From: Aquimarina megaterium XH134
GTDB taxonomy: Bacteria; Bacteroidota; Bacteroidia; Flavobacteriales; Flavobacteriaceae
Assembly (NCBI RefSeq): GCF_000520975.1
Contig: NZ_JACB01000043.1
Location: 1-64,000, forward strand
Direction: 5' to 3'
DNA length: 64,000 nucleotides
Shown: positions 1 through 64,000 of the stretch, in pieces
Layout: every line of letters starts with the position of its first letter
Numbering within the stretch: position 1 is the first letter of the stretch
Notes under the pieces: generated by a model
What the model saw: the letters and a program-made list of their open reading frames with translations, nothing else
The model's database searches: none
Told to the model about the DNA's origin: nothing
Program-made: the position numbers and the translations under genes

Positions 1-1909
1 AGAGACTTTATCTGTAGCTGCCAATGGTAGTATTACTTTATCGAGTACAGCATTAACCAGTACAAATAACAGTTATCAATGGTATAAAGATGGGGTAGCA
101 ATTACAGGAGCTACCAGTAAAGATTTGGTTATCTCTAATGCTACAGATGCTGATGCAGGGATATATCATTTTACAGCTACAAATAGTATAGTTACAGGTT
201 TAACGTTAACTCGTAATCCTATTACTTTATCAATAGGTGCTGGAGATGTTTGTGGAGTATCTGCAGCTGAGCGTCAGGCATTGATCGATTTATATAATAG
301 TACTGATGGTGCTAATTGGACGAATATAACAGTAAATAATGAACCTTGGTTGATTACTGACTCAGCTTCTAAAGTATGCGATTGGTATGGAGTTACCGTA
401 ACCGAAGGTAAAGTGACAGAATTAAAACTTGATAATAATAATTTGGTAGGTACGATTCCAAATTCCATATCTGATTTATCAAATTTGAAATCTTTGTCCT
501 TAAATAAGAATACTATTTCGGGAAGTATTCCTAATACCATAGGAGGGCTGGTAAACTTAACGAATTTATCTATCGACAATAATAAGTTAACAGGTACAAT
601 TCCTGTATCTATTTCTGGTTTATCGAAACTAACAAACCTTTCTTTATATTTAAATAGATTAAGTGGAGCAATTCCTTCTGAGTTAGGTAGCTTGTCGGAT
701 TTGAAGGTTCTTCATATTGGTCTTAATCAATTTCAAGGTCAGATACCATCAAGTTTGGGAAATTTGTCTAAGCTTACGTATCTATATTTAAGTAACAATA
801 AACTAGAAGGTGAAATTCCTTTAGAATTGGGTAATCTAATAAACCTACAAACCTTAGAGATTTCTAATAATAATTTTTCTGGTACAATCCCTAGTCAAAT
901 ATCTAATTTTGCAAATCTTCTTCATTTAAGATTTAAGGGCAATGGTTTTGTATTTAATAGTTTTGAAACAGAGCATCTTGCATACAAATCAAAACTTACA
1001 AATTATATATTTTCTCCCCAAGACAAAGTAGATCAAACAGAGACTTTATCTGTAGCTGCTAATGGAAGTATTACATTGTCTAGTACAGCATTAACCAGTA
1101 CAAATAACAGTTATCAATGGTATAAAGGTGGAGCTGCAATTACAGGAGCAACCAATAAAGATTTGGTTATCTCTAATGCTACCGATGCTGATGCAGGAGT
1201 ATACCATTTTACAGCTACTAATAGTGTAATAACAGATCTTACATTAACCCGTAACCCGATTACTCTAGAGGTTACAACGGCGGTAAATGAACTTGAGGTC
1301 ACGATAAATACGAAAGACCTTCCAAATTCAGAGTTTGATATAGTATCGGGTAGTACAACAATACCAGGTGTAATAAGCGGGAACGCGGATAGCGAAACAC
1401 TTGTTAATCTTGGAGCCAATACTGGAGAGAATAAAACGGTTCTTATTAATGTAAAACCTTCTCAAAATGCAGGAGCACTTCATCTAAGATTTATAGCAAA
1501 TACCAGTGGTATTTCGAATGTACAGGTATCCAGTGGAGGTAATTGGCTGGATTTCTCACCCGATTTTTATCGTGTAGAAGGGAGTACAATATATTTCATG
1601 AATAAAAAAACTACTCCGGTTGTACCGTTTACAATAAATCTAATTAATGGAGTACAATACAATTCTTCGGTACCATTAACCATTAATGTTAACAACAGTA
1701 TTGATCTTATCGGAGCCACTGTAGAGATTTTCTCTCCCTCAAATGCTAATATAGTTGTTCAGCCAAGTGCTAGCATTAATGGTTTTGTCTTAGATACAAC
1801 ATTAACAGAAGTAGGATCCTATACGTTTATCATGAAAATTCAGAATAAATCCTTTAAAGGACATTTTCTGGTGGCTGGATCTGGTCAAACAGGAAATGGT
1901 TCATTTTAA
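1..1909 (+). CDS. Secreted Ig-like/leucine-rich-repeat protein, 3' part only
   Basis: The reading frame is open from base 2, so the true start lies left of the window; the first internal ATG (125) is not the start. In order I see an Ig-like module (about 2-235), an LRRNT_2-like cap with Cys, Trp and the motif CDWYGV, seven 24-residue leucine-rich repeats of the plant type (NxLxGxIPxxLGxLxxL, about 410-960), a second copy of the Ig-like module (1040-1275), and an unassigned C-terminal stretch of about 210 residues. The C-terminus has no T9SS sorting signal that I can recognise. Both repeat types usually mediate adhesion or protein-protein contacts outside the cell. It lies 38 bp before the OmpH-like gene on the same strand, so it may belong to the same array as the RHS genes. 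The precise function is unknown. Confidence 0.85.
   Translation, partial: ETLSVAANGSITLSSTALTSTNNSYQWYKDGVAITGATSKDLVISNATDADAGIYHFTATNSIVTGLTLTRNPITLSIGAGDVCGVSAAERQALIDLYNSTDGANWTNITVNNEPWLITDSASKVCDWYGVTVTEGKVTELKLDNNNLVGTIPNSISDLSNLKSLSLNKNTISGSIPNTIGGLVNLTNLSIDNNKLTGTIPVSISGLSKLTNLSLYLNRLSGAIPSELGSLSDLKVLHIGLNQFQGQIPSSLGNLSKLTYLYLSNNKLEGEIPLELGNLINLQTLEISNNNFSGTIPSQISNFANLLHLRFKGNGFVFNSFETEHLAYKSKLTNYIFSPQDKVDQTETLSVAANGSITLSSTALTSTNNSYQWYKGGAAITGATNKDLVISNATDADAGVYHFTATNSVITDLTLTRNPITLEVTTAVNELEVTINTKDLPNSEFDIVSGSTTIPGVISGNADSETLVNLGANTGENKTVLINVKPSQNAGALHLRFIANTSGISNVQVSSGGNWLDFSPDFYRVEGSTIYFMNKKTTPVVPFTINLINGVQYNSSVPLTINVNNSIDLIGATVEIFSPSNANIVVQPSASINGFVLDTTLTEVGSYTFIMKIQNKSFKGHFLVAGSGQTGNGSF
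2..1275 (+). repeat. Two copies of a ~230-bp direct repeat coding for an Ig-like module
   Basis: Bases 2-235 and 1040-1275 are near-identical at DNA level and encode almost the same module (ETLSVAANGSITLSS ... DADAGxYHFTATNS). They are offset by 1038 bp in the same frame and flank the LRR segment. The window begins inside the first copy's context, so more copies may lie upstream. This is intragenic duplication by recombination, not a mobile element. Confidence 0.85.
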
Positions 1910-1947
1910 AAAGCAATAATTCATAATTACTTATAAAATTAAATAAG

Positions 1948-2499
1948 GTGAAAATAAATAATAAAATACACTTTTTGATAACAATACTTATGCTGCTGGT
2001 CATAGTTTATTTATGCTTTCAGCAGTATAACGCCAAAAAAAACGTAATCGTAAATGCTCAGACAGTCTTAGAAAACTATCAGGGTTTTAAAGAAGCTCAG
2101 GACTTGTTCGAGATCAAAACCAAGGAGATGCAAGATACGTTCGAAAAGCAAAAAAGTATGTATGAATCCAAATCTAATGAGCTCGAGATTATTTCTGATG
2201 AATTATCCAATCAGGAAAAGATTGTAAAGAAAGGAGAACTAGAGGTTATTAAAGCCAAAACGGTTCAGTTAGGTAAGGCAATCGAACAGAAAGTGATAGC
2301 TCAGGAAGAAGAATTACTACAAGGCGTATATAATAAGATTAATGATTTTGTTAAACGCTATGCAGAAACTCATGATATTGATTTGATAGAAGGAATAACA
2401 AATTCTGGAAATATAATGTATGCATCAGATGCCATAGATATAACACAAGATATTATAGAAGGATTAAATAAAGAATATGTTGAAGGGATTAAAGAATAG
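1948..2499 (+). CDS. OmpH/Skp-family periplasmic chaperone-like protein
   Basis: The 183-residue protein starts at a GTG. It has one N-terminal hydrophobic segment (about residues 8-25; anchor or signal), then VNAQTVLENYQGFKEAQ, a long charged coiled coil, and a C-terminal part with DIDLIEGITNSGNIMYAS. That layout matches OmpH/Skp proteins: a beta-start 'xxVxxxxVLxxYxxxKxA', helical tentacles, and 'YDLVxxxxxxxYAxxxxDIT' near the end. Skp binds unfolded outer-membrane and secreted proteins in the periplasm. The membrane segment without a clear cleavage site suggests it stays anchored. Its place just ahead of the giant RHS genes makes it a plausible dedicated chaperone for them (inference). Confidence 0.75.
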   Translation: MKINNKIHFLITILMLLVIVYLCFQQYNAKKNVIVNAQTVLENYQGFKEAQDLFEIKTKEMQDTFEKQKSMYESKSNELEIISDELSNQEKIVKKGELEVIKAKTVQLGKAIEQKVIAQEEELLQGVYNKINDFVKRYAETHDIDLIEGITNSGNIMYASDAIDITQDIIEGLNKEYVEGIKE

Positions 2500-3097
2500 T
2501 ATATACATTTTTCTGTTGATTGCCATAGGTTGTAGCTCTTCAATTAATAGTGAAAAAGAGCTTTTAAAGTGGTTAGGAGATCCAGGTCATGGATTTATAA
2601 AAAAAACAAAAGCAAATGGCTTTTTGTTATCAATGAAATATTTACCAGCAGAGTACCTAGCACTTAATGAGATGAAAAAAGATAACAAAACTGATATGAA
2701 GGATTTTCAGGGATATGTAGATAAGTTTAAAAATTCTAAAACTTTTTTGTTGACCATAAGTCATGACGAAGAAACAGTAAATGTAAGCAATTATAATGTT
2801 GCTAATCTTAGTGAATACGGGCAGAGAATAAGGGATTTAAGTTTCAATATAAAAGAAGTATTGGTTTTAAAGACAAACTCTGGTAAAAAATATAATCCTG
2901 TTTTAACCACTATGGAAAATGCATATGAAATAGCGAATAAAAAGTCAATTTATATGGTGTTTTCAGACGATCAAAAAGAAATATTGAATTCAGAACAATT
3001 AGACATTGTATTTCAGGATACTTTTTTAGATACCGGAATAAGTCATTTTGTTTTTGAAAACGAAAAAATAAATAATCTACCAAATTTAAACTTTTAA
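2477..3097 (+). CDS. Small lipoprotein of unknown function
   Basis: The 206-residue product has a short basic N-terminus, a hydrophobic stretch and the lipobox IAIGC with Cys19, so it should be a lipid-anchored envelope protein. Its ATG lies inside the OmpH-like gene (23-bp overlap), which implies translational coupling. The mature part is mixed alpha/beta with many Lys and Asp residues and no family I recognise. Its position between the chaperone-like gene and the 1870-aa shell gene suggests a role in assembling or anchoring the shell proteins (inference). I looked for toxin, enzyme or binding motifs and saw none. Confidence 0.8.
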   Translation: MLKGLKNSIYIFLLIAIGCSSSINSEKELLKWLGDPGHGFIKKTKANGFLLSMKYLPAEYLALNEMKKDNKTDMKDFQGYVDKFKNSKTFLLTISHDEETVNVSNYNVANLSEYGQRIRDLSFNIKEVLVLKTNSGKKYNPVLTTMENAYEIANKKSIYMVFSDDQKEILNSEQLDIVFQDTFLDTGISHFVFENEKINNLPNLNF

Positions 3098-3109
3098 TTA
3101 AGAGCACTT

Positions 3110-6100
3110 ATGATTTCAATACGTAAGAAAAATATTAAGATCATTACATACTTTTTGTTATGTGATATGTTGATTGGAATTTTTGTACCATCAGTAGGTT
3201 CATTATATGCTTTAACATCAGGGCCTGGTTCACCAGAGTTTTCGAGTTTTGAACCTGTGGCAACTACAAATCTGGTGGATCCTTTGTCAGGTAATTTTAC
3301 GTATAATCTACCTGTAATTCAAATTCCCGGACCTGATGGCGGAGGGTATGCAATGTCATTATCTTATCACAGCGGAACTTCATCAGAAGAAGAATCTTCA
3401 TGGGTAGGGCATGGCTGGACTTTAAACCCAGGAGCAATAAATACAGGTGTTCGAGGCTACCCCGATGAATATAACAATGCACCAATTGATGTGTATAACA
3501 AAACAAGGCCGAATTGGACAATGTCGGGTGCCGTAAAACTTAATGTTGAAGCTTTTAGTGTTGGTGTGGGGATTTCTGATTATGTACGATATAATAACTA
3601 TCAAGGAGTTTCCAGAACTTCGTCGATAGGGTTATCTAAAGGATTTGCTAGTTTATCTCTTAATCGATCAGCTACAGGAGTCACGTTTAGTGCAGCAATT
3701 AATCCTTACGCTCTTTTAAGTAATAATGGAGGTGGTGATAAGAATAAGAAAAAAACTAAAACAAAAAAGAAGGCAGAAAAAAATGATGCTGATAAAAATG
3801 CCAAAAAGAAAATGTCAGTAAAAGTTAATGCTAAGCCAAGAGGTTTAGGGTCGACTTCACTTAATGCAGCATCTACCTTTGGATTACAAACATTTACCGA
3901 TGTCGGACAGTCAGTTTCTTTAACGAAACTTAAAGGAATGAATGTGAATTTAAGTTATGGATTACAGGTTAATCCAGCTGTTGCTCCTGTTGGAATTGAA
4001 GGAGGGTATATTGGTTCATTTTCTATAAACCATTCTATAGCACATCGTATTTTGAATGCTTCAGGATATATGAATGGCTCAAGTGCGAAATCTGATTATT
4101 TTACAGAAAAAGCTCAGCTTTTTGATAGACGAGATTTCTTTATTGGTATTCCTTTCAGTACACCCGATAATCATGCTCTATCTGGTGAAGGTCTGTCTGG
4201 CGGGTTTCGTGCTTTTGCAGATGGCCCAAGAACCTTTAGTAATGATGAAAATGTAAAGAATAGAATAAAAACCTATGGCGTTGGTATAGAAGGAATGATA
4301 GGTACTAATGTTGGAGTAGGGGTAAATCTTTCTTTTGGAAGGAGTAAATCAGAAATGAACTATTTCTCAGGAACGGGATCATATAGTAACCTAAAATACA
4401 GGTTTTATGGAGATATGGGAGGTAAGGTAAATTTTGCTAATAATGATATAGCAAATATAGAATTGGGTGCAAATCCAAATTTCCCCGGGGTAAAAAGAGT
4501 AAGTGCTGCTGTTAGAGATGAAGGAAAAGCGTTTTTAGACCCTGCTATTGATTCAAAAATCAATACCTCATCACATATCGAAAAATTAAGTACTGGAGGA
4601 TACGAAATATTTAACGAAGCAGGAATTAAATACGGATATTCCCAACCAGTAATGGTTAGAAATACATCAAATCTTTCTTTTGGAATAGATGAAAATGATA
4701 ACATAGAAAAAAATCATTTAGCATATACAACGACTTATTTATCTAATGATTATAAAGTAGATGTCTGTAAACAGGATAGAGTAACCGGAGAGGTAAGAGC
4801 TCTGCCACATGAAAATATATCGTTATTAAAAGTCATTACGACTCCAGATTATATTGATCTTGGTACCGCTGGGGTAGATGACAGCGATTTTGGTGGATGG
4901 ACTTCGTTTGAGTATCATAAAAAATACGGAGAGGCAAGTGAGAAAGGAAAATGGTATCGTTGGAGAACTCCTTACAATGGTCTTTTCTATAATAAAAATT
5001 CGATCTCTGATGTTAAAGATGATGCGGGTTTTGTGACTACAGGAGAGAAAGAAGTGTTTTTTCTTAAAAAAGTAGAAACAAAAACTCATGTAGCCTATTT
5101 TGTTACCAATACATCTAACGCTGCTAGGTTTGGAGTTACGGGATCAGGGGCAAGTTATTTGCGAGGATCACAAACAGCAAGATTAGATGGTTTGGCTGCT
5201 CAGGATTTAACAACCGAAGAAGATCCTTCTTCTAAAAGTGCAACGGCAAAAGGAACAGATGAATTAGAATATCTTGAAAAAATAGTATTGTTTTCTAAAG
5301 CCAGACCAGATGTGCCATTGCAGGTAACTAATTTTCAGTATGATTATTCATTAGTTCAAAACTTACCGAATAATAAAAATGGAAATTATCCTAATAACAA
5401 AATCTCTGTAAATAGTGGGAAATTAACACTTAAAAAAGTATGGTCAGAATTTGAAGGAGTTGTAGACTCTAGAATCAGCTCATATAAATTTGGATATCAA
5501 TATACATCTAATCATCAAATGGATGTCCAATATTCACTATCTGCTCAAAATCCTGATTACGGCCCGCATCTTTTGGATGCATGGGGATATAATCAATTTG
5601 ATGTAAGAGGTAATGTAAATAGTGCAGAAAACAGACATCTTAATTTAATTACATGGCCATATCAGGGAGATATTCCACAAAAGCAATTTGACCCCGCTGC
5701 ATGGCAGTTAAAACAAATAGTGCTACCATCTGGAGGAGAAATTCTAGTAGAATACGAAAGTAAAGATTATTCGTATGTTCAAGATAGAGATGCTATGGCA
5801 ATGGTACGATTGTCAAGCGCTTCAAACACATATGATGACCCTACATATACTTTAGATTTATCTGATATAGGAGGGTATTCTGATGGGTTATGTGAAAAAA
5901 TTAATGAATATTTCTTAGAAGGAAAACCTAATGCTGGTGGTGAAATTGATGTTCGTAAAAGGATATATTTTAAACTACTATATGCATTAGAAGATAATAA
6001 TCCCGATTTATTAGGATGCCAATCAGAGTACATAACAGGATATGCTAAGATCTCAAAAATTACTTGTAATGGAAGCTCAATTTCTATTACTCTAAAATCG

Positions 6101-8722
6101 AAAAATAGAAAAAATCACACAAAATATTCAGGAAATACATTTACAGAAGAGTCCCAAGAAGATCGAAACTATAGGCTAGTGCCTAGACAAGCCTGTCATG
6201 ATTATTATGTCACACAAAGATGGGGTAAATATTCTGCAGGTTGTGAGGGTAAAATAGAAAAAGAATATGAAGATGCAATTGCAGCTAGGCTTTTAGACTG
6301 TAATGGAGATATTGGTAGTACAGATTTAGGAAAAGCTATCAAAACATTAAAATATGCGCAAAAAGGAATAGAAAAATTAGCAAACAGAGGGATAAATGTT
6401 TCATTTCCTGATAGAGGTGAAACATGTAAAAAGCTAAACCCTGGTTTATCATACCTTAAAATACCTATCAATAAAGCAAAACGCGGAGGAGGAGTTCGGG
6501 TTAAAAAAGTTTTGATGTATGATAAAGGTATAGAATCTGGAGATGAAGCTACCTATGGTCAAGTTTATAAATATGAACTAGAGGACGGAAGGTCTAGTGG
6601 TGTTGCGACTAATGAACCACAAGAAATGAGAGAAGAAAACCCTCTGGTAGAATTTCTTCCTAAAAAAAATCAGTCCTGGATTAATAGGATGATTGCTGGT
6701 AAAGACAAAGAACAAACCGAAGGACCAATAGGAGAATCATTACTTCCGGCTGCTTCGGTAAGTCACTCAAGAGTGGTTGTAGAGAACATACATACCGGCA
6801 AAACAGGTACAGGGCATACTATTCATGAATTTTATACATGTAAAGATTATCCATATGATAAGTTATATGATTATAAATTATATGAAGGAAATGAAAGAAA
6901 GTTTGATTTCGCTAATAAACATCCAGAACGTGGTGTTTCTTATTCTGTACTTCAAGAAAATATGCATCACGATAGACTTAACCTTCCCAGCCCTTATTTT
7001 GCATACGGTTTTGATAAAGCGTGGGCTTCTCAAGGATTTAGATTTATACAAAATGGGATGCATGGTGTTCCTAAATCGGTAAGAACATATGGGGGTAACT
7101 ATACGCATGGAAATACAAGCTATATCTCTTCTGGACAAGATTTTTATTACTATGAACCGGGAGAAAAAGTAAAACTATTTACAGGGTTTGATGGGCAAGA
7201 TTCAGGTACTTATGTGTGGGATGTACCGGGCAAAGAAATGGATGTTACTCAAGAAGGATATAGTATTGAAAATGAGGATTTAGATTTTGAGTTTGAAATA
7301 GACGTAAGTGTTGGATTAACCATACCCCCACCAATATTTGTATCATTTGGCTTAGTATTTAGATACAAAGAACAATTATTAACCAAATACGCTACATCAA
7401 AGGTTATAAAATATCCAGCGATTCAAAAAAAGATAGTTTCATATACAGATAATATCGCATCTACCACAGAAAACCTTGCATTTGATTATGCTACCGGACG
7501 CTCTGTTTTAACAAAAACGTACGATGCATATCATGGTATTGATTTAACTGTTGCAAACCAAAAACACGATGGATCTATATATAACCTGAATATTCCTGCC
7601 CATTGGAATTACGATAAAATGGGGCAGAAGTCTGATATATCAAGTAATACAAATCAATTACTAGCTAGTGCAGGACAGTTTGTAACGTATGGAGCAGATG
7701 CTAACCCGATTAATGACAATGGTACTTGGAGTATTAAGTCGAATAAAATTATATCTGCGGGAGCAAGTACTTATAATGTATTGGCAGGAGTTTCTGAATG
7801 GACAAATAATCAAAGTGTAAATACTGAATATGGATCCTTAGGAAATCCATCAGTATATAGAATGCATGAAAATTATACATTTAAAGGAAACGTAAAGAAA
7901 TCTTCAGATCGAAACACAAATTCTGGAAAAATTTATGAAGGTGGTATTGTAGAAAACTTTACCCCGTTTAATTATAATGCGAATTCACAGGACGAAAAAT
8001 GGGTAAAACTCACAGAAGTTACTAAGTATTCACCTAATGGAGCAGCATTAGAAGAACAAGATGTTTTAGGAATATATAGCGCTTCTAAGTACGGGTATAA
8101 TTTTACGCTTCCTACTATGATTGCTAAAAACTCAACCTATGAAGAAATGTATTTTGAGCATTTTGAAGATAAAGTAGGTGTCGAAACAGGCTTGGTAACA
8201 GATATAGCACACTCAGGAATATATTCAAAACAAATTGTATCTGGTGAGAGTTTACTAAAAAATGTTACTGCCGGAAACCTATTGTCAACTACTGGGGGGT
8301 GGTTAAAATTTTGGACAAAATCTGATGAAAAACTGATTAATCCACAGATTCAAATCAATGGTAATACATTGACTCCAGAGTTTATGGCAAAAACAGGAGA
8401 GTGGTCCTTGTACAGAACTTACATAACACCACAATCTTTTGTTTCTGGCCAGGCAGTTTCTGCAAGTCTAAGTTTTGAAAATCCGCAAGTATATATAGAT
8501 GATATCAAATTTAATCCTAAAGAAGCACAAACAACGTGCTATGTGTATGATGTAAAATCACTTCGATTATTAACCTTATTTGATGATCAACATTTTGGGT
8601 TGTTCTATCAGTATAATGGAGAAGGACAATTGATTCGCAAGCTAATCGAGACAGAAAAAGGATTAAAAATAATAACAGAAACACAATATAATTTACCAAA
8701 AGAAAGCCGTGAAAGAATTTAA
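3110..8722 (+). CDS. Giant SpvB/RHS-like secreted shell protein (1870 aa)
   Basis: The N-terminus has a Lys/Arg start and a hydrophobic stretch to about residue 36, then SGPGSPEFSSFEPVATTNLV and DPLSGNFTYNLPVIQIPGP. This opening is typical of large Bacteroidota RHS-associated proteins and recalls the SpvB/TcaC-like start of insecticidal toxin complexes. The middle is a beta-rich repeat region. A Lys-rich low-complexity insert covers about residues 208-240. Near the C-terminus there is a galactose-binding/CBM-like beta-sandwich (about 1690-1805), then an RHS-like YD segment (YVYDVKSLRLL, FYQYNGEGQLIRK). No RHS core cleavage motif or toxin domain follows, so it looks like a shell or adaptor subunit. 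It starts 12 bp after the lipoprotein gene, and its end overlaps the next gene by 14 bp. Its physical role is inferred. Confidence 0.8.
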   Translation: MISIRKKNIKIITYFLLCDMLIGIFVPSVGSLYALTSGPGSPEFSSFEPVATTNLVDPLSGNFTYNLPVIQIPGPDGGGYAMSLSYHSGTSSEEESSWVGHGWTLNPGAINTGVRGYPDEYNNAPIDVYNKTRPNWTMSGAVKLNVEAFSVGVGISDYVRYNNYQGVSRTSSIGLSKGFASLSLNRSATGVTFSAAINPYALLSNNGGGDKNKKKTKTKKKAEKNDADKNAKKKMSVKVNAKPRGLGSTSLNAASTFGLQTFTDVGQSVSLTKLKGMNVNLSYGLQVNPAVAPVGIEGGYIGSFSINHSIAHRILNASGYMNGSSAKSDYFTEKAQLFDRRDFFIGIPFSTPDNHALSGEGLSGGFRAFADGPRTFSNDENVKNRIKTYGVGIEGMIGTNVGVGVNLSFGRSKSEMNYFSGTGSYSNLKYRFYGDMGGKVNFANNDIANIELGANPNFPGVKRVSAAVRDEGKAFLDPAIDSKINTSSHIEKLSTGGYEIFNEAGIKYGYSQPVMVRNTSNLSFGIDENDNIEKNHLAYTTTYLSNDYKVDVCKQDRVTGEVRALPHENISLLKVITTPDYIDLGTAGVDDSDFGGWTSFEYHKKYGEASEKGKWYRWRTPYNGLFYNKNSISDVKDDAGFVTTGEKEVFFLKKVETKTHVAYFVTNTSNAARFGVTGSGASYLRGSQTARLDGLAAQDLTTEEDPSSKSATAKGTDELEYLEKIVLFSKARPDVPLQVTNFQYDYSLVQNLPNNKNGNYPNNKISVNSGKLTLKKVWSEFEGVVDSRISSYKFGYQYTSNHQMDVQYSLSAQNPDYGPHLLDAWGYNQFDVRGNVNSAENRHLNLITWPYQGDIPQKQFDPAAWQLKQIVLPSGGEILVEYESKDYSYVQDRDAMAMVRLSSASNTYDDPTYTLDLSDIGGYSDGLCEKINEYFLEGKPNAGGEIDVRKRIYFKLLYALEDNNPDLLGCQSEYITGYAKISKITCNGSSISITLKSKNRKNHTKYSGNTFTEESQEDRNYRLVPRQACHDYYVTQRWGKYSAGCEGKIEKEYEDAIAARLLDCNGDIGSTDLGKAIKTLKYAQKGIEKLANRGINVSFPDRGETCKKLNPGLSYLKIPINKAKRGGGVRVKKVLMYDKGIESGDEATYGQVYKYELEDGRSSGVATNEPQEMREENPLVEFLPKKNQSWINRMIAGKDKEQTEGPIGESLLPAASVSHSRVVVENIHTGKTGTGHTIHEFYTCKDYPYDKLYDYKLYEGNERKFDFANKHPERGVSYSVLQENMHHDRLNLPSPYFAYGFDKAWASQGFRFIQNGMHGVPKSVRTYGGNYTHGNTSYISSGQDFYYYEPGEKVKLFTGFDGQDSGTYVWDVPGKEMDVTQEGYSIENEDLDFEFEIDVSVGLTIPPPIFVSFGLVFRYKEQLLTKYATSKVIKYPAIQKKIVSYTDNIASTTENLAFDYATGRSVLTKTYDAYHGIDLTVANQKHDGSIYNLNIPAHWNYDKMGQKSDISSNTNQLLASAGQFVTYGADANPINDNGTWSIKSNKIISAGASTYNVLAGVSEWTNNQSVNTEYGSLGNPSVYRMHENYTFKGNVKKSSDRNTNSGKIYEGGIVENFTPFNYNANSQDEKWVKLTEVTKYSPNGAALEEQDVLGIYSASKYGYNFTLPTMIAKNSTYEEMYFEHFEDKVGVETGLVTDIAHSGIYSKQIVSGESLLKNVTAGNLLSTTGGWLKFWTKSDEKLINPQIQINGNTLTPEFMAKTGEWSLYRTYITPQSFVSGQAVSASLSFENPQVYIDDIKFNPKEAQTTCYVYDVKSLRLLTLFDDQHFGLFYQYNGEGQLIRKLIETEKGLKIITETQYNLPKESRERI

Positions 8723-9437
8723 AGTAATAGCCCTGATTGCATATTGTTGTTTTCATTTTAGTGGATATGCTCAAAATGAAACCTCAAATAAATGCAGAGA
8801 TAGAATTTTAGAATATCTGGATGGTATGCAGGAAGTAATATCTCCAAAGAAAGGACAGGTGTATTATATGAAATATAGTACCAATACAACTTTTTTTAAA
8901 AAGCATAACCTACCTGTTTCTTCTACCAAAAGTGAAATGCTTATCTCAGAGTATAAAATCTTTATGGATGATGAAAACATGAAGATATATGGAGATGATA
9001 AGGAAATGTTTGTGGTCTTACCCAAAATAGGAAAGATATACTGGAATGATTCTGATCCAAGGTTATTTACGGATAATAATGCACAACAAAAATTTTTAGA
9101 AATAGAGAGAACACTTTTAAAATCAATAGGCACGATTGATTGTGCAACTAATGGTAATAAACAGAAAATTACCATAGTACCCAATAAGGATTTTGAAAAA
9201 AAATCAGGGTTAATACGACAGGTTTTAGAATATGATGTGAATCAAAAAAGAGTTACAAAAGTCGAAAATCGATTTAATGAAAAAAGTAAGATCAAAAAGC
9301 AGATGGTGCACTATGAGATTATTGACTACAAGAGCTCTAAAAAAATCAAAAAACCCTTGGAGTACATTTTTAATGGAACAGAATTAAAGGGAGTTTACAA
9401 GAATTTTGAAATTATAGATAACAGAAAAAATAAATGA
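8709..9437 (+). CDS. Secreted LolA-like/unknown protein in the RHS array
   Basis: The 242-residue protein has a clean signal peptide ending near GYAQ and starts at a GTG that overlaps the preceding gene by 14 bp. The mature part is a run of short beta strands with patterns such as YYMKYSTNT, KIYGDDKEMFVVLP, LEYDVNQKRVTKV and HYEIIDY. These resemble the half-barrel of LolA/outer-membrane-lipoprotein carrier-like proteins, where strands describing 'd-x-v-y-l-p' and 'v-l-y-d' alternate. I cannot confirm the family without a profile search. It probably acts in the periplasm, perhaps binding a lipid or a strand of its giant neighbours (inference). Confidence 0.7.
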   Translation: MKEFKVIALIAYCCFHFSGYAQNETSNKCRDRILEYLDGMQEVISPKKGQVYYMKYSTNTTFFKKHNLPVSSTKSEMLISEYKIFMDDENMKIYGDDKEMFVVLPKIGKIYWNDSDPRLFTDNNAQQKFLEIERTLLKSIGTIDCATNGNKQKITIVPNKDFEKKSGLIRQVLEYDVNQKRVTKVENRFNEKSKIKKQMVHYEIIDYKSSKKIKKPLEYIFNGTELKGVYKNFEIIDNRKNK

Positions 9438-9447
9438 TGTTTTGTAC

Positions 9448-9484
9448 ACTAAAAAATCACCGAAATGAAATGTCATTTTTTAGT
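9448..9484 (+). other. Intra-array hairpin between two RHS-array genes
   Basis: The arms ACTAAAAAAT (9448-9457) and ATTTTTTAGT (9475-9484) are perfect inverted repeats around a 17-nt loop in the 88-bp gap before the 1672-aa gene. The stem is AT-only and lacks a good U-tract after it, so it is a weak terminator at best. It could be an mRNA processing or attenuation site that sets different levels of upstream and downstream genes. Confidence 0.35.
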
Positions 9485-9525
9485 ATATCAATCCTATCGG
9501 ACAACTTTAAAAATAAAATTTACAG

Positions 9526-12500
9526 ATGAAAATTAATTGGTCACTCACAAGAATCATCTTTTTACTTTTTCTAGCTAGCGGTACATTGTTTTCGCAAGAT
9601 AAAGGAGTATACTTAGATAATGTTATGTTAAGTATTCCTGGCACAGGAGAATCAACTTCGGGCAGTTTAAATTTTATTACGCCGTGTTCTACTTTTAATG
9701 TTAATGAAGGAAAAGTATGGGTCAAAATTGACCTGGGAGAAAATTACGAATTTGGATATGATAATTTTGGGGTTCCATTTGAGATAGGAATGGATCTCGA
9801 AATAAAAGTCCTTACAGACAACCCGAGTATTGATCCGGCAATATCATTTAAAGTTGAATTGAATAATAACAAACCAGAAAGTGTCGTTTTTCTCGATCTT
9901 AACCAATATATAGATACAGATAATAATAGTACAGGACTCTCTTATCTCGGAAATAAAATTAATGGTGTTCGTGCTACCATTAGTAACCTTACGAATACTG
10001 CAGTTACAATTAATACAGGAACAGCGTTAAATGTTGGACTAAACTATGAAATGAATTATGGTATTGATGTAAGTGCAAACACGGTAAGTAATTTAACAAA
10101 AACAGCTGTAGCCAATAGCAAAGCAATAGTGTTTAATTGGACAGATAGTTGTAATGCTCCGGGATACGAATTACAGATTATTAGATTATATAACACAGAT
10201 CCGGCAACATCATCTGATCAAAGAACAATAACAACAACTATTGATTGGGATAAGGCATTATCATTACATGTAGACGGGGCAACAACTTCTATCGATCTCA
10301 CGATGGGAGAAGGACAAGGATATTATGCATGGCGAGTTAGACCAATAGGAACGTATTACGAAAATGGAATTGGTAATAATAAAAACTGGGGGAGTTGGAA
10401 TGCTCTAGATTATACAGCATGTACTTCGTGTATATTTACACTTTCAACAAGCGCTAATCAGGTATTCTTTTTTACAGATACCGACGACCAAAAAAATTAC
10501 CAGTACAGTAGAGTTTTTACCGAAAATAACAAAGTAAGTGAGCAAGTGACCTATGCTACTTCTTTAAACCAAGTTAAACAAACACAACGATATATACCCT
10601 CAAAAGATTATAAGGTAATTACACAGACAATTCTAGATAATTCGGGAAGGCCTACTATAAACACATTACCAGTACCAATTGTTGGAGAAAAGATAAGTAA
10701 TTACAAAGAAGGTTTTGTACAGACGAATAAAAACCTATACAAAGCAAAGGATTTTGATGAAGAGGATAATTATGGCGCTCCGGCAATGATAGATGCTACT
10801 GGTGCTTTTGAATACTATTCTGGTGCCAATGCAGATAAAAGAATACCAGATGCAGAAGGGTATCCTTTTACCAGAGTTATTTTTAGTAACGATGGTACCG
10901 ATCGTGTTGTTGAACAATCAGGTGTTGGAAAAACACACATGATAGGTAATATAGCTGATGGAAAAACAAGAACTACAAGAACTTTATATTCTACACCTAC
11001 AGAGGATGAATTGGTAAAATTATTTGGAGATGAAGCACCTAATCATCAGGATGTTGCAAAAATTGTAACCGTCGACCCTAATAGTACAAGATCGGTTTCT
11101 TATATCACTAAAGAAGGAAATACAATCGCTACAGGGCTTACTTTTAGTGAAGATGATACTGTGTTAGATAGTGTAAAAGATACAAATCCGGATAACACAG
11201 TTAAAGGGGTAACCGATAGAATAACTAATAATATAAAAACATCAACAGGATTTTTAGCATCTAAACGTATTACTATTTTAGAAGACGGAACAGATGTAGA
11301 TATAAGTTATACAATTACAAGACCTGTATTAGATGGGTTATGCCATAATTTAGAATTAGATTTAGACTATAGTCTAAAAATTGAAGTTTTTGATATAGGT
11401 ACAGGAAACGTAGTACATAGTTTTGAACAACCAACCTTAAAAGATTTAACAGATACAACAAATGACGGTATAGATAATGTTACTGTAGATTTCGGAAATG
11501 TAATTTTAAATACAGGTACATATTATATTCAAAAAACATTAGTACCTAGCGATTCTATAAAGCTTGATTTGGTTAATGCAGAGGATAGTATTAATAAACT
11601 TATAAAACCATTTTTTGATTGGATTATTGATTTTTCTAATGAAGTGGATTGTGAAGAAGAAATGGAATATCTATATAATGATATTTTCCATTTTGGTAAA
11701 TTAGTATATAATAAGCAACTTGCAGCAAATATTGTTACCGATGCTACTACAGGAAGAAGAATCGCTACTGTTAATTTTGATTGCGCAGGATGCTCTGATG
11801 AAAAAATAAGTTTTAGGAGTAAAGACCCAACAGATCCTGAAGCAGATGACGAATTTTTAGATTATTACCTAGGTAGAGAAGATCAATATAAAATCACAGT
11901 TTATTATTTTGATCCTAGTGGTGATTTAAAGGCTTTTAATTATGATACCGATACCTCAATTGAGGGAAGAAGACCTGTAAAAGTTGGATTTGAAACACCA
12001 TGTTGCCAGTTTCAGGTACCTATAATATTTACACCCCCTTTCCGTACTCCAATTCCAAAAGCTTTAGAAGCATATCGAAATAATAAACAATTAGATGATC
12101 AGGTGGTAGAATCCATCTCATACTTTGGGACAGGAGCAACTCCGTTAACTACTCCGAACCCAGATAATCATATAAATCCAAATCCAAATTTCTTATTAGA
12201 TACAGAAAACAACTTCACTTATGAGAAACTAAACGATGGTTCGGTAACGCTTAAGAATACTGATGCTTATCCTATTGATTTTGAAGGGTATGCTATCTCT
12301 ATGCTTTACGAATGTAAAAGTGCAGTTAATACTGGATATACAAGAGAAAGAGCAGCAGAAGAAATTTATGCTCAACTAGTAGGATGGCAACGACCTGGGG
12401 TTTTTAATCAAATGGTTTATCATATGGCTACAGATCAATATGGTGATCAGGATTGCCCTAAAGTAGAAGAGGATATTCCTAATCATCCAGTTCCAAATGG

Positions 12501-14544
12501 AAACTACGAATCTTGTGATTACCCAAAACCTAAAGTGATATTACCAGGATCGCAGTACTCTGCACAAGAATTGGCAGAATGTTGGGAACCTATCGTAATA
12601 GAACTAGTAAATAAATTATGTGTTGGTGATTATGATTTGGACTCAAATGAAGAAAATAATGTAGCAGATAGTTATGACACAAGAGGTGGCGATAGTAGAG
12701 GGCATTTAAGAAAAAATATAAAAAACTTTATCGTACGATGGATCGCAAAGCGTAAACTGGTAAGAAGAATAAGAAGACAAAATGTAAGTACTAATGGTGT
12801 TGCTCAGGATCAGGCAGAGGCAGAGCTAGGTAGTGTAGTATATAAATTCTTTGAATGTACGGGTTACAAATTTGGAGATATCATAAATGAAGTACCTAAA
12901 GACAAAGCTCCTAAGGCTAATTTCCCAGTATTTCAACCCGACTTCGATACGTTGGTGAATTCAAAAACCAATCTAAAATATACAAAATATGATCGAAAAA
13001 GGCTAACGGGCCTTATAGGGGAATGGTTAGACCTTTTTGATCCGGAAACAAGAGAACATTATTATAATATTAAAGATCCTGTGTATGCTTTTAAGTATTT
13101 TGAATATAAAGAAGGAACATTTCCTATTCTTGAAGCAGAGACCTGTTTTAGAGATCCTAATATTTGTATTGAAGAAGTAGTTAATGAAACAACAGGAGAA
13201 ATTGAAGAAAAAGAGTTCGGTTGTTGTGGTGAATATCCCGATGGAACTCCCATCCCCTGTAACTTTTGTGATGTAGGATATATACAGTGTGAACAAACTT
13301 CAAAAGATTGGAATTGTGATCAACGTCTTACTTTTTATAACCTGGTAAAAGACTTTAAAGAAGAAGTGGTACCCGATGTCGTACCCGTTAATTGTGGAAA
13401 TTATTTTGAAGCAACCAGTTATGTGTTAAATCCGGATTATGAAAAAGAATCAGGTTTCATATTAACCTTTACCAGTGCAGATGTATTACCAGGAACATTA
13501 TCTGGATTAGAATTTTTATCAGCGGATTTATTTGCAGAAAATGGAGGGTATATCACTAATAGTTTTGCAGATATGCCACCGATTCCTCAAGATAGATGGT
13601 TTATTGATCTGGCAGGTGAACCGCAAGCTACCGGAGTTAGTATGATTGAAAATGAAGTTTCATTATTGATGAAGGAATGTAATGAGAACTGTGATGACAA
13701 ACGAGAATTCTTTAAGCGAAACTTAATAGAACTGTTTGAAAACAGGTGTTATGTAATTGGCAAATGTAAAATCGACCCTAATGATAATATAGTTCCCGAG
13801 GAAGATATTGAAGCATTAGTAGAACAGATTGTACAACAATGTAAAAAGCAATGCGAGGTAGATACCTATGCTTGTATAGATGAAACATGTAGACTTTTGG
13901 GAGCACCTACACGAGTAGATAGGTCAGATCCTAACGCTATTTCTAAATATACTATCGATCTTAGTTTCCCAGAATTAGGAGTGTCTGGACCTGTAGTCGC
14001 TGGATTGTCTACCAGAGAAGAACAGAAATTAAAATATTTTGATCCGTTAACCGGGATAACAACTCAAACAAAGGAATCTCCTATAGAAGAAAACCTCCCT
14101 AGCGGATTGGTTAAGTACTCATATAACACATCGGCATATCCTTTTGTAACGATTTGGGATATTAGACAATCTCTTACCTATGCGCAATCTACCAGATCGA
14201 AACAGGCATTAGAATGGACAGTAAAATTAGATATTCCTAGTAAATGTGATAACACAGGAAATTATAATCCGGATTTGACATATGATACAAATAATTTACC
14301 TGTAGAACCTGTATACGTTTATAACAAGGATACCAAAAAATGGGAACAGCAATCTTTTGAAATATGTACAGATCAGGCAGATTATATTACTCGCCAAAAC
14401 CCTAATGGACCTGGAGATACTTTTGTAGATAGAGATAAATATATCAAGACTACTAAAAAACCATTTTCTCCTACTGACCCTGATTTTGATCCGGTCGAGT
14501 CGCCAAAAACCGGAATAAATGTAGTCATTGATCCTAATAACTAA
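9526..14544 (+). CDS. Giant secreted RHS-associated protein, Cys-rich C-terminal half (1672 aa)
   Basis: A signal peptide (MKINWSLTRIIFLLFLASG, cut near LFSQ) is followed by a beta-sandwich region and an Fn3-like segment (about residues 190-300, ending YYAWRVRPIG). Next is a segment like the Bacteroidota DUF6443/RHS N-terminal module (YQYSRVFTENN, VKQTQRYIPSKDYKVITQT, ILDNSGRPTINTLPVP; about residues 320-420). The second half is rich in Cys (CCGEYPDG, CNFCDVGYIQCEQ, CNENCDDK), so disulfides or metal sites are likely. No toxin, RHS core or sorting domain is visible, which again fits a separate shell or scaffold subunit. The next gene follows within 13 bp when its internal ATG is used, so they are probably co-expressed. 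Confidence 0.78.
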   Translation: MKINWSLTRIIFLLFLASGTLFSQDKGVYLDNVMLSIPGTGESTSGSLNFITPCSTFNVNEGKVWVKIDLGENYEFGYDNFGVPFEIGMDLEIKVLTDNPSIDPAISFKVELNNNKPESVVFLDLNQYIDTDNNSTGLSYLGNKINGVRATISNLTNTAVTINTGTALNVGLNYEMNYGIDVSANTVSNLTKTAVANSKAIVFNWTDSCNAPGYELQIIRLYNTDPATSSDQRTITTTIDWDKALSLHVDGATTSIDLTMGEGQGYYAWRVRPIGTYYENGIGNNKNWGSWNALDYTACTSCIFTLSTSANQVFFFTDTDDQKNYQYSRVFTENNKVSEQVTYATSLNQVKQTQRYIPSKDYKVITQTILDNSGRPTINTLPVPIVGEKISNYKEGFVQTNKNLYKAKDFDEEDNYGAPAMIDATGAFEYYSGANADKRIPDAEGYPFTRVIFSNDGTDRVVEQSGVGKTHMIGNIADGKTRTTRTLYSTPTEDELVKLFGDEAPNHQDVAKIVTVDPNSTRSVSYITKEGNTIATGLTFSEDDTVLDSVKDTNPDNTVKGVTDRITNNIKTSTGFLASKRITILEDGTDVDISYTITRPVLDGLCHNLELDLDYSLKIEVFDIGTGNVVHSFEQPTLKDLTDTTNDGIDNVTVDFGNVILNTGTYYIQKTLVPSDSIKLDLVNAEDSINKLIKPFFDWIIDFSNEVDCEEEMEYLYNDIFHFGKLVYNKQLAANIVTDATTGRRIATVNFDCAGCSDEKISFRSKDPTDPEADDEFLDYYLGREDQYKITVYYFDPSGDLKAFNYDTDTSIEGRRPVKVGFETPCCQFQVPIIFTPPFRTPIPKALEAYRNNKQLDDQVVESISYFGTGATPLTTPNPDNHINPNPNFLLDTENNFTYEKLNDGSVTLKNTDAYPIDFEGYAISMLYECKSAVNTGYTRERAAEEIYAQLVGWQRPGVFNQMVYHMATDQYGDQDCPKVEEDIPNHPVPNGNYESCDYPKPKVILPGSQYSAQELAECWEPIVIELVNKLCVGDYDLDSNEENNVADSYDTRGGDSRGHLRKNIKNFIVRWIAKRKLVRRIRRQNVSTNGVAQDQAEAELGSVVYKFFECTGYKFGDIINEVPKDKAPKANFPVFQPDFDTLVNSKTNLKYTKYDRKRLTGLIGEWLDLFDPETREHYYNIKDPVYAFKYFEYKEGTFPILEAETCFRDPNICIEEVVNETTGEIEEKEFGCCGEYPDGTPIPCNFCDVGYIQCEQTSKDWNCDQRLTFYNLVKDFKEEVVPDVVPVNCGNYFEATSYVLNPDYEKESGFILTFTSADVLPGTLSGLEFLSADLFAENGGYITNSFADMPPIPQDRWFIDLAGEPQATGVSMIENEVSLLMKECNENCDDKREFFKRNLIELFENRCYVIGKCKIDPNDNIVPEEDIEALVEQIVQQCKKQCEVDTYACIDETCRLLGAPTRVDRSDPNAISKYTIDLSFPELGVSGPVVAGLSTREEQKLKYFDPLTGITTQTKESPIEENLPSGLVKYSYNTSAYPFVTIWDIRQSLTYAQSTRSKQALEWTVKLDIPSKCDNTGNYNPDLTYDTNNLPVEPVYVYNKDTKKWEQQSFEICTDQADYITRQNPNGPGDTFVDRDKYIKTTKKPFSPTDPDFDPVESPKTGINVVIDPNN

Positions 14545-14557
14545 ACCTATAGCAACG

Positions 14558-14965
14558 ATGAAAAATAGAATCAAACATAGTATGATCCTGATTTTTGGGA
14601 TGTTTTGTACGACACTTTTTTATGCGCAACAAAATACATTTGACTTTGAGGTTTATGAAAAAGAAAAAAATGTATTTGAAATCTCACTTCAGCTCTATGA
14701 AGCTGTGAATGTAAAGTTTATTCAGATAGATTTAATTGAAGATGGGCATGTGCTGGACAACCAGGAAGCAATATTGAATAGAAAATCAGATAATAACTTC
14801 TATTTGTTTTATAATCAAGAAGAAACCTTAGTCTATTTAGATGATCTAAAAATGATCATAGAAAAGAAATGGGGTAAAGCAAAACCGAGATCTATAACTC
14901 TAGAAGTTCGACTTTTAAATAACGAATTTCAGCTAATCACCAGAAACCGTAAACAAATCAGATAA
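14558..14965 (+). CDS. Small secreted protein of unknown function (135 aa)
   Basis: I chose the ATG at 14558 rather than the upstream ATG at 14528, because it puts the basic residues KNRIKHS directly before a signal peptide that ends at FYAQ. The mature part (about 110 residues) is a small beta-rich domain with patterns such as FEISLQLYEAVNVKFIQIDL, similar to Ig-like/beta-sandwich folds, with no Cys. It sits between the 1672-aa and 3596-aa RHS-array genes (13 and 20 bp gaps) and is therefore probably made with them. Small secreted partners in the middle of shell genes may act as a linker or assembly factor (inference). Confidence 0.72.
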   Translation: MKNRIKHSMILIFGMFCTTLFYAQQNTFDFEVYEKEKNVFEISLQLYEAVNVKFIQIDLIEDGHVLDNQEAILNRKSDNNFYLFYNQEETLVYLDDLKMIIEKKWGKAKPRSITLEVRLLNNEFQLITRNRKQIR

Positions 14966-14985
14966 CCAACTCGAATACACACAAG

Positions 14986-17900
14986 ATGAAAAAAATATAT
15001 ACTGTACTTTTTCTATTACTTACTGTAATAGGATATGCACAATCCAATGCTGATTTGTTGATAGAAACATCTACCAATGCTTCATTGGTAGTTTGCGGCG
15101 ATGAAGTAACTTTTACCATTAAATTAACCAATAGAAGTAATGCTGTTTTATCTGGTATTGTATATAATTCTACATTACCGAATGGAATTACTTTGGTGAA
15201 TTCGCAATATCCTAATAGTAGTAATACAGCTGGCCAGGTAAAGTTTGCAATACCTAGTATTCAGGCTAATGAAGTTACTAATTTCACCTATACTGCAAAA
15301 GGAAGCTGTACGTTATTAACCGAGTTTGATTCTGCAACACAAACCAATGAGACATTTGTTGTAAGAAATACAAATTCAGTCGCATATAAGGTAAATGCTG
15401 GGGCAGAACAAACAGTAACTGGTACTTCAGAATCGTATAATGTTAATTTTCCAGAACTATTTGTAAAGGTAAAAGATCAGGATGTTAATATACAGGTAGG
15501 TGTATTGGAAAAAGATACCGACGGTTCTGTATTTAATAGAGAAATTGAAGTAAGTAATAGTGGTCTTGGAGCTGTGAGTGAGTTTAGATTATATGTAGAC
15601 TACGATGCCAATATTGATTTTAATGAGCTCAAACTATCTACGGGTCAGGTATTAACACCTATTGGGCCAGCAGTCACTTCCCCTTTAGGAGCCGGACTAC
15701 AACGTTTGGAATATACAATTACTAATTTTTCAACGATAGGAAATGGTAATGCTGCTTTTGAGCAAAATGAAAGATTGATATTTATAGACAAAGTATCACT
15801 TGATGCGACAGATTGCTTATCATCTATGGCAACAAATTATACTGCAGTGTATGGGTGCAATACTACATTTTGTGAAGTCATAGATGATAAAGATGCGACT
15901 TCTGTAAATTATTTAAGCTTTGTTCAGGGAGCACCAAAATTCTCTTCAAAAACAACTCTAGTGAAATCTGGAGATTTATGTGGAGATCCTATAAAAATAA
16001 GATATACTTATACTAATTTAGGAAATGGCTCAAATGTGTCATCTGCAGATGCTGCTTTTAACTTAAGATTATTAGAGAAAGGAGATTTGTTTAAAGATTT
16101 AGGAGTTAATAAAATGCTAATCAATGGTAATGAATTGATTGGAGCTCCACGGTTTAATGATATACAGTATGATTTCTCGCTTAATGCAAATGGATTTTTT
16201 AGTACAGACCCTGATGGTGCTGGAGTTGGACTAGATGATATTGATAAAGATGGCGTATTTGATGATTTACCTGTAGGATCTACAGTAACTATTGATGTTG
16301 AATTTAATTTTGTTTGGGATGCCAATATTATTGATAATATAAGTTCTGAAAGAATAACAAACTCTACATTATATAGTACTTCGAATTCATGTGGTTCAAT
16401 AAGTTATAATTATAGAGGTTTTAATGGGCTAAGTTTTGGATCATATCAACCAACTTCACCAAATATAGTAGTGCCAAATGAATTGAAAACAGGAGATACT
16501 CCAACACTGGTTTTTAATGTGAATTATAGGAATTTGTTAAGAGAAAATATAGTGTTGGGAGCTATTAACTTCTCTAAAAACTACCTTTCAAGATTTACAG
16601 TGCCAGAAGGATATAAAATAGAGAATGTCATTTGGTATAATAAAAATACAAATTCACCTGACCCTGATGCTCAGGTATTACCTGCAACTTCAATAGGAAA
16701 TAATCAATACGAAGTAAGAGGAGGTGGTCAAAATGGAAGATATGAAGTTAAAGTGTTGATTGAATGCAGCGATACTTTAGTAGAAACGATAGAGGATATA
16801 AAATGGGAAATGGATGTAGACATTTGTAATGACTATAATAGTTTGGAGTTGTTAGAAATGGTTCGAGAATCATCGTCTGTATTTACAATGTTTGAGCGAT
16901 GTACTACGGATCCAGGAGGCCCAGGAGGAGGAGGGGATACCTGTGATTTTAAAACAGAAACATTCGACGTTACTAGAAATACATTTGGTTATGTAGAAGG
17001 GTATAATGGATTAGAATATTATACTGCAAATCAATTAAGTTCAATACCAAAAGTAACTGCTCAAACCCAAGGAATTGAATTGAAAAAAGGATATCCTCTT
17101 GATAAGGTTTTAGTGACGTCAACAGGATTGTTAAATACAGATGCCGGAGAATCTTACAACAAAATCTCATTTGAGATGGCATTTAACCTTCCAGAAGGTG
17201 TTAACATAGGTTTATTGGAACATAATACTGATGGATTTCTTTTAATCAATAATACGAGTTATGGATTAACTAACCCTTCTGTTCAGGTAGATAGTAGGAA
17301 TAGAGTTACGTATACTTATACTATTCCTGTAAGCGCTGTTTCTGGATCAAATATCTCTTTAGAAGTAAAAGATTTAGAACTTAAATTATTAAAAAAATCA
17401 AATATAACTTTAGAACCAGGGGCTTATAACCTTTCCGTCTTTAGAGGAAAGTTTTTAGGAGAAAACAATTCGGGAGTTGATGGATGCGGCCCTTCAAAAG
17501 GAACAAATTTTGAATTGTATGTTCCGAAATCTTCTGCATATGTTATAACAAATAACCGTAGAAGTTGTAATAGTTATAATGGTTATAGATATCCATTAGC
17601 TGGTTTTAATGTAACTTCTGCTACACGAGGGGATGATTTTGTTAATGAATATAGACCATTAATATTACCTGTTAGATCAGTATATAATTTACCAGATGGA
17701 TATCAGTTACAAAATGAAAATCCGTATTCAAATTCTCCTCATTTCTTTAATAAAGATAATTCTGCGCTTCTAAACCCTTTAACTAATTATAATTTAACCA
17801 ATAATACGATAGAATTATTTTTGAATGAATTAGCGTTATTAAGCGGAGATAAGCATGTAGGTACTAGTTCTTTTTATAATGCTATAGAACCAATTTGTGA

Positions 17901-20900
17901 AGATAATTATTCAGTTCCTCCATTAGGAAATATAAAGAAATTTCCTATGGATTTGTTTTATATCGACTTACTTGAAGACCCTTCAGTGACTATCGATTAT
18001 TTTTCTTCTTTAAATAAAGAAAATATTATCAATTTTATAGAAGAATTCAATGTGCCATATTCTGTTTCAGCAAATCAGGTACAAGAAGGATTTGAAAGAA
18101 AGACAGACTGGCCAATACAATTTTGTAACGATAACAATTTTTATGCACTTAAAAATGCTTGGATCGCATTAGAATTAAAAAATGAAGATCAAAGCACAAT
18201 TTTAATAGGAGCTAAAGATCAGGATGGAAATATGATTCCCGAAGAGGATATCATATTTTATGGCCCTATAAATCCCCGTTCTGGCAAGCCTAAAAATATG
18301 TTAATACGATTAAATGGGACTATTATAAATGCAGAAACTTGTGTTACCATTTATCCAATAGCAGAATATAGAGTTTGCGAAAATGATGTGGAACAAGATA
18401 TAGATTTAATAGCTGGTTGGTATTGCGATTCATGGCCCCTTTCGGGAGAAGCATATGATGAAACTTCAGAGTTGACAGCAGTAACTTCAATAAATAACCC
18501 TGGTATTTTAACTTGCCAATATGAGTACAAAAAAGATATAGTAACCTTACGATACAAAACCGGAGGAATTGATTGGGAAGTAAACCGAGTAGGCAATGAA
18601 GTAGACCTTTGTGAGGATATTGCTTTTGATGTAAAAGTAGTAAGCTCTAAGTTTGCCAATGTATATGACACCAATGTTACTGTTGATTTACCAGTTGGAG
18701 TTTCTGCTTCAGATGTAAGTACGATAACTTATACCTATAGTGGAGCATCAGCTACAGTACCTGCTTCTTTTATACAACAAAATGTATCAGGTACCCAAGA
18801 TCTAATCATCAAAGCATCAGATTTAGTAACTTCTTTATTGGTAGCATCAGGAGATCTTACCGATGCAACAGAAAGTACGATCCCAGGAATTCGTTTACCC
18901 GGTAAGAATGAAATTAGCTTTAGAATAAGCCTAAATTCAGATTGTAACTATAACCCGGGAAAACCAGTTAAGTTTTTCCTAGAAGGAACTACCAACTGTT
19001 CAGAAAATATCAATCTTCAGTTTGATCGTTTTATTCCGCTTAAAGGATTAACTACTCCGGATATAACAGTAGACATTACAGGTAGTAACTTTTTGGTTTG
19101 TAATGATAGTAATGAAGTAACTATAGCAGTGGTAAATGCAAGTGTTAATCCTATTGCTCAACAACAATTGGTAGTTACATTACCAACCGGGGTTACTTAT
19201 GCAAATGAGGTAAGTGGTTTTCCTGCACCTACAAGTACTACGGCAACTACAGTAACCTGGAGTCTAACGGATTTAGATACTAATAAAAATCAAACTTTTA
19301 AAATAAATACCCGTTTAACTAATCTATCGGGAACTAGTTTTGAGTATCAGGCAGAAACCATACAAAACGGGCAAGCTACTTGTATTTCAAATAATCAGGT
19401 TTGTGACCTTGAGGTTACTACAGCTAGTGATACTGTAGAAGTGGTAAACTCTCCGTTTCCGGGAATAACGATCAATACATTAAGCAGTTCTCCTGTGTGC
19501 GAAGGTGAAGATGTGGTGGTAGAAGTTGTACTTTCTGGAGCATTAGTAGGAGGAAGTTATACCTATACCTGGAATGTACAGCCTATATCTTCTAATGGTA
19601 ATCAGTTTACTTTTAGACCATTAAATTCAACATCATTACAAGTTACTGTACAATCTGCAACAAACCCTGCGCCTAATTGTAGCGGTACTGCAACTGTAGA
19701 TGTAGAAGTATACCCAAGTGCAGAGATAAACCTTACTTTGGTAGATGGTGTAAGTTGTTCTGGTAAGTCTGATGGTAAAGTTACCGTTAGCATTACAGGA
19801 GAACAAGGCACTGGGTATTTAGAGCAAGAGCCTTTCGAAATTGTAAATTCTACCTATCCTAACCTGGTTACTATTGGTCAACAATTAACAAATGGGCAGG
19901 AATTAACTATAGAAAATATACCCGAAGGAAATTTCAGTATTACATTCAAAGATAATTACGGTTGTCAATTTGAAAAATCAATAGCAATTGGTGTTGTAGA
20001 TAAACCTATAGATGAATTATGTGTTTCGTTATTACCTTGTGATGTCACAAGTGGTAATGTAACGGTATCATTTAATACGCTAGATGTCCACCCATCTCTT
20101 ACAGGAACAAATTATACAGGAAGGATATATAAAGTTACAGGAGGTACATCTGAAGATATTGTTACTTATACAGGAACATTTCCTGATGCACAAAGTCATG
20201 AGCTTATAAATGCAATAGTTGGGGATAGTTATTATGTAGAAATCACTGCAGCTAATGGATGTATATTTTCTACTCCTTTTAGACCGAGAACTATTGGAGC
20301 TAGTGTAACTATTAAAGAAGATTCTCCTTATCTGGAAGTTTGTTTTGCTAATGACACTTTAGATGTAAACTTTGAATTAAAAAATAATGGGAATTCCTGT
20401 TCAATTTATACTGTTTCGGGGTATACTGTATTCTTTGGAAGCGTAGATAGTGAAGGAGAATTCGTAGGAACACCAGAAGTGTTTGATGATATTCCGTCAT
20501 TAGGAAGTGACCCTACACCATTTCAATTACAGAATGTTGGTCCTGGTAATTACAAAATTTTTGTTCAACCAAGTGCTGTTACATCATATAATGGTGCTCT
20601 TGAAGCTTGTGGGACATCGAAATACTTCAATATAAAGGCGCTTTCTAACTTATCCGTAGATACGATCGCTAATAATCCACAATGTGCAGGAGAAGATTCT
20701 GGTAGTGCAGAGGTTGTGGTAACAGGAAATTCAGGAGCGGTTAGCTATGAATGGACCAATACTGCCGGCGAAGTGGTTTCGATAGGGTATATTGCTACAG
20801 GGCTTATAGCTGGTGAATATAGTGTAGTAGTTGCAGATGAGAGTGGATGCGGAGCAACAGATCCGGTTAAAGTAACCTTAGAAGATCCAACACCTTTAGA

Positions 20901-23900
20901 TACTCCAATAATAGAAGATATCCAAACCAGCTGTGATGCAGTTTCTGGATCAGGAACAACGGGAGGTACAGTATCTGGATATACATCAGGAACTGCACCC
21001 TATACATTTACATGGTATTTGGTAACCGAAGAAGAAGTTCTTCCTCCAGACGGAGATCCCGTTATTGAATTGGTAGAAGAATTAAAATACCAAGAAATTG
21101 TTCAGGAAGGTGGTACTTCTAGTTATCCTGGTATTACACCAGGTAATTATAAGGTTGTCGTAACAGATGCTAATGGTTGTACTGCAGAAACAGTAGTTAC
21201 AGCGGTAACACAACCTCCGGTAAGACGTAATTATAATATATGTTTAAGTTGGGTATCTCCGACTCAAAAAGAAAGAAATGATACAGAACCAGATACTACT
21301 CGTACGGTTAAACCTATTGGTCCATCTACATTTAATCAAGCGATCGCATCCAAAGTAGAACTTTGTGTTGTTGAAAATATAGATAAGTTAGAGGCTAATG
21401 TAAATGAGGTTCTTTATAATACAGGAGGACTAGATGATGAGGTGACGTTAAAATATACTCAGGGAACAAGTGATACTTATCATTTCACTCTATACTATTA
21501 TGATCGTGCAGGTAACCTGGTACGTACAGTACCACCAGAAGGAGTTCGTACGGTTAGCGATCGTAGTGCAACTGCACATACATATGTTACGGGATATGAC
21601 TATAATAGTATTTCACAATTAGCTAGTCAAAATACACCAGATGGAGGTACTTCACAATTCGTATATAATGATATTGGTCAATTATGGTATTCTCAAAACG
21701 AGCGCCAGCAACGAGAAGGAGTATTCTCCTATATAGTATATGATGAACTGGGGAGAGTGCGTGAAGGTGGAGAAGCCAAATTAAATGGAAAAATATTCCC
21801 TGCCGATTTCTTGATTAATAATCAGGCAAATCCACAAGTGGCAATCGATTTACCAATGATTGATAAAACTGAATATATTCAGACCACTTATAATGATAGA
21901 GTAGAAGAAATTTCTTATCGAGATCAAAAACAACGTTTTTTACGTAATAACGTAAGTTTTATTAATAATAAAGATAAAAACGGTAAGCTTACTAAAACAT
22001 ATTACAGCTATGATCCACATGGTAATGTAGAGTGGTGCGTACAGGAACTCCCAGGGATCGGAAGAACAACAGTTGCCTATACATATGACTTAGTATCGGG
22101 TAATGTAAACGAAGTTCATTTCAATAGAGGGCGAGTAGATGAATATCGTCATAAATATACCTATGATGAAGATAACAGAATCGTATCTGTAAAAACATCT
22201 AAAGATGGTTATGTATGGGATGAAGATGCCCGATATGATTATTATCTACATGGCCCATTAGCAAGAACCGAACTAGGTGAAGATAAGGTACAGGGATTAG
22301 ATTTTACCTATACCATTCATGGATGGTTAAAAGGTATTAATACTCCTGATCTTGCACAGAATGCTTATAATCCAGATGCAAATAATAAACGTGGTGATGC
22401 CGCAACAAAACATGCCAAAGATGAATTTGGTATGGTATTAGGCTATTATCGTGGAGATTTTACTCGTGATGGAGTATTAAATTCTGGACTTACGGCGGCT
22501 AATCCGTTTAATCTGGAAAATGCAGTAAACGGCGTACAACAGAACTTGTATAACGGTAATATTAGCACCTGGACTTCTCAGGTCGCAGAAGAAGCGAAAG
22601 AGAAAAATAGGGCGAGTTACCTTACCGGAAATAACTACCGATATGACCAGTTAAACCGAATCAAATCATCAACTACACAATTGTATAGTGATACCAATCA
22701 AACCTATGGTGCTATAGGGGGCAGTGCCAATGCCTTTAAAACATCTTATGAGTATGATAAAAATGGTAACCTACAACGATTAAAACGGCATAAAGATGAC
22801 GGACAGCTAATAGATGATCTAACGTATCACTATAACCTTGAAGATCCAAACTTATCTAATCGTTTAACATATGTAGATGATGCTGCAGGACAAGTAAGTA
22901 CAGTAATCAATGATTTACCTGATCAAAATGTAGGAAACTATGAATACGATGAAACAGGGCAGTTAATTCGCGATAATAGCGAAGGACTACGTTATGTATG
23001 GACAGCCGCTGGTAAAGTATCAGAAATTATCCCGGATAATACGGGTAATCCTGATACGCAAAAAGTACACATGTCATTTACTTATGATGGTATGGGTATG
23101 CGTGCCATGAAGCAAGTAAACCGTATGCCATATAATGTAACAGGAGAAGGTCCGCAAATTCATAATCCGGCAGCAATAGAAACAACCTATTACACTTGTG
23201 ATGCTTCTGGTAATGTAATGGGAATCTATAAACGCGAGGATGTTAAGGTAAATCCAAATGATGCAACCGATAATACCTATACAGCAACGTTTAGCATCTC
23301 AGAGAGACCTATCTATGGTAGTGATCGTGTTGGACAGGATGTCTTTAGCGAAGTAATCTATACGCGTACCTATGGATTTGATACTATAGAAAACTATGAA
23401 GAGGTAGCAGTACAGTTTATGAGTAATATCACAAACGCACTAGACAATGTATTCTTAGTACAAAATGATAGTAAAGAGTTAACAGATACAAACGGTGCTG
23501 TAGTGCAGGTTCCTGGAACCAAGATGGCGAAAGCTAAAGCAGATCGAACGTTTAATGCATTACAGTATGAAGCTTTACAACAAGAAAATGAAGCTATTGT
23601 ACCTATTGTAACAGATAATAATGTTTTCTTAATCGAGAATACACAGGGTGAAGTAATAAGTTACGGTGCAGTAGCAACTAATTACTTTAGTACTGATCCC
23701 GATCGTTCTGTATTATTGATCTACGATGCATCAGGTAATCTGGTATCAGGATTAGAAACTATTAATGTTGATACAGCTACATCAATTGATCCGCAGGCAA
23801 AAACAGTAGTAGTAAAACACCCATCTAATCCTAGTGAGTATTTGATATTCTATAGAGATACAGCTTCAGGGTTACATTGCGCAACCTTACGTAATAGCGG

Positions 23901-25776
23901 CGGAGTATCGATTACGGGTCACCAAAACTTTGCCTATAGCAATTATGGGCGTCATATGGCAGTGATCCAGGACGAACAACAAAAAAAGGCATATCTTTAC
24001 GCCACCATGCATACCGATGGTACTGTAACGACGCCACCGGGAACCAACCTGGTTCGTTTTACAATTGGTGAAACGGGAACTGTAAGTTTTGATGGTACAT
24101 TGCTACCAGCATACTTTGATAGTTTCGATGCAGCAGGTAATGGAGAGTTGCAGATCGCAACCGATGGTACGGCAATAAGTGTGTATCATAATATCTCATT
24201 ACCCGCACAATGGACCGCAGCTACAGATGCAGAAATTCGCACCTGGCAGCTCGATCCGGATACGAAACTACCAGTAGTAGCAAGTGTATCGACTATTGCA
24301 GTAACCAACGGTAATATTGGTAAAGGTTCTTTGATAAACACAGGAGATGATATCTATTATACGCAGTATACGCAGGAGGTAACAACCAATGCAGATACTA
24401 AGGTCGTAAAACGAGCTTCAGATAACCAGGTAGTAGCTACTAACGCATTAGGGGACCTTAGAGTAAATAAGGATAATAAACTCTACCAGTTTGTAGGTAC
24501 AACGAATAGTGGGCAGGAATGGAACCTAGATACTCAAACCAGTACAGTACTAAATAATTTACCTGCTGCTACCGGAGGAGTAACAGGATACCAACCGTAT
24601 CAACCGTATACTATTCTTACTACAGAAGATCAGGCAACCAGTGGATTGGTATATCGTGATCTGGGTAATAAGTATTATGAGATTAAGGATCACCTTGGTA
24701 ATGTACGAGTAGTGGTAAACGATCGTAAAAATCTGGACCCTGCTACAGGAGACTTAACGGCTAAGGTAGAAAGCTATAATGGTTACTATCCGTTTGGGAT
24801 GCTACAACCTAATCGACATAAAGACTCTAAATCCTATAGATATGGATTCCAGGGACAAGAAAAAGACGATGAAATTAAAGGTGAAGGGAATAGTGTAAAC
24901 TATAAGTATAGAATGCACGATCCTAGATTAGGGAGGTTTTTTGCAGTGGATCCGTTGACTGCCAAATATCCATATTTGAGCCCTTATCACTTTTCGCATA
25001 ATTCGCCAATCTACACTAGAGAGATTGAGGGGTTAGAAGGAGAATTTTATGTGCTAGATTTAAGAAAGCAAGAGCCAAAACTGAAATTCAATAAGACTGT
25101 TGATTATTGGCTAGTCCCTAATTCTATTGAAACGGACTATGTGGTAGTAGAAGTTCCCGGAAATAACAATTCTTACATTTCCTATACTTTTACAGCAGTA
25201 GGTGGTAATAACATGATGAGTAATGGAGAGACAGGAACTGGAAATTATATTGAGGATTTTGAAAAGTTCAAAAAAGATCCAATAAGTGCTATTTATAGTG
25301 GAAATTATGTTAGTGATCAAGAAATTTTAAGTCATTTAGCAAAGGATATAGTTGTAGGAATGATTTTGGCAAGAGTAGCTAAAGGAATGAGAGTTAAAGT
25401 GCCTGAAAATGGTGCACCACCAATTACTCGTGCAAATAATGTAAAAGGCTGGAAAGTTGGGGATCCTATCAATAATCTGACTCGAGCTGGAAATGTACCA
25501 TCTTGGTCTGCGGTACGAGCAAGACATTGGAAAAATAGAGCGAAGAATGCAAAGTCAGGGGAATTCACCAAAGATAATCTGGCAAGAATGAAAAAAGGTA
25601 GAGCACCACAACGTTACAATGAAGAAACTGGAAAGATGGAAAGTATGGAATTAGACCATAGACCACCGCAAAGGGATGGCGGGCTATTTGATTTTGAAGA
25701 AGTTTGGCCAGATGAACACGCTGCACAAGACCCATACAGACATACAGGAAATAATAATGGAAACAATGGAGGATAA
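14986..25776 (+). CDS. Giant DUF11/SprB/RHS polymorphic toxin with C-terminal HNH-type nuclease (3596 aa)
   Basis: Domains in order: signal peptide (to about residue 19, GYAQ); several DUF11-like 'conserved repeat' beta-sandwiches (ADLLIETSTNAS... VTFTIKLTNRS) to about 1450; three SprB-like or PKD-like repeats around 1580-2075 (NPQCAGEDSGSAEVVVTG, GLIAGEYSVVVADESGCG); RHS YD-repeats from about 2170 (YYYDRAGNLVRTVPPEGVR, YDYNSISQLASQNTPDGGTS); and the RHS-associated core near 3285-3345 (YRYGFQGQEKDDE, HDPRLGRFFAVDPL). The C-terminal tip (about 3480-3596) holds ELDHRPPQRDGG with Asp3557-His3558, then DEH at 3576-3578 and a final RH at 3585-3586. That is the spacing of an HNH/endonuclease VII-fold nuclease. 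The likely action is DNA cleavage in a target cell, with the RHS barrel carrying the tip. The export route is not proven, since I see no T9SS C-terminal domain. Confidence 0.88.
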   Translation: MKKIYTVLFLLLTVIGYAQSNADLLIETSTNASLVVCGDEVTFTIKLTNRSNAVLSGIVYNSTLPNGITLVNSQYPNSSNTAGQVKFAIPSIQANEVTNFTYTAKGSCTLLTEFDSATQTNETFVVRNTNSVAYKVNAGAEQTVTGTSESYNVNFPELFVKVKDQDVNIQVGVLEKDTDGSVFNREIEVSNSGLGAVSEFRLYVDYDANIDFNELKLSTGQVLTPIGPAVTSPLGAGLQRLEYTITNFSTIGNGNAAFEQNERLIFIDKVSLDATDCLSSMATNYTAVYGCNTTFCEVIDDKDATSVNYLSFVQGAPKFSSKTTLVKSGDLCGDPIKIRYTYTNLGNGSNVSSADAAFNLRLLEKGDLFKDLGVNKMLINGNELIGAPRFNDIQYDFSLNANGFFSTDPDGAGVGLDDIDKDGVFDDLPVGSTVTIDVEFNFVWDANIIDNISSERITNSTLYSTSNSCGSISYNYRGFNGLSFGSYQPTSPNIVVPNELKTGDTPTLVFNVNYRNLLRENIVLGAINFSKNYLSRFTVPEGYKIENVIWYNKNTNSPDPDAQVLPATSIGNNQYEVRGGGQNGRYEVKVLIECSDTLVETIEDIKWEMDVDICNDYNSLELLEMVRESSSVFTMFERCTTDPGGPGGGGDTCDFKTETFDVTRNTFGYVEGYNGLEYYTANQLSSIPKVTAQTQGIELKKGYPLDKVLVTSTGLLNTDAGESYNKISFEMAFNLPEGVNIGLLEHNTDGFLLINNTSYGLTNPSVQVDSRNRVTYTYTIPVSAVSGSNISLEVKDLELKLLKKSNITLEPGAYNLSVFRGKFLGENNSGVDGCGPSKGTNFELYVPKSSAYVITNNRRSCNSYNGYRYPLAGFNVTSATRGDDFVNEYRPLILPVRSVYNLPDGYQLQNENPYSNSPHFFNKDNSALLNPLTNYNLTNNTIELFLNELALLSGDKHVGTSSFYNAIEPICEDNYSVPPLGNIKKFPMDLFYIDLLEDPSVTIDYFSSLNKENIINFIEEFNVPYSVSANQVQEGFERKTDWPIQFCNDNNFYALKNAWIALELKNEDQSTILIGAKDQDGNMIPEEDIIFYGPINPRSGKPKNMLIRLNGTIINAETCVTIYPIAEYRVCENDVEQDIDLIAGWYCDSWPLSGEAYDETSELTAVTSINNPGILTCQYEYKKDIVTLRYKTGGIDWEVNRVGNEVDLCEDIAFDVKVVSSKFANVYDTNVTVDLPVGVSASDVSTITYTYSGASATVPASFIQQNVSGTQDLIIKASDLVTSLLVASGDLTDATESTIPGIRLPGKNEISFRISLNSDCNYNPGKPVKFFLEGTTNCSENINLQFDRFIPLKGLTTPDITVDITGSNFLVCNDSNEVTIAVVNASVNPIAQQQLVVTLPTGVTYANEVSGFPAPTSTTATTVTWSLTDLDTNKNQTFKINTRLTNLSGTSFEYQAETIQNGQATCISNNQVCDLEVTTASDTVEVVNSPFPGITINTLSSSPVCEGEDVVVEVVLSGALVGGSYTYTWNVQPISSNGNQFTFRPLNSTSLQVTVQSATNPAPNCSGTATVDVEVYPSAEINLTLVDGVSCSGKSDGKVTVSITGEQGTGYLEQEPFEIVNSTYPNLVTIGQQLTNGQELTIENIPEGNFSITFKDNYGCQFEKSIAIGVVDKPIDELCVSLLPCDVTSGNVTVSFNTLDVHPSLTGTNYTGRIYKVTGGTSEDIVTYTGTFPDAQSHELINAIVGDSYYVEITAANGCIFSTPFRPRTIGASVTIKEDSPYLEVCFANDTLDVNFELKNNGNSCSIYTVSGYTVFFGSVDSEGEFVGTPEVFDDIPSLGSDPTPFQLQNVGPGNYKIFVQPSAVTSYNGALEACGTSKYFNIKALSNLSVDTIANNPQCAGEDSGSAEVVVTGNSGAVSYEWTNTAGEVVSIGYIATGLIAGEYSVVVADESGCGATDPVKVTLEDPTPLDTPIIEDIQTSCDAVSGSGTTGGTVSGYTSGTAPYTFTWYLVTEEEVLPPDGDPVIELVEELKYQEIVQEGGTSSYPGITPGNYKVVVTDANGCTAETVVTAVTQPPVRRNYNICLSWVSPTQKERNDTEPDTTRTVKPIGPSTFNQAIASKVELCVVENIDKLEANVNEVLYNTGGLDDEVTLKYTQGTSDTYHFTLYYYDRAGNLVRTVPPEGVRTVSDRSATAHTYVTGYDYNSISQLASQNTPDGGTSQFVYNDIGQLWYSQNERQQREGVFSYIVYDELGRVREGGEAKLNGKIFPADFLINNQANPQVAIDLPMIDKTEYIQTTYNDRVEEISYRDQKQRFLRNNVSFINNKDKNGKLTKTYYSYDPHGNVEWCVQELPGIGRTTVAYTYDLVSGNVNEVHFNRGRVDEYRHKYTYDEDNRIVSVKTSKDGYVWDEDARYDYYLHGPLARTELGEDKVQGLDFTYTIHGWLKGINTPDLAQNAYNPDANNKRGDAATKHAKDEFGMVLGYYRGDFTRDGVLNSGLTAANPFNLENAVNGVQQNLYNGNISTWTSQVAEEAKEKNRASYLTGNNYRYDQLNRIKSSTTQLYSDTNQTYGAIGGSANAFKTSYEYDKNGNLQRLKRHKDDGQLIDDLTYHYNLEDPNLSNRLTYVDDAAGQVSTVINDLPDQNVGNYEYDETGQLIRDNSEGLRYVWTAAGKVSEIIPDNTGNPDTQKVHMSFTYDGMGMRAMKQVNRMPYNVTGEGPQIHNPAAIETTYYTCDASGNVMGIYKREDVKVNPNDATDNTYTATFSISERPIYGSDRVGQDVFSEVIYTRTYGFDTIENYEEVAVQFMSNITNALDNVFLVQNDSKELTDTNGAVVQVPGTKMAKAKADRTFNALQYEALQQENEAIVPIVTDNNVFLIENTQGEVISYGAVATNYFSTDPDRSVLLIYDASGNLVSGLETINVDTATSIDPQAKTVVVKHPSNPSEYLIFYRDTASGLHCATLRNSGGVSITGHQNFAYSNYGRHMAVIQDEQQKKAYLYATMHTDGTVTTPPGTNLVRFTIGETGTVSFDGTLLPAYFDSFDAAGNGELQIATDGTAISVYHNISLPAQWTAATDAEIRTWQLDPDTKLPVVASVSTIAVTNGNIGKGSLINTGDDIYYTQYTQEVTTNADTKVVKRASDNQVVATNALGDLRVNKDNKLYQFVGTTNSGQEWNLDTQTSTVLNNLPAATGGVTGYQPYQPYTILTTEDQATSGLVYRDLGNKYYEIKDHLGNVRVVVNDRKNLDPATGDLTAKVESYNGYYPFGMLQPNRHKDSKSYRYGFQGQEKDDEIKGEGNSVNYKYRMHDPRLGRFFAVDPLTAKYPYLSPYHFSHNSPIYTREIEGLEGEFYVLDLRKQEPKLKFNKTVDYWLVPNSIETDYVVVEVPGNNNSYISYTFTAVGGNNMMSNGETGTGNYIEDFEKFKKDPISAIYSGNYVSDQEILSHLAKDIVVGMILARVAKGMRVKVPENGAPPITRANNVKGWKVGDPINNLTRAGNVPSWSAVRARHWKNRAKNAKSGEFTKDNLARMKKGRAPQRYNEETGKMESMELDHRPPQRDGGLFDFEEVWPDEHAAQDPYRHTGNNNGNNGG
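25430..25776 (+). other. Variable toxin tip of the RHS protein (HNH/EndoVII-like)
   Basis: This is the exchangeable C-terminal segment within the 3596-aa gene. It begins after a low-complexity linker and the motif WKVGDPINNLTRAGN, then WSAVRARHWKNRA. The catalytic candidates are Asp-His (25654-25659), His in DEH (25717-25719) and the terminal His (25741-25743). The base composition looks more AT-rich than the RHS repeats before it, as expected when tips are swapped by recombination. Specific activity on DNA is inferred from the motif, not shown. Confidence 0.7.
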
Positions 25777-26230
25777 TAATATTTTAGATTTAGATAAACT
25801 TTTTAGAGAAGCAAAAGGAAAACCTGTTGGGATTAACGGAAAATTTTTAGTACGAATAGATCGTTTTAATCTACCGGTAAAAAAAATACCTTTAAATTTT
25901 TGTTTCATTGAGACAAATAGTGAGTGGAAACAAGGGTTTATTTTGAAAACCAAAGGAACTTTTAAATTAAACTCAAAGGATACTATTAGAGATGCCATTG
26001 TGTTATGGGAAGATACAGCTCCAAAGGATTTTGTTGTGAATGTCAACTCTAAAGATGGGAAACTTTTAATTTATAATGTATGGGATTTTGGGAATGGAAT
26101 TACTCAAGCATGGCATAATGGAGCTGCAATTGAAATAAAGCAGATAACTAATAATAAAAGAGTTTATTATTGCAATGATGGTCATCCTAATTTAGATCTT
26201 AATAATTTGGTGTTCAGTATGACATGGTAA
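25757..26230 (+). CDS. Probable immunity protein for the HNH-type RHS toxin
   Basis: I place the start at the ATG 25757, which has AGGAA about 8 nt ahead (25766 is an alternative). The longer frame from 25676 would overlap the toxin heavily. The protein (about 157 residues) is cytoplasmic with no signal. It has the C-terminal pattern LLIYNVWDFGNGITQAWHNG, then YYCNDGHPNLDL and a final Trp. I know this WHNGAA/CNDGxPxxDxxDLVF pattern from immunity-like genes next to HNH-type RHS/CDI toxin tips in other bacteria. The position directly after and overlapping the toxin end is the classic arrangement for a cognate inhibitor that protects the producer. The pairing is inferred. Confidence 0.75.
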   Translation: METMEDNNILDLDKLFREAKGKPVGINGKFLVRIDRFNLPVKKIPLNFCFIETNSEWKQGFILKTKGTFKLNSKDTIRDAIVLWEDTAPKDFVVNVNSKDGKLLIYNVWDFGNGITQAWHNGAAIEIKQITNNKRVYYCNDGHPNLDLNNLVFSMTW

Positions 26231-26275
26231 GATCTAATGAAGGTGTAATCTATACACTTAGTAATAATAACAATA

Positions 26276-26319
26276 ATAAAGACAAAAGCTACCTATTTCT
26301 AGGTAGCTTTTGTCTTTAT
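26276..26319 (+). terminator. Strong hairpin terminator after the immunity gene
   Basis: A perfect 18-bp stem has its inner arms at AAAGACAAAAGCTACC (26278-26293) and GGTAGCTTTTGTCTTT (26302-26317) and an 8-nt loop, TATTTCTA. It ends in a T-rich run on the coding strand and a complementary A-rich run on the other strand, so it may act in both directions. It separates the toxin array from the next operon. Confidence 0.85.
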
Positions 26320-26334
26320 ACTAAAGAGGGTTTT

Positions 26335-26362
26335 ATCTATATAAAATGTGTTTTATATAGAT
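26335..26362. repeat. Second hairpin in the gap after the toxin array
   Basis: The arms ATCTATATAAAA (26335-26346) and TTTTATATAGAT (26351-26362) are perfectly inverted with a 4-nt loop TGTG. The stem is nearly all AT. It lies just past the terminator and before an A-rich stretch, so it may reinforce termination or mark an old insertion scar. Confidence 0.5.
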
Positions 26363-26611
26363 TAATATCAAAAAAAATAAAAAAAATATTTCCCAGTCCC
26401 GAAAAATGAAACTCAGGACTCGTATTCTTGTACTGTGAAAAACGATGTAGTGCGAAGATTGAGTATGATTTTTATAAGATTTAGCTTAATGTAAAAGCAT
26501 GGTAACAAGTGATTTAATATGTTTGATTACACATGTCGTAAGATGTGAAAAATAGTATAGAGAACTAGTTTTTTTTAAGAAAAATAGACCTCTTAAAGCA
26601 AAGTTAAATCT

Positions 26612-26650
26612 TAACTTTTTAACAACTTAAAAATGAATATATTTGCGACT
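26612..26650 (+). promoter_or_regulatory. Candidate flavobacterial promoter for the secretion operon
   Basis: TATATTTG at 26638-26645 fits the Bacteroidota -7 element TANNTTTG exactly. The TTAAC at 26619-26623 sits about 15-17 nt upstream, where a TTG-like -33 element is expected, although it is not a perfect TTG. The leader to the first ATG (26909) would be about 255 nt, which leaves space for regulation. Confidence 0.5.
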
Positions 26651-26908
26651 TCATTTTTTATAAGTATACAGAGTTTATCTCTATGTGTTTATTTTGGATT
26701 TTGATATTTAGTATATTGATAACTAGTTGATTATGCTGATTTTTTGGTTTGGGTTTTTGACCTTTTATACTAATGGTTGATGTTACTTGCTAAGTATAAT
26801 ATACTATACAATAAATGACATGTTAAGAATAAAAATAGTATAGCTGTATAGCAATAAGTTTGCGCAAAAAAATAATAACCACGATGGTTGGAAAAGTATT
26901 GTAAAGGA

Positions 26909-27685
26909 ATGCAAAAAATAATATATATAAGTATCATATTCACCTGCCTGTTGAGTTGTAAAACTTCGCAGGAACTGTTTAATAAGAAAAATATCAGTAC
27001 TACCAAGTATAAAGAAAGTTTTCATATTACAGAGGATGAGCCAAAACCAAAATTAGGAGTAAAATACTATTGGTTTAAATCCAGAAAAGTACAGGCTACA
27101 CAAAGTGATTATGCAGGAGAATTATTGGATGGGGTATATACCAAGTATTATTACTCTAATGAGTTGGCAGAGAAAGGCAATTTTAATAAAGGAAAAAAGA
27201 TTGGTGTCTGGAAATCCTGGTATAAAAACGGCCAATTAGCAACTACAGAAAACTGGAACAAAGGAGTACTAAATGGCAAATGCGTATTCTATGATAGTAT
27301 TGGTAATATAATATCAAAAGGTAAATATACTAGTGGTAAACGATCTGGGAAATGGATTTTCGTGCAAAAAGGTGACACTATAGATTATAGTAAAAAAGTA
27401 CGTAAAGAAAAAGATACACTAAAGCCAGGGTTCTTTGGTAGACTATTTAAACAGAAAGCAAAAGATTCAGTAGCTCCTCAGGAGAAAAAATCAGGTTTCT
27501 TTAAAAGGCTTTTTTCTAAAAAAGATAAAAATAAAACAACTTCTAAAAAGACAAAGAATAATAACCCAAAGGTAAAAGGGAATACTAAAAAGGGAGTTAA
27601 AAAAGCAAAACAAAAAAAGAAAACTAACGATAAACCAAATTTCTTTCAACGATTATTTGGTAAAAAAGAAAAGGATAATACGTGA
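26909..27685 (+). CDS. YwqK/MORN-type repeat lipoprotein with basic FFxRLF tail
   Basis: I prefer the ATG at 26909, preceded directly by AAAGGA, over the TTG at 26888. The product (258 aa) has a lipobox LLSC with Cys17, so it is an envelope lipoprotein. Residues about 70-160 carry three YwqK/MORN_2-like repeats (KGKKIGVWKSWYKNGQLA, GVLNGKCVFYDSIGN, SGKRSGKWIF). The rest is a very Lys-rich tail with three spaced copies of FFxRLF followed by Lys (residues about 175, 197 and 245). The next gene's GTG overlaps its stop, so it opens the secretion operon. Its role could be docking to a partner or to nucleic acid or membranes through the basic motif (inference). Confidence 0.75.
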   Translation: MQKIIYISIIFTCLLSCKTSQELFNKKNISTTKYKESFHITEDEPKPKLGVKYYWFKSRKVQATQSDYAGELLDGVYTKYYYSNELAEKGNFNKGKKIGVWKSWYKNGQLATTENWNKGVLNGKCVFYDSIGNIISKGKYTSGKRSGKWIFVQKGDTIDYSKKVRKEKDTLKPGFFGRLFKQKAKDSVAPQEKKSGFFKRLFSKKDKNKTTSKKTKNNNPKVKGNTKKGVKKAKQKKKTNDKPNFFQRLFGKKEKDNT

Positions 27686-28905
27686 TAAAAGCTGGTTCTA
27701 TAGCGTATGCGATACTAATTTGTATTGTAGTAGGGATATTTTGTTATTCACTGTTATTGATGAGTGGATATTCTAAAATACATCAGGGAATGCTTGATGC
27801 CCATGCCGAACTAGTATCTAACAATGAATCAGCACAAGAGTATTTTCTTGCAAAAATAGAAGATATCGAAGAGAAGAGAATTACCATAGATGTTTTTGAT
27901 AATGGTATGGTTTCCTCTGGTAGTATAAAGCCATGGGGATTTTATAAGGTATTGTTAACCACTTCTGTTTTTAAGAAAGACACTATAAAAAGAGCAGCTT
28001 TGATAGGGCAGTGGCAAAAAGAAGATGCAATGGCACTATATCTTTCAGATGCATCTAAACCTTTATTTATGGTAGAAAAAGCCAAAATAACAGGTAATGT
28101 GTTTTTACCAAAATCAGGTATAAAAGCAGGGTATATCACTTCTAATGCATACCGAGATACAAAATTTTTGATAGGTACAAAACGTAATTCAAAAACGAGT
28201 TTACCAAAAATCGACCATGTAGATTTTGCATATGATATCGATAATGTACGCCAAATTAGGCTAAATGAAATAAAAGACGATGTTCTTTTATATAACAGTT
28301 TTAGTAAGCAAACACTGGTTATAGAAAGCGATACTATAATCATAAATAATAAAAAGCTTTCGGGAAATATTGTTATAAAATCTAAAGACTCTATCTATAT
28401 CAAAAAAAATAATGTATTAGAAGATATTATTATAGATGCTCCGAAAGTAGCTTTTGAATCTGGTTTTACTGGTAATGTACAGGTGTTAGCAGAGAAAGTA
28501 GTGGGACTTGAAGAAAATGTAGTTTTAAAATACCCATCGGGTATTTTGATGAATAGAGGTAATGTCGATAAAAGAGAAGTTACTATAGGAAAGAAAAGTA
28601 AGATTTTGGGAGGAGTGGTGATAAATGATATAAATAGAGGACTAGATAAGATAGTTACCGTAGAAGAAGATGCTGAAGTAATAGGTGATATCTACTGTAG
28701 TGGCAAGTTACAACTTAAAGGAAATGTAATAGGTACAGTATACACAAGTAACTTTTACCTTAGGACAGAAGCCTCTGCATATGATAATTATATTTTAAAC
28801 GGAACAATTGATAGGAAAAGTCTTCCTGATGAATTTGTAAGGATACCGCTCTTTAAAAATAAAAGTGAATACTTTAAACCCTATGCAATTATTAAACAAA
28901 TATAG
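27682..28905 (+). CDS. Large pseudopilin-like protein with beta-helix domain, possible GspK counterpart
   Basis: The 407-residue protein starts at a GTG overlapping the previous TGA. Its N-terminus KAGSIAYAILICIVVGIFCY looks like a processed prepilin: a short leader, Ala-Gly, then a hydrophobic helix. It lacks the Glu at +5, as the tip pseudopilin GspK does. After about residue 210 there is a repetitive Ile/Val pattern (NVIGTVYTS, GNIVIKSKDSIYIKK, AEVIGDIYCSGKLQLKGN) typical of a bactofilin-like beta-helix. I infer a minor tip pseudopilin with an enlarged beta-helix head. The alternative is a simple membrane-anchored polymer-forming protein. Its end overlaps the next gene, another prepilin, supporting a shared pathway. 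Confidence 0.7.
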   Translation: MIKAGSIAYAILICIVVGIFCYSLLLMSGYSKIHQGMLDAHAELVSNNESAQEYFLAKIEDIEEKRITIDVFDNGMVSSGSIKPWGFYKVLLTTSVFKKDTIKRAALIGQWQKEDAMALYLSDASKPLFMVEKAKITGNVFLPKSGIKAGYITSNAYRDTKFLIGTKRNSKTSLPKIDHVDFAYDIDNVRQIRLNEIKDDVLLYNSFSKQTLVIESDTIIINNKKLSGNIVIKSKDSIYIKKNNVLEDIIIDAPKVAFESGFTGNVQVLAEKVVGLEENVVLKYPSGILMNRGNVDKREVTIGKKSKILGGVVINDINRGLDKIVTVEEDAEVIGDIYCSGKLQLKGNVIGTVYTSNFYLRTEASAYDNYILNGTIDRKSLPDEFVRIPLFKNKSEYFKPYAIIKQI

Positions 28906-29224
28906 TGTTAAAGCGGGGTCTGTTATAGAATCGGTAATTGCCATGACTATCATTGCAATTTGCTTGTCTATGGCACTAATAATTTATAGTAGAGTGTTGG
29001 GCTCTGATCATAGTATTGCTCATTATCAGGCTCGGCAAAAAGTAAAAGAATTGTTTTGGGAAACAAAAAGTGAAAAACAATTTATAGATGAAGATTATGA
29101 TTTTGAATCTTTTACCGTAGTAAAAAAAGTAGAGAAATTAGAAAATAACGCAGGATATAAAGTTGTATTTACGATAAAGGTACAATCAAAAAAAGAAACA
29201 TATCAATACATTGTTAGAGAATAA
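28883..29224 (+). CDS. Pseudopilin-like protein, GspI-like
   Basis: The N-terminus reads KAGSVIESVIAMTIIAICLS, which is the prepilin pattern: Gly before the cleavage site, hydrophobic +1 to +4, and Glu at +5. I use the ATG at 28883, though a GTG at 28865 is also possible. Both overlap the previous stop. The mature protein is about 100 residues with a small charged beta domain, in the size range of GspI/GspH. It should be inserted in the inner membrane, cut by the prepilin peptidase, and joined to a short pseudopilus. Assignment to I rather than H rests on the ESVIA motif and order, so it is tentative. Confidence 0.78.
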   Translation: MQLLNKYSVKAGSVIESVIAMTIIAICLSMALIIYSRVLGSDHSIAHYQARQKVKELFWETKSEKQFIDEDYDFESFTVVKKVEKLENNAGYKVVFTIKVQSKKETYQYIVRE

Positions 29225-29705
29225 AAAACATATACGATTACAAGCATTTACAATGCTAGAACTCGTTATTGGCATGGTGATATCATCATTGGTGATTACG
29301 ATGGTATATGTTATTTATGATAATTTATCTAGACAAGTAGTGGTTTATGCAGATCAACAAGATGATTTAATGACATATAACCAGTTTCAAAACCTTTTTT
29401 CAAAAGATGTTCAACTTAGTACATCTATAGATATAGATGATGATAGACATATTGTATTAGAGAGTACTAATAAAGAGATACACTATTTTTTCAAAACAGA
29501 AAAAATCATTAGAAAAGCAGAAGCTGTAGATACTTTTAATATAAAAGTTCTGGAGGTTCAGTTTGACCAAAACGAAAAAATTGAGGAAAAATATCAACTT
29601 ATAAAACTTAAGATTGAGATACTTGGAGCAAGTTTTGATTTTTTTGAATCAAAAGAAATTTCTCTTGCATCGAGAATGAATAATTATTTGCTGGATGAGT
29701 ATTAA
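29211..29705 (+). CDS. Pseudopilin-like protein, GspJ-like
   Basis: The 164-residue product begins at TTG and overlaps the previous stop. Its leader KKHIRLQA is followed by FTMLELVIGMVISSLVITMV. The +5 Glu and the hydrophobic helix fit a type IV prepilin, but the residue at -1 is Ala instead of Gly. The size and the C-terminal beta-rich head fit GspJ, which caps the pseudopilus with I and K. Its start near the GspI-like stop implies translational coupling. The family is certain as a pseudopilin, but the letter is an inference. Confidence 0.78.
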   Translation: MLENKKHIRLQAFTMLELVIGMVISSLVITMVYVIYDNLSRQVVVYADQQDDLMTYNQFQNLFSKDVQLSTSIDIDDDRHIVLESTNKEIHYFFKTEKIIRKAEAVDTFNIKVLEVQFDQNEKIEEKYQLIKLKIEILGASFDFFESKEISLASRMNNYLLDEY

Positions 29706-30828
29706 TATTTCAACATATAAAACGAAAAATGTCACTAAGGCAAAGAAGAAAAACGATAGTTTTTTCTCTAAAGAAGTGAGTTTTGGTAATCGTTTTTCTG
29801 ATAAAGATAAAATGGATTTCTATAAAGAACTTTCTGTTTTATTAAATTCTGGGGTAGATTTTAGAAAGGCACTTGAAATATTAAAAGACCAGCAAAAAAA
29901 GGAGAAACACAAGAATCTGATACAGGCTATAACAAAAGAAGTGGTGCAAGGTAAAGCCTTATTCGAGGCGTTACGAGACTCTGGGAAGTTTTCTCCGTAT
30001 GAATACTTTAGTGTTAAAATTGGGGAAGAGACCAGAAAATTAGACGAAGTATTACTAGAATTATTTCAGTACTTCGATAGAAAAGTAAAAATGAGGAGGC
30101 AGTTGTTATCGGTTTTTACATATCCTTCGTTTGTATTACTGTTAACTTTTGGAGTACTTTATTTTATGATGAAGTACGTCGTACCTATGTTCGCTACTGT
30201 ATTTAAACAGTTTGGAAAAGATTTACCAAACTTAACTAAAAAAATTATTTATGTTTCAGAGCATTTTTCAACCATAAGTATAGTTTTTGGTATTGTTTTG
30301 ATCTCCATAATAGCTTTTCACTTTTACTTTAAAAACAGGACTTTTTATAGAAAAGCAATATCTAATGTAATTATACGAATCCCATTTTTTGGTAAACTGG
30401 TAAGAAAAATATACATCACACGTTTTTGTCAATCGCTAAGCTTATTATTATCTGCAAAAACTCCATTAGTAACTTCTTTGGATTTAGTGCAGCGTATGAT
30501 ATCCTTTTATCCGTTAGAATCAAGTTTAGATATGATCAAAAAAGAAGTAACAAAAGGAACTCTTTTTTCAAAAGCGTTAGCCAAACATTCTATATACGAT
30601 TTTAAATTAGTTTCGCTTGTTAGCGTAGCCGAACAAGTAAATAAATTAGATGATATGTTTGAACGATTGGCTAAACAATATGATGAAGAAGTGCAGCACC
30701 AAACTAAGATGATTGGTGTTATTATGGAACCATTAATAATTGTAATCATAGGTTTGGTTGTGGGTACTGTATTAATTGCAATGTATTCACCAATGTTTGA
30801 TTTAAGTAAAATTATTCAACCTTCTTAA
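29695..30828 (+). CDS. gspF: Type II secretion/type IV pilus inner-membrane platform protein GspF
   Basis: The 377-residue protein has two repeats of the T2SSF domain (FYKELSVLLNSGVDFRKALEIL and FCQSLSLLLSAKTPLVTSLDLV) and three membrane segments (about 140-165, 195-220, 340-365). That is the layout of GspF/PilC. It forms the central inner-membrane platform around which the ATPase drives pseudopilus growth. The N-terminal cytoplasmic part is short, about 40 residues before the first repeat. It overlaps the GspJ-like gene by 11 bp and precedes the GspG-like gene by 9 bp. Confidence 0.93.
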   Translation: MSINISTYKTKNVTKAKKKNDSFFSKEVSFGNRFSDKDKMDFYKELSVLLNSGVDFRKALEILKDQQKKEKHKNLIQAITKEVVQGKALFEALRDSGKFSPYEYFSVKIGEETRKLDEVLLELFQYFDRKVKMRRQLLSVFTYPSFVLLLTFGVLYFMMKYVVPMFATVFKQFGKDLPNLTKKIIYVSEHFSTISIVFGIVLISIIAFHFYFKNRTFYRKAISNVIIRIPFFGKLVRKIYITRFCQSLSLLLSAKTPLVTSLDLVQRMISFYPLESSLDMIKKEVTKGTLFSKALAKHSIYDFKLVSLVSVAEQVNKLDDMFERLAKQYDEEVQHQTKMIGVIMEPLIIVIIGLVVGTVLIAMYSPMFDLSKIIQPS

Positions 30829-30837
30829 AAAAGGAAA

Positions 30838-31260
30838 ATGAAGATAAAAAAGAACACCAGTAAAAAGGTTTATGTAAAGGCATATTCGATGTCAGAATTA
30901 GTAATTGTATTATGTATTATTGGGATTTTAATACTATTGGTATTACCAAACCAAACGGCTGTAGTATCACAAGCAAAAGCTATTGAAGCCCAGAGTATGC
31001 TTAACCATCTGTATGGATTAGAGAAGAGCTATTTTTATCGAAACTCTAAGTATACAACCGATTTTGAAGCCTTAGGCTTTGAACCAGCGCTATCTATTAG
31101 TGAAGGAGGACAGGCTGTGTATAGAATTGAGATCACAGAGGCGTCTACTAATTCTTTTAAAGCAAGAGCGGTTTCTCTATCCGATTTTGATGGCGATGGT
31201 ACTTTTAATACCTGGGAGATTGATCATAATAAGTTATTAAAAGAAACGGTAAAGGACTAA
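30838..31260 (+). CDS. gspG: Major pseudopilin GspG-like
   Basis: The 140-residue protein has the leader KVYVKA and then YSMSELVIVLCIIGILILLV, a standard prepilin helix with Glu at +5. The residue before the cut is Ala. The rest fits GspG: a helix with AIEAQSMLNHLYGLEKSYFY and a C-terminal loop DFDGDGTFNTWEID. That acidic loop looks like the calcium-binding site of major pseudopilins. It ends exactly at the start of the prepilin peptidase gene (1-bp overlap). GspG forms the body of the pseudopilus that pushes substrates through the secretin. Confidence 0.85.
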   Translation: MKIKKNTSKKVYVKAYSMSELVIVLCIIGILILLVLPNQTAVVSQAKAIEAQSMLNHLYGLEKSYFYRNSKYTTDFEALGFEPALSISEGGQAVYRIEITEASTNSFKARAVSLSDFDGDGTFNTWEIDHNKLLKETVKD

Positions 31261-31745
31261 TGACATACGTATTAGTATCCATTTTATTCATCTCTTTGGG
31301 GATAATGTTATATCAAGATGTCAGGTATAGACATATACATATTGGGCTACCTATTTTGGTGTTTGTGGTGAGTATGTATATGAATAAAGATATCATAGTT
31401 CTTTTTGATGGTTTGAAATCATTGGCGTTTATTGGAATTAATTTTCTTTCAATAGTAACATATTTTTCCATTAAAAAATCAAAATTTCAAAATCCATTTC
31501 AACAATATATTGGTATAGGAGATTTGGTGTTTTTAATCGCCGTAATTCCTCTCTTTTCCTTTAGAAATTATATGCTGTTCTTTATTTCTGGGATGATATT
31601 GTCTTTAGTATTGTATGCGATATTTCAGAATAAAAGCGAACAGAAAACAATACCATTAGCAGGATATTTATCACTATATATCATTGGTTTGATGATTCCT
31701 AATCTATTTTTATCAACTAACATTTTTTACGACTTTATCATTTGA
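31260..31745 (+). CDS. Short prepilin peptidase (A24 family, GxGD)
   Basis: The 161-residue membrane protein has the catalytic Asp20 in YQDVRYRHI and Asp88 in YIGIGDLVFL, the two aspartates of type IV prepilin peptidases. It lacks the N-terminal Cys-containing methylase part of GspO/PilD, so it is of the short A24 (TadV/CpaA/EppA-like) form. It has about six hydrophobic segments. It should cut the leaders of the nearby prepilins in the inner membrane. It overlaps both neighbours (1 and 4 bp), so it is part of the operon. Confidence 0.88.
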   Translation: MTYVLVSILFISLGIMLYQDVRYRHIHIGLPILVFVVSMYMNKDIIVLFDGLKSLAFIGINFLSIVTYFSIKKSKFQNPFQQYIGIGDLVFLIAVIPLFSFRNYMLFFISGMILSLVLYAIFQNKSEQKTIPLAGYLSLYIIGLMIPNLFLSTNIFYDFII

Positions 31746-33157
31746 GCACTGATACCAACATACAAATATCTGTAGAACTAAAACAGCTTATTAATGCTGA
31801 TTTAGCACATCATTATAGTATTATTCCTAAGAACAATACCGAAGATGTAATGGAACTCTATATTGACGCAGAAAAAGTAAATTCTCAGGTCAAGGAAGAG
31901 TTAGAATTGTATTTGGGAAAACCATTAAAGTTTGATGAGATTTCGTCAGAGAGACTAAATAAAGCATTGTTTGTCTATTACAGAAAGAATAATAGAGATC
32001 AGGAAGCAACACAAAGTATATCTACTGTAGAAAGTAGTTTTTTGGATACTTTGATTTTTGAAGCTAAATCTATTGGTAGTAGTGATATTCATTTCGAAGT
32101 GTATGAAGAAGAAGCAAGAGCAAGACTGCGTATTGATGGTGTTTTAGTTGAAAAATATAAAATTCCTAAAGAGAGTTATTTAGAATTAGTAAATAAGATA
32201 AAAATAGAATCTAATCTGGATATCACAGAAAAAAGATTACCACAAGACGGAAGGATCGATTATAAAGATTTTGATATTAGAGTTTCTATATTACCCACCT
32301 TACATGGTGAAAAAGTGGTAATGCGTCTGTTAGGAAAAGATGCTTCTAATATTAGATTAGAAGACTTGGGGTTGGAGTTAGAAGAAAAAGAAAAATATCT
32401 TGAAGCCGTAAAAAAGAATAATGGTATTGTATTAATTAGCGGACCTACCGGATCTGGTAAAACAACAACGCTATATGCTACGCTTAAACTCCTTAATGAT
32501 GTAAAAAGAAATATAGTAACTGTAGAAGATCCGATTGAATATACGTTAAAAGGAATTAATCAAGTACAACTTAAAGAAGACATCGGACTTACTTTTTCTT
32601 CTGCATTACGGTCATTTTTACGACAAGATCCAGACATAATCATGCTTGGAGAAATCAGGGATGCCGAGACAGCCAAAATGGCTATCAGGGCTTCATTAAC
32701 AGGGCATTTAGTGTTGTCTACAATACATACTAATTCTGCACTGGGAACCATATCCAGATTAGTTGATATGGGAGTTCCTGCATTTTATATTGCAGAGACC
32801 TTAAACCTATCTGTTGCACAGCGATTGGTTAGAAAATTATGTCCACATTGTAAAAAAGAGACTCCTTTTAATGAAGAAGAACTTCCTAGAAATTATAAAC
32901 TTCCTAGGGCCTTATCCACACATCATATGCCAGTAGGATGCACAGAATGTTACTATACCGGGTATAAGGGTAGAAGAGCAATTTATGAAATTGTATCGAT
33001 CACAGATGATGTCGTGAATGCTATTAAAAATAATAGCCATAATCTAGAACAAAATATAAGTTATAAATACCAAAGCCTTGCGGATAAAGCTTTTAATTTA
33101 TTAGAAGAAGGGGAAACTTCTCTCGAAGAAATTTATTCGCTGCTAATCAAAGCTTAA
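31742..33157 (+). CDS. gspE: Type II secretion/pilus assembly ATPase GspE
   Basis: The 471-residue protein starts at TTG overlapping the previous stop. Walker A is GPTGSGKT (residues 234-241). Walker B is near 296-307 (DPDIIMLGEIRD), followed by the His box with LSTIHTNSA. Two CxxC pairs (CPHCKK and CTECYY, about 367 and 400) form the zinc-binding site of GspE/PilB, and AIYEI follows. The N-terminal N2-type domain contains SSDIHFEVYEEEARARLRID. It is a cytoplasmic hexameric ATPase that powers pseudopilus extension by contacting GspL and GspF. It is slightly shorter than E. coli GspE, as the N1 domain is small. Confidence 0.95.
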   Translation: MSTDTNIQISVELKQLINADLAHHYSIIPKNNTEDVMELYIDAEKVNSQVKEELELYLGKPLKFDEISSERLNKALFVYYRKNNRDQEATQSISTVESSFLDTLIFEAKSIGSSDIHFEVYEEEARARLRIDGVLVEKYKIPKESYLELVNKIKIESNLDITEKRLPQDGRIDYKDFDIRVSILPTLHGEKVVMRLLGKDASNIRLEDLGLELEEKEKYLEAVKKNNGIVLISGPTGSGKTTTLYATLKLLNDVKRNIVTVEDPIEYTLKGINQVQLKEDIGLTFSSALRSFLRQDPDIIMLGEIRDAETAKMAIRASLTGHLVLSTIHTNSALGTISRLVDMGVPAFYIAETLNLSVAQRLVRKLCPHCKKETPFNEEELPRNYKLPRALSTHHMPVGCTECYYTGYKGRRAIYEIVSITDDVVNAIKNNSHNLEQNISYKYQSLADKAFNLLEEGETSLEEIYSLLIKA

Positions 33158-33159
33158 TT

Positions 33160-35055
33160 ATGAAGAAATTTTTATATTATATAGTATTAGTTTGTATAAT
33201 TCCACTTTCGTATGGACAGCAGGACATGCAAAAGATCGAAGAACAAATTAATGCATATGCAGAGGAAACTCCCGAACTTAATGAAACGATACAGATTGAT
33301 GTCTCGGGACTAACACTATATGATTTTCTAACCTCTGTTGCAATAGAACACAAGCTAAATATAAGTGCAGATCAGGATCTTAACCAGATTGTTTCCAGTA
33401 GTTTTTTTAATGTTCCTGTTAAAGATGTGTTTCTTTTTGTGATCAAGAAATATAATCTAAGTATAGAGTTTATAAACAAAATCATTGTTTTTAAGAAAAC
33501 TGTAAAACCAAAAGAACTTCCGAAACCAAAAGTGCTTAAAGAAATCGATGTTACTTATAATAGTCAAAATGATTTCTTGGTGATTAAACTTAAAAACGAT
33601 TCTTTGCCTCGCGTAGCTAAAAAGATTACCGATGTATCTGGCAAAAATGTAATCTTAGGACCTAATGTAAAAAATGAAAAAGTTTCTGCTTATATCTTAA
33701 ATAGACCATTTGATCAGGTAATGGAGATGATGGCTAAATCTAATAAATTAATAGTGACCAAAGATGATAATGGGTTTTACTATGTAGAAAAAGATCAAGC
33801 GCCAGCAGTAGGTACAGCTACTAGATCGTCGAGGAAAGGTAAGAAAACCAGGGGCCCAGAATCATCTGCAGAAATTACGGTTCTTCCAAGTGGGTTTTTG
33901 AGTGTTCAGGCATTTGATGCCGATATTACTTCGTTGATATTAGAAGCAGCAGAAAAACTCAATGTAAACTATTTCATGTATGATAAACCTGAAGGAGCTA
34001 CAACAACATTGGTAGTAAACGAAATTACTTTTGATGAGCTTTTGGATCATGTTTTTATGGGTAAAAATAGTACGTATAAAAAAACAGATGATTTTTATCT
34101 TATCGGAGATCAAAATGGAGAAGGACTTAGGAGTACAGAACTTATACAACTAGAAAATAGAACAATAGAAACTGTTTTAGAAACATTACCTAAGGACTTG
34201 ATAGAAAATGTAGAACTTAAGGAGTTTATAGAACTTAATGGATTCGTGGTTTCTGGTTCAAGACCAAGAATATTAGAGTTAAAAGAATATATAAAACAAA
34301 TTGATAAAGTAGTACCTATGATCCTTATAGAGGTGCTTATAGTACAATATCAAAAAGGGTACGACATTCAAACCGGGATTAAAGCAGGAATTGATAAAAA
34401 AGAGAGAGTTACTTCTGGGGCTTTATTTCCGCAATCTGAAGTTACTATAAATTCATCTTCTGTAAATAAGTTGATCGATGCTTTTAATGGGTTTGGTATT
34501 TTTAACCTGGGTAAAGTTGCAAAAGACTTCTATCTTAGTTTAAAAGCTCTAGAAAATAATTCTATAATCCGATTGCAATCAACTCCCAAGATTTCTACAC
34601 TAAGTGGCCATGAAGCAAAAATTTCTATCGGAGAAACTAATTATTACTTCGAACAAAATAATAGATTGATTAATAATGGAGTAAGTAGTGATATTTTACA
34701 GTCAGGTCAATGGAAAGCTACAGATGCAAATTTAAGTGTTAATATAAAACCTTTTGTCTCTAAAGATGAACAAATAACACTAACTATTGTTGTAGAAAAG
34801 AGTGCCTTTTTAGGAAGAGCAGGAGAGAACGCTCCACCAGGAAAATCAACCCAGCAGTTTGAGTCCTTGGTTCGAGTACGAAATGGTGAAATGATCCTTC
34901 TGGGAGGATTGGATGAATTAGAAAAAGAAAACTCTGGGACCGGTACACCTGTTTTATCTAGAATACCAATAATAAAGTGGTTTTTTAGTAGTAAAACCAA
35001 GAAAAAGAAGAAGTCAAAGTTACACGTGTTTATTAAACCGACTGTTGTTTACTAA
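33160..35055 (+). CDS. gspD: Secretin GspD/PilQ-like
   Basis: This 631-residue protein has a signal peptide (cut near SYGQQ). N-domain and STN-like modules cover about 45-110 and 145-215. From about 400 the secretin barrel follows (VPMILIEVLIVQYQKGYDIQ, RLQSTPKISTLSGHEAKISI, RVRNGEMILLGGLDELEKEN, VLSRIPIIKWFFSS). The last motif, including the IP-x-[LI] loop, marks the GspD/PilQ family. It makes the outer-membrane channel for the machine. No pilotin-type signal is obvious, but a lipoprotein follows in the operon. The gene starts 2 bp after GspE, and its stop shares one base with the next ATG. Confidence 0.93.
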   Translation: MKKFLYYIVLVCIIPLSYGQQDMQKIEEQINAYAEETPELNETIQIDVSGLTLYDFLTSVAIEHKLNISADQDLNQIVSSSFFNVPVKDVFLFVIKKYNLSIEFINKIIVFKKTVKPKELPKPKVLKEIDVTYNSQNDFLVIKLKNDSLPRVAKKITDVSGKNVILGPNVKNEKVSAYILNRPFDQVMEMMAKSNKLIVTKDDNGFYYVEKDQAPAVGTATRSSRKGKKTRGPESSAEITVLPSGFLSVQAFDADITSLILEAAEKLNVNYFMYDKPEGATTTLVVNEITFDELLDHVFMGKNSTYKKTDDFYLIGDQNGEGLRSTELIQLENRTIETVLETLPKDLIENVELKEFIELNGFVVSGSRPRILELKEYIKQIDKVVPMILIEVLIVQYQKGYDIQTGIKAGIDKKERVTSGALFPQSEVTINSSSVNKLIDAFNGFGIFNLGKVAKDFYLSLKALENNSIIRLQSTPKISTLSGHEAKISIGETNYYFEQNNRLINNGVSSDILQSGQWKATDANLSVNIKPFVSKDEQITLTIVVEKSAFLGRAGENAPPGKSTQQFESLVRVRNGEMILLGGLDELEKENSGTGTPVLSRIPIIKWFFSSKTKKKKKSKLHVFIKPTVVY

Positions 35056-36242
35056 TGTTAGAACAGATAAAAAATAATATTTTAAAGCCTTTTCAGGAAA
35101 AACAATACGCTATTGTAGGTGTAATATTGGGAGATACTCCAATATACAATGTGCTTATAGTAGATAAGAAATCTGATGCTTTGTCGGTAGAAACTTCTTT
35201 TTCTACTGAGGATTTTAACGTTGTTAAAGATAAAGTGAATACATCAGTTCCTTTACTTCTTAATTTTTATGGAAAAGGGATTATAAATAAACAAGTTTCT
35301 GCAAAAGGAAACTATTTAAAAGAAGTATTGTTTAATGCTTCTATTGATGATTTTTATATTTATGAACTACATCAAAATCAACAAAATTTTATTTCAATTG
35401 TAAGAAAAGACGTCTTAGAAAAATTCTTTGCACTGTTTTTAGAAAATAAATATTTGGTTGTAGATTATAGTATTGGCCCTTTTGTAGGGGTGCTATTTAA
35501 AGGGCTATCTAATACTTCATCAATTATTTCTGCCGATTATGAATTGAGTTTTGAAAATGATTACCTAATAGAAACCCAAAAACTGGATACTATTACCAAA
35601 GAATATATCTTGGGAGAGGAGAAGATTAACAATATCCAGGTTCCTTTATTTTCTACACTACTTCATTATTTATATCCATCAGATGATTTTAGCTACGATG
35701 CAGAATTTTTGAAAGAAAATAAAAAAGAAAATGTACTTAAAAAGGCATTTAATACCGTAGCTACAGTATTGGGAATTTTTTTCCTGTCTGCATTATTGAT
35801 TAGCTATTTGTTATTGAATTACTATAATGACAAGTATGTAAGTTATGAATCTCAATTATATAATCTTAATGATACTTATAATCAAGTAAAAAAATTAGAA
35901 AACGAAAAAGAGAACAAAACAAAAATTCTTCAGGAATCGGGTATTTTAAATCAGAACTTTCTTTCTTTTTATATGTACCGTATAGTAAATTCTATTCCTG
36001 ATAATGTAGGACTTAATAGCTTGAAGGTAAACCCTACGCAGAAAAAGATCAAGAATTTTGAAAAGATAATATTTGAAACAAATACCATTATTATTAATGG
36101 TAATTCTAGTTCGAGTATGCCAATTAATTCTTGGGTTAAAGAATTGAAGAAGGAAAACTGGATTTCCAAAATAGAGATTTTGGATTTTAGTAAGAGTAGA
36201 AATAAAAAAAGTGAATTCACTTTAAAAATCATTGTAAAATAG
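35055..36242 (+). CDS. GspL/PilN-like inner-membrane assembly protein
   Basis: The 395-residue product has a cytoplasmic N-terminal domain (about 1-225) with no clear actin-type ATP motifs. A single membrane span follows (about 234-258, LGIFFLSALLISYLL), then a coiled coil and a PilN-like alpha/beta domain (about 280-395, IVNSIPDNVGLNSLKV, ... WVKELKKENWISKIEIL). That is the layout of GspL or of a PilM-PilN fusion. GspL recruits the ATPase GspE to the inner membrane. It shares single-base junctions with the genes on both sides. Confidence 0.8.
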   Translation: MLEQIKNNILKPFQEKQYAIVGVILGDTPIYNVLIVDKKSDALSVETSFSTEDFNVVKDKVNTSVPLLLNFYGKGIINKQVSAKGNYLKEVLFNASIDDFYIYELHQNQQNFISIVRKDVLEKFFALFLENKYLVVDYSIGPFVGVLFKGLSNTSSIISADYELSFENDYLIETQKLDTITKEYILGEEKINNIQVPLFSTLLHYLYPSDDFSYDAEFLKENKKENVLKKAFNTVATVLGIFFLSALLISYLLLNYYNDKYVSYESQLYNLNDTYNQVKKLENEKENKTKILQESGILNQNFLSFYMYRIVNSIPDNVGLNSLKVNPTQKKIKNFEKIIFETNTIIINGNSSSSMPINSWVKELKKENWISKIEILDFSKSRNKKSEFTLKIIVK

Positions 36243-36766
36243 TGTTTGCAAATTTAACATATAAACAAAAATTAATTGGGCTTATAGCGATTGGAATATT
36301 GCTATTCATGGCAGCGAATAAGAGGTCTTTTAAAATCACTCGACATGCCTATGATCAGGTTCGAGAATTAGAAGATAAGTTAGAATATGTAAACTCATCA
36401 ACAACCGATGTTACTCAAACACAGACAGAATTAAAGTTTTATGATAAAATAATAGGAAAACAGGGAGTAGAACCTGAAGAAATACAACAACAAATATTGG
36501 ATTTTGCATCTACTTATGATAATGTGTATGTTTTTAACTTAGATGAAATCCATATAGCAGAAAGTAATGGTTTTAATGTAATTAGTAACCAATTGACACT
36601 AGAAGGAGATTTTAATGGACTATTAGAAATAGTGTATGCATTTGAGAAAGAGTTTAAGTTTTCAAATATTGTTAGTATTTCATTTGTAAAAGAAAAAGAA
36701 TTCCAAACACGAAAAAATAAATTAAGAGTAAAGATAATATTTCAGAATTATGAAAAAAATAGTTAA
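36242..36766 (+). CDS. GspM/PilO-like protein
   Basis: The 174-residue protein starts at GTG on the previous stop's last base. It has one short N-terminal membrane segment (about 10-25), a coiled coil (YDQVRELEDKLEYVNSS) and an alpha/beta C-terminal domain (GDFNGLLEIVYAFEKEFKFS, a PilO/GspM signature-like pattern; about 90-174). GspM and PilO partner with GspL/PilN in the inner membrane. The order L then M supports the assignment. It overlaps the next lipoprotein gene by 17 bp. Confidence 0.78.
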   Translation: MFANLTYKQKLIGLIAIGILLFMAANKRSFKITRHAYDQVRELEDKLEYVNSSTTDVTQTQTELKFYDKIIGKQGVEPEEIQQQILDFASTYDNVYVFNLDEIHIAESNGFNVISNQLTLEGDFNGLLEIVYAFEKEFKFSNIVSISFVKEKEFQTRKNKLRVKIIFQNYEKNS

Positions 36767-37709
36767 TATAGGTATAGTTTTTAGCAGTTTGTTTCTGTTG
36801 ATAGCGTGCGATGATGTCCTCGAAGAAGATATTACAGATGATTTGGTAACAACGGTAGCGCCAAAAGATAAAAGTAGTCTCGATGGTAATTCGGTTCAGT
36901 TTAGATGGGACGAATTAGCAGATGCAGACGATTATAGAATACAGGTAGTAGAAGAGGCTACACAAAGAAGTGTGTTGGATTCATTAGTTAAGGGGAATAA
37001 CTTTACATATGGGCTTAATCCTGGTGAATATAGCTGGAGGATACGAGGAGAAAATTTTGCGTATACCACAGCCTATAGTTTTCCTATTTCTTTTACTCTT
37101 TCTGTATCAGACGACTTAACAAACCAAACTGTATTTTTAACGTCACCATCAGAGAATTTTTATACGAATAAAGATGCTTTAATATTAACCTGGGATAGAA
37201 TTCAGTCAGCGACTTCATATACTGTAGTTGTTGATAAGACCATTCAAGGAAATACAGCTACCGAAATCCAGACTCCTGATTTAACTAATAATAATTTTAC
37301 ACTTAATTCTACGGTCTTGAGTGAAGATGCGATATATACCTGGAAAGTAAAAGCTGTAAATGATAATAGTGAAACCAAATTCTCAACGAGAAAGATTTTT
37401 CTAGATACCCAGGCACCTAATCAACCCACATTGGCATCACCTAATAACGATGCAAAAGGATCATCGCCTATTACGTTTACCTGGAATATACCTAGTGATA
37501 CCGGAGAAATACAATCTACATTGTCTAGCGTTATAGAAGTAGCAACAGATAGTGGTTTTGCAACCATAATTGAGACTGTCCCAACTAGTTCGAACTCTCA
37601 GGAAATAACATTTTCTAATTTAGGAGATTACTATTGGAGAGTGAGAATCTTAGATCAAGCCGGGAATAAAAGTATTTATAGCGAAGTTAGAAAAATAACG
37701 GTTGAGTAA
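36750..37709 (+). CDS. Lipoprotein with Fn3-like repeats inside the secretion operon
   Basis: Its lipobox is LLIAC with Cys20. The mature part is mainly three Fn3-like beta-sandwich repeats of about 90 residues, each with an aromatic strand pattern (VQFRWDELADADDYRIQV, LILTWDRIQSATSYTVVV, ITFTWNIPSDTG). It sits between the GspM-like and GspC-like genes. Lipoproteins with Fn3 folds are common in Bacteroidota, but one within this operon suggests a structural or pilotin-like role at the outer membrane (inference). Confidence 0.75.
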   Translation: MKKIVNIGIVFSSLFLLIACDDVLEEDITDDLVTTVAPKDKSSLDGNSVQFRWDELADADDYRIQVVEEATQRSVLDSLVKGNNFTYGLNPGEYSWRIRGENFAYTTAYSFPISFTLSVSDDLTNQTVFLTSPSENFYTNKDALILTWDRIQSATSYTVVVDKTIQGNTATEIQTPDLTNNNFTLNSTVLSEDAIYTWKVKAVNDNSETKFSTRKIFLDTQAPNQPTLASPNNDAKGSSPITFTWNIPSDTGEIQSTLSSVIEVATDSGFATIIETVPTSSNSQEITFSNLGDYYWRVRILDQAGNKSIYSEVRKITVE

Positions 37710-37741
37710 ATAAAACCTAATGAATTGTAATTTTTAGGCTA

Positions 37742-38254
37742 GTGAATAAGAAGATTTTAAATAGCGTTCTGATTTTTTTTATGCTTGTCATCTGGGCAAT
37801 TGTTTTTAATAAAATTTTTAATTTTTTTGGAAACAATGTAGAAGAGAGCAACGTATCGGTTAATCCAATTACTATTGTGGATCCCAGAATGAATTTTTCG
37901 AAAGATACTTTTGATCTTAGAAAAGTTGAAAGAGATCCATTCTTAGGAAAATATGTTGTTTCTAGAGGACAAAAGCGTAAAACAAATACGAAACTAGTAT
38001 CGAATAACAAGTCTAAGAAAACAAATGTAACTCCTAAAAATAGTGTTAAGAAACCATGGCCTAAATTAAGTTATCATGGTTATGTAAAAGGATCTAAAAG
38101 TACTTCAGAACTAATCTTAATTAGAATGAATAATAAATTTTATAAGATTAGAGAAGGGGATATGCTAGAAGATATTTCTGTAAAAAGGATATTTAGAGAT
38201 TCTATAATTATAAAAAGAAGTAGAGAGAGTAAAACTGTACTAAAAAGTAAATAA
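37742..38254 (+). CDS. GspC/PilP-like protein
   Basis: The 170-residue product starts at GTG. An N-terminal membrane helix (about 7-27) is followed by a linker with RDPFLGKYVV, typical of GspC/PilP, then a basic Lys-rich stretch (about 80-108) and a small beta domain (LSYHGYVKGSKSTSELILI, KFYKIREGDMLEDISVKRIF), similar to the HR domain of GspC. GspC/PilP links the inner-membrane complex to the secretin. It is the last gene of the operon. Confidence 0.8.
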   Translation: MNKKILNSVLIFFMLVIWAIVFNKIFNFFGNNVEESNVSVNPITIVDPRMNFSKDTFDLRKVERDPFLGKYVVSRGQKRKTNTKLVSNNKSKKTNVTPKNSVKKPWPKLSYHGYVKGSKSTSELILIRMNNKFYKIREGDMLEDISVKRIFRDSIIIKRSRESKTVLKSK

Positions 38255-38258
38255 TAAA

Positions 38259-38285
38259 CTGGGTATAAAATTAAATTATACCCAG
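38259..38285 (+). terminator. Hairpin at the end of the secretion operon
   Basis: The perfect 10-bp arms CTGGGTATAA (38259-38268) and TTATACCCAG (38276-38285) have a 7-nt loop and lie 5 bp after the GspC-like stop. No long U-tract follows, so it is a moderate terminator or an mRNA end stabiliser. Confidence 0.6.
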
Positions 38286-38453
38286 AATACTTTCCGTAAT
38301 TTATAAAATATACCACTTCATCACCTTGCTCTATATATCCTAAAAAGAATATTCTTAAACTCTTTAAAAAAAACTTCTATCGATTTTAATGATTAATATA
38401 CTGTTGAGGTGTTATCTTTTGATTAAAATTTCGACGTACTATATACCAATCAA

Positions 38454-39515
38454 GTGATTATTGTGTTTATAGAATTTACACCAGAAATAAATAAAGTATA
38501 CTTTATAGATCAATATACTTTTTTCCAGATTTTATCTGGTAGTGGTAGTATTCAGGTTGATTTTAAAAATTACTTCGATTGGAAAAACAAAGCCATTTAT
38601 CTCGAAAAAGGACAGTATATAAAATTTCTTTCAGATAACTTCCTGATCAGAAAAATAGAATTTCCTGATGAATCGGTTATTAGAAATAAAGAATTTAGAG
38701 TATTATTTAAGCATCTTATTTCTCTTGGGTATATTAATTTTGATGAATCCAATGATTTTCATAAAATAACAAACCAAATAGCACATGATATAGAAGTAGA
38801 TCGTATCATAGATGCTTCTGCAGAACAATGGTATTACCAAAATCCATTTCAGGCAAATAAGGAAGAGTACCGTGTTATTTTTGATACAAAGGATATCATT
38901 GATATGCAATATTCTAGTAATATTAACAATAGAGAACTCACCGCTTTGATTGATAAAAATGGATATAATATTCAGTCTCTAATTAAAAACAAAATAGGAA
39001 TTTCTCTAAAATCTCTGTTATCTGGTAAAAAACTATTAGAAAGTAAAAAGGAGATTGCTTTTACCGATAAAAGTATTAAGGAAATATCTTATGATTTGGG
39101 ATACAATGATCCGGCGTATTTTACCAGAGTTTTTAAAAATAATGTGGGTAGAAATCCGTTAGAATTTAGAGAAGATTTTGACTATCAAAATAGAGATCTT
39201 TTCTCTCAGAATATCCTCGAACTTCTTCAGCAATATCATACCAAAGAAAGAACACTTGACTTTTATGCTTCAAAAATGAATCTTTCTCCAAAAGTACTAT
39301 CCCGAAAAGTGAAAGATAAAATGCAAACTTCTCTGGGGAAACTTATTAGATCTGAGATGATTAATACATCAAAGTCTCTTTTGATTAAAAACCTTACAAT
39401 TAAAGAGATTTCGATAGAATTAGGTTTTGAAGAGCCTAACCATTTCTCGAACTTTTTTAAGCATTATACAGGGGAATCCCCATCGCATTTCAAGAATAAA
39501 AAGTACAAGAACTAG
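38454..39515 (+). CDS. Transcription regulator with two AraC-type HTH domains
   Basis: The 353-residue protein has a poorly conserved N-terminal sensory part (about 1-140) and then two AraC HTH_18 modules. The first is about 160-245 (SIKEISYDLGYNDPAYFTRVF) and the second about 255-353 (TIKEISIELGFEEPNHFSNFF). Most AraC regulators carry one such module. The start is uncertain: GTG at 38454 is used, and 38463 is another GTG in frame. It lies 92 bp ahead of the SnoaL-like/SPW-like/YHS gene trio on the same strand, which it may control. Confidence 0.8.
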   Translation: MIIVFIEFTPEINKVYFIDQYTFFQILSGSGSIQVDFKNYFDWKNKAIYLEKGQYIKFLSDNFLIRKIEFPDESVIRNKEFRVLFKHLISLGYINFDESNDFHKITNQIAHDIEVDRIIDASAEQWYYQNPFQANKEEYRVIFDTKDIIDMQYSSNINNRELTALIDKNGYNIQSLIKNKIGISLKSLLSGKKLLESKKEIAFTDKSIKEISYDLGYNDPAYFTRVFKNNVGRNPLEFREDFDYQNRDLFSQNILELLQQYHTKERTLDFYASKMNLSPKVLSRKVKDKMQTSLGKLIRSEMINTSKSLLIKNLTIKEISIELGFEEPNHFSNFFKHYTGESPSHFKNKKYKN

Positions 39516-39555
39516 TGCCTTTTTTGTAGCCCTCTTTCCTCGACATATCCAGAAA

Positions 39556-39584
39556 TTTGTAGTGTAATTACAAAACAATATTTG
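39556..39584 (+). promoter_or_regulatory. Candidate promoter/operator of the SnoaL-like gene
   Basis: An interrupted palindrome TTTGTA-N7-TACAAA (39556-39574) overlaps a TTG (39557-39559) spaced 17 nt from AATATTTG (39577-39584), one base off the TANNTTTG -7 element. This would fit a regulated flavobacterial promoter for the next genes, perhaps the target of the tandem-HTH regulator. Confidence 0.4.
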
Positions 39585-39607
39585 TTTAATCATTTAAAAA
39601 TAAAACA

Positions 39608-39958
39608 ATGGATATTAAAGAATTAGCTACAGAAATGGATAGTATTGTTACACAAGGAGCAATAGTAGATGCAGTAAAACAATTTTTTGCTGAGGATGCG
39701 ACAACCTCTGATTATAATAACATTACTACCAAAAATAAAGCGCAAATGGTAGAAAAGATGGAAGGTTTTGCCAATTCTATTAAAAAAGTAAATGATATTA
39801 CTCATCACCATACGATAGTAGATGGTAATGTTTCGGCTTCAGAATTTACATTTGATTTCGAGATGACCGATAATAGTACAATTTATTGGCATGAAATTAT
39901 AAGACGAATATGGAACAATGACGGACTGGTTATACAAGAAGAATATTTTAACGCTTAA
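39608..39958 (+). CDS. SnoaL/NTF2-like small protein
   Basis: The 116-residue protein has a fold pattern of SnoaL-like (NTF2) proteins: an N-terminal helix with AVKQFFAEDATTSDYNN, the turn around KNKAQMVEKM, and alternating strands ending in IIRRIWNNDGLVIQEEYFN. Family members include isomerases, hydrolases and small ligand-binding proteins. I cannot see a substrate. It has a cytoplasmic look and leads a trio with the next two genes (9-bp gap). Confidence 0.75.
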   Translation: MDIKELATEMDSIVTQGAIVDAVKQFFAEDATTSDYNNITTKNKAQMVEKMEGFANSIKKVNDITHHHTIVDGNVSASEFTFDFEMTDNSTIYWHEIIRRIWNNDGLVIQEEYFNA

Positions 39959-39967
39959 AATCAAAAC

Positions 39968-40318
39968 ATGAAATTAAGAATTATCACTCCCACATTGCAT
40001 GGTGTGGCTGATTATTCGGCAGCAGTAGGCCTTATAATATTGCCAACGTTATTAAACCTAGGGAACTCTTCGGGAATAGCATTTTGGTTTTCGATTATAA
40101 CTGGGCTTGCAGTAATTATAGTTAGTGTACTTACAAATTACAAATTAGGGATTGTAAGAGCAATTCCATATCAGGGACATCTAGCGATAGATCTTTTGGT
40201 AGCGATCACATTTATGATACTTCCCTTTTTGTTTGATCTAAAAGGAATTGACGGGTATTACTATTGGATAAATGCCGCTGTAATTTTTCTGGTCGTCTCT
40301 CTAAGTGAAAGTAAATAA
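39968..40318 (+). CDS. Four-helix membrane protein, SPW-repeat-like
   Basis: The 116-residue protein has four hydrophobic helices. Its repeated pattern of His near the start of each half (TLHGVADYSAAVGLIILP and YQGHLAIDLLVAITFMILP) resembles SPW-repeat membrane proteins. Function is unknown. The 9-bp gap from the SnoaL-like gene and the short distance to the YHS gene make a small operon likely. Confidence 0.7.
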   Translation: MKLRIITPTLHGVADYSAAVGLIILPTLLNLGNSSGIAFWFSIITGLAVIIVSVLTNYKLGIVRAIPYQGHLAIDLLVAITFMILPFLFDLKGIDGYYYWINAAVIFLVVSLSESK

Positions 40319-40337
40319 CAATTTTAAAATTATACAT

Positions 40338-40814
40338 ATGAAAACTTTAAAAAATATAAAAATAGTACTAGTAGTAATGATAATGACAACCATGACTACT
40401 ATTGCGCAGGATAAGAAAGGAAATAATATTGATAACAGCAATATAGCGCTACAGGGATATAGTCCTGTATCTTATCTGGATCTCGGTATTGCACAACGAG
40501 GAAACAAAGAATATAAATCTGAACATGAGAAGGTTGTGTACTATTTTACTTCTAAAGAACAGAAGTCTAAATTTGATAAGAACCCTAAACAATACTTACC
40601 ACAATATGGAGGATTCTGTGCTTTTGGTGTATATGCTGGTGCTAAATTTAGACCTGATCCGAATAAGTTTGTAGTAAAAGATGGGAAGTACTTTTTGTTT
40701 TTGTATAATATAGAGTTAGATGCACAACAATTATGGCTTGCAGAAAACAATCACAAAAAATTAGTGGCAAAGGCTAATAGTAATTGGGAGAAACTTCGTA
40801 ATACGTATAATTAA
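40338..40814 (+). CDS. Secreted YHS-domain protein
   Basis: I place the start at ATG 40338 (MKTLKNIKIV), not the GTG at 40305, because the basic residues and a signal peptide (cut near IAQ) follow it. The mature part has a YHS-like pattern: ALQGYSPVSYLDLG, then VVYYFTSKEQKSKFDKNPKQ, then YGGFCAFGVYAG. YHS domains often bind metal, usually copper. It probably acts in the periplasm or outer membrane and ends the trio with the SnoaL-like and SPW-like genes. Confidence 0.85.
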   Translation: MKTLKNIKIVLVVMIMTTMTTIAQDKKGNNIDNSNIALQGYSPVSYLDLGIAQRGNKEYKSEHEKVVYYFTSKEQKSKFDKNPKQYLPQYGGFCAFGVYAGAKFRPDPNKFVVKDGKYFLFLYNIELDAQQLWLAENNHKKLVAKANSNWEKLRNTYN

Positions 40815-40878
40815 AGGTTTTGATACTTTTCTTTAGTCTAGTAGAAAAGTTCTAACCGGTGTTTAGTTTTTCTTTTGT

Positions 40879-40935
40879 AGAGCACCTTAGCTCATTGGTT
40901 AGGGTGTTCTTTGATGAATAGGATAAAGGATGAAA
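40879..40935 (+). other. tRNA-like fragment or weak hairpin terminator
   Basis: The bases TTAGCTCATTGGTTAG (about 40887-40902) match a tRNA D-arm and loop. The flanks AGAGCACC and GGTGTTCT form an 8-bp stem with one G-U pair. A complete anticodon and T-arm are not visible, so this is at best a decayed half-tRNA. It may simply be a terminator-like hairpin for the YHS operon. Confidence 0.3.
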
Positions 40936-41010
40936 CAAATCTTAAATAAGTTAAGTAAAACCATATTATTTTATAATTTACTAATCAGTTTATAAAACGC
41001 AGTATCTATT

Positions 41011-41583
41011 ATGCAAAAATTATTGTCTTTGATTTCAAAATGTAGTGAGTGTGCAGCGCAATTAGAACTAGGACCAAGACCAATAGTTTCGGCACATGCG
41101 CATAGTAGAATAGTAATCATAGGGCAAGCTCCCGGAAGTATCGTTCATAAATCGGGAATTCCATGGGATGATAAGAGCGGGCAAAATTTAAGAGCCTGGA
41201 TGGGGATAGATGATGAAACGTTCTATAATCCCAAAAAAATAGCACTTGTACCCATGGGGTTTTGTTACCCGGGAAAAGGGAAATCCGGAGATCTCCCCCC
41301 TATAAAAAAATGTGCTCCCTTGTGGCATCAAAAACTATTGACCAAAATAGAAAATGTAGAACTTGTTTTACTCATTGGGAAATATGCTCAAGAGTATTAT
41401 TTGGGTGATCGATTAAAAAGAACGTTAACAGATACAGTAAAGAATTATAAAGAATATTTGCCAGATTATTTTGTGTTGCCACATCCTTCGCCAAGAAATA
41501 ATATTTGGCAAGCAAAAAATGAATGGTATAAAAAAGAGGTTATACCACAGCTACAACTACAAGTTCGCTCAATACTTAAATAA
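41011..41583 (+). CDS. Uracil-DNA glycosylase family protein
   Basis: The 190-residue protein has the UDG-superfamily motifs IIGQAPG (about 32-38) and LPHPSPRN (about 156-163), and the family-specific core MGFCYPG. It also has a Cys pair near the start (SKCSECA) that could bind an iron-sulfur cluster or zinc. These proteins remove uracil from DNA or are uncharacterised relatives. I cannot assign the substrate. It is a single gene between two non-related units. Confidence 0.85.
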   Translation: MQKLLSLISKCSECAAQLELGPRPIVSAHAHSRIVIIGQAPGSIVHKSGIPWDDKSGQNLRAWMGIDDETFYNPKKIALVPMGFCYPGKGKSGDLPPIKKCAPLWHQKLLTKIENVELVLLIGKYAQEYYLGDRLKRTLTDTVKNYKEYLPDYFVLPHPSPRNNIWQAKNEWYKKEVIPQLQLQVRSILK

Positions 41584-41637
41584 TTCATATAAGAGCTCTG
41601 ATCTTGTCTATTAATCCTCTATTCTTAAACAGTGTCT

Positions 41638-42654
41638 TTAAAATGTAATTGCAATTTTCCCTATGGTTTTGCCTGATTCTAATTTTTGATGAGCTTCTTT
41701 AAAGTTCTCAGTAGTAAAACCATTAAGGGTACTATTGAGTGTTGATTTAATTTTATTGTTATCAAGCAATGCAGCTATTTTGTTTAAGATATGATGTTGT
41801 TCAATCATATCTTCTGTCTGATACATAGATCGTGTATACATTAACTCATAGGATAGGGTGATGCTCTTAGATTTAAAAGATCCTATATTGATTTGGTTAT
41901 CGGGAGATTCTGCTATCGTGCATATATGCCCTTGTGGATCAATTAACTCGATTATGTTTTCCCAATGATCAGAAGTTCCCGAAAAATTTAGAATGTAGTT
42001 TACTGTGTTGATCCCTAAAGCATGTACTTCTTCAATAAGATTATGATGATTTACAACATGATCTGCTCCCATATTCTGGCACCATAAACGACTTTCGACA
42101 CGAGAAGCAGTAGCTATAACGGTTAAATCGGTTAGTTTTTTGGCTAATTGAGTTGCAATAGAGCCAACACCACCTGCACCACTAATAATTAGTATCGTTT
42201 TTCCTTCCCCTTCTCCTTGGGTTAACTTAAGTCTGTCAAACAACGTCTCCCATGCGGTTAACGAAGTTAAAGGCATCACAGCAGCTTCGGCATCAGAAAT
42301 AGTATTCGGTTTTTTACCTACTATGCGCTCATCCACTAATTGATATTCGGCATTAGATCCGGGACGTGTAATATCTCCTGCATAAAACACTTCGTCTCCC
42401 GTTTTAAATAAGGTTACTTTGTCACCTACAGCTTCAACGATACCTACAGCATCCCAACCTAATATTTTTGGAGAATCTAATTCTTGATTTAGCGCACTTT
42501 TTTGGCGAACTTTATAATCCACAGGATTCATACCTACTACCTTGATTTTTATTAATAAATCATGTCCTTTTGGTACAGGCCGATCTGTTTCGAACTGAAT
42601 TAAACTATTTTCTTCACTTATGGGTAATGATGTTTTGATTCCTATTGCTTTCAT
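41638..42654 (-). CDS. Zinc-type alcohol dehydrogenase family protein (quinone oxidoreductase-like)
   Basis: The 338-residue protein has the MDR fold. The N-terminal GroES-like part holds GMNPVDYKVRQ and ILGWDAVGIVEAVGDKV. Then come GDITRPGSNAEYQLVDERIV and the Rossmann motif GAGGVGSIATQLAKKL. It resembles the TIGR02817 family of MDR enzymes, which often lack the catalytic zinc Cys/His ligands, as this one seems to. It should be an NAD(P)H-dependent oxidoreductase of unknown substrate. It is divergent from an AraC regulator. Confidence 0.85.
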   Translation of the reverse strand: MKAIGIKTSLPISEENSLIQFETDRPVPKGHDLLIKIKVVGMNPVDYKVRQKSALNQELDSPKILGWDAVGIVEAVGDKVTLFKTGDEVFYAGDITRPGSNAEYQLVDERIVGKKPNTISDAEAAVMPLTSLTAWETLFDRLKLTQGEGEGKTILIISGAGGVGSIATQLAKKLTDLTVIATASRVESRLWCQNMGADHVVNHHNLIEEVHALGINTVNYILNFSGTSDHWENIIELIDPQGHICTIAESPDNQINIGSFKSKSITLSYELMYTRSMYQTEDMIEQHHILNKIAALLDNNKIKSTLNSTLNGFTTENFKEAHQKLESGKTIGKIAITF

Positions 42655-42679
42655 AAAAATATGTTTTAATAATTTAGAG

Positions 42680-42695
42680 CAAATTTATACCTTTG
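42680..42695. promoter_or_regulatory. Divergent -7 elements between the alcohol dehydrogenase and AraC genes
   Basis: On the plus strand TACCTTTG (42688-42695) and on the minus strand TAAATTTG (42687-42680) both match TANNTTTG. They are placed to drive the AraC gene and the dehydrogenase gene. No clear TTG -33 element was seen on either strand. Confidence 0.4.
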
Positions 42696-42748
42696 AGTAT
42701 GTTTTTTAATAGTATATATTTTCGTTTTAAATGTAAAAATGTGTAATT

Positions 42749-43585
42749 ATGAATAAAAAGAATTTATATGAACCTTTTTCGATTGCTTTTGAAACATTAG
42801 ATCAATCTCCGGTACATGAGCATAAAAACAGTTTTTTTGAATTGGTTTATATTTTATCGGGTACAGGAATTCAACGTGTAAATAAGAACGAATTTCAATA
42901 TCATCCCGGACATATGCTTTTATTAACCCCTACAGACATATCTTCTATAGAAATTAATACAACCACACAATTTTTCTTTTTGAGATTTAATGATATTTAT
43001 ATTAAATCAGGGAAAATAAGTGCTGATAATATTCAACGATTAGAATTTATTCTAAAAAATGCAAATCATCAACCGGGCTGTATTTTAAGAAACCTAACAG
43101 ACAAAACATTGGTCAAACCTATGGTCGAAGCTATGATACGCGAATATGTTAACCGGGATTTATATAACAAAGAAATTATACAGCAGTTGGTAAATACATT
43201 AATCGTTATTGTGGCGAGAAATATTGCAAAATACCTTCCTGATGAGGTAGATGCAGGAACAGAAGAAAAAGCGATGAATATATTACAATATATACAAGAG
43301 AATATATACGACCCTAGCAAATTGAGAACTGAAGAAATTTGTGATCGGTTTGGTATTTCTAAAACATACCTTGGTCGTTATTTTAAAAAACATACAAGAG
43401 AAACATTACAGCAATATATTACGAATTACAGAGTTCGATTAATAGAAAACAGGCTTCAATATAGTGATATGCGCATAACCGAAATTACTGATGAATTAGG
43501 ATTTACAGATGTTAGTCACCTTAATAAATTCTTTAAAAAGAATAAAGGAATTAGTCCCACAAAGTATAGGAAAGAATTTATATAG
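42749..43585 (+). CDS. AraC-family regulator with cupin-like sensor domain
   Basis: The 278-residue protein has an N-terminal cupin-like region (HEHKNSFFELVYILSGTGIQ, YHPGHMLLLTP) and a C-terminal AraC HTH (about 185-278: RTEEICDRFGISKTYLGRYF, MRITEITDELGFTDVSHLNKFF). The divergent alcohol dehydrogenase is the likely target, since regulator and target are adjacent and share an intergenic region. The inducing ligand is unknown. Confidence 0.88.
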   Translation: MNKKNLYEPFSIAFETLDQSPVHEHKNSFFELVYILSGTGIQRVNKNEFQYHPGHMLLLTPTDISSIEINTTTQFFFLRFNDIYIKSGKISADNIQRLEFILKNANHQPGCILRNLTDKTLVKPMVEAMIREYVNRDLYNKEIIQQLVNTLIVIVARNIAKYLPDEVDAGTEEKAMNILQYIQENIYDPSKLRTEEICDRFGISKTYLGRYFKKHTRETLQQYITNYRVRLIENRLQYSDMRITEITDELGFTDVSHLNKFFKKNKGISPTKYRKEFI

Positions 43586-43642
43586 GTTTGCAATTATTTT
43601 ACCACATAAAGCCTATATCATTTTTTCTGAAATGTATACAAA

Positions 43643-44140
43643 TTACAATTTCCGATAAAAAACATGAGCATCTACATACCCTTTTTCAAAATGTTTAAAA
43701 CCTCCGGGTATGGTTCCTATAATCTCAAAACCATTTGCCAACCATACTTTTATAGCAGCTGCATTGGTGCTAACGACCAGGTTAAACTGCATTGCATAAT
43801 ACCCTAGCTCTTTTGCAGCATCAATAGAATGAGCACAAAGCTGATGACCAAGACCCATTCCTCTTTTTTGACTGTCAACCATATATGAAGCATTAGCAAT
43901 ATGATTTCCATACCCAGGTTGATTGGGCTTTAAAATGTAAGCTCCTATGATTTCTTTTTCTAATTCTGCTACAAAACAATTATTGTTTAGATTGATCCAA
44001 CTGTTTTCGATATGCTCTCGAGAAAAACTATCGTCATATGGAAAATAGATTTTTTGATCTACTACTACTTTCCACAGACTCCAAATTGCTTCAAGATCTT
44101 TTTTATTTGCAGGTCGAATATGTATTTCAGGAGATTTCAT
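43643..44140 (-). CDS. GNAT-family N-acetyltransferase
   Basis: The 165-residue protein contains the GNAT acetyl-CoA-binding motif VDSQKRGMGLGHQLCAHSID (about 88-107) and the C-terminal NAAAIKVWLANGFEIIGTIP, which marks the family. Its substrate cannot be told from sequence. Its start is 1 bp from the homoserine dehydrogenase stop, so the two are likely co-transcribed. Confidence 0.88.
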   Translation of the reverse strand: MKSPEIHIRPANKKDLEAIWSLWKVVVDQKIYFPYDDSFSREHIENSWINLNNNCFVAELEKEIIGAYILKPNQPGYGNHIANASYMVDSQKRGMGLGHQLCAHSIDAAKELGYYAMQFNLVVSTNAAAIKVWLANGFEIIGTIPGGFKHFEKGYVDAHVFYRKL

Positions 44141-44141
44141 A

Positions 44142-45191
44142 TTAGAAAGATTTTTTTAAAAGGTTAATAATATCCCTTACTACGGCTGCAGAGGTGGTTA
44201 TAGGGTCTTCTTCATATATTTTCATAGATAATTCTTCATAATAATCGGTTTGTAATTGAATACCCATTTCCCATCCATCACAATTCCCTATAAAGGAACT
44301 GGCTTCTACCTTTGTGGGTCGAACCGATAAACTCCAGATACCTGCTTTTTTTTCTGCTACAGCTAATAATTTTATTCTTTTATTTTGTATTGCTGCCTGT
44401 TTAATGTTTTTAGAAGTAATAGCTCTGATACCTTCTATTTGTATGTCAGAAATAGTACCAGAGAATTCTGTAAAAGATTTCATGATGATATACAATTTGT
44501 TTGCGGTATCATATCCGTCAATATCCAGGGATGGATCGGTTTCTGCTGCACCTAATCTTTGTGCTTCTTTAATAGCTTCATCAAAAGATCCATCTTTTTC
44601 TAATGCTTCTAAAATAAAATTAGTGGTAGCATTAAAAATCCCTTTAAAGCCAATAAGGTTTGTCGCTTGCAGATCACGTTGTAAAATATTAATCACTGGT
44701 AATCCCCCACATACTGTTGCGCTATATGCTAGTTTACTACCATGCTTTTTGGCCAGTTGATGCAATTCATCATAGGCTAATACCAAGGGAGCTTTATTTG
44801 CACTAACTACGGAGCATTCTTTACTAAGAGCGTTTCGAATTGCTTGTAATCCCGGATTTCCTGTTTTAAGATTAACTGGCGATCCATCGATCAGTACATC
44901 AGCATTTACATGGTTTGTGATTTGTTCTATAGGTATGCCCGAGAGATATCCTTCTAACTGGTTTACTTTATTTCCATTTGATTTTAAATGAATTAATTCT
45001 TCGTAGGTATATCCATTTTCTTTTATGGCAATTCCAGAAGAGTCAGCCACACCAATAATGTGTATTTCTAGGTTGTGACTTTTTGTGATTATAGCCTTTT
45101 TCTCTATCAAAATTTTAAGTACACCAATGTTTACGGTACCTAAACCTATCAGAACTGTTCTTATTTTTTGTATTGAAGTATGATCATTCAT
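44142..45191 (-). CDS. Homoserine dehydrogenase, stand-alone and without ACT domain
   Basis: The 349-residue protein has the NAD-binding motif VLIGLGTVNIGVLKIL (about 14-29), the substrate-region motif SANKAPL (about 150) and the HSD signature GAAETDPSLDIDGYDTANKL (about 213-232). It reduces aspartate semialdehyde to homoserine in methionine and threonine synthesis. It lacks the C-terminal ACT domain and the fused aspartokinase common in Bacteroidota ThrA. It could be feedback-insensitive or serve a special pathway with its GNAT neighbour (inference). Confidence 0.88.
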   Translation of the reverse strand: MNDHTSIQKIRTVLIGLGTVNIGVLKILIEKKAIITKSHNLEIHIIGVADSSGIAIKENGYTYEELIHLKSNGNKVNQLEGYLSGIPIEQITNHVNADVLIDGSPVNLKTGNPGLQAIRNALSKECSVVSANKAPLVLAYDELHQLAKKHGSKLAYSATVCGGLPVINILQRDLQATNLIGFKGIFNATTNFILEALEKDGSFDEAIKEAQRLGAAETDPSLDIDGYDTANKLYIIMKSFTEFSGTISDIQIEGIRAITSKNIKQAAIQNKRIKLLAVAEKKAGIWSLSVRPTKVEASSFIGNCDGWEMGIQLQTDYYEELSMKIYEEDPITTSAAVVRDIINLLKKSF

Positions 45192-45369
45192 GTGCTATCT
45201 TATCACGTTATTCTTAATAAATATAAAAGTTGTTATTTTAAAAATTGGTAATCGTCCTTAACTGTTTTTAGATTTTAGTATTTGTTCTAATTTAGGTTAT
45301 AATTTATTTTTTTAGATTGTCTATCCATTTATTTATGATAACTTTCTGAATTATCATTCTTACGGTATG

Positions 45370-46263
45370 CTAATTTAAATCTGTATTCTGTTTATAATGT
45401 TCTAAAATCATTTGGAAGAAAATTTTAGATGCTTTTTTTTGATAATTACCCTTAAGGTATCGTATTGCCGATCGTAATTTGAGTTTCTTTTTGTTTATAG
45501 GAATACTTTTAAGAGTAGGTAAATACTGTGTGGTCGATTTTGTAAGAACAGTTGCCCATTTTCCGGTTTCGATGAGTCGAATTAAGGTGGGAATATGATT
45601 TAATTCTATTTGATATTGATAAGAAAGTTCATGTGTTCTAAATGCTTTATCCAGGACTTTTCTGGTTGTAAACCCTTCTGCGGGTACGGCTAAATCTATT
45701 GTGTTAAGCTCTTCTATAGTGATTTGTTTTTTGCTGGCAAATGGATGGGATTCATGTATTACCAATGTTAAATAAGATTGAAATAAAGGAATAGTAGTAA
45801 TCATTTGATCATCTGTTGCTTTATTAAAGGATAAAATAAAGTCTAACATACCTGATTTAAGTTTTTCTATTAACTCATCTGATGTACCGAAGAAAGCCTT
45901 AACCTGTATTAAAGGAAATTTTGTAGAAAAGGATATCAATGTTTCTGTAAACAAGTTGGTTAAACCATAGGTTACTCCAATATGTAAAGTCCCGGATTGT
46001 AAATTTTGTAAATCCTCTATCAATTGTTTGGCGTTTTCGGCATTTTTAAGCGTATGCCTCGCACGGGTTAAAAATAAAGAACCAGCTTCTGTAAGTTGTA
46101 TTCTCTTTCCTATTCTATCAAAAAGAGGAACCCCTAATTCTTGCTCTAAAAGCTTTATTTGCTGCGAAAGCGCACTTTGTGTTATGAATACTTTGTGAGA
46201 AGCTTCAGTAAAATTTAAACACTCTGCCGCTTTAACAAAATAGTTTAACTGGCGTAACTCCAT
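45370..46263 (-). CDS. LysR-family transcription regulator
   Basis: The 297-residue protein has an N-terminal winged HTH (MELRQLNYFVKAAECLNFTE, SQQIKLLEQELGVPLFDRIG) and a periplasmic-binding-like effector domain (about 90-290). It is divergent from the MFS transporter gene, with a 122-bp intergenic region holding AT-rich half-sites, so it likely controls that transporter and perhaps the EamA gene after it. Confidence 0.92.
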   Translation of the reverse strand: MELRQLNYFVKAAECLNFTEASHKVFITQSALSQQIKLLEQELGVPLFDRIGKRIQLTEAGSLFLTRARHTLKNAENAKQLIEDLQNLQSGTLHIGVTYGLTNLFTETLISFSTKFPLIQVKAFFGTSDELIEKLKSGMLDFILSFNKATDDQMITTIPLFQSYLTLVIHESHPFASKKQITIEELNTIDLAVPAEGFTTRKVLDKAFRTHELSYQYQIELNHIPTLIRLIETGKWATVLTKSTTQYLPTLKSIPINKKKLKLRSAIRYLKGNYQKKASKIFFQMILEHYKQNTDLN

Positions 46264-46385
46264 AATTAATAAGTTTTGCTAATGTATATGATAAGAAAAT
46301 AATGTTTTACTAATGTAAAAATAATTTTAAACTTTGTACTTCAATTCCTTTATAACTTATAATAAAAGAGGGTGCCAATACTGTA

Positions 46386-47600
46386 ATGAAAACAAAAGCA
46401 GAAAGAAATACTAGGCGTTATAAAGATATCCGAAAAGCGGTCTTTATCCCAGGTTTGGCTGCTTTCTCACAGTTTTATATGTTTCAGCCATTATTACCAT
46501 CATTAAGCGAAAGTTTTTTGGTTTCTCCGGCTGTCAGTAGTTTGGTTGTTTCATCCTCTATGATTGGTATTGCTTTAGGCCTTTTTATGTTTGCGTTTTA
46601 TGCAGATATACTACATCGTAAAAAATTAATGTTGATTGCTTTATTTCTGTCTTCGTTAATCACAATGCTCTCGGCAATCTCATGGAATTTTAATGTACTG
46701 GTCGTTTTTGGTTTTATAAAAGGGTTTTTGTTATCGGGAGTGATAGCAGTTGCCATTGTTTATATTTCTGAAGAAGTTGAGGTAAGATATGTTGGGGTTG
46801 TGATTGGGATATATTTAGCCGGAAATGTATTAGGTGGTATGTGGGGGCGTGTGGTAGCAGGTTTAATTTCTAGTTGGTATGATTGGAGAATAGCCACACT
46901 ATTTATTGGAGGTGTAGGCATGGTATTAAGTACTTTCTTTATGAGACTTTTACCACAATCCTTAAACTTTAATCCACAAAAAATTCAAACATCTTTAAAG
47001 CTAATATACATGAAAAACTTCCTTAAAAATCCATTGTTTTTGGGAGTTTATATTTTGATGATCTTAATGATGGGTACTTTTGTGAGCATTTATAATTATT
47101 TAAGTTTTAGGCTAGAAATGCCTCCTTTTTCACTTCCGCATTATGTTATTTCCCTGTTATTCCTAATTTATATCACGGGAGTAGGAGGGACAATAACAAT
47201 TGGAGCATTAACTCATCGAGTTCACTCTTTTCGTATGCTTAAAATTCTGTTAGTACTATTTCTAATAGGAACATTAGGGCTATTTGTAGAAGAGTTGTGG
47301 TTATTAGTATTAGGTCTAAGTTTACTTACGTTTAGTTTATTAGGGATCCAGACTGTAGTAAACAAGATAATATCTCAGTATGCTATTGAAGGAAAAAGTA
47401 CAGCAAATTGCTTATACTTAATATGTCAGTATATGGGAGCAGGTGGTATCGGAAGTTCGACAGGGCATATAGTATCAAAATGGGGGTGGTCTAATTTTCT
47501 TTTTACTTTATTAGGATTCATTCTTTTTTCATTACTATTATTTATGCTGTGTGCCAGGCGGTATACCAATACATATAAATTAACAAAAGAGGTTTCTTAG
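46386..47600 (+). CDS. MFS transporter, YnfM-like
   Basis: This 404-residue protein has twelve hydrophobic segments and the MFS loop between TM2 and TM3 (ADILHRKKLMLIALF; about 74-88). It resembles the YnfM/AraJ-type drug or solute exporters, which are often next to a LysR regulator. The substrate is unknown. The EamA gene follows 42 bp later. Confidence 0.85.
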   Translation: MKTKAERNTRRYKDIRKAVFIPGLAAFSQFYMFQPLLPSLSESFLVSPAVSSLVVSSSMIGIALGLFMFAFYADILHRKKLMLIALFLSSLITMLSAISWNFNVLVVFGFIKGFLLSGVIAVAIVYISEEVEVRYVGVVIGIYLAGNVLGGMWGRVVAGLISSWYDWRIATLFIGGVGMVLSTFFMRLLPQSLNFNPQKIQTSLKLIYMKNFLKNPLFLGVYILMILMMGTFVSIYNYLSFRLEMPPFSLPHYVISLLFLIYITGVGGTITIGALTHRVHSFRMLKILLVLFLIGTLGLFVEELWLLVLGLSLLTFSLLGIQTVVNKIISQYAIEGKSTANCLYLICQYMGAGGIGSSTGHIVSKWGWSNFLFTLLGFILFSLLLFMLCARRYTNTYKLTKEVS

Positions 47601-47642
47601 AGAAGGTCATAATTTAATTTTAAAGAATAAATTTATTTAACT

Positions 47643-48530
47643 ATGCTAAAATCTAATCACTTATTGTTTATAATTCCAGCATTAATATGGGGATCTACAT
47701 GGTACATCATTAAATACCAATTGGGAACTGTAGATCCTATAGTTTCTGTTGCCTATCGGTTTGGATTAGGTGGTATTATATTATTGGGATATTCTAAGAT
47801 TAGAAAACTTCCGTTATCATTTACAAAGCAACAACACTTTTTTATCGCTTTACAGGGAGTTCTGCTATTTGGAACAAATTATTGGTTGGTATATTTATCA
47901 GAACAATATTTAAGTAGTGGATTAGTGGCTGTAGCATTTTCTACATTAATTTTTATGAATATAGTTTTTGGAGCGATATTTTTAGGAGATAAAATAAAAA
48001 AACAAATCATAATAGGAGCTGTCTTCGGACTTTTAGGAACAGTTCTGATATACCAGGCCGAGTTTAGAAGAATAGATTTGACCAATGATCAGCTTAAAGG
48101 ATTGATATTTTGTATTTGCTCTATCATTTTTGCTTCTTTGGGAAATATTACTTCTTCAAATAATCAACGTAAATTTAAACTTCCTGTTATCCAAACCAAT
48201 GGTTTCGGGATGCTATATGGTGCAACTGCTATGTTATTAATAGCCTTGTTTAGCGGAAAATCTATAGGTTTCGATACTTCATTCTCCTATATTTCATCAC
48301 TCGCATATTTAACGGTTTTCGGATCTATTATAGCATTTACTTCTTATCTTACTTTAATAGGCAAAATAGGAGCAAGTAAAGCTGCCTATGTTATTGTGGT
48401 GATACCAGTAATTGCCTTAACCATTTCTACCATTTTTGAAGGATATAAACCCGATATATATGCTTTCATGGGAATTGTACTTATTATTTTCGGAAATGTA
48501 CTAGCATTAAGAAACAAAAAAACAAGCTGA
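47643..48530 (+). CDS. EamA/DMT-family transporter
   Basis: The 295-residue protein has ten membrane segments in two EamA repeats. The first repeat starts FIIPALIWGSTWYIIKYQLG and the second ends with ALTISTIFEGYKPDIYAFMG. DMT transporters export amino acids, sugars or metabolites. It probably shares a transcript with the MFS gene and, if so, responds to the divergent LysR regulator. Confidence 0.85.
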   Translation: MLKSNHLLFIIPALIWGSTWYIIKYQLGTVDPIVSVAYRFGLGGIILLGYSKIRKLPLSFTKQQHFFIALQGVLLFGTNYWLVYLSEQYLSSGLVAVAFSTLIFMNIVFGAIFLGDKIKKQIIIGAVFGLLGTVLIYQAEFRRIDLTNDQLKGLIFCICSIIFASLGNITSSNNQRKFKLPVIQTNGFGMLYGATAMLLIALFSGKSIGFDTSFSYISSLAYLTVFGSIIAFTSYLTLIGKIGASKAAYVIVVIPVIALTISTIFEGYKPDIYAFMGIVLIIFGNVLALRNKKTS

Positions 48531-48601
48531 TTAAATTCTTGGCAAACTAAAGGAAACTATATAAGCATATATAACTGTATACTAATCTATTGATTTATTG
48601 T

Positions 48602-48730
48602 ATGAACCCGTCATTTGAAAAATATTTCATTTGGTCTTTTTTTATGAAGAAAATTGTAAAGAAATTTAATAAACAGGATAAAGAAAAATTTCTTGCAGAA
48701 ATTAAAAAAAGGAAAGATTATATGGATTAA
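48602..48730 (+). CDS. Possible small protein (42 codons), low confidence
   Basis: An ATG at 48602 opens a frame of 42 codons ending TAA at 48730. It has a hydrophobic/aromatic start (YFIWSFFM) then a basic tail (KKIVKKFNKQDKEK). It could be a short membrane or regulatory peptide. I see no clear Shine-Dalgarno and no known family. It lies in a 254-bp gap before the LytTR gene. It could equally be chance in AT-rich DNA. Confidence 0.3.
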   Translation: MNPSFEKYFIWSFFMKKIVKKFNKQDKEKFLAEIKKRKDYMD

Positions 48731-48784
48731 AAAAACGATTCAAACCTTTTAAAAATATTACTTTTGGTTAAAAAATAGTTCTTA

Positions 48785-49684
48785 ATGTCTCGACATTACA
48801 TTACCAAAATCATACATAAACCTTATCCTTATCTATTTTATTTCAAAAGAAATTTAATAATTGCTTTTGTACTGGGAATGTTAATCTACATTATTAATGT
48901 ATTAGCTGTAGACGAAAATTATGTGAATACAAACTTTGTCTTTTCAAAACCGCTCCTCTGTATACTTGCAGGGTTAATGACTTTTTTCGGTATTCTCGTG
49001 GTACTCGAAGTTATACCTCGAATATTTTTTAAGCCTGATTTAAAAGAAAATTGGACTATAGGAAAAGAATGTCTTTTAATTGTTTCGCTTTTTTTTGTAA
49101 TTACTATTTTTAATAATACCCTGTCTCTTGTAATTAGCAAAGAGCCTTCTAATAATATCATATTACATTTTTTAAACTCATCGCTATACGTTGTTCTACT
49201 TGGTATTGTTCCGGCTTTTCTTCTTGTATGGATCAACTACACCATTCTTTTAAAGGAAAACTTAAAAAAAGTCTCCTTATACAATGAACAACTTGAATCC
49301 AGAATTACATTTACAGAGAGTGAAGTATCCGATATTATAAGTATACAAACTAATAATAAAAACGAAGTTCTGGAACTAGATATTGGTTCCTTCTTATTCG
49401 CTAAATCCGAAGGAAATTATATAGATGTTTTTACCAAAACATCTGGTAAAGTACACTGTAAACCATATCGACTTACAATTCAAAAGCTTGAGGAAGAACT
49501 TGGTAATTATGCATTTATTATTAGTACGCATCGATCGTATGTTATTAATATAAGAAACATTAATACTACCTCTGGCAACGCCAGAAATTATCGCATTAGT
49601 TTTGAAGGAGTCCCTCATGAAGTTCCTGTGTCAAGAAATAAATTTCAGGCATTTAAAGATGCTTTTACGATTAAAAAAGTGTAA
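48785..49684 (+). CDS. Membrane-bound LytTR-family regulator
   Basis: The 299-residue protein has four N-terminal membrane helices (about 25-150) and a C-terminal LytTR DNA-binding domain (about 195-297: FLFAKSEGNYIDVF, YVINIRNINTT, VPVSRNKFQAFKDAF). Such LytTR proteins with a membrane part instead of a receiver are common in Bacteroidota and sense signals by an unknown way. It lies convergent to a block of OM and hydrolase genes on the other strand. Confidence 0.88.
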   Translation: MSRHYITKIIHKPYPYLFYFKRNLIIAFVLGMLIYIINVLAVDENYVNTNFVFSKPLLCILAGLMTFFGILVVLEVIPRIFFKPDLKENWTIGKECLLIVSLFFVITIFNNTLSLVISKEPSNNIILHFLNSSLYVVLLGIVPAFLLVWINYTILLKENLKKVSLYNEQLESRITFTESEVSDIISIQTNNKNEVLELDIGSFLFAKSEGNYIDVFTKTSGKVHCKPYRLTIQKLEEELGNYAFIISTHRSYVINIRNINTTSGNARNYRISFEGVPHEVPVSRNKFQAFKDAFTIKKV

Positions 49685-49706
49685 TCTTATCAAAGATTAC
49701 ACTTTT
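49675..49706. terminator. Bidirectional terminator between convergent genes
   Basis: The perfect 14-bp arms AAAAGTGTAATCTT (49675-49688) and AAGATTACACTTTT (49693-49706) have a 4-nt loop. A-runs and T-runs flank both sides. The stop codon of the LytTR gene (49682-49684) is inside the first arm. It can end transcription of the LytTR gene and of the OM gene on the opposite strand. Confidence 0.8.
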
Positions 49707-49733
49707 AAAAATTGTGATTATTAAATATGTTTT

Positions 49734-50354
49734 CTACAAGGTATACCCCAGGCCTAATCCTAAGAAAAATCGAGAATCGAAATCTGCGGGTCTGTTTCTT
49801 CCTTTATCTAAAAACCCTTTTAAGGAAACCCATGCAAATGCACTAACACTAAAATTATTAATATTGTAACCTAGAGATTGAGAAAAGCCATAATTAAAAT
49901 ACACATATTCATTTTTGTACTTTTCGTATACCGAATATTGTGGGATTCTTAAAGTTCCTTTTGATTTTAAATGTGTTGCTCCTATAAAAGGTTCTAGCGA
50001 TAGGTAGAATTTTTTCTTGTTAAATGGGTAATAAGTAACATCAAAAATAGAATACAATCCTATATCTCTTGTATATCCTTCTACATAATCGGTAAACAAG
50101 TTATCTGTTTCGGCTATGTAACTATTTTGATGAGCCACACCATATGATAACGTAAAATGTTTGCTGTCTAGACACATTAACTTTCCTTTAAATATATACC
50201 CATAGTTTTTTCCGTAACTGGTATTTAATATATCCTGAGTGTATAAAAGTTCTAATTTCCATCGTTTTTGACCTGATTCTTTGTTTCCTTTTTGTCCCTG
50301 AACCAAAACCGGTAATGAAAGAAAAAACAAAAGGACTACTACATAGTTTTTCAT
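49734..50354 (-). CDS. Secreted outer-membrane beta-barrel-like protein
   Basis: The 206-residue protein has a signal peptide (LPVLVQG) and a repeated pattern of alternating hydrophobic/aromatic strands (WKLELLYTQDILNTSYGK, FYLSLEPFIGATHLK), ending LGLGYTL with an aromatic-rich last strand. This suggests a small beta-barrel of 8-10 strands. Its stop is next to the bidirectional terminator, and it starts 10 bp after the hydrolase gene stop, suggesting an operon. Confidence 0.7.
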   Translation of the reverse strand: MKNYVVVLLFFLSLPVLVQGQKGNKESGQKRWKLELLYTQDILNTSYGKNYGYIFKGKLMCLDSKHFTLSYGVAHQNSYIAETDNLFTDYVEGYTRDIGLYSIFDVTYYPFNKKKFYLSLEPFIGATHLKSKGTLRIPQYSVYEKYKNEYVYFNYGFSQSLGYNINNFSVSAFAWVSLKGFLDKGRNRPADFDSRFFLGLGLGYTL

Positions 50355-50364
50355 GATGTTGTAT

Positions 50365-51174
50365 TTATAGAATTATAGATAATCCTTTTTTAAAGGTTAT
50401 TATTGGGCTGTTTCTATGCGAAGTATTCTTTAATCTCTCATGATGTAGAATTAAACCAGTATAAGACCGTTTATCCATTTTTTCCTTAAAGGCATTATAA
50501 AAAAGATTGATCGAAGCTCCTTCTAAATCACCAACAGTTATATAAAGATTTTTATCTAATGAATCGTGTGTGTCAAAATAGTGCTGTTCTAAATCAAATA
50601 GATATGCATTATACCACATGAAATTTGAACTTGCAGCAATAATATTATCAAAAGAATTGGGTTGATCTTGTTGAAATAATATATACAAAGCAAGATATCC
50701 ACCTAGAGAATGACCAAATAATGTCCTTTCAACACTTTCAATTTCAAGTTCATTTTCGATATGAGGAATAAGTTCGTTATTTACAAAATTGATAAATTCT
50801 TTTGCACCTCCCGAAGTTCCGGGAAAATCTCTGTCTTCAGGATAAGAGTAATCTCTTCCTCTCTGGTTTTTATTGGCATATCCCACTCCGATAAGGATAA
50901 TATCCTCTCTACCAGATTCTGCAACGATATCTGCTGCTTCTTTAAAATAATCATCTCCATCTAACATGTAAATTGTATGATAGCTATTTGAAGGATCATA
51001 AGCCTGAGGATACAAAATATTAATACTATATGTAGTATTTGTATGATCTGATGTAATCGCAAAGGGATGATTGTTTTTTATTGAAGAAAGGTTGTCTTTC
51101 TCGCAACTGTTTAGGCCCAATATGCCAATGATTAAACACAGAAAACTCATAGAGTTCTGAATAATTTTTTTCAT
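50365..51174 (-). CDS. Lipid-anchored esterase/alpha-beta hydrolase (IroE/EstD-like)
   Basis: The 269-residue protein has a lipobox GLNSC (Cys24). The esterase PF00756-like core shows YHTIYMLDGDDYFKEA, IILIGVGYANKNQRGRDYS and the nucleophile motif GHSLGG with Ser156. A late His in TSHRNSP (about 251) may complete the triad. It probably cleaves an ester such as a siderophore or acyl ester at the cell surface. The substrate is unknown. It is upstream of the OM gene in the same direction. Confidence 0.85.
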   Translation of the reverse strand: MKKIIQNSMSFLCLIIGILGLNSCEKDNLSSIKNNHPFAITSDHTNTTYSINILYPQAYDPSNSYHTIYMLDGDDYFKEAADIVAESGREDIILIGVGYANKNQRGRDYSYPEDRDFPGTSGGAKEFINFVNNELIPHIENELEIESVERTLFGHSLGGYLALYILFQQDQPNSFDNIIAASSNFMWYNAYLFDLEQHYFDTHDSLDKNLYITVGDLEGASINLFYNAFKEKMDKRSYTGLILHHERLKNTSHRNSPIITFKKGLSIIL

Positions 51175-51363
51175 AATGATTCTTATTTTTTAAATTTCTA
51201 ATTCCAGCAAAAGTATTTTTGAAGCCTTTAAATACCGCTTATAGAAAGGTGATTGGTACGAAGTGTCATCTTTTTGTGATGTACTGGAGTCTTAGACAAA
51301 AGATAGATTCATTTAGAAAAAGGAGAGGGGGTATGATAGAAGTATACTATTTGTGATCTCTTG

Positions 51364-52050
51364 TCATTTTCTTTTGTATGTAAATGTGACGTTTTCGGTA
51401 TTCTTAGGTTTCATTGTCATCAGGTTGCCCTGAAACGAAACTATAAATACCTGAACATCGATAGCACGATTGTAGTCAATTAAATGTAGCTCGGGTTTGT
51501 GTGCATTCATATACCAATACCCATTTGATCTTGAAGTATCCGGATGTGTTTTGCGGTATGTTCCTGTCCAGCGAATAAAAATAGCTTCTTTCCCTTCTGG
51601 ATTGTAAGATTTTGTAATGTTTTTTTTATTCTTATATACAGAAACCAGTTGCCAGTTTCCGACAGCTTTATCTTTGGGAGATTTAGGTACATTAGAGATT
51701 CTGGATAAAGAAACTATTACTTTCATTCCATCTTCTATACGTATCCATTTCATTTTATCATTAGAAAACTCAACTTTAAAAGCTCCGTACTCATCTTTAC
51801 CATTTTTACTTTCAGGAAGAAATTGCTTTTCTTTTTTACTGTATGTCCAGCTACCTTCGTCATTTTGTAACCATCCATTACCAGCCTCATAAGAGTGATC
51901 AGTATTGTATTTAAACCATTTAGCGATTGGAGTCATTTTTTTGTCACCTACACTTACTTGATCTACAGTCCATAACCCTGTTATAGATTGCCCATTTATA
52001 ATGCTCGAAACAGACAAGATAATGCTTAGAAATAGTAATTTAGTTTTCAT
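51364..52050 (-). CDS. Secreted protein with two lipocalin-like domains
   Basis: I use the internal ATG at 52050 (MKTKLLFLSIILS), which gives a signal peptide ending INGQS. The longer frame to 52146 overlaps the preceding gene and has no signal pattern. The mature protein has two lipocalin-like modules, GLWTVDQVSVGDKKMTP and GNWQLVSVYKNKKNITK, each followed by beta strands. Such Bacteroidota proteins likely bind a small lipid or sterol-like ligand. It starts inside the end of the beta-lactamase-like gene (11-bp overlap), so they are co-expressed. Confidence 0.75.
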   Translation of the reverse strand: MKTKLLFLSIILSVSSIINGQSITGLWTVDQVSVGDKKMTPIAKWFKYNTDHSYEAGNGWLQNDEGSWTYSKKEKQFLPESKNGKDEYGAFKVEFSNDKMKWIRIEDGMKVIVSLSRISNVPKSPKDKAVGNWQLVSVYKNKKNITKSYNPEGKEAIFIRWTGTYRKTHPDTSRSNGYWYMNAHKPELHLIDYNRAIDVQVFIVSFQGNLMTMKPKNTENVTFTYKRK

Positions 52051-53191
52051 TTTCGTTAGTATATAGTATTGCTGTAATTTTTTTAGCAAGATCAAGTTCA
52101 TTTGTTTGATCGCCTGTATTGGCAAGAAAAGCGATAATATACTCACCGTTTTCGATATTTATAAGCATAGATTTATATCCTTCAGTAGCTCCTCCATGTA
52201 TGATGTACTTTTTATCGATACCTATATTTCCTATACGATATTCCTTTTCTCCATCAAATACCACCCAACCGTAACCATAAGAGATTTCCTGGTTAATCTC
52301 TGATAAATGATTGGTTTGCATAAGTTTTATCTGTTTGTTATTAAAAAGAACAGGAAAACTCATTTCTTTCCCCCAACGATAGAGATCTTCTGCAGAAGAA
52401 AATATTCTTCTGCCAAGGGTTAGATCAATAAATTGATTTCGCATCCAGTTGTTAGTTGTTTCGCTATAATTATATCCTTCTACTACATTCTCAAAAACAA
52501 TACGATTGTCAGAAGTACTAAAAGTATGTTCTAGCTTAAGTGGTTTTGTAATTTTTTGTTCCAAAAGTTTAGAAAAAGGAAGTTGATAAAGGTTTTCCAG
52601 AATGATAATAAGTATGTGATAACCGAAATTGCTGTAATAAAATTGCTGGTTTGGATCACCTATTGCAGGAATCTTACTAATGAAATCAATATATTCCTTA
52701 TTATCAAAGTGTTTTCGCTTAAATTTTAAGTGTTTATTTTTTGAAAGATTTGGATGTACCTGGCCATAATCTGGTAAACCAGAAGTATGACTCAGTAAGT
52801 TGTGAATTGTGATATTCTGATTAAACTCTCCCAAGTACGAATATGTACTAATATGATCGGTAAGATGATCATTAAGAGATAATTTACCTTCTTCTACGGC
52901 TATAAGAATTAGTGCTGCGATAAATGACTTATTGATAGAACAAATGTCAAAACGATGATCTACTTGCATTGGGATGTTCCAGATTCTATTAGATATGCCT
53001 ATCGATTTTTTATAGACTATTGTATCCTTAGTACCTATCACAACAGTGCCATCAAACCGGTTTTCGCGGTGTTCAATTTCAAATAGATTATCTAACTTGC
53101 TTGTTAGAAAATTAGTATCTGTGCTCTTTTGTTTAGAACAGGATGACGAAATAAGAACAATGCATGTAGCAATTACAATATATTTTTGCAT
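52040..53191 (-). CDS. Lipid-anchored serine hydrolase, beta-lactamase/PBP4-like fold
   Basis: I use ATG 53191 (MQKYIVIATCIVLISSSC), since a frame to 53350 would overlap the LytTR gene and lacks a signal. The lipobox is ISSSC, Cys18. The class-C beta-lactamase/penicillin-binding signatures are SINK (Ser85, Lys88), YSN (Tyr186, Asn188) and HGG (about 335). It may hydrolyse peptides, esters or beta-lactams. Many Bacteroidota members are of unknown substrate, so resistance is not implied. The order LytTR, hydrolase, lipocalin-like suggests one unit. Confidence 0.85.
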   Translation of the reverse strand: MQKYIVIATCIVLISSSCSKQKSTDTNFLTSKLDNLFEIEHRENRFDGTVVIGTKDTIVYKKSIGISNRIWNIPMQVDHRFDICSINKSFIAALILIAVEEGKLSLNDHLTDHISTYSYLGEFNQNITIHNLLSHTSGLPDYGQVHPNLSKNKHLKFKRKHFDNKEYIDFISKIPAIGDPNQQFYYSNFGYHILIIILENLYQLPFSKLLEQKITKPLKLEHTFSTSDNRIVFENVVEGYNYSETTNNWMRNQFIDLTLGRRIFSSAEDLYRWGKEMSFPVLFNNKQIKLMQTNHLSEINQEISYGYGWVVFDGEKEYRIGNIGIDKKYIIHGGATEGYKSMLINIENGEYIIAFLANTGDQTNELDLAKKITAILYTNENEN

Positions 53192-53273
53192 ATTTCTATT
53201 TGGTTGCGTTGTACAAAAGAATACATCAGGATAAACTTTCTCAATTAATTTTGGTGTTTTGGTACGAAATTTC

Positions 53274-54074
53274 TTAATGTGTGGCGAATAATTTGGGAAA
53301 CTTCTCAACAAGTGATCTGGCATATTTTTTAGATACCGGAATAACCTCACCCGTAATACATACTTCTACCTTGTTGTTTAGTCGATTTACATGATCAATG
53401 TTATTAGAATTGATGATATAACTTCGATGGCATCTTATTAAAGATTGATTTGAACCAAACTCGTCTTCAATATCTTTTAAATTTTTACGCATTAGATGCA
53501 TATTAACCTGTTGGTTCGACAAGTAGAATATTTCGATGTAATTGTCTGCTGATTTGATATAAAGTAAATCTTCTATACTGATTTGAAACCGTTGTTTTTG
53601 ATTATTGGATACAATCACGATTGGCGAATTAGGAGAGTTGTGCAAATGACTTAAAAAGTGATCAATTAAAATACTTAAAGTAACCGGAAATGCAATAATA
53701 AGAGGATATTCATAGAGAAAAGGCCAATAGCTTGTCCAGTATAATTCTGTCCACTGATAAAAATAATTAAATACAAGAAATGAAAGGTTAAGCCCAATAA
53801 AAGTAGCCATTAGTGCAGTTACAAAAGGTTTAATTTTTTTATCAATAATAAACCATGGACTTAAGTGAAATTCAATCAAATAAAATGAAAGAGAGGTTAT
53901 CATTGCGTGCGATAGCGATCTAACAAACATGCTGTGTCCGGTTATGGCCGGTATTTCATCAATATGGTAAGCTCGATAAACAAACAATACCAGAAAAATA
54001 AAAAAACCCGACAAAATTGTAACGATCCATTTGTAGTTGTTATTTCTAATATTTGATAATAATCTAATTTGCAT
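53274..54074 (-). CDS. Membrane-bound LytTR-family regulator
   Basis: The 266-residue protein has four membrane helices (about 12-150) and a C-terminal LytTR domain (about 165-262: LLYIKSADNYIEIFYLSNQ, SLIRCHRSYIINSNNI, PVSKKYARSLVEKF). It resembles the one at 48785-49684 in layout, but the sequences differ. It precedes the serine hydrolase and lipocalin-like genes by 82 bp on the same strand and may control them. Confidence 0.88.
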   Translation of the reverse strand: MQIRLLSNIRNNNYKWIVTILSGFFIFLVLFVYRAYHIDEIPAITGHSMFVRSLSHAMITSLSFYLIEFHLSPWFIIDKKIKPFVTALMATFIGLNLSFLVFNYFYQWTELYWTSYWPFLYEYPLIIAFPVTLSILIDHFLSHLHNSPNSPIVIVSNNQKQRFQISIEDLLYIKSADNYIEIFYLSNQQVNMHLMRKNLKDIEDEFGSNQSLIRCHRSYIINSNNIDHVNRLNNKVEVCITGEVIPVSKKYARSLVEKFPKLFATH

Positions 54075-54298
54075 GAGTTGCTAGAGTAATGGCTTGCTAA
54101 ATACAATTCTGTATTTTTTAAGTAAATATAAAAAAACTGCTAACCATTATTTGATTCCATCCGATGTGCTTCAGCTTTTGTTTTATTGCTTTCTAAATAT
54201 ATTAATATCCTGGGTGCCCCTCTTTTAGTAGATTTATTTCTTTCCTTATTATTTTTTATTGGATATCTTGAGAATTCTACCTCGGTTTTTATTTATTA

Positions 54299-54754
54299 TT
54301 AAAGTTGAACACATTTATTATTTGTAACTTTTCCTCCGGTCACAATATCAGATAGGATTACAGAAGTTGAAGGAGTTCCATATTGAGATAAAATATCGAT
54401 AAACTGTTCTAAATGGTAATTATCCCGTACTACGACTTTCATAATAAGACAATGAACTCCTGTTATTCTACTACACTCCAGGATTTCAGAAAAATTACCA
54501 ACTAATTCTAAAAAGGGATAAAACTGATTGTCTTTAAAACTCATAGAAATATAGGAAGATAAAGAGTATCCTAGTTTTTCATAATTTAATTCACTGGTAT
54601 ATGATAATATTACACCTGTATCTTCTAACCTTATGATTCGTTCACCTACTGCAGATGAAGAAAGTCCAATTTCTCGCCCTATTTGAGCATATGAAAATCT
54701 TGAATTTTTTTTTAGTAATTGAATGATTTTTAAATCTAGATTGTCTTTTATCAT
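54299..54754 (-). CDS. Lrp/AsnC-family transcription regulator
   Basis: The 151-residue protein has an N-terminal HTH (LDLKIIQLLKKNSRFSYAQI, GLSSSAVGERIIRLEDTGVI) and a C-terminal RAM/ligand-binding domain (LECSRITGVHCLIMKVVVRD). These proteins respond to amino acids and often act on a nearby transporter or enzyme gene. Here no obvious target is next to it, except the 1-kb non-coding region upstream on the same strand. Confidence 0.92.
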   Translation of the reverse strand: MIKDNLDLKIIQLLKKNSRFSYAQIGREIGLSSSAVGERIIRLEDTGVILSYTSELNYEKLGYSLSSYISMSFKDNQFYPFLELVGNFSEILECSRITGVHCLIMKVVVRDNYHLEQFIDILSQYGTPSTSVILSDIVTGGKVTNNKCVQL

Positions 54755-55808
54755 TATTGGTGGGGGTTTTTAAAATTTAGTGTATAATTAATAAAGAATT
54801 AGGTTAAATTTTATTAAAAATGAATTGTAGTTGTTTGTTTATTGCATAAACTTAATCATGAATTTGTAATATTCTTAGTTATAATTATCATAAAAATTCT
54901 AAATGTTTTCTTAAATAAAAAATAAGGTAATGTACTGTTATTAAACGATTTCCTTCTATTTGTATAACATATTTCCTGAGCTTTTTAGTGTACGTTTTAA
55001 ATTCTTGGTTTGTTGGCTAAAAAAAACTTAATTCATCGGATAATGATTGTTTTTTCAGGTCAGTTCATTTAGATAGAAACGTGATGTTTAGGTAATTTTG
55101 AAAAAGAGAGTAAACCAATTTTAGTTTTTAAGAATTGACACTTGTATTTATGATATTGTATGTCCGTTTTGATACTTAATATATTTTTTATAAAAGGTTG
55201 AAAAAGTTTTTTTTGGCGAGTTTATAAGCAGATTTGCGATTTCAAAATGTAAAAAGTGCTGAATGAAGCTAAAACGGATATACAATTATAAAATCAAGTT
55301 ATTTTTTAAGAAGAACAAATTGATTTTTTTCTCACTCTTTTTATAACTAATGTAATACTAGTTACATGTTAGTCAAGCATACAAAGAGTACTATGAATTT
55401 TAGAAGTTCTGTTTTCTTACTGAAGTGATCAAAATTTATACAAAAAACTTACTTAGTTTTCTCTCAAAATTAGGCTATAGTTATTAAATGACCCTAAGTT
55501 AATGGATATAGTTGAGTTTTAGTCTGGTTTTGAGTTTTCTCCAATACATTGTTGTGTAATGAATAATAAGGAGAAAAGGGTTTAGGATGAAGAGGTATGA
55601 GTAAACCCTCTTCACCTTGATCCTTTATATAGGATGGTTAAATAAATATCTGAGCCAAATATGGTACTTAAACACTAGTAAAAAGATAATTGTTTTGCTG
55701 CGTTGTAATACTTAAAAGTTTAGGGACAGGATTTTTTTCTGCTCATTTATGTCTTCAGAATACTTCTAAAAAACAAAATTTAACGCCTTAACACAAATCG
55801 AATCTAAA
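54755..55808. other. 1-kb non-coding region
   Basis: It holds no convincing gene. It is AT-rich, with long A and T runs. It contains a 16-bp imperfect inverted repeat, ATTGTATGTCCGTTTT (55155-55170) and AAAACGGATATACAAT (55271-55286), about 100 bp apart with one mismatch. It may also contain promoters for the Lrp gene (minus) and for the beta-helix gene (plus). No perfect TANNTTTG with TTG was found just before 55809. Confidence 0.6.
55155..55286. repeat. Long-spaced inverted repeat (possible small mobile-element remnant or regulator site)
   Basis: The arms ATTGTATGTCCGTTTT and AAAACGGATATACAAT match at 15 of 16 bases and are separated by about 100 bp of AT-rich sequence with no gene. This is the size and layout of a short MITE-like or terminal-inverted-repeat element, but no target-site duplication is evident. 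It could also be a paired binding site. Confidence 0.45.
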
Positions 55809-58800
55809 ATGGAAAAAAATGTATTTAAATGTATCATGATGATGATCATGATATTGCCCCTCAATGTTATAATGCCCCAAGATGCCCCAAGGCCAAACTC
55901 TATTGTAATGCCTCTTAAAGCCCGTGACTTTACGTATCATGTACAGCAAAATAAAATGCAGTATTTAGATTTTTCAGCATCTAGCCCACAGTTTAGCTAT
56001 GGTCCTTTAACCAAAGAAACTGCAGCAACCTATGTAAGAGAAATTCCTTTGCGTATTGGTACAGGAAAAGATGCCGAAACTATTGGACTATCTGCGTTTA
56101 GCGATTGGGTTGTAAGTAAACTTCCAAACAACGGAAAACTGTATTATGAAGAAACCTTAATTACATCCCCAGGCAGTATCCCTAGTTCTAGAGGATTGAT
56201 CTATATACCAAACCTTGGATTTACGGGAGAAGATACGGTGATGTATCACGCAGTAGAAACTACAGGAAACCCTACATCTACAGGAACAATTACATTTAAA
56301 GTAAACAGTCCGGAGAACTATGTGATGCCACCAGGTTTTCCAGAGACTCCTCAGTGGGGACTATTTTTACCTACTCCCGAGGAGCCAACAGAATGGCCAG
56401 ATAGAGAAGCTCCTAATGCATGGTATATTGATAATAATTGCAACCCATGTGCTACTTCTGGTAAAGGAACTCCTAATTTACCTCGTGCTACCTTACCTCC
56501 TCATAGAACAGTTTTTCCTGCAGGAACTTATATTAAGATTATCCCTTCAGAAACACCTTATTATTTAACAAATGCAGGGCAACATATCTATACGTTTAAC
56601 GGTACTGCAGCTAATCCTATTTTTATGGTAGGAGTTGACAATGACCCTAAGCAACCTACTATAAGTACATTAGAGAGCCGTATTTCTACTACACTATTGG
56701 CTATGGATGCTAATAATTTGGTGATTAGTGGACTTAGGTTCTGGAATGTTAAAGTAGGAGGGGCAAGGGATGCATCTAACAATAATGTTGTTGTACGTCA
56801 CTGTCAGGTAGCATATTCAGCACAATCTAATGGTTCCGCTCTTAGTCCTCAAGGTCGTAGGATATCTACAAATATTAGTATATTTTCTTGTTCGGTAAGA
56901 GATAATGGATTTAGAAGTCCTGATTTTTCAGAAATAGATGTACATGGTATGGGATTCTCTAGCTGTACTGATTGTATGCTTTTGGATATAATATCGAGTG
57001 GTAACGGAGGAGATTCTTACCAACATCTTCAAAATAATATAAATGGTATGGTGCGTATAGGTAGACTTAAAGCTCATGGAGATGGAGAAAACAGCGTAGA
57101 TATCAAAGCGCAAAATGGTATTGTAGTGTCAGAATGTGTTGGCTGGGATTATCGAGCAATACGATGGAGTGGTGGTTCTGGTGGTAATGGACAACTTTTC
57201 TTTACCAACGATGATGATATAGACCAGCAGAAAGGTGATGTGCTTTTTTATAATAATAGAGGATGGGATACCAACGGTTCTGCTATAGAATGTTCTGCGG
57301 GTAATGGAAAACATTACCTAATAGGAAATCGTATAGAAGATGTAGCAGGAACAGCGTTTAATCTAGAAAATTCATCAAGCTCTCAGGTATATGTAGCATT
57401 TAATACCACGAGCAATGTATTTGATGCTATACATACCAGGCCTCATGGTGGAGGTACAAAAACCTATATATTTGCTAATGCTCATAATGAAGCTAAGGTT
57501 AATGGTTGGTTGTTAAATAGGAGAGATTATACTACTTATGATTACAATTTTTATAGCGAAGACCAGGATGATATCATATTTTCTTGTTGTAGTAATAGCA
57601 ATCGTCGTTTTTATGAAGGATTAGCAACCTGGCAGGAAGTTTCTGGTAAAGACGCTAATGCTGTTGCAGGAGTAAAAATGGATTTAAACGATGACTTATC
57701 TTTGGGGTCAGAATCAGAATTAATAGATACTGTTGATGAAGCTCTTATTAACCAAATAGCACCTGGATTTTTTGATTTTATAAACCTTTTTGATTTGGGA
57801 GAATGGAGAGATGCTAACAGAGTAAATAGAATAAGTCCTTTTGATGCAGGAGCAACAGAGTTTGGTTCGGTAGGTCCTGTTAACTCTCGACCAATCGCAA
57901 GAGATGATACAGCCCCTGTAGATGAAAATAGCACTAGTAATAGTATTGATGTATTAATAAACGATACGTATAGAAGAGACGGTGCTAGTACAGATAATCC
58001 TATCGTAATTGTAACTGCACCAGATAACGGTACAGCTACAGTTGATAATAGAGGAACTAACACACAAGGCGATGATCGTGTTATGTATACCCCAAATGCA
58101 GGATATACTGGGGTAGATTCTTTGGTATATCGGATAGAAGATGGGAATGGAGATACTAGTACAGCAACAGTGAATATAACTGTTGGGATTATAGTAGCAA
58201 CACCTGTAGCGAATGATGATAATGTAACTGTAGATCAGGATAGCAACAATAATGTTATCAATGTATTGGCAAATGATGAGAATTTTGATCCAGCAATTGG
58301 TACTATTACAATTGCGACATCACCAACAAACGGTACAGCAACAGTTAATACTACAGATGATACTATTGCATATACTCCTAATGCAGGGGTTAATGGTACC
58401 GATTCATTTACCTATACGCTTACCGATGCAAATAATGCTACAAGCTCTGCAACGGTAACAGTAACGATTACTTCAACAGATACTACGCCTCCGACTGTAT
58501 TAGAGAATGGAGTGCCAATAACTGGTATCAGCGGTCCTGATGAAGCAAAATTTTATTATACATTAGAAGTACCTGCAGGAGCAACAGATTTAGTATTTAA
58601 TTTAACGACTCCTGTTGGAGGCTCTGGAAATGCAGATTTATATATAGGTTTTGAAAAAGCACCAACATTTACAGATAATATTTGTAAATCAGAGAGTAAT
58701 TCTAGGCCTACTAATGAGCGATGTGAAATTGTAGATCCGGTACAACCAGGAACATATTTCGTGTTCGTAAACCCGTTTAAAGAAGCGATTAACAATTTAA

Positions 58801-59420
58801 CGCTAACAGCTAGCTATACAGTACTGAATCCATCAGTACCAGTATTACAAAACGGTGTACCGGTTACCGATATTACAGCAAAAAAGGGAGAAGAACGTCG
58901 TTATACATTAGAAGTACCTGCTGGAGCAACAGATTTGTCGTTTAAATTAATAAAAGGTAATGGTACAGGAGATAGTGATCTATATGTAAACCTTGGTGCG
59001 CCAGCAACATTTACAGATAGAATTTGTGTATCTATAGGAAATACAAGTAATGAAGAGTGTTTAATCCCAGATCCAGTTCAACCAGGAGTGTATCATGTAT
59101 TGGTAAATGCATCTAATGATATTGCAGGAATAACATTGGTAGGAAGTTATACCGAGCCATCGAGCACCGCAGGAGCTAGTGTTGCAAATATTATGATTTC
59201 TCCAATTCCAGCAAATAACCATATTAATGTGAAGTTATCTAACGCAAAATCTGGTACGCTAAATGTATATGATCTTTTTGGAAATATTTTATCCAAAAAA
59301 ACTTTTACAAAAACATCAAATGTTAGAGTTAATGTTAGTGATCTTCCTCAAGGGAATCTATATATGTTGACAATACAAACCGAAGATGGCTATTTATCTA
59401 CGACAAAATTTGTTAAGTAG
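55809..59420 (+). CDS. T9SS-exported beta-helix protein with Big_9 and PPC domains (1203 aa)
   Basis: A signal peptide (about 1-24) leads to an unassigned N-terminal region and a right-handed parallel beta-helix-like region (about 280-600), with repeats such as DANNLVISGLRFWNVKVGGA and NNVVVRHCQVAYSAQ and a string of short Asn/Gly-rich turns, as in polysaccharide lyases. Two Big_9/cadherin-like domains (about 695-795, 795-895) and two PPC domains (about 895-1010, 1010-1118) follow. The last 80 residues are a T9SS type A sorting domain (NIMISPIPANNHINVKLS, LPQGNLYMLTIQTEDGY). It is probably a surface or released enzyme or adhesin for a polysaccharide. Catalytic residues cannot be assigned. Confidence 0.9.
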   Translation: MEKNVFKCIMMMIMILPLNVIMPQDAPRPNSIVMPLKARDFTYHVQQNKMQYLDFSASSPQFSYGPLTKETAATYVREIPLRIGTGKDAETIGLSAFSDWVVSKLPNNGKLYYEETLITSPGSIPSSRGLIYIPNLGFTGEDTVMYHAVETTGNPTSTGTITFKVNSPENYVMPPGFPETPQWGLFLPTPEEPTEWPDREAPNAWYIDNNCNPCATSGKGTPNLPRATLPPHRTVFPAGTYIKIIPSETPYYLTNAGQHIYTFNGTAANPIFMVGVDNDPKQPTISTLESRISTTLLAMDANNLVISGLRFWNVKVGGARDASNNNVVVRHCQVAYSAQSNGSALSPQGRRISTNISIFSCSVRDNGFRSPDFSEIDVHGMGFSSCTDCMLLDIISSGNGGDSYQHLQNNINGMVRIGRLKAHGDGENSVDIKAQNGIVVSECVGWDYRAIRWSGGSGGNGQLFFTNDDDIDQQKGDVLFYNNRGWDTNGSAIECSAGNGKHYLIGNRIEDVAGTAFNLENSSSSQVYVAFNTTSNVFDAIHTRPHGGGTKTYIFANAHNEAKVNGWLLNRRDYTTYDYNFYSEDQDDIIFSCCSNSNRRFYEGLATWQEVSGKDANAVAGVKMDLNDDLSLGSESELIDTVDEALINQIAPGFFDFINLFDLGEWRDANRVNRISPFDAGATEFGSVGPVNSRPIARDDTAPVDENSTSNSIDVLINDTYRRDGASTDNPIVIVTAPDNGTATVDNRGTNTQGDDRVMYTPNAGYTGVDSLVYRIEDGNGDTSTATVNITVGIIVATPVANDDNVTVDQDSNNNVINVLANDENFDPAIGTITIATSPTNGTATVNTTDDTIAYTPNAGVNGTDSFTYTLTDANNATSSATVTVTITSTDTTPPTVLENGVPITGISGPDEAKFYYTLEVPAGATDLVFNLTTPVGGSGNADLYIGFEKAPTFTDNICKSESNSRPTNERCEIVDPVQPGTYFVFVNPFKEAINNLTLTASYTVLNPSVPVLQNGVPVTDITAKKGEERRYTLEVPAGATDLSFKLIKGNGTGDSDLYVNLGAPATFTDRICVSIGNTSNEECLIPDPVQPGVYHVLVNASNDIAGITLVGSYTEPSSTAGASVANIMISPIPANNHINVKLSNAKSGTLNVYDLFGNILSKKTFTKTSNVRVNVSDLPQGNLYMLTIQTEDGYLSTTKFVK

Positions 59421-59456
59421 AGAATGTAAATGCTATTGAAACAACAAAAATAAAAG

Positions 59457-59483
59457 AGGCTGTCATAAAAGACAGCCTTTTTT
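59457..59483 (+). terminator. Terminator of the beta-helix gene
   Basis: The 8-bp arms AGGCTGTC (59457-59464) and GACAGCCT (59471-59478) flank the 6-nt loop ATAAAA, with a run of T to 59483. This is a standard rho-independent terminator, 37 bp after the stop. Confidence 0.88.
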
Positions 59484-59893
59484 ATGAACCGACCTTAATC
59501 TGAATTCTAAAAACAACCTATCCAAAAAAATAAAGTCTACTCTACTTATAATTATCATGAAAATACAGATCAAAGGTATTATTGTTAATAAACACTTCAT
59601 TTGGTGGGTGTAAGTCTGTTTTTTCAAGAAAATGAGCTTTTTACACTTATGTAAGTTGTATAATTTTACTATCCCTTTGTTATTTTTTTAACCTAGAAGT
59701 CTCTTCTGGTAATACTAGAATTAAGAAGTTTTTATTATGATAAAACCTTTTCTTATGAATTTACGTAGATACTATTGTTTCTGATATATGTGAGTAAAAA
59801 ACGTTGTAGTATTTATTGAAAAATTATAAAAATTAAATCTTAGTATATCGATTAAAGAGGTTGCTATTTTTTGTCCAAATCTTAAATATTTCT
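59484..59893. other. Non-coding gap before the last gene
   Basis: About 410 bp of AT-rich DNA with no convincing gene, repeat or RNA structure. It should hold the promoter of the gene at 59894. I found no clear TANNTTTG with a TTG at the right distance. Confidence 0.55.
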
Positions 59894-62800
59894 ATGAAAA
59901 TAAAATTATGCTTAGTGCTGTTTTGTGTTATACTTAACTCATTTTTTGTTATAGCAAGTGAAAAAGATTCTTTATCAATAATTGAAAAGGATAGAATTGA
60001 AAAAGAAAAGATTAAGGATGAATTTGATTATTTACAAGAATTAGATAAAAAATTCCCAATCCAGGATCTAATAAAGAAAACATCTCCAGAATTTAATTTT
60101 ACGGCTATAGAGAAAGAATTTTCTCCAACTCCAATAGATATTAGTAAAACAAAAGAAGCTGCAAAGGCTTGGTTTGAAAAGATAAAAAAATTAAAGAAAT
60201 GGGTGCCTTCACTTAAAATAGACCAAGTTGAAGAATTCCCCGTGGGGATTCGAAAAGAATTAAATGGAGTTGAATATCAATTAGGTTTTGTAAAAGCAAA
60301 GTTTACAAAAGACTATACAGAGCTTACAATTTTTGCACGACTTATTTTGCCTCAAACAGATAAAGAAGGAAGACCTATAGAACTTTACTTTGGCGCTGAT
60401 AATGTTAGACTCTCTCATGATGGCGGTATTGTAGGACAACCTAAACTTGTTTTGTTGGGAGATGTCTTTATGCCATTCAATGCAGGAAATTGGTTGTTTG
60501 CTATAAAAGGAGGGTTGGATTATAAGACAGGGAACGTTAACAATAAAACATATGTTACCATTGATTGTGATGGTATAAATGAGATAGGGATAGCAGGAGA
60601 AGTACAATTTTCTAGAAATATCATACTACCTGTTGATGAAAAAGGAAATGTTTTACCAGATACACGCCCATATACAGGGGCAGATAATAAAACAATTCAG
60701 GTTCCCAATCGAGTAAGAGGTAATATTCAAACTATTGTTACTGATTGGAGTGATCTTCTTGTAGAAATTGATATTTCCCCTTTTGTATTAGCTAGTCAAC
60801 CTGATAAGTTTGTGTTTTCTATAAGTAAAGCGGTTTTTGATTTCAGTGACCTAAGAACAGAAGGGATACAATTTCCAAAATTTTATGAAGAAGAAGGATT
60901 GTTAGTCCCTGATAAGGAATCTTGGAGAGGAGTATACGTAAAATCCTTAAGAGTAGGATTACCAGAAGTATTTAAAACTAAGCAAAGTATAGCAGCCAAT
61001 GATCGTGTTAAGTTTGAAGCATCAAATCTGATCATCGATAGTTATGGTGTTTCGGGAAATTTTGAAGTAGAAAACCTTTTTACTATTGATTCTGGTCGTA
61101 CTTCAAAATCAAAATCCTGGGCGTACTCTGTAGATAAAATGAATATCGATATTGGAGCAAACCAATTGATTGGTGCTAATTTTGAAGGAAAAATAATACT
61201 TCCAATTTCATCTCTGAATAAGAAAAAAGATGAAAATGATAATAAAATATCAAGCTTAGCATATGTGGGATTAATTTCTGAAGATGAATATTCATTATCG
61301 GTATCGCCTGTAGAGACTTTAGATTTCGATATTTTTAGTGCCAAAGCAGAATTACTACCAAATTCTTCAGTAGAGCTAAAAGTGGTGGATGGCAATTTTA
61401 GACCAAAGGCAATTCTTAATGGTAATATGTCAATATCTGCAAGTAAAAAAACAATATTAGCTAAAGAAGGTAAAAAAGAAGGAGGAGAAACAGTAGAATT
61501 TGAAGGAATCAAATTTGAAAACCTGGTACTTCAGACAGAATCTCCCATTATTCAAGCTGATTATTTTGGATACGATGGTTCTGTAACATTAGCAAACTTT
61601 CCTGTCACTATTAATGATATTGCTTTTAGGTCTACAGATACAGAAGCAGGTATTGAATTTGATCTATTAGTTAATTTAATGGATAAAGCAAATAAAGGGT
61701 TTTCTGCAGACACACACCTTGGGATTTATGGTAAATATAAAGAAGAGGGATATAGACAAAAATGGGATTATGATCGTATAGAATTTTCTAAAATTAATTT
61801 GGAAGCAAATCTGGGTGCAATTCAAGTTAAGGGAGCATTAGAACTTATGGAGGATGATGAGGTATATGGAGATGGATTCTTAGCAGAGGTGCAAACCACT
61901 TTTGGCAGTTTTGGCCCGATAAAAAGTAAAGCAATTTTTGGAAAAAAAGACTTTAGGTATTGGTATATAGATGCTGCAGTACATGGATTAAAAATACAAA
62001 CAGGCCCATTTCAGATAAATGGTTTTGCGGGAGGAGCAACGTATAAGATGAGTAGAAAACCTAATGCAGGATCGTTTTTTAATGATTCAGGACTTTCATA
62101 TGTCCCAAATGAAGATTATAGACTAGGCGTCAAAGCGATGGTGTTTGGTGCTATAGGAGACGAAAGTGCAATGGCTATTTCGGCAGGATTTGACATAGAA
62201 TTTAATGGTAATGCGGGTGTAAACAGAATGGGGTTTTATGGAGAAGCCCAAATAATGAAATCATTTAACTTTTCTAACCCAACAAACGTACTTAAAGAAA
62301 AGCTTTCTAAGTTGGTCGAAAATGAAAAAATAAAGAAGGCATTAGATAATAAGATAGGTAGGTCTCTACTAAAAAAGGCATCAGAAGAGTATGAGCCAGA
62401 TATTGTTGGCAAAGCAGAAATTAGTGCAAAAATAGGAATGGATTTCGACTTTGTTAATGATACTTTTCATGCAGCACTAGAGATTTATGTAGATACTGCC
62501 GGAGGCGTTATAAAAGGAAGAGCATCAAACGGAAGAGCAGGATATGGAGTTGTGCATGTCTCTCCAGATGAGTGGTATGTACACATGGGAACACCAACAG
62601 ATCGATTGGGTTTAAAAATGGATGTAGGCCCCATATCAATAGAATCAGGAGGGTATTTTATGATGGGTGATAATATCCCGGGAAGCCCGCCTCCACCTCC
62701 AATAGTAGCCAGTATACTTGGCATAGATACAAATAGTCTGGATTATAACAGAGATGAGAATGCTTTAGGAGAAGGAAGAGGATTCGCATTTGGAACAGAT

Positions 62801-64000
62801 TTTAGTGTAGATACAGGAGATTTGAAATTCGCCATCTTATATGCTCGATTTCAGGCTGGACTTGGATTTGATATAATGCTTAAAAACTATGGGAAAGCAC
62901 GCTGTAGAAATACAGGTGATGAAATAGGAATCAATGGATGGTATGCCAACGGGCAAGCGTATGCATATTTACAAGGTGAATTAGGAGTAAAATTTAAGGT
63001 TTTTGGTAAAAAGAAAAAAATTCCCATTATCAAAGGTAGTGCTGGTATTCTAATGCAGGGTAAAGGCCCTAATCCATATTGGTTTAAAGGATATGCAGCA
63101 GGAAAATATAACTTGTTAGGAGGTTTAGTTAAAGGTAAATATAGATTTAAGGTTACTATAGGAGAAGAATGTGAAATCGATAATGCATCCCCTGTAGGAG
63201 GAATTAAAATGATAGCCGATTTAACTCCTAAAAATAGTGCAACAGATGTAGATGTATTTATGTCTCCTCAAGCAACTTTCTCTTTACCAGTAAATAGAGA
63301 AATAATAATACCCGAAGATGGAGGAGATATGATCTATAAAGTGGTACTCGAAAAATTTACACTAACAGATGAATCAGGTACCGAGATTGTAGGTAGATTA
63401 GATTGGGGATCTAATATGGATAGAGTTACTTATGTATCAGATGATGTTTTGCTATCTGAAACCAAACTAAAAGCTTTGGTAGAAGTAAGTTTTCAAGAAA
63501 AAATAAATGGAGCATTTCGAACCATTCTGGAGAATGGGCAAAAAGTCACCGAAATAGAAGAAAGAACTTTCATAACAGGTAATGCACCCAAAAATATACC
63601 ACTATCTAATATTCAATATTCATACCCTGTAGTAGATCAGCAATTGTTTTATTCAGATGAACATCCAACGGGATATATTCAATTACAAAAAGGCCAAGAT
63701 TATCTTTTTGATAATAACCAATGGAAAAGTACTCTGAGATACATAGATAGCAATGGTAATCAGGAGGAGTTTGATTTTAAGTATTCTAATCAGGCTAATA
63801 GAATCACCTATGCCTTACCTAAGGTAAGTAAGGATACCAAATACCAGATGTCTATCATAAGTGCCTCTAAAGGAACAAAAGAAAAGGCTAACGACCAGAA
63901 ATCAACTACCACAAGAAGTTTTGATGATGACAATACATTAAGTATTACTAAAAACATTGCTCAAAATGTGTTTAGAGAAGGAGAAATTGACCGATTAACA
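59894..64000 (+). CDS. Giant secreted beta-rich protein, 5' part only (>1369 aa)
   Basis: An ATG at 59894 opens a signal-peptide-like N-terminus (MKIKLCLVLFCVILNS) and the frame stays open to the last base, so the gene continues right of the window. It has many beta-strand blocks (GIRKELNGVEYQLGFVKAKF, IELYFGADNVRLSHDGG, SRNIILPVDEKGNVLPDTRP). The middle has long alternating patterns such as VKGALELMEDDEVYGDGFLA and QTTFGSFGPIKSKAIFGKKD. From about residue 1110 there are Ig/SbsA-like segments (DVDVFMSPQATFSLPVNREI). I recognise no enzyme domain. It may be the start of a second giant-protein array like the one at the left edge (inference). Confidence 0.85.
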   Translation, partial: MKIKLCLVLFCVILNSFFVIASEKDSLSIIEKDRIEKEKIKDEFDYLQELDKKFPIQDLIKKTSPEFNFTAIEKEFSPTPIDISKTKEAAKAWFEKIKKLKKWVPSLKIDQVEEFPVGIRKELNGVEYQLGFVKAKFTKDYTELTIFARLILPQTDKEGRPIELYFGADNVRLSHDGGIVGQPKLVLLGDVFMPFNAGNWLFAIKGGLDYKTGNVNNKTYVTIDCDGINEIGIAGEVQFSRNIILPVDEKGNVLPDTRPYTGADNKTIQVPNRVRGNIQTIVTDWSDLLVEIDISPFVLASQPDKFVFSISKAVFDFSDLRTEGIQFPKFYEEEGLLVPDKESWRGVYVKSLRVGLPEVFKTKQSIAANDRVKFEASNLIIDSYGVSGNFEVENLFTIDSGRTSKSKSWAYSVDKMNIDIGANQLIGANFEGKIILPISSLNKKKDENDNKISSLAYVGLISEDEYSLSVSPVETLDFDIFSAKAELLPNSSVELKVVDGNFRPKAILNGNMSISASKKTILAKEGKKEGGETVEFEGIKFENLVLQTESPIIQADYFGYDGSVTLANFPVTINDIAFRSTDTEAGIEFDLLVNLMDKANKGFSADTHLGIYGKYKEEGYRQKWDYDRIEFSKINLEANLGAIQVKGALELMEDDEVYGDGFLAEVQTTFGSFGPIKSKAIFGKKDFRYWYIDAAVHGLKIQTGPFQINGFAGGATYKMSRKPNAGSFFNDSGLSYVPNEDYRLGVKAMVFGAIGDESAMAISAGFDIEFNGNAGVNRMGFYGEAQIMKSFNFSNPTNVLKEKLSKLVENEKIKKALDNKIGRSLLKKASEEYEPDIVGKAEISAKIGMDFDFVNDTFHAALEIYVDTAGGVIKGRASNGRAGYGVVHVSPDEWYVHMGTPTDRLGLKMDVGPISIESGGYFMMGDNIPGSPPPPPIVASILGIDTNSLDYNRDENALGEGRGFAFGTDFSVDTGDLKFAILYARFQAGLGFDIMLKNYGKARCRNTGDEIGINGWYANGQAYAYLQGELGVKFKVFGKKKKIPIIKGSAGILMQGKGPNPYWFKGYAAGKYNLLGGLVKGKYRFKVTIGEECEIDNASPVGGIKMIADLTPKNSATDVDVFMSPQATFSLPVNREIIIPEDGGDMIYKVVLEKFTLTDESGTEIVGRLDWGSNMDRVTYVSDDVLLSETKLKALVEVSFQEKINGAFRTILENGQKVTEIEERTFITGNAPKNIPLSNIQYSYPVVDQQLFYSDEHPTGYIQLQKGQDYLFDNNQWKSTLRYIDSNGNQEEFDFKYSNQANRITYALPKVSKDTKYQMSIISASKGTKEKANDQKSTTTRSFDDDNTLSITKNIAQNVFREGEIDRLT

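What the first reader, a model, noticed from the sequence alone, without database searches (positions are those of the whole stretch)
26909..38254. Complete but divergent T2SS/T4P-like operon in a Bacteroidota genome
Seen: four pseudopilin-like genes (K/I/J/G-like), F, a prepilin peptidase, E, D, L-, M- and C-like genes in one compact operon, with two lipoproteins. Known: Bacteroidota depend mainly on T9SS, and complete T2SS-like sets are rarely discussed in flavobacteria. Inference: a second outer-membrane exporter, or a pilus-like machine, is present. Its position right after the RHS array raises the question of whether it exports those giants.
Basis: partly seen in the sequence, partly recalled or inferred. 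Interest (0 to 1): 0.7.

Follow-up and report, generated by a model that had tools for sequence, protein, structure and literature searches.

The report
Likely exporter of giant RHS proteins
A 13-gene secretion machine in an Aquimarina genome is intact, belongs to a little-understood Bacteroidota branch of the type II secretion/type IV pilus family, and across the group sits with giant RHS toxin-like genes so often that it is probably their way out of the cell.

Summary
In detail: 26909-38254 encodes 13 tightly packed, same-strand genes (MORN lipoprotein, K, I, J, F, G, O, E, D, L, M, FN3 lipoprotein, C). The machine type is not new. The same gene order was described in Cytophaga and Flavobacterium as a putative T2SS, and Denise 2019 placed it outside true T2SS. 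The own genome shows one such ATPase over the cut-off and one secretin; no PilT.

Of 120 genomes of the family, one per genus, 23 have the ATPase and all 23 have RHS-core genes, against 23 of the other 97. RHS component A occurs in 19 of the 23 and 0 of the 97. RHS cores lie within 40 kb of the ATPase in 15 of 23 (about 2 expected). In a Kordia genome the operon runs straight into Skp, a lipoprotein and component A; in one genome of another class an RHS giant lies inside the gene cluster.

Best reading: a Sec-plus-Skp, T2SS-like exporter whose chief clients are RHS giants. Export itself is inferred. One species-level notice of the linkage exists (F. psychrophilum). Side finding: its prepilins mostly carry alanine, not glycine, at -1.

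The parts
26909..27685 (+). MORN-repeat lipoprotein, first gene of the operon (ORF also open from TTG 26888)
   Evidence: lipobox-like start LLSC; MORN_2 4e-4, below cut-off; heads the block in relatives
27682..28905 (+). K-like large minor pilin: pilin helix plus predicted beta-solenoid
   Evidence: IKA|GSIAY start; Bactofilin 7e-4, below cut-off; low-confidence model with helix 4-56, sheet 77-111 and strands 189-361; no significant PDB match
28865..29224 (+). I-like minor pilin
   Evidence: VKA|GSVIE start
29211..29705 (+). J-like minor pilin
   Evidence: LQA|FTMLE start; N_methyl 9e-5
29695..30828 (+). F, inner-membrane platform protein
   Evidence: T2SSF 4.5e-45
30838..31260 (+). G, major pilin
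   Evidence: VKA|YSMSE start; PilA_Myxo 3e-10 below cut-off
31260..31745 (+). O, short prepilin peptidase (161 aa), no methylase domain found
   Evidence: Peptidase_A24 5.5e-4, below cut-off, and no other relevant family; GIGD motif in the sequence (motif recalled)
31742..33157 (+). E, assembly ATPase
   Evidence: T2SSE 1e-124; only match over the T2SSE cut-off in the genome
33160..35055 (+). D, secretin
   Evidence: Secretin 8e-36; only secretin match in the genome
35055..36242 (+). L, actin-like cytoplasmic domain + membrane helix + ferredoxin-like periplasmic domain in one chain
   Evidence: AlphaFold model pLDDT 80; Foldseek best hits GspL cytoplasmic domain 1e-7; PulL/XcpY periplasmic domains TMt 0.75-0.80, E 0.02
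36242..36766 (+). M/PilO-like protein
   Evidence: position, size, conservation; no informative Pfam match
36750..37709 (+). FN3 lipoprotein
   Evidence: fn3 1.3e-7, lipobox-like LIAC; conserved in the block
37742..38254 (+). C/PilP-like membrane-anchored protein
   Evidence: position, N-terminal hydrophobic stretch, conservation; no Pfam match
1948..2499 (+). Skp/OmpH-like chaperone of the RHS array
   Evidence: OmpH 3.8e-18; homologs in 20 of 118 loci searched around the machine
2477..3097 (+). small lipoprotein of the cassette
   Evidence: lipobox-like start; homologs in 8 loci, next to Skp and component A in L137 and L146-L149
3110..8722 (+). RHS component A (1870 aa)
   Evidence: DUF6531 7e-4, below cut-off; found only in genomes with the machine, 19 of 23 against 0 of 97
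9526..14544 (+). RHS component B (1672 aa)
   Evidence: signal-peptide-like start; DUF6443 1.3e-4, below cut-off
14986..25776 (+). RHS component C (3596 aa) with RHS core and C-terminal colicin/pyocin-type DNase domain
   Evidence: Rhs_assc_core 1.3e-9, Col-Pyo_DNase 5e-4, below cut-off, colicin E7 DNase chain 6e-7
25676..26230 (+). probable immunity protein of component C
   Evidence: position after the toxin end (inference); among the loci searched a homolog only in L111

Best explanation
The operon builds a T2SS-like pseudopilus machine of the Bacteroidota type whose chief clients are the giant RHS proteins. Proposed path: (1) the giants cross the inner membrane by Sec (signal-peptide-like starts: shown; use: inferred); (2) the linked Skp-like protein escorts them in the periplasm, where A and C fold into a closed RHS shell around the C-terminal toxin (inferred from what is known of RHS proteins); (3) E drives F to assemble the G filament with I, J and the solenoid-bearing K at its tip, which pushes the folded cargo through secretin D (inferred from T2SS); (4) L, M and C link ATPase, platform and secretin, and the two lipoproteins serve as outer-membrane or cargo-docking parts (inferred). 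Without PilT the filament is not expected to retract by motor.
For: Co-occurrence in 120 genomes, one per genus: 23 of 23 genomes with E have RHS cores, 23 of 97 without (Fisher 3e-12). Component A in 19 of 23, 0 of 97 (1.5e-18), within 30 kb of E in 14 of the 19. RHS core within 40 kb of E in 15 of 23, 2.2 expected. RHS/A-like ORFs in 49 of 80 named loci. Physical interleaving: G148, M-L-D-E-O-G / giants / fn3-C-K-I-J-F; G294 of another class, RHS giant between K and G; G268 of another class, RHS genes then K-J-J-F-G-E-D-C. Kordia L088: C, Skp, lipoprotein, A on one strand with gaps of 8, 11 and 277 bp; Skp follows gene C within 400 bp on the same strand in 8 of 80 named loci. Same Skp-lipoprotein-A cassette in window, L146-L149 and L137. 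23 of 26 giants with intact start look signal-peptide-like. NCBIfam finds no T9SS tail on the three window giants but one on a window adhesin. No T6SS sheath match of either family in the own genome. No PilT, one secretin. L has GspL architecture.
Against: No experiment. In Aquimarina RHS is found in 20 of 21 genomes, two of them (G006, G012) without a secretin match, and only 3 of 10 congeners' window-type operons have an RHS giant in the fetched upstream stretches; two more have an RHS core 25-35 kb downstream, but in the complete genome G019 the nearest listed core is about 82 kb away. In the window the RHS array and the operon are separate units, 678 bp apart with a hairpin between. 23 of 97 genomes have RHS and no machine; 4 of 9 of these that I tested have T6SSiii, and so do 6 of the 23 with the machine. 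Five of the 19 component-A matches are weak (E 5e-6 to 2e-4), and one search scored at most three candidates a genome. T2S mutants of Cytophaga have a cellulose phenotype and hardly changed extracellular proteins (PMC5553014). My signal-peptide rule is loose: 164 of 345 background ORFs pass. Genomes are related and genome size was not controlled, so the Fisher values overstate.
Confidence: 0.62

Rival explanations
1. A general T2SS-like exporter of enzymes or surface adhesins, with RHS as one client among many or none.
For: Cytophaga t2s mutants lose cellulose-bound outer-membrane proteins and grow poorly on cellulose (PMC5553014, passages read).
Against: Does not explain why all 23 genomes with the machine have RHS and why component A was found only in them, nor the interleaving.
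Confidence: 0.2
2. Neighbours by genome habit: the machine and RHS genes share variable islands without working together.
For: RHS genes are abundant in Aquimarina and linkage is loose within the genus.
Against: Same-strand, short gaps between gene C, Skp, lipoprotein and A in Kordia; the same cassette in another class; A not found without the machine in 120 genomes.
Confidence: 0.12
3. A T4P-like filament for adhesion or DNA uptake; the solenoid pilin K is a tip receptor like Thermus ComZ.
For: Denise 2019 places the Bacteroidetes system with T4aP. K joins a pilin helix to a predicted solenoid, as ComZ does (PMC6561018). PMC7965970 lists competence gene homologs in F. johnsoniae, with a 'PilT' hit whose accession lies next to the platform and secretin and is probably E itself (that reading is mine).
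Against: No PilT in the own genome; L is a GspL-type fusion; F. johnsoniae, which has the genes, was not competent under the conditions used (start of the abstract of PMC7965970); the ComZ match is not significant (E 4.6).
Confidence: 0.06

Closest known systems
Putative T2SS of Cytophaga hutchinsonii CHU_3191-3202 and F. johnsoniae Fjoh_0614-0622 (PMC5553014)
   Same: same order of minor pilins-F-G-O-E-D and three divergent inner-membrane candidates with one gene between them
   Different: clients there unknown, studied for cellulose; the paper labels the three last candidates C, L, M where I read L, M, C; in the passages read the lipoproteins and the solenoid of K are not assigned; 'Rhs' and 'YD repeat' do not occur in its text
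'So-called T2SS of Bacteroidetes' in Denise 2019 (PMC6668835)
   Same: same system type; proposed as a possible novel secretion system derived from T4aP
   Different: no cargo named in the passages read
F. psychrophilum CC-ST10 35-kb cluster FPSM_02418-02439 (PMC5808330)
   Same: T2S genes in two divergent blocks with ABC-toxin-like proteins and an OmpH/Skp protein in the cluster; authors suggest dedicated translocation
   Different: one species, no survey of linkage in the passages read; window operon is one block beside the array
Proteobacterial T2SS (E. coli gsp)
   Same: D, E, F, G, I, J, K, L, M, C, O roles; L fusion
   Different: E, F and D score below the T2SS equivalog cut-offs; no H seen; Ala instead of Gly at -1; short peptidase
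TANFOR polymorphic toxins (PMC7073777)
   Same: Bacteroidetes giant toxins with signal peptides
   Different: those were proposed as T9SS clients; the window's RHS giants show no T9SS tail and sit by the T2SS-like machine

Membership tests
Canonical T2SS (Gsp) | components pass T2SS equivalog models | tested here: not met
   GspE 470 of 630 bits needed, GspF 239 of 424, GspD 138 of 351; MacSyFinder itself not available
Canonical T2SS (Gsp) | one-chain L with actin-like and periplasmic domains | tested here: met
Canonical T2SS (Gsp) | no retraction ATPase | tested here: met
   one T2SSE match over the cut-off in a 99.99% complete genome; a second at 19.6 bits is below it
Canonical T2SS (Gsp) | ATPase branches with GspE | tested here: inconclusive
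   apart from PilB-type ATPases of the phylum, relation to two GspE rows unresolved
Canonical T2SS (Gsp) | exports folded periplasmic proteins | not testable with these tools
   needs mutants
Type IVa pilus | PilT present and PilB/PilQ models pass | tested here: not met
   no PilT; PilB 473 of 676 bits, PilQ 133 of 284
Bacteroidota T2SS-like system | gene order minor pilins-F-G-O-E-D-L-M-x-C | tested here: met
   against the order given in PMC5553014
RHS polymorphic toxin (component C of the array) | RHS core followed by a toxin domain | tested here: met
   core at 3267-3349, DNase at 3483-3571

The most novel reading that the evidence does not exclude
The Bacteroidota T2SS-like machine, reaching into other classes of the GTDB phylum, is a dedicated exporter of RHS giants: a secretion system in its own right, defined by the cassette Skp-lipoprotein-A-C, in which a two-part RHS shell is filled in the periplasm and pushed out whole by a pseudopilus with a solenoid tip.
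Probability: 0.4. Interest if true: 0.87.

Novelty: new variant of a known kind. Interest (0 to 1): 0.7.

Why it matters
How RHS giants leave Bacteroidota cells without T6SS is, as far as my searches show, open, and the clients of the Bacteroidota T2SS-like machine are unknown. The linkage ties the two questions together and makes both testable in one deletion strain. If true, a T2SS-type machine is an interbacterial weapon launcher across a major phylum.

Tried and rejected
Canonical T2SS or T4aP filing: rejected on equivalog cut-offs and lack of PilT. T6SS as the RHS route in this genome: rejected, no VipB and no Bacteroidota TssC (that model's number was recalled); PF05943 alone misses T6SSiii, as the comparison shows. 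T9SS as the route: no T9SS tail found on the window giants, not tested for relatives. DNA or competence function: weak (see rivals). The sigma-70 type promoter scan was at chance level; the TTTG/TAnnTTTG motif (recalled) had 5 matches in the window, chance level, none upstream of the operon. PDB search with component A found nothing. The K fold search gave no significant match.

The E threshold that separates the other-class ATPases of RHS-positive genomes (301-345 bits) from ordinary PilB was chosen after seeing the data. Dropped rows: G102 (16.6 bits) and a second weak G061 match; all weaker ATPase matches. Match tables are cut; one search gave the full RHS positions for the 23 genomes.

Full report
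WHAT IS THERE. The stretch 26909-38254 holds 13 genes on one strand with gaps of at most 32 bp; 9 of 12 junctions overlap. Family scans name F, E and D with confidence and L, J, O and G more weakly; K, I, M and C rest on place, N-terminal motif and conservation. E, D and F miss the T2SS and T4P equivalog cut-offs. The genome (6.2 Mb, 161 contigs, 99.99% complete) has one secretin and one ATPase of this kind over the cut-off, so no PilT and no second such system was found.

RELATIVES. A scan of named genomes with E kept the best 80 of 177 loci, closest in Aquimarina. All 13 genes in the order MORN-K-I-J-F-G-O-E-D-L-M-FN3-C form one block in 48 of 80; G-O-E-D-L-M-C in order in 66; in 12 more all 13 are present but the set is longer or rearranged. 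So the two lipoproteins and the large K belong to the system. The order matches that given for Cytophaga and F. johnsoniae in PMC5553014 (passages read), whose labels for the last three genes differ from mine. PMC6668835 (passages read) finds that the Bacteroidetes system always clusters with T4aP and away from T2SS, and raises a possible novel secretion system. The machine is therefore not new.

ARCHITECTURE. L is modelled (pLDDT 80) as an actin-like domain, a long membrane/coiled helix and a ferredoxin-like domain; its best PDB matches are the GspL cytoplasmic domain and, more weakly for the far end, PulL/XcpY. That is T2SS-like, since T4P splits this into PilM and PilN (recalled). K is modelled with low confidence (pLDDT 72, the other four models below 59) as pilin helix, sheet and solenoid, without a significant PDB match. 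It resembles ComZ of Thermus in layout only (PMC6561018, passages read).

ALANINE AT -1. All four pilins of the window have Ala where the class III signal normally has Gly (recalled). In the named loci the script counted Ala in 63 of 65 K (one more of 66 not assigned), 58 of 66 I, 60 of 67 J and 73 of 76 G (one I row, L047, is miscalled and is also Ala by eye). Cleavage is inferred: rows with Ala-Gly (24 K, 10 I) could also be cut after Gly; rows with Ala before N, S, H, Y or F could not. The five E. coli K-12 pseudopilins have Gly, and so do the G pilins of six systems of other classes (L132, L134, L136, L166, L167, L170); in nine G pilins of a second family type (L139, L141-L143, L145-L149) eight are Ala and L139 is Ser. 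One paper search with four terms found nothing on this.

RHS LINKAGE. In 120 genomes of the family, one per genus, E at 473 bits or more is found in 23, RHS cores in 46. All 23 genomes with E are among the 46; so 23 of 97 without E have RHS (Fisher 3e-12). Component A of the window array is found in 19 of 120, all among the 23, 14 strongly and 5 weakly (1.5e-18). In 15 of 23 an RHS core lies within 40 kb of E on the same contig, against 2.2 expected under random placing; six of the other eight have E within 13 kb of a contig start. RHS or A-like ORFs lie in 49 of 80 named loci. Six RHS ORFs sent to NCBIfam (three orphan-type from L050, L072 and L085; three giants from L136, L139 and L140) all carry the RHS core.

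INTERLEAVING. In G148 (complete) the giants lie between M-L-D-E-O-G and fn3-C-K-I-J-F. In G294, of another class, an RHS giant of 2257 aa lies between K and G on the same strand. In G268, of another class, RHS genes precede K-J-J-F-G-E-D-C. In an uncultured Kordia genome gene C is followed on the same strand by an OmpH/Skp protein, a lipoprotein and component A, with gaps of 8, 11 and 277 bp; Skp follows C within 400 bp on the same strand in 8 of 80 named loci. The same Skp-lipoprotein-A cassette is in the window (1948-8722) and in L137, L146-L149. An annotated Flavobacterium record (NZ_CP091287) has an RHS-core gene between halves of the machine.

OTHER CLASSES. In 198 phylum-level genomes, 82 of them RHS-positive, the Bacteroidia-type E (497 bits or more) is in 7, all RHS-positive and all in the window's family; of 12 other genomes of that family 3 have RHS. 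Twelve genomes of other classes have E homologs of 301-345 bits, all 12 RHS-positive; G246 and G272 (300 and 296 bits) are RHS-negative and their ATPases fall with PilB. Linkage within 40 kb is seen in 6 of the 12 (G268, G172, G294, G167, G230, G160; the table is cut). In the tree the window-type, second-type and other-class ATPases from RHS-positive genomes form one group (82/95), apart from two PilB groups of the phylum; the place of GspE is unresolved and two reference rows have long branches.

ROUTE. 23 of 26 RHS/A giants with an intact start pass a crude signal-peptide rule, against 164 of 345 background ORFs; 3 of 30 orphan-type RHS ORFs pass, as expected of silent toxin cassettes (inference). 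NCBIfam shows no T9SS tail on the three window giants, while a window adhesin at 55809-59420 has one. VipB is absent from 32 of 32 genomes tested; the Bacteroidota TssC is in 6 of the 23 and in 4 of 9 RHS-positive genomes without E (9 of 23 tested), beside RHS in G074 and G098. So some RHS of genomes without the machine go with T6SSiii.

AGAINST. Within Aquimarina RHS is nearly universal (20 of 21) and often far from the operon: 3 of 10 congeners have a giant in the fetched upstream stretch, two more (G005, G013) a core 25-35 kb downstream. G022 and G024, of the same order, have RHS and no secretin match. Cytophaga mutants point to cellulose, with hardly changed extracellular proteins (PMC5553014). 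Genome size and relatedness were not controlled.

PRIOR ART ON THE LINK. PMC5808330 (passages read) describes one such cluster in F. psychrophilum, with ABC-toxin-like proteins and Skp, and suggests dedicated translocation. Zhang 2012 (PMC3482391, passages read) files signal-peptide RHS toxins under 'T2SS/Sec-dependent' with no signature neighbour genes. Searches (listings) showed no phylum-wide report; subscription papers are not held.

VERDICT. A known but poorly understood machine; the new part is the strong, repeated coupling to RHS giants, which makes dedicated export the best reading.

Noticed in passing
pilins of L032-L111 and window 27682-31260: Ala replaces Gly at the inferred -1 position of prepilin cleavage sites in most of the Bacteroidia systems seen, while six systems of other classes keep Gly in the G pilin.
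   Followed up: partly
window 55809-59420: 1203-aa adhesin with tandem-95-type repeats and a T9SS type A tail.
   Followed up: no
G010 (L121, L130, L131): One Aquimarina genome carries three T2SS-like loci; two (L121, L130) lie beside giants of 3475 and 3255 aa.
   Followed up: partly
L154 (NZ_CP091287): A record called plasmid, 11,289 bases, holds machine genes, an RHS-core gene and little else; it may be a stray chromosomal contig.
   Followed up: no
window 125-1909: LRR and Ig-domain ORF open to the window (and contig) start; relatives are parts of giants in L121, L150 and L151.
   Followed up: no
window 26276-26319: Long hairpin between the RHS array and the operon, called terminator-like on the minus strand.
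   Followed up: no
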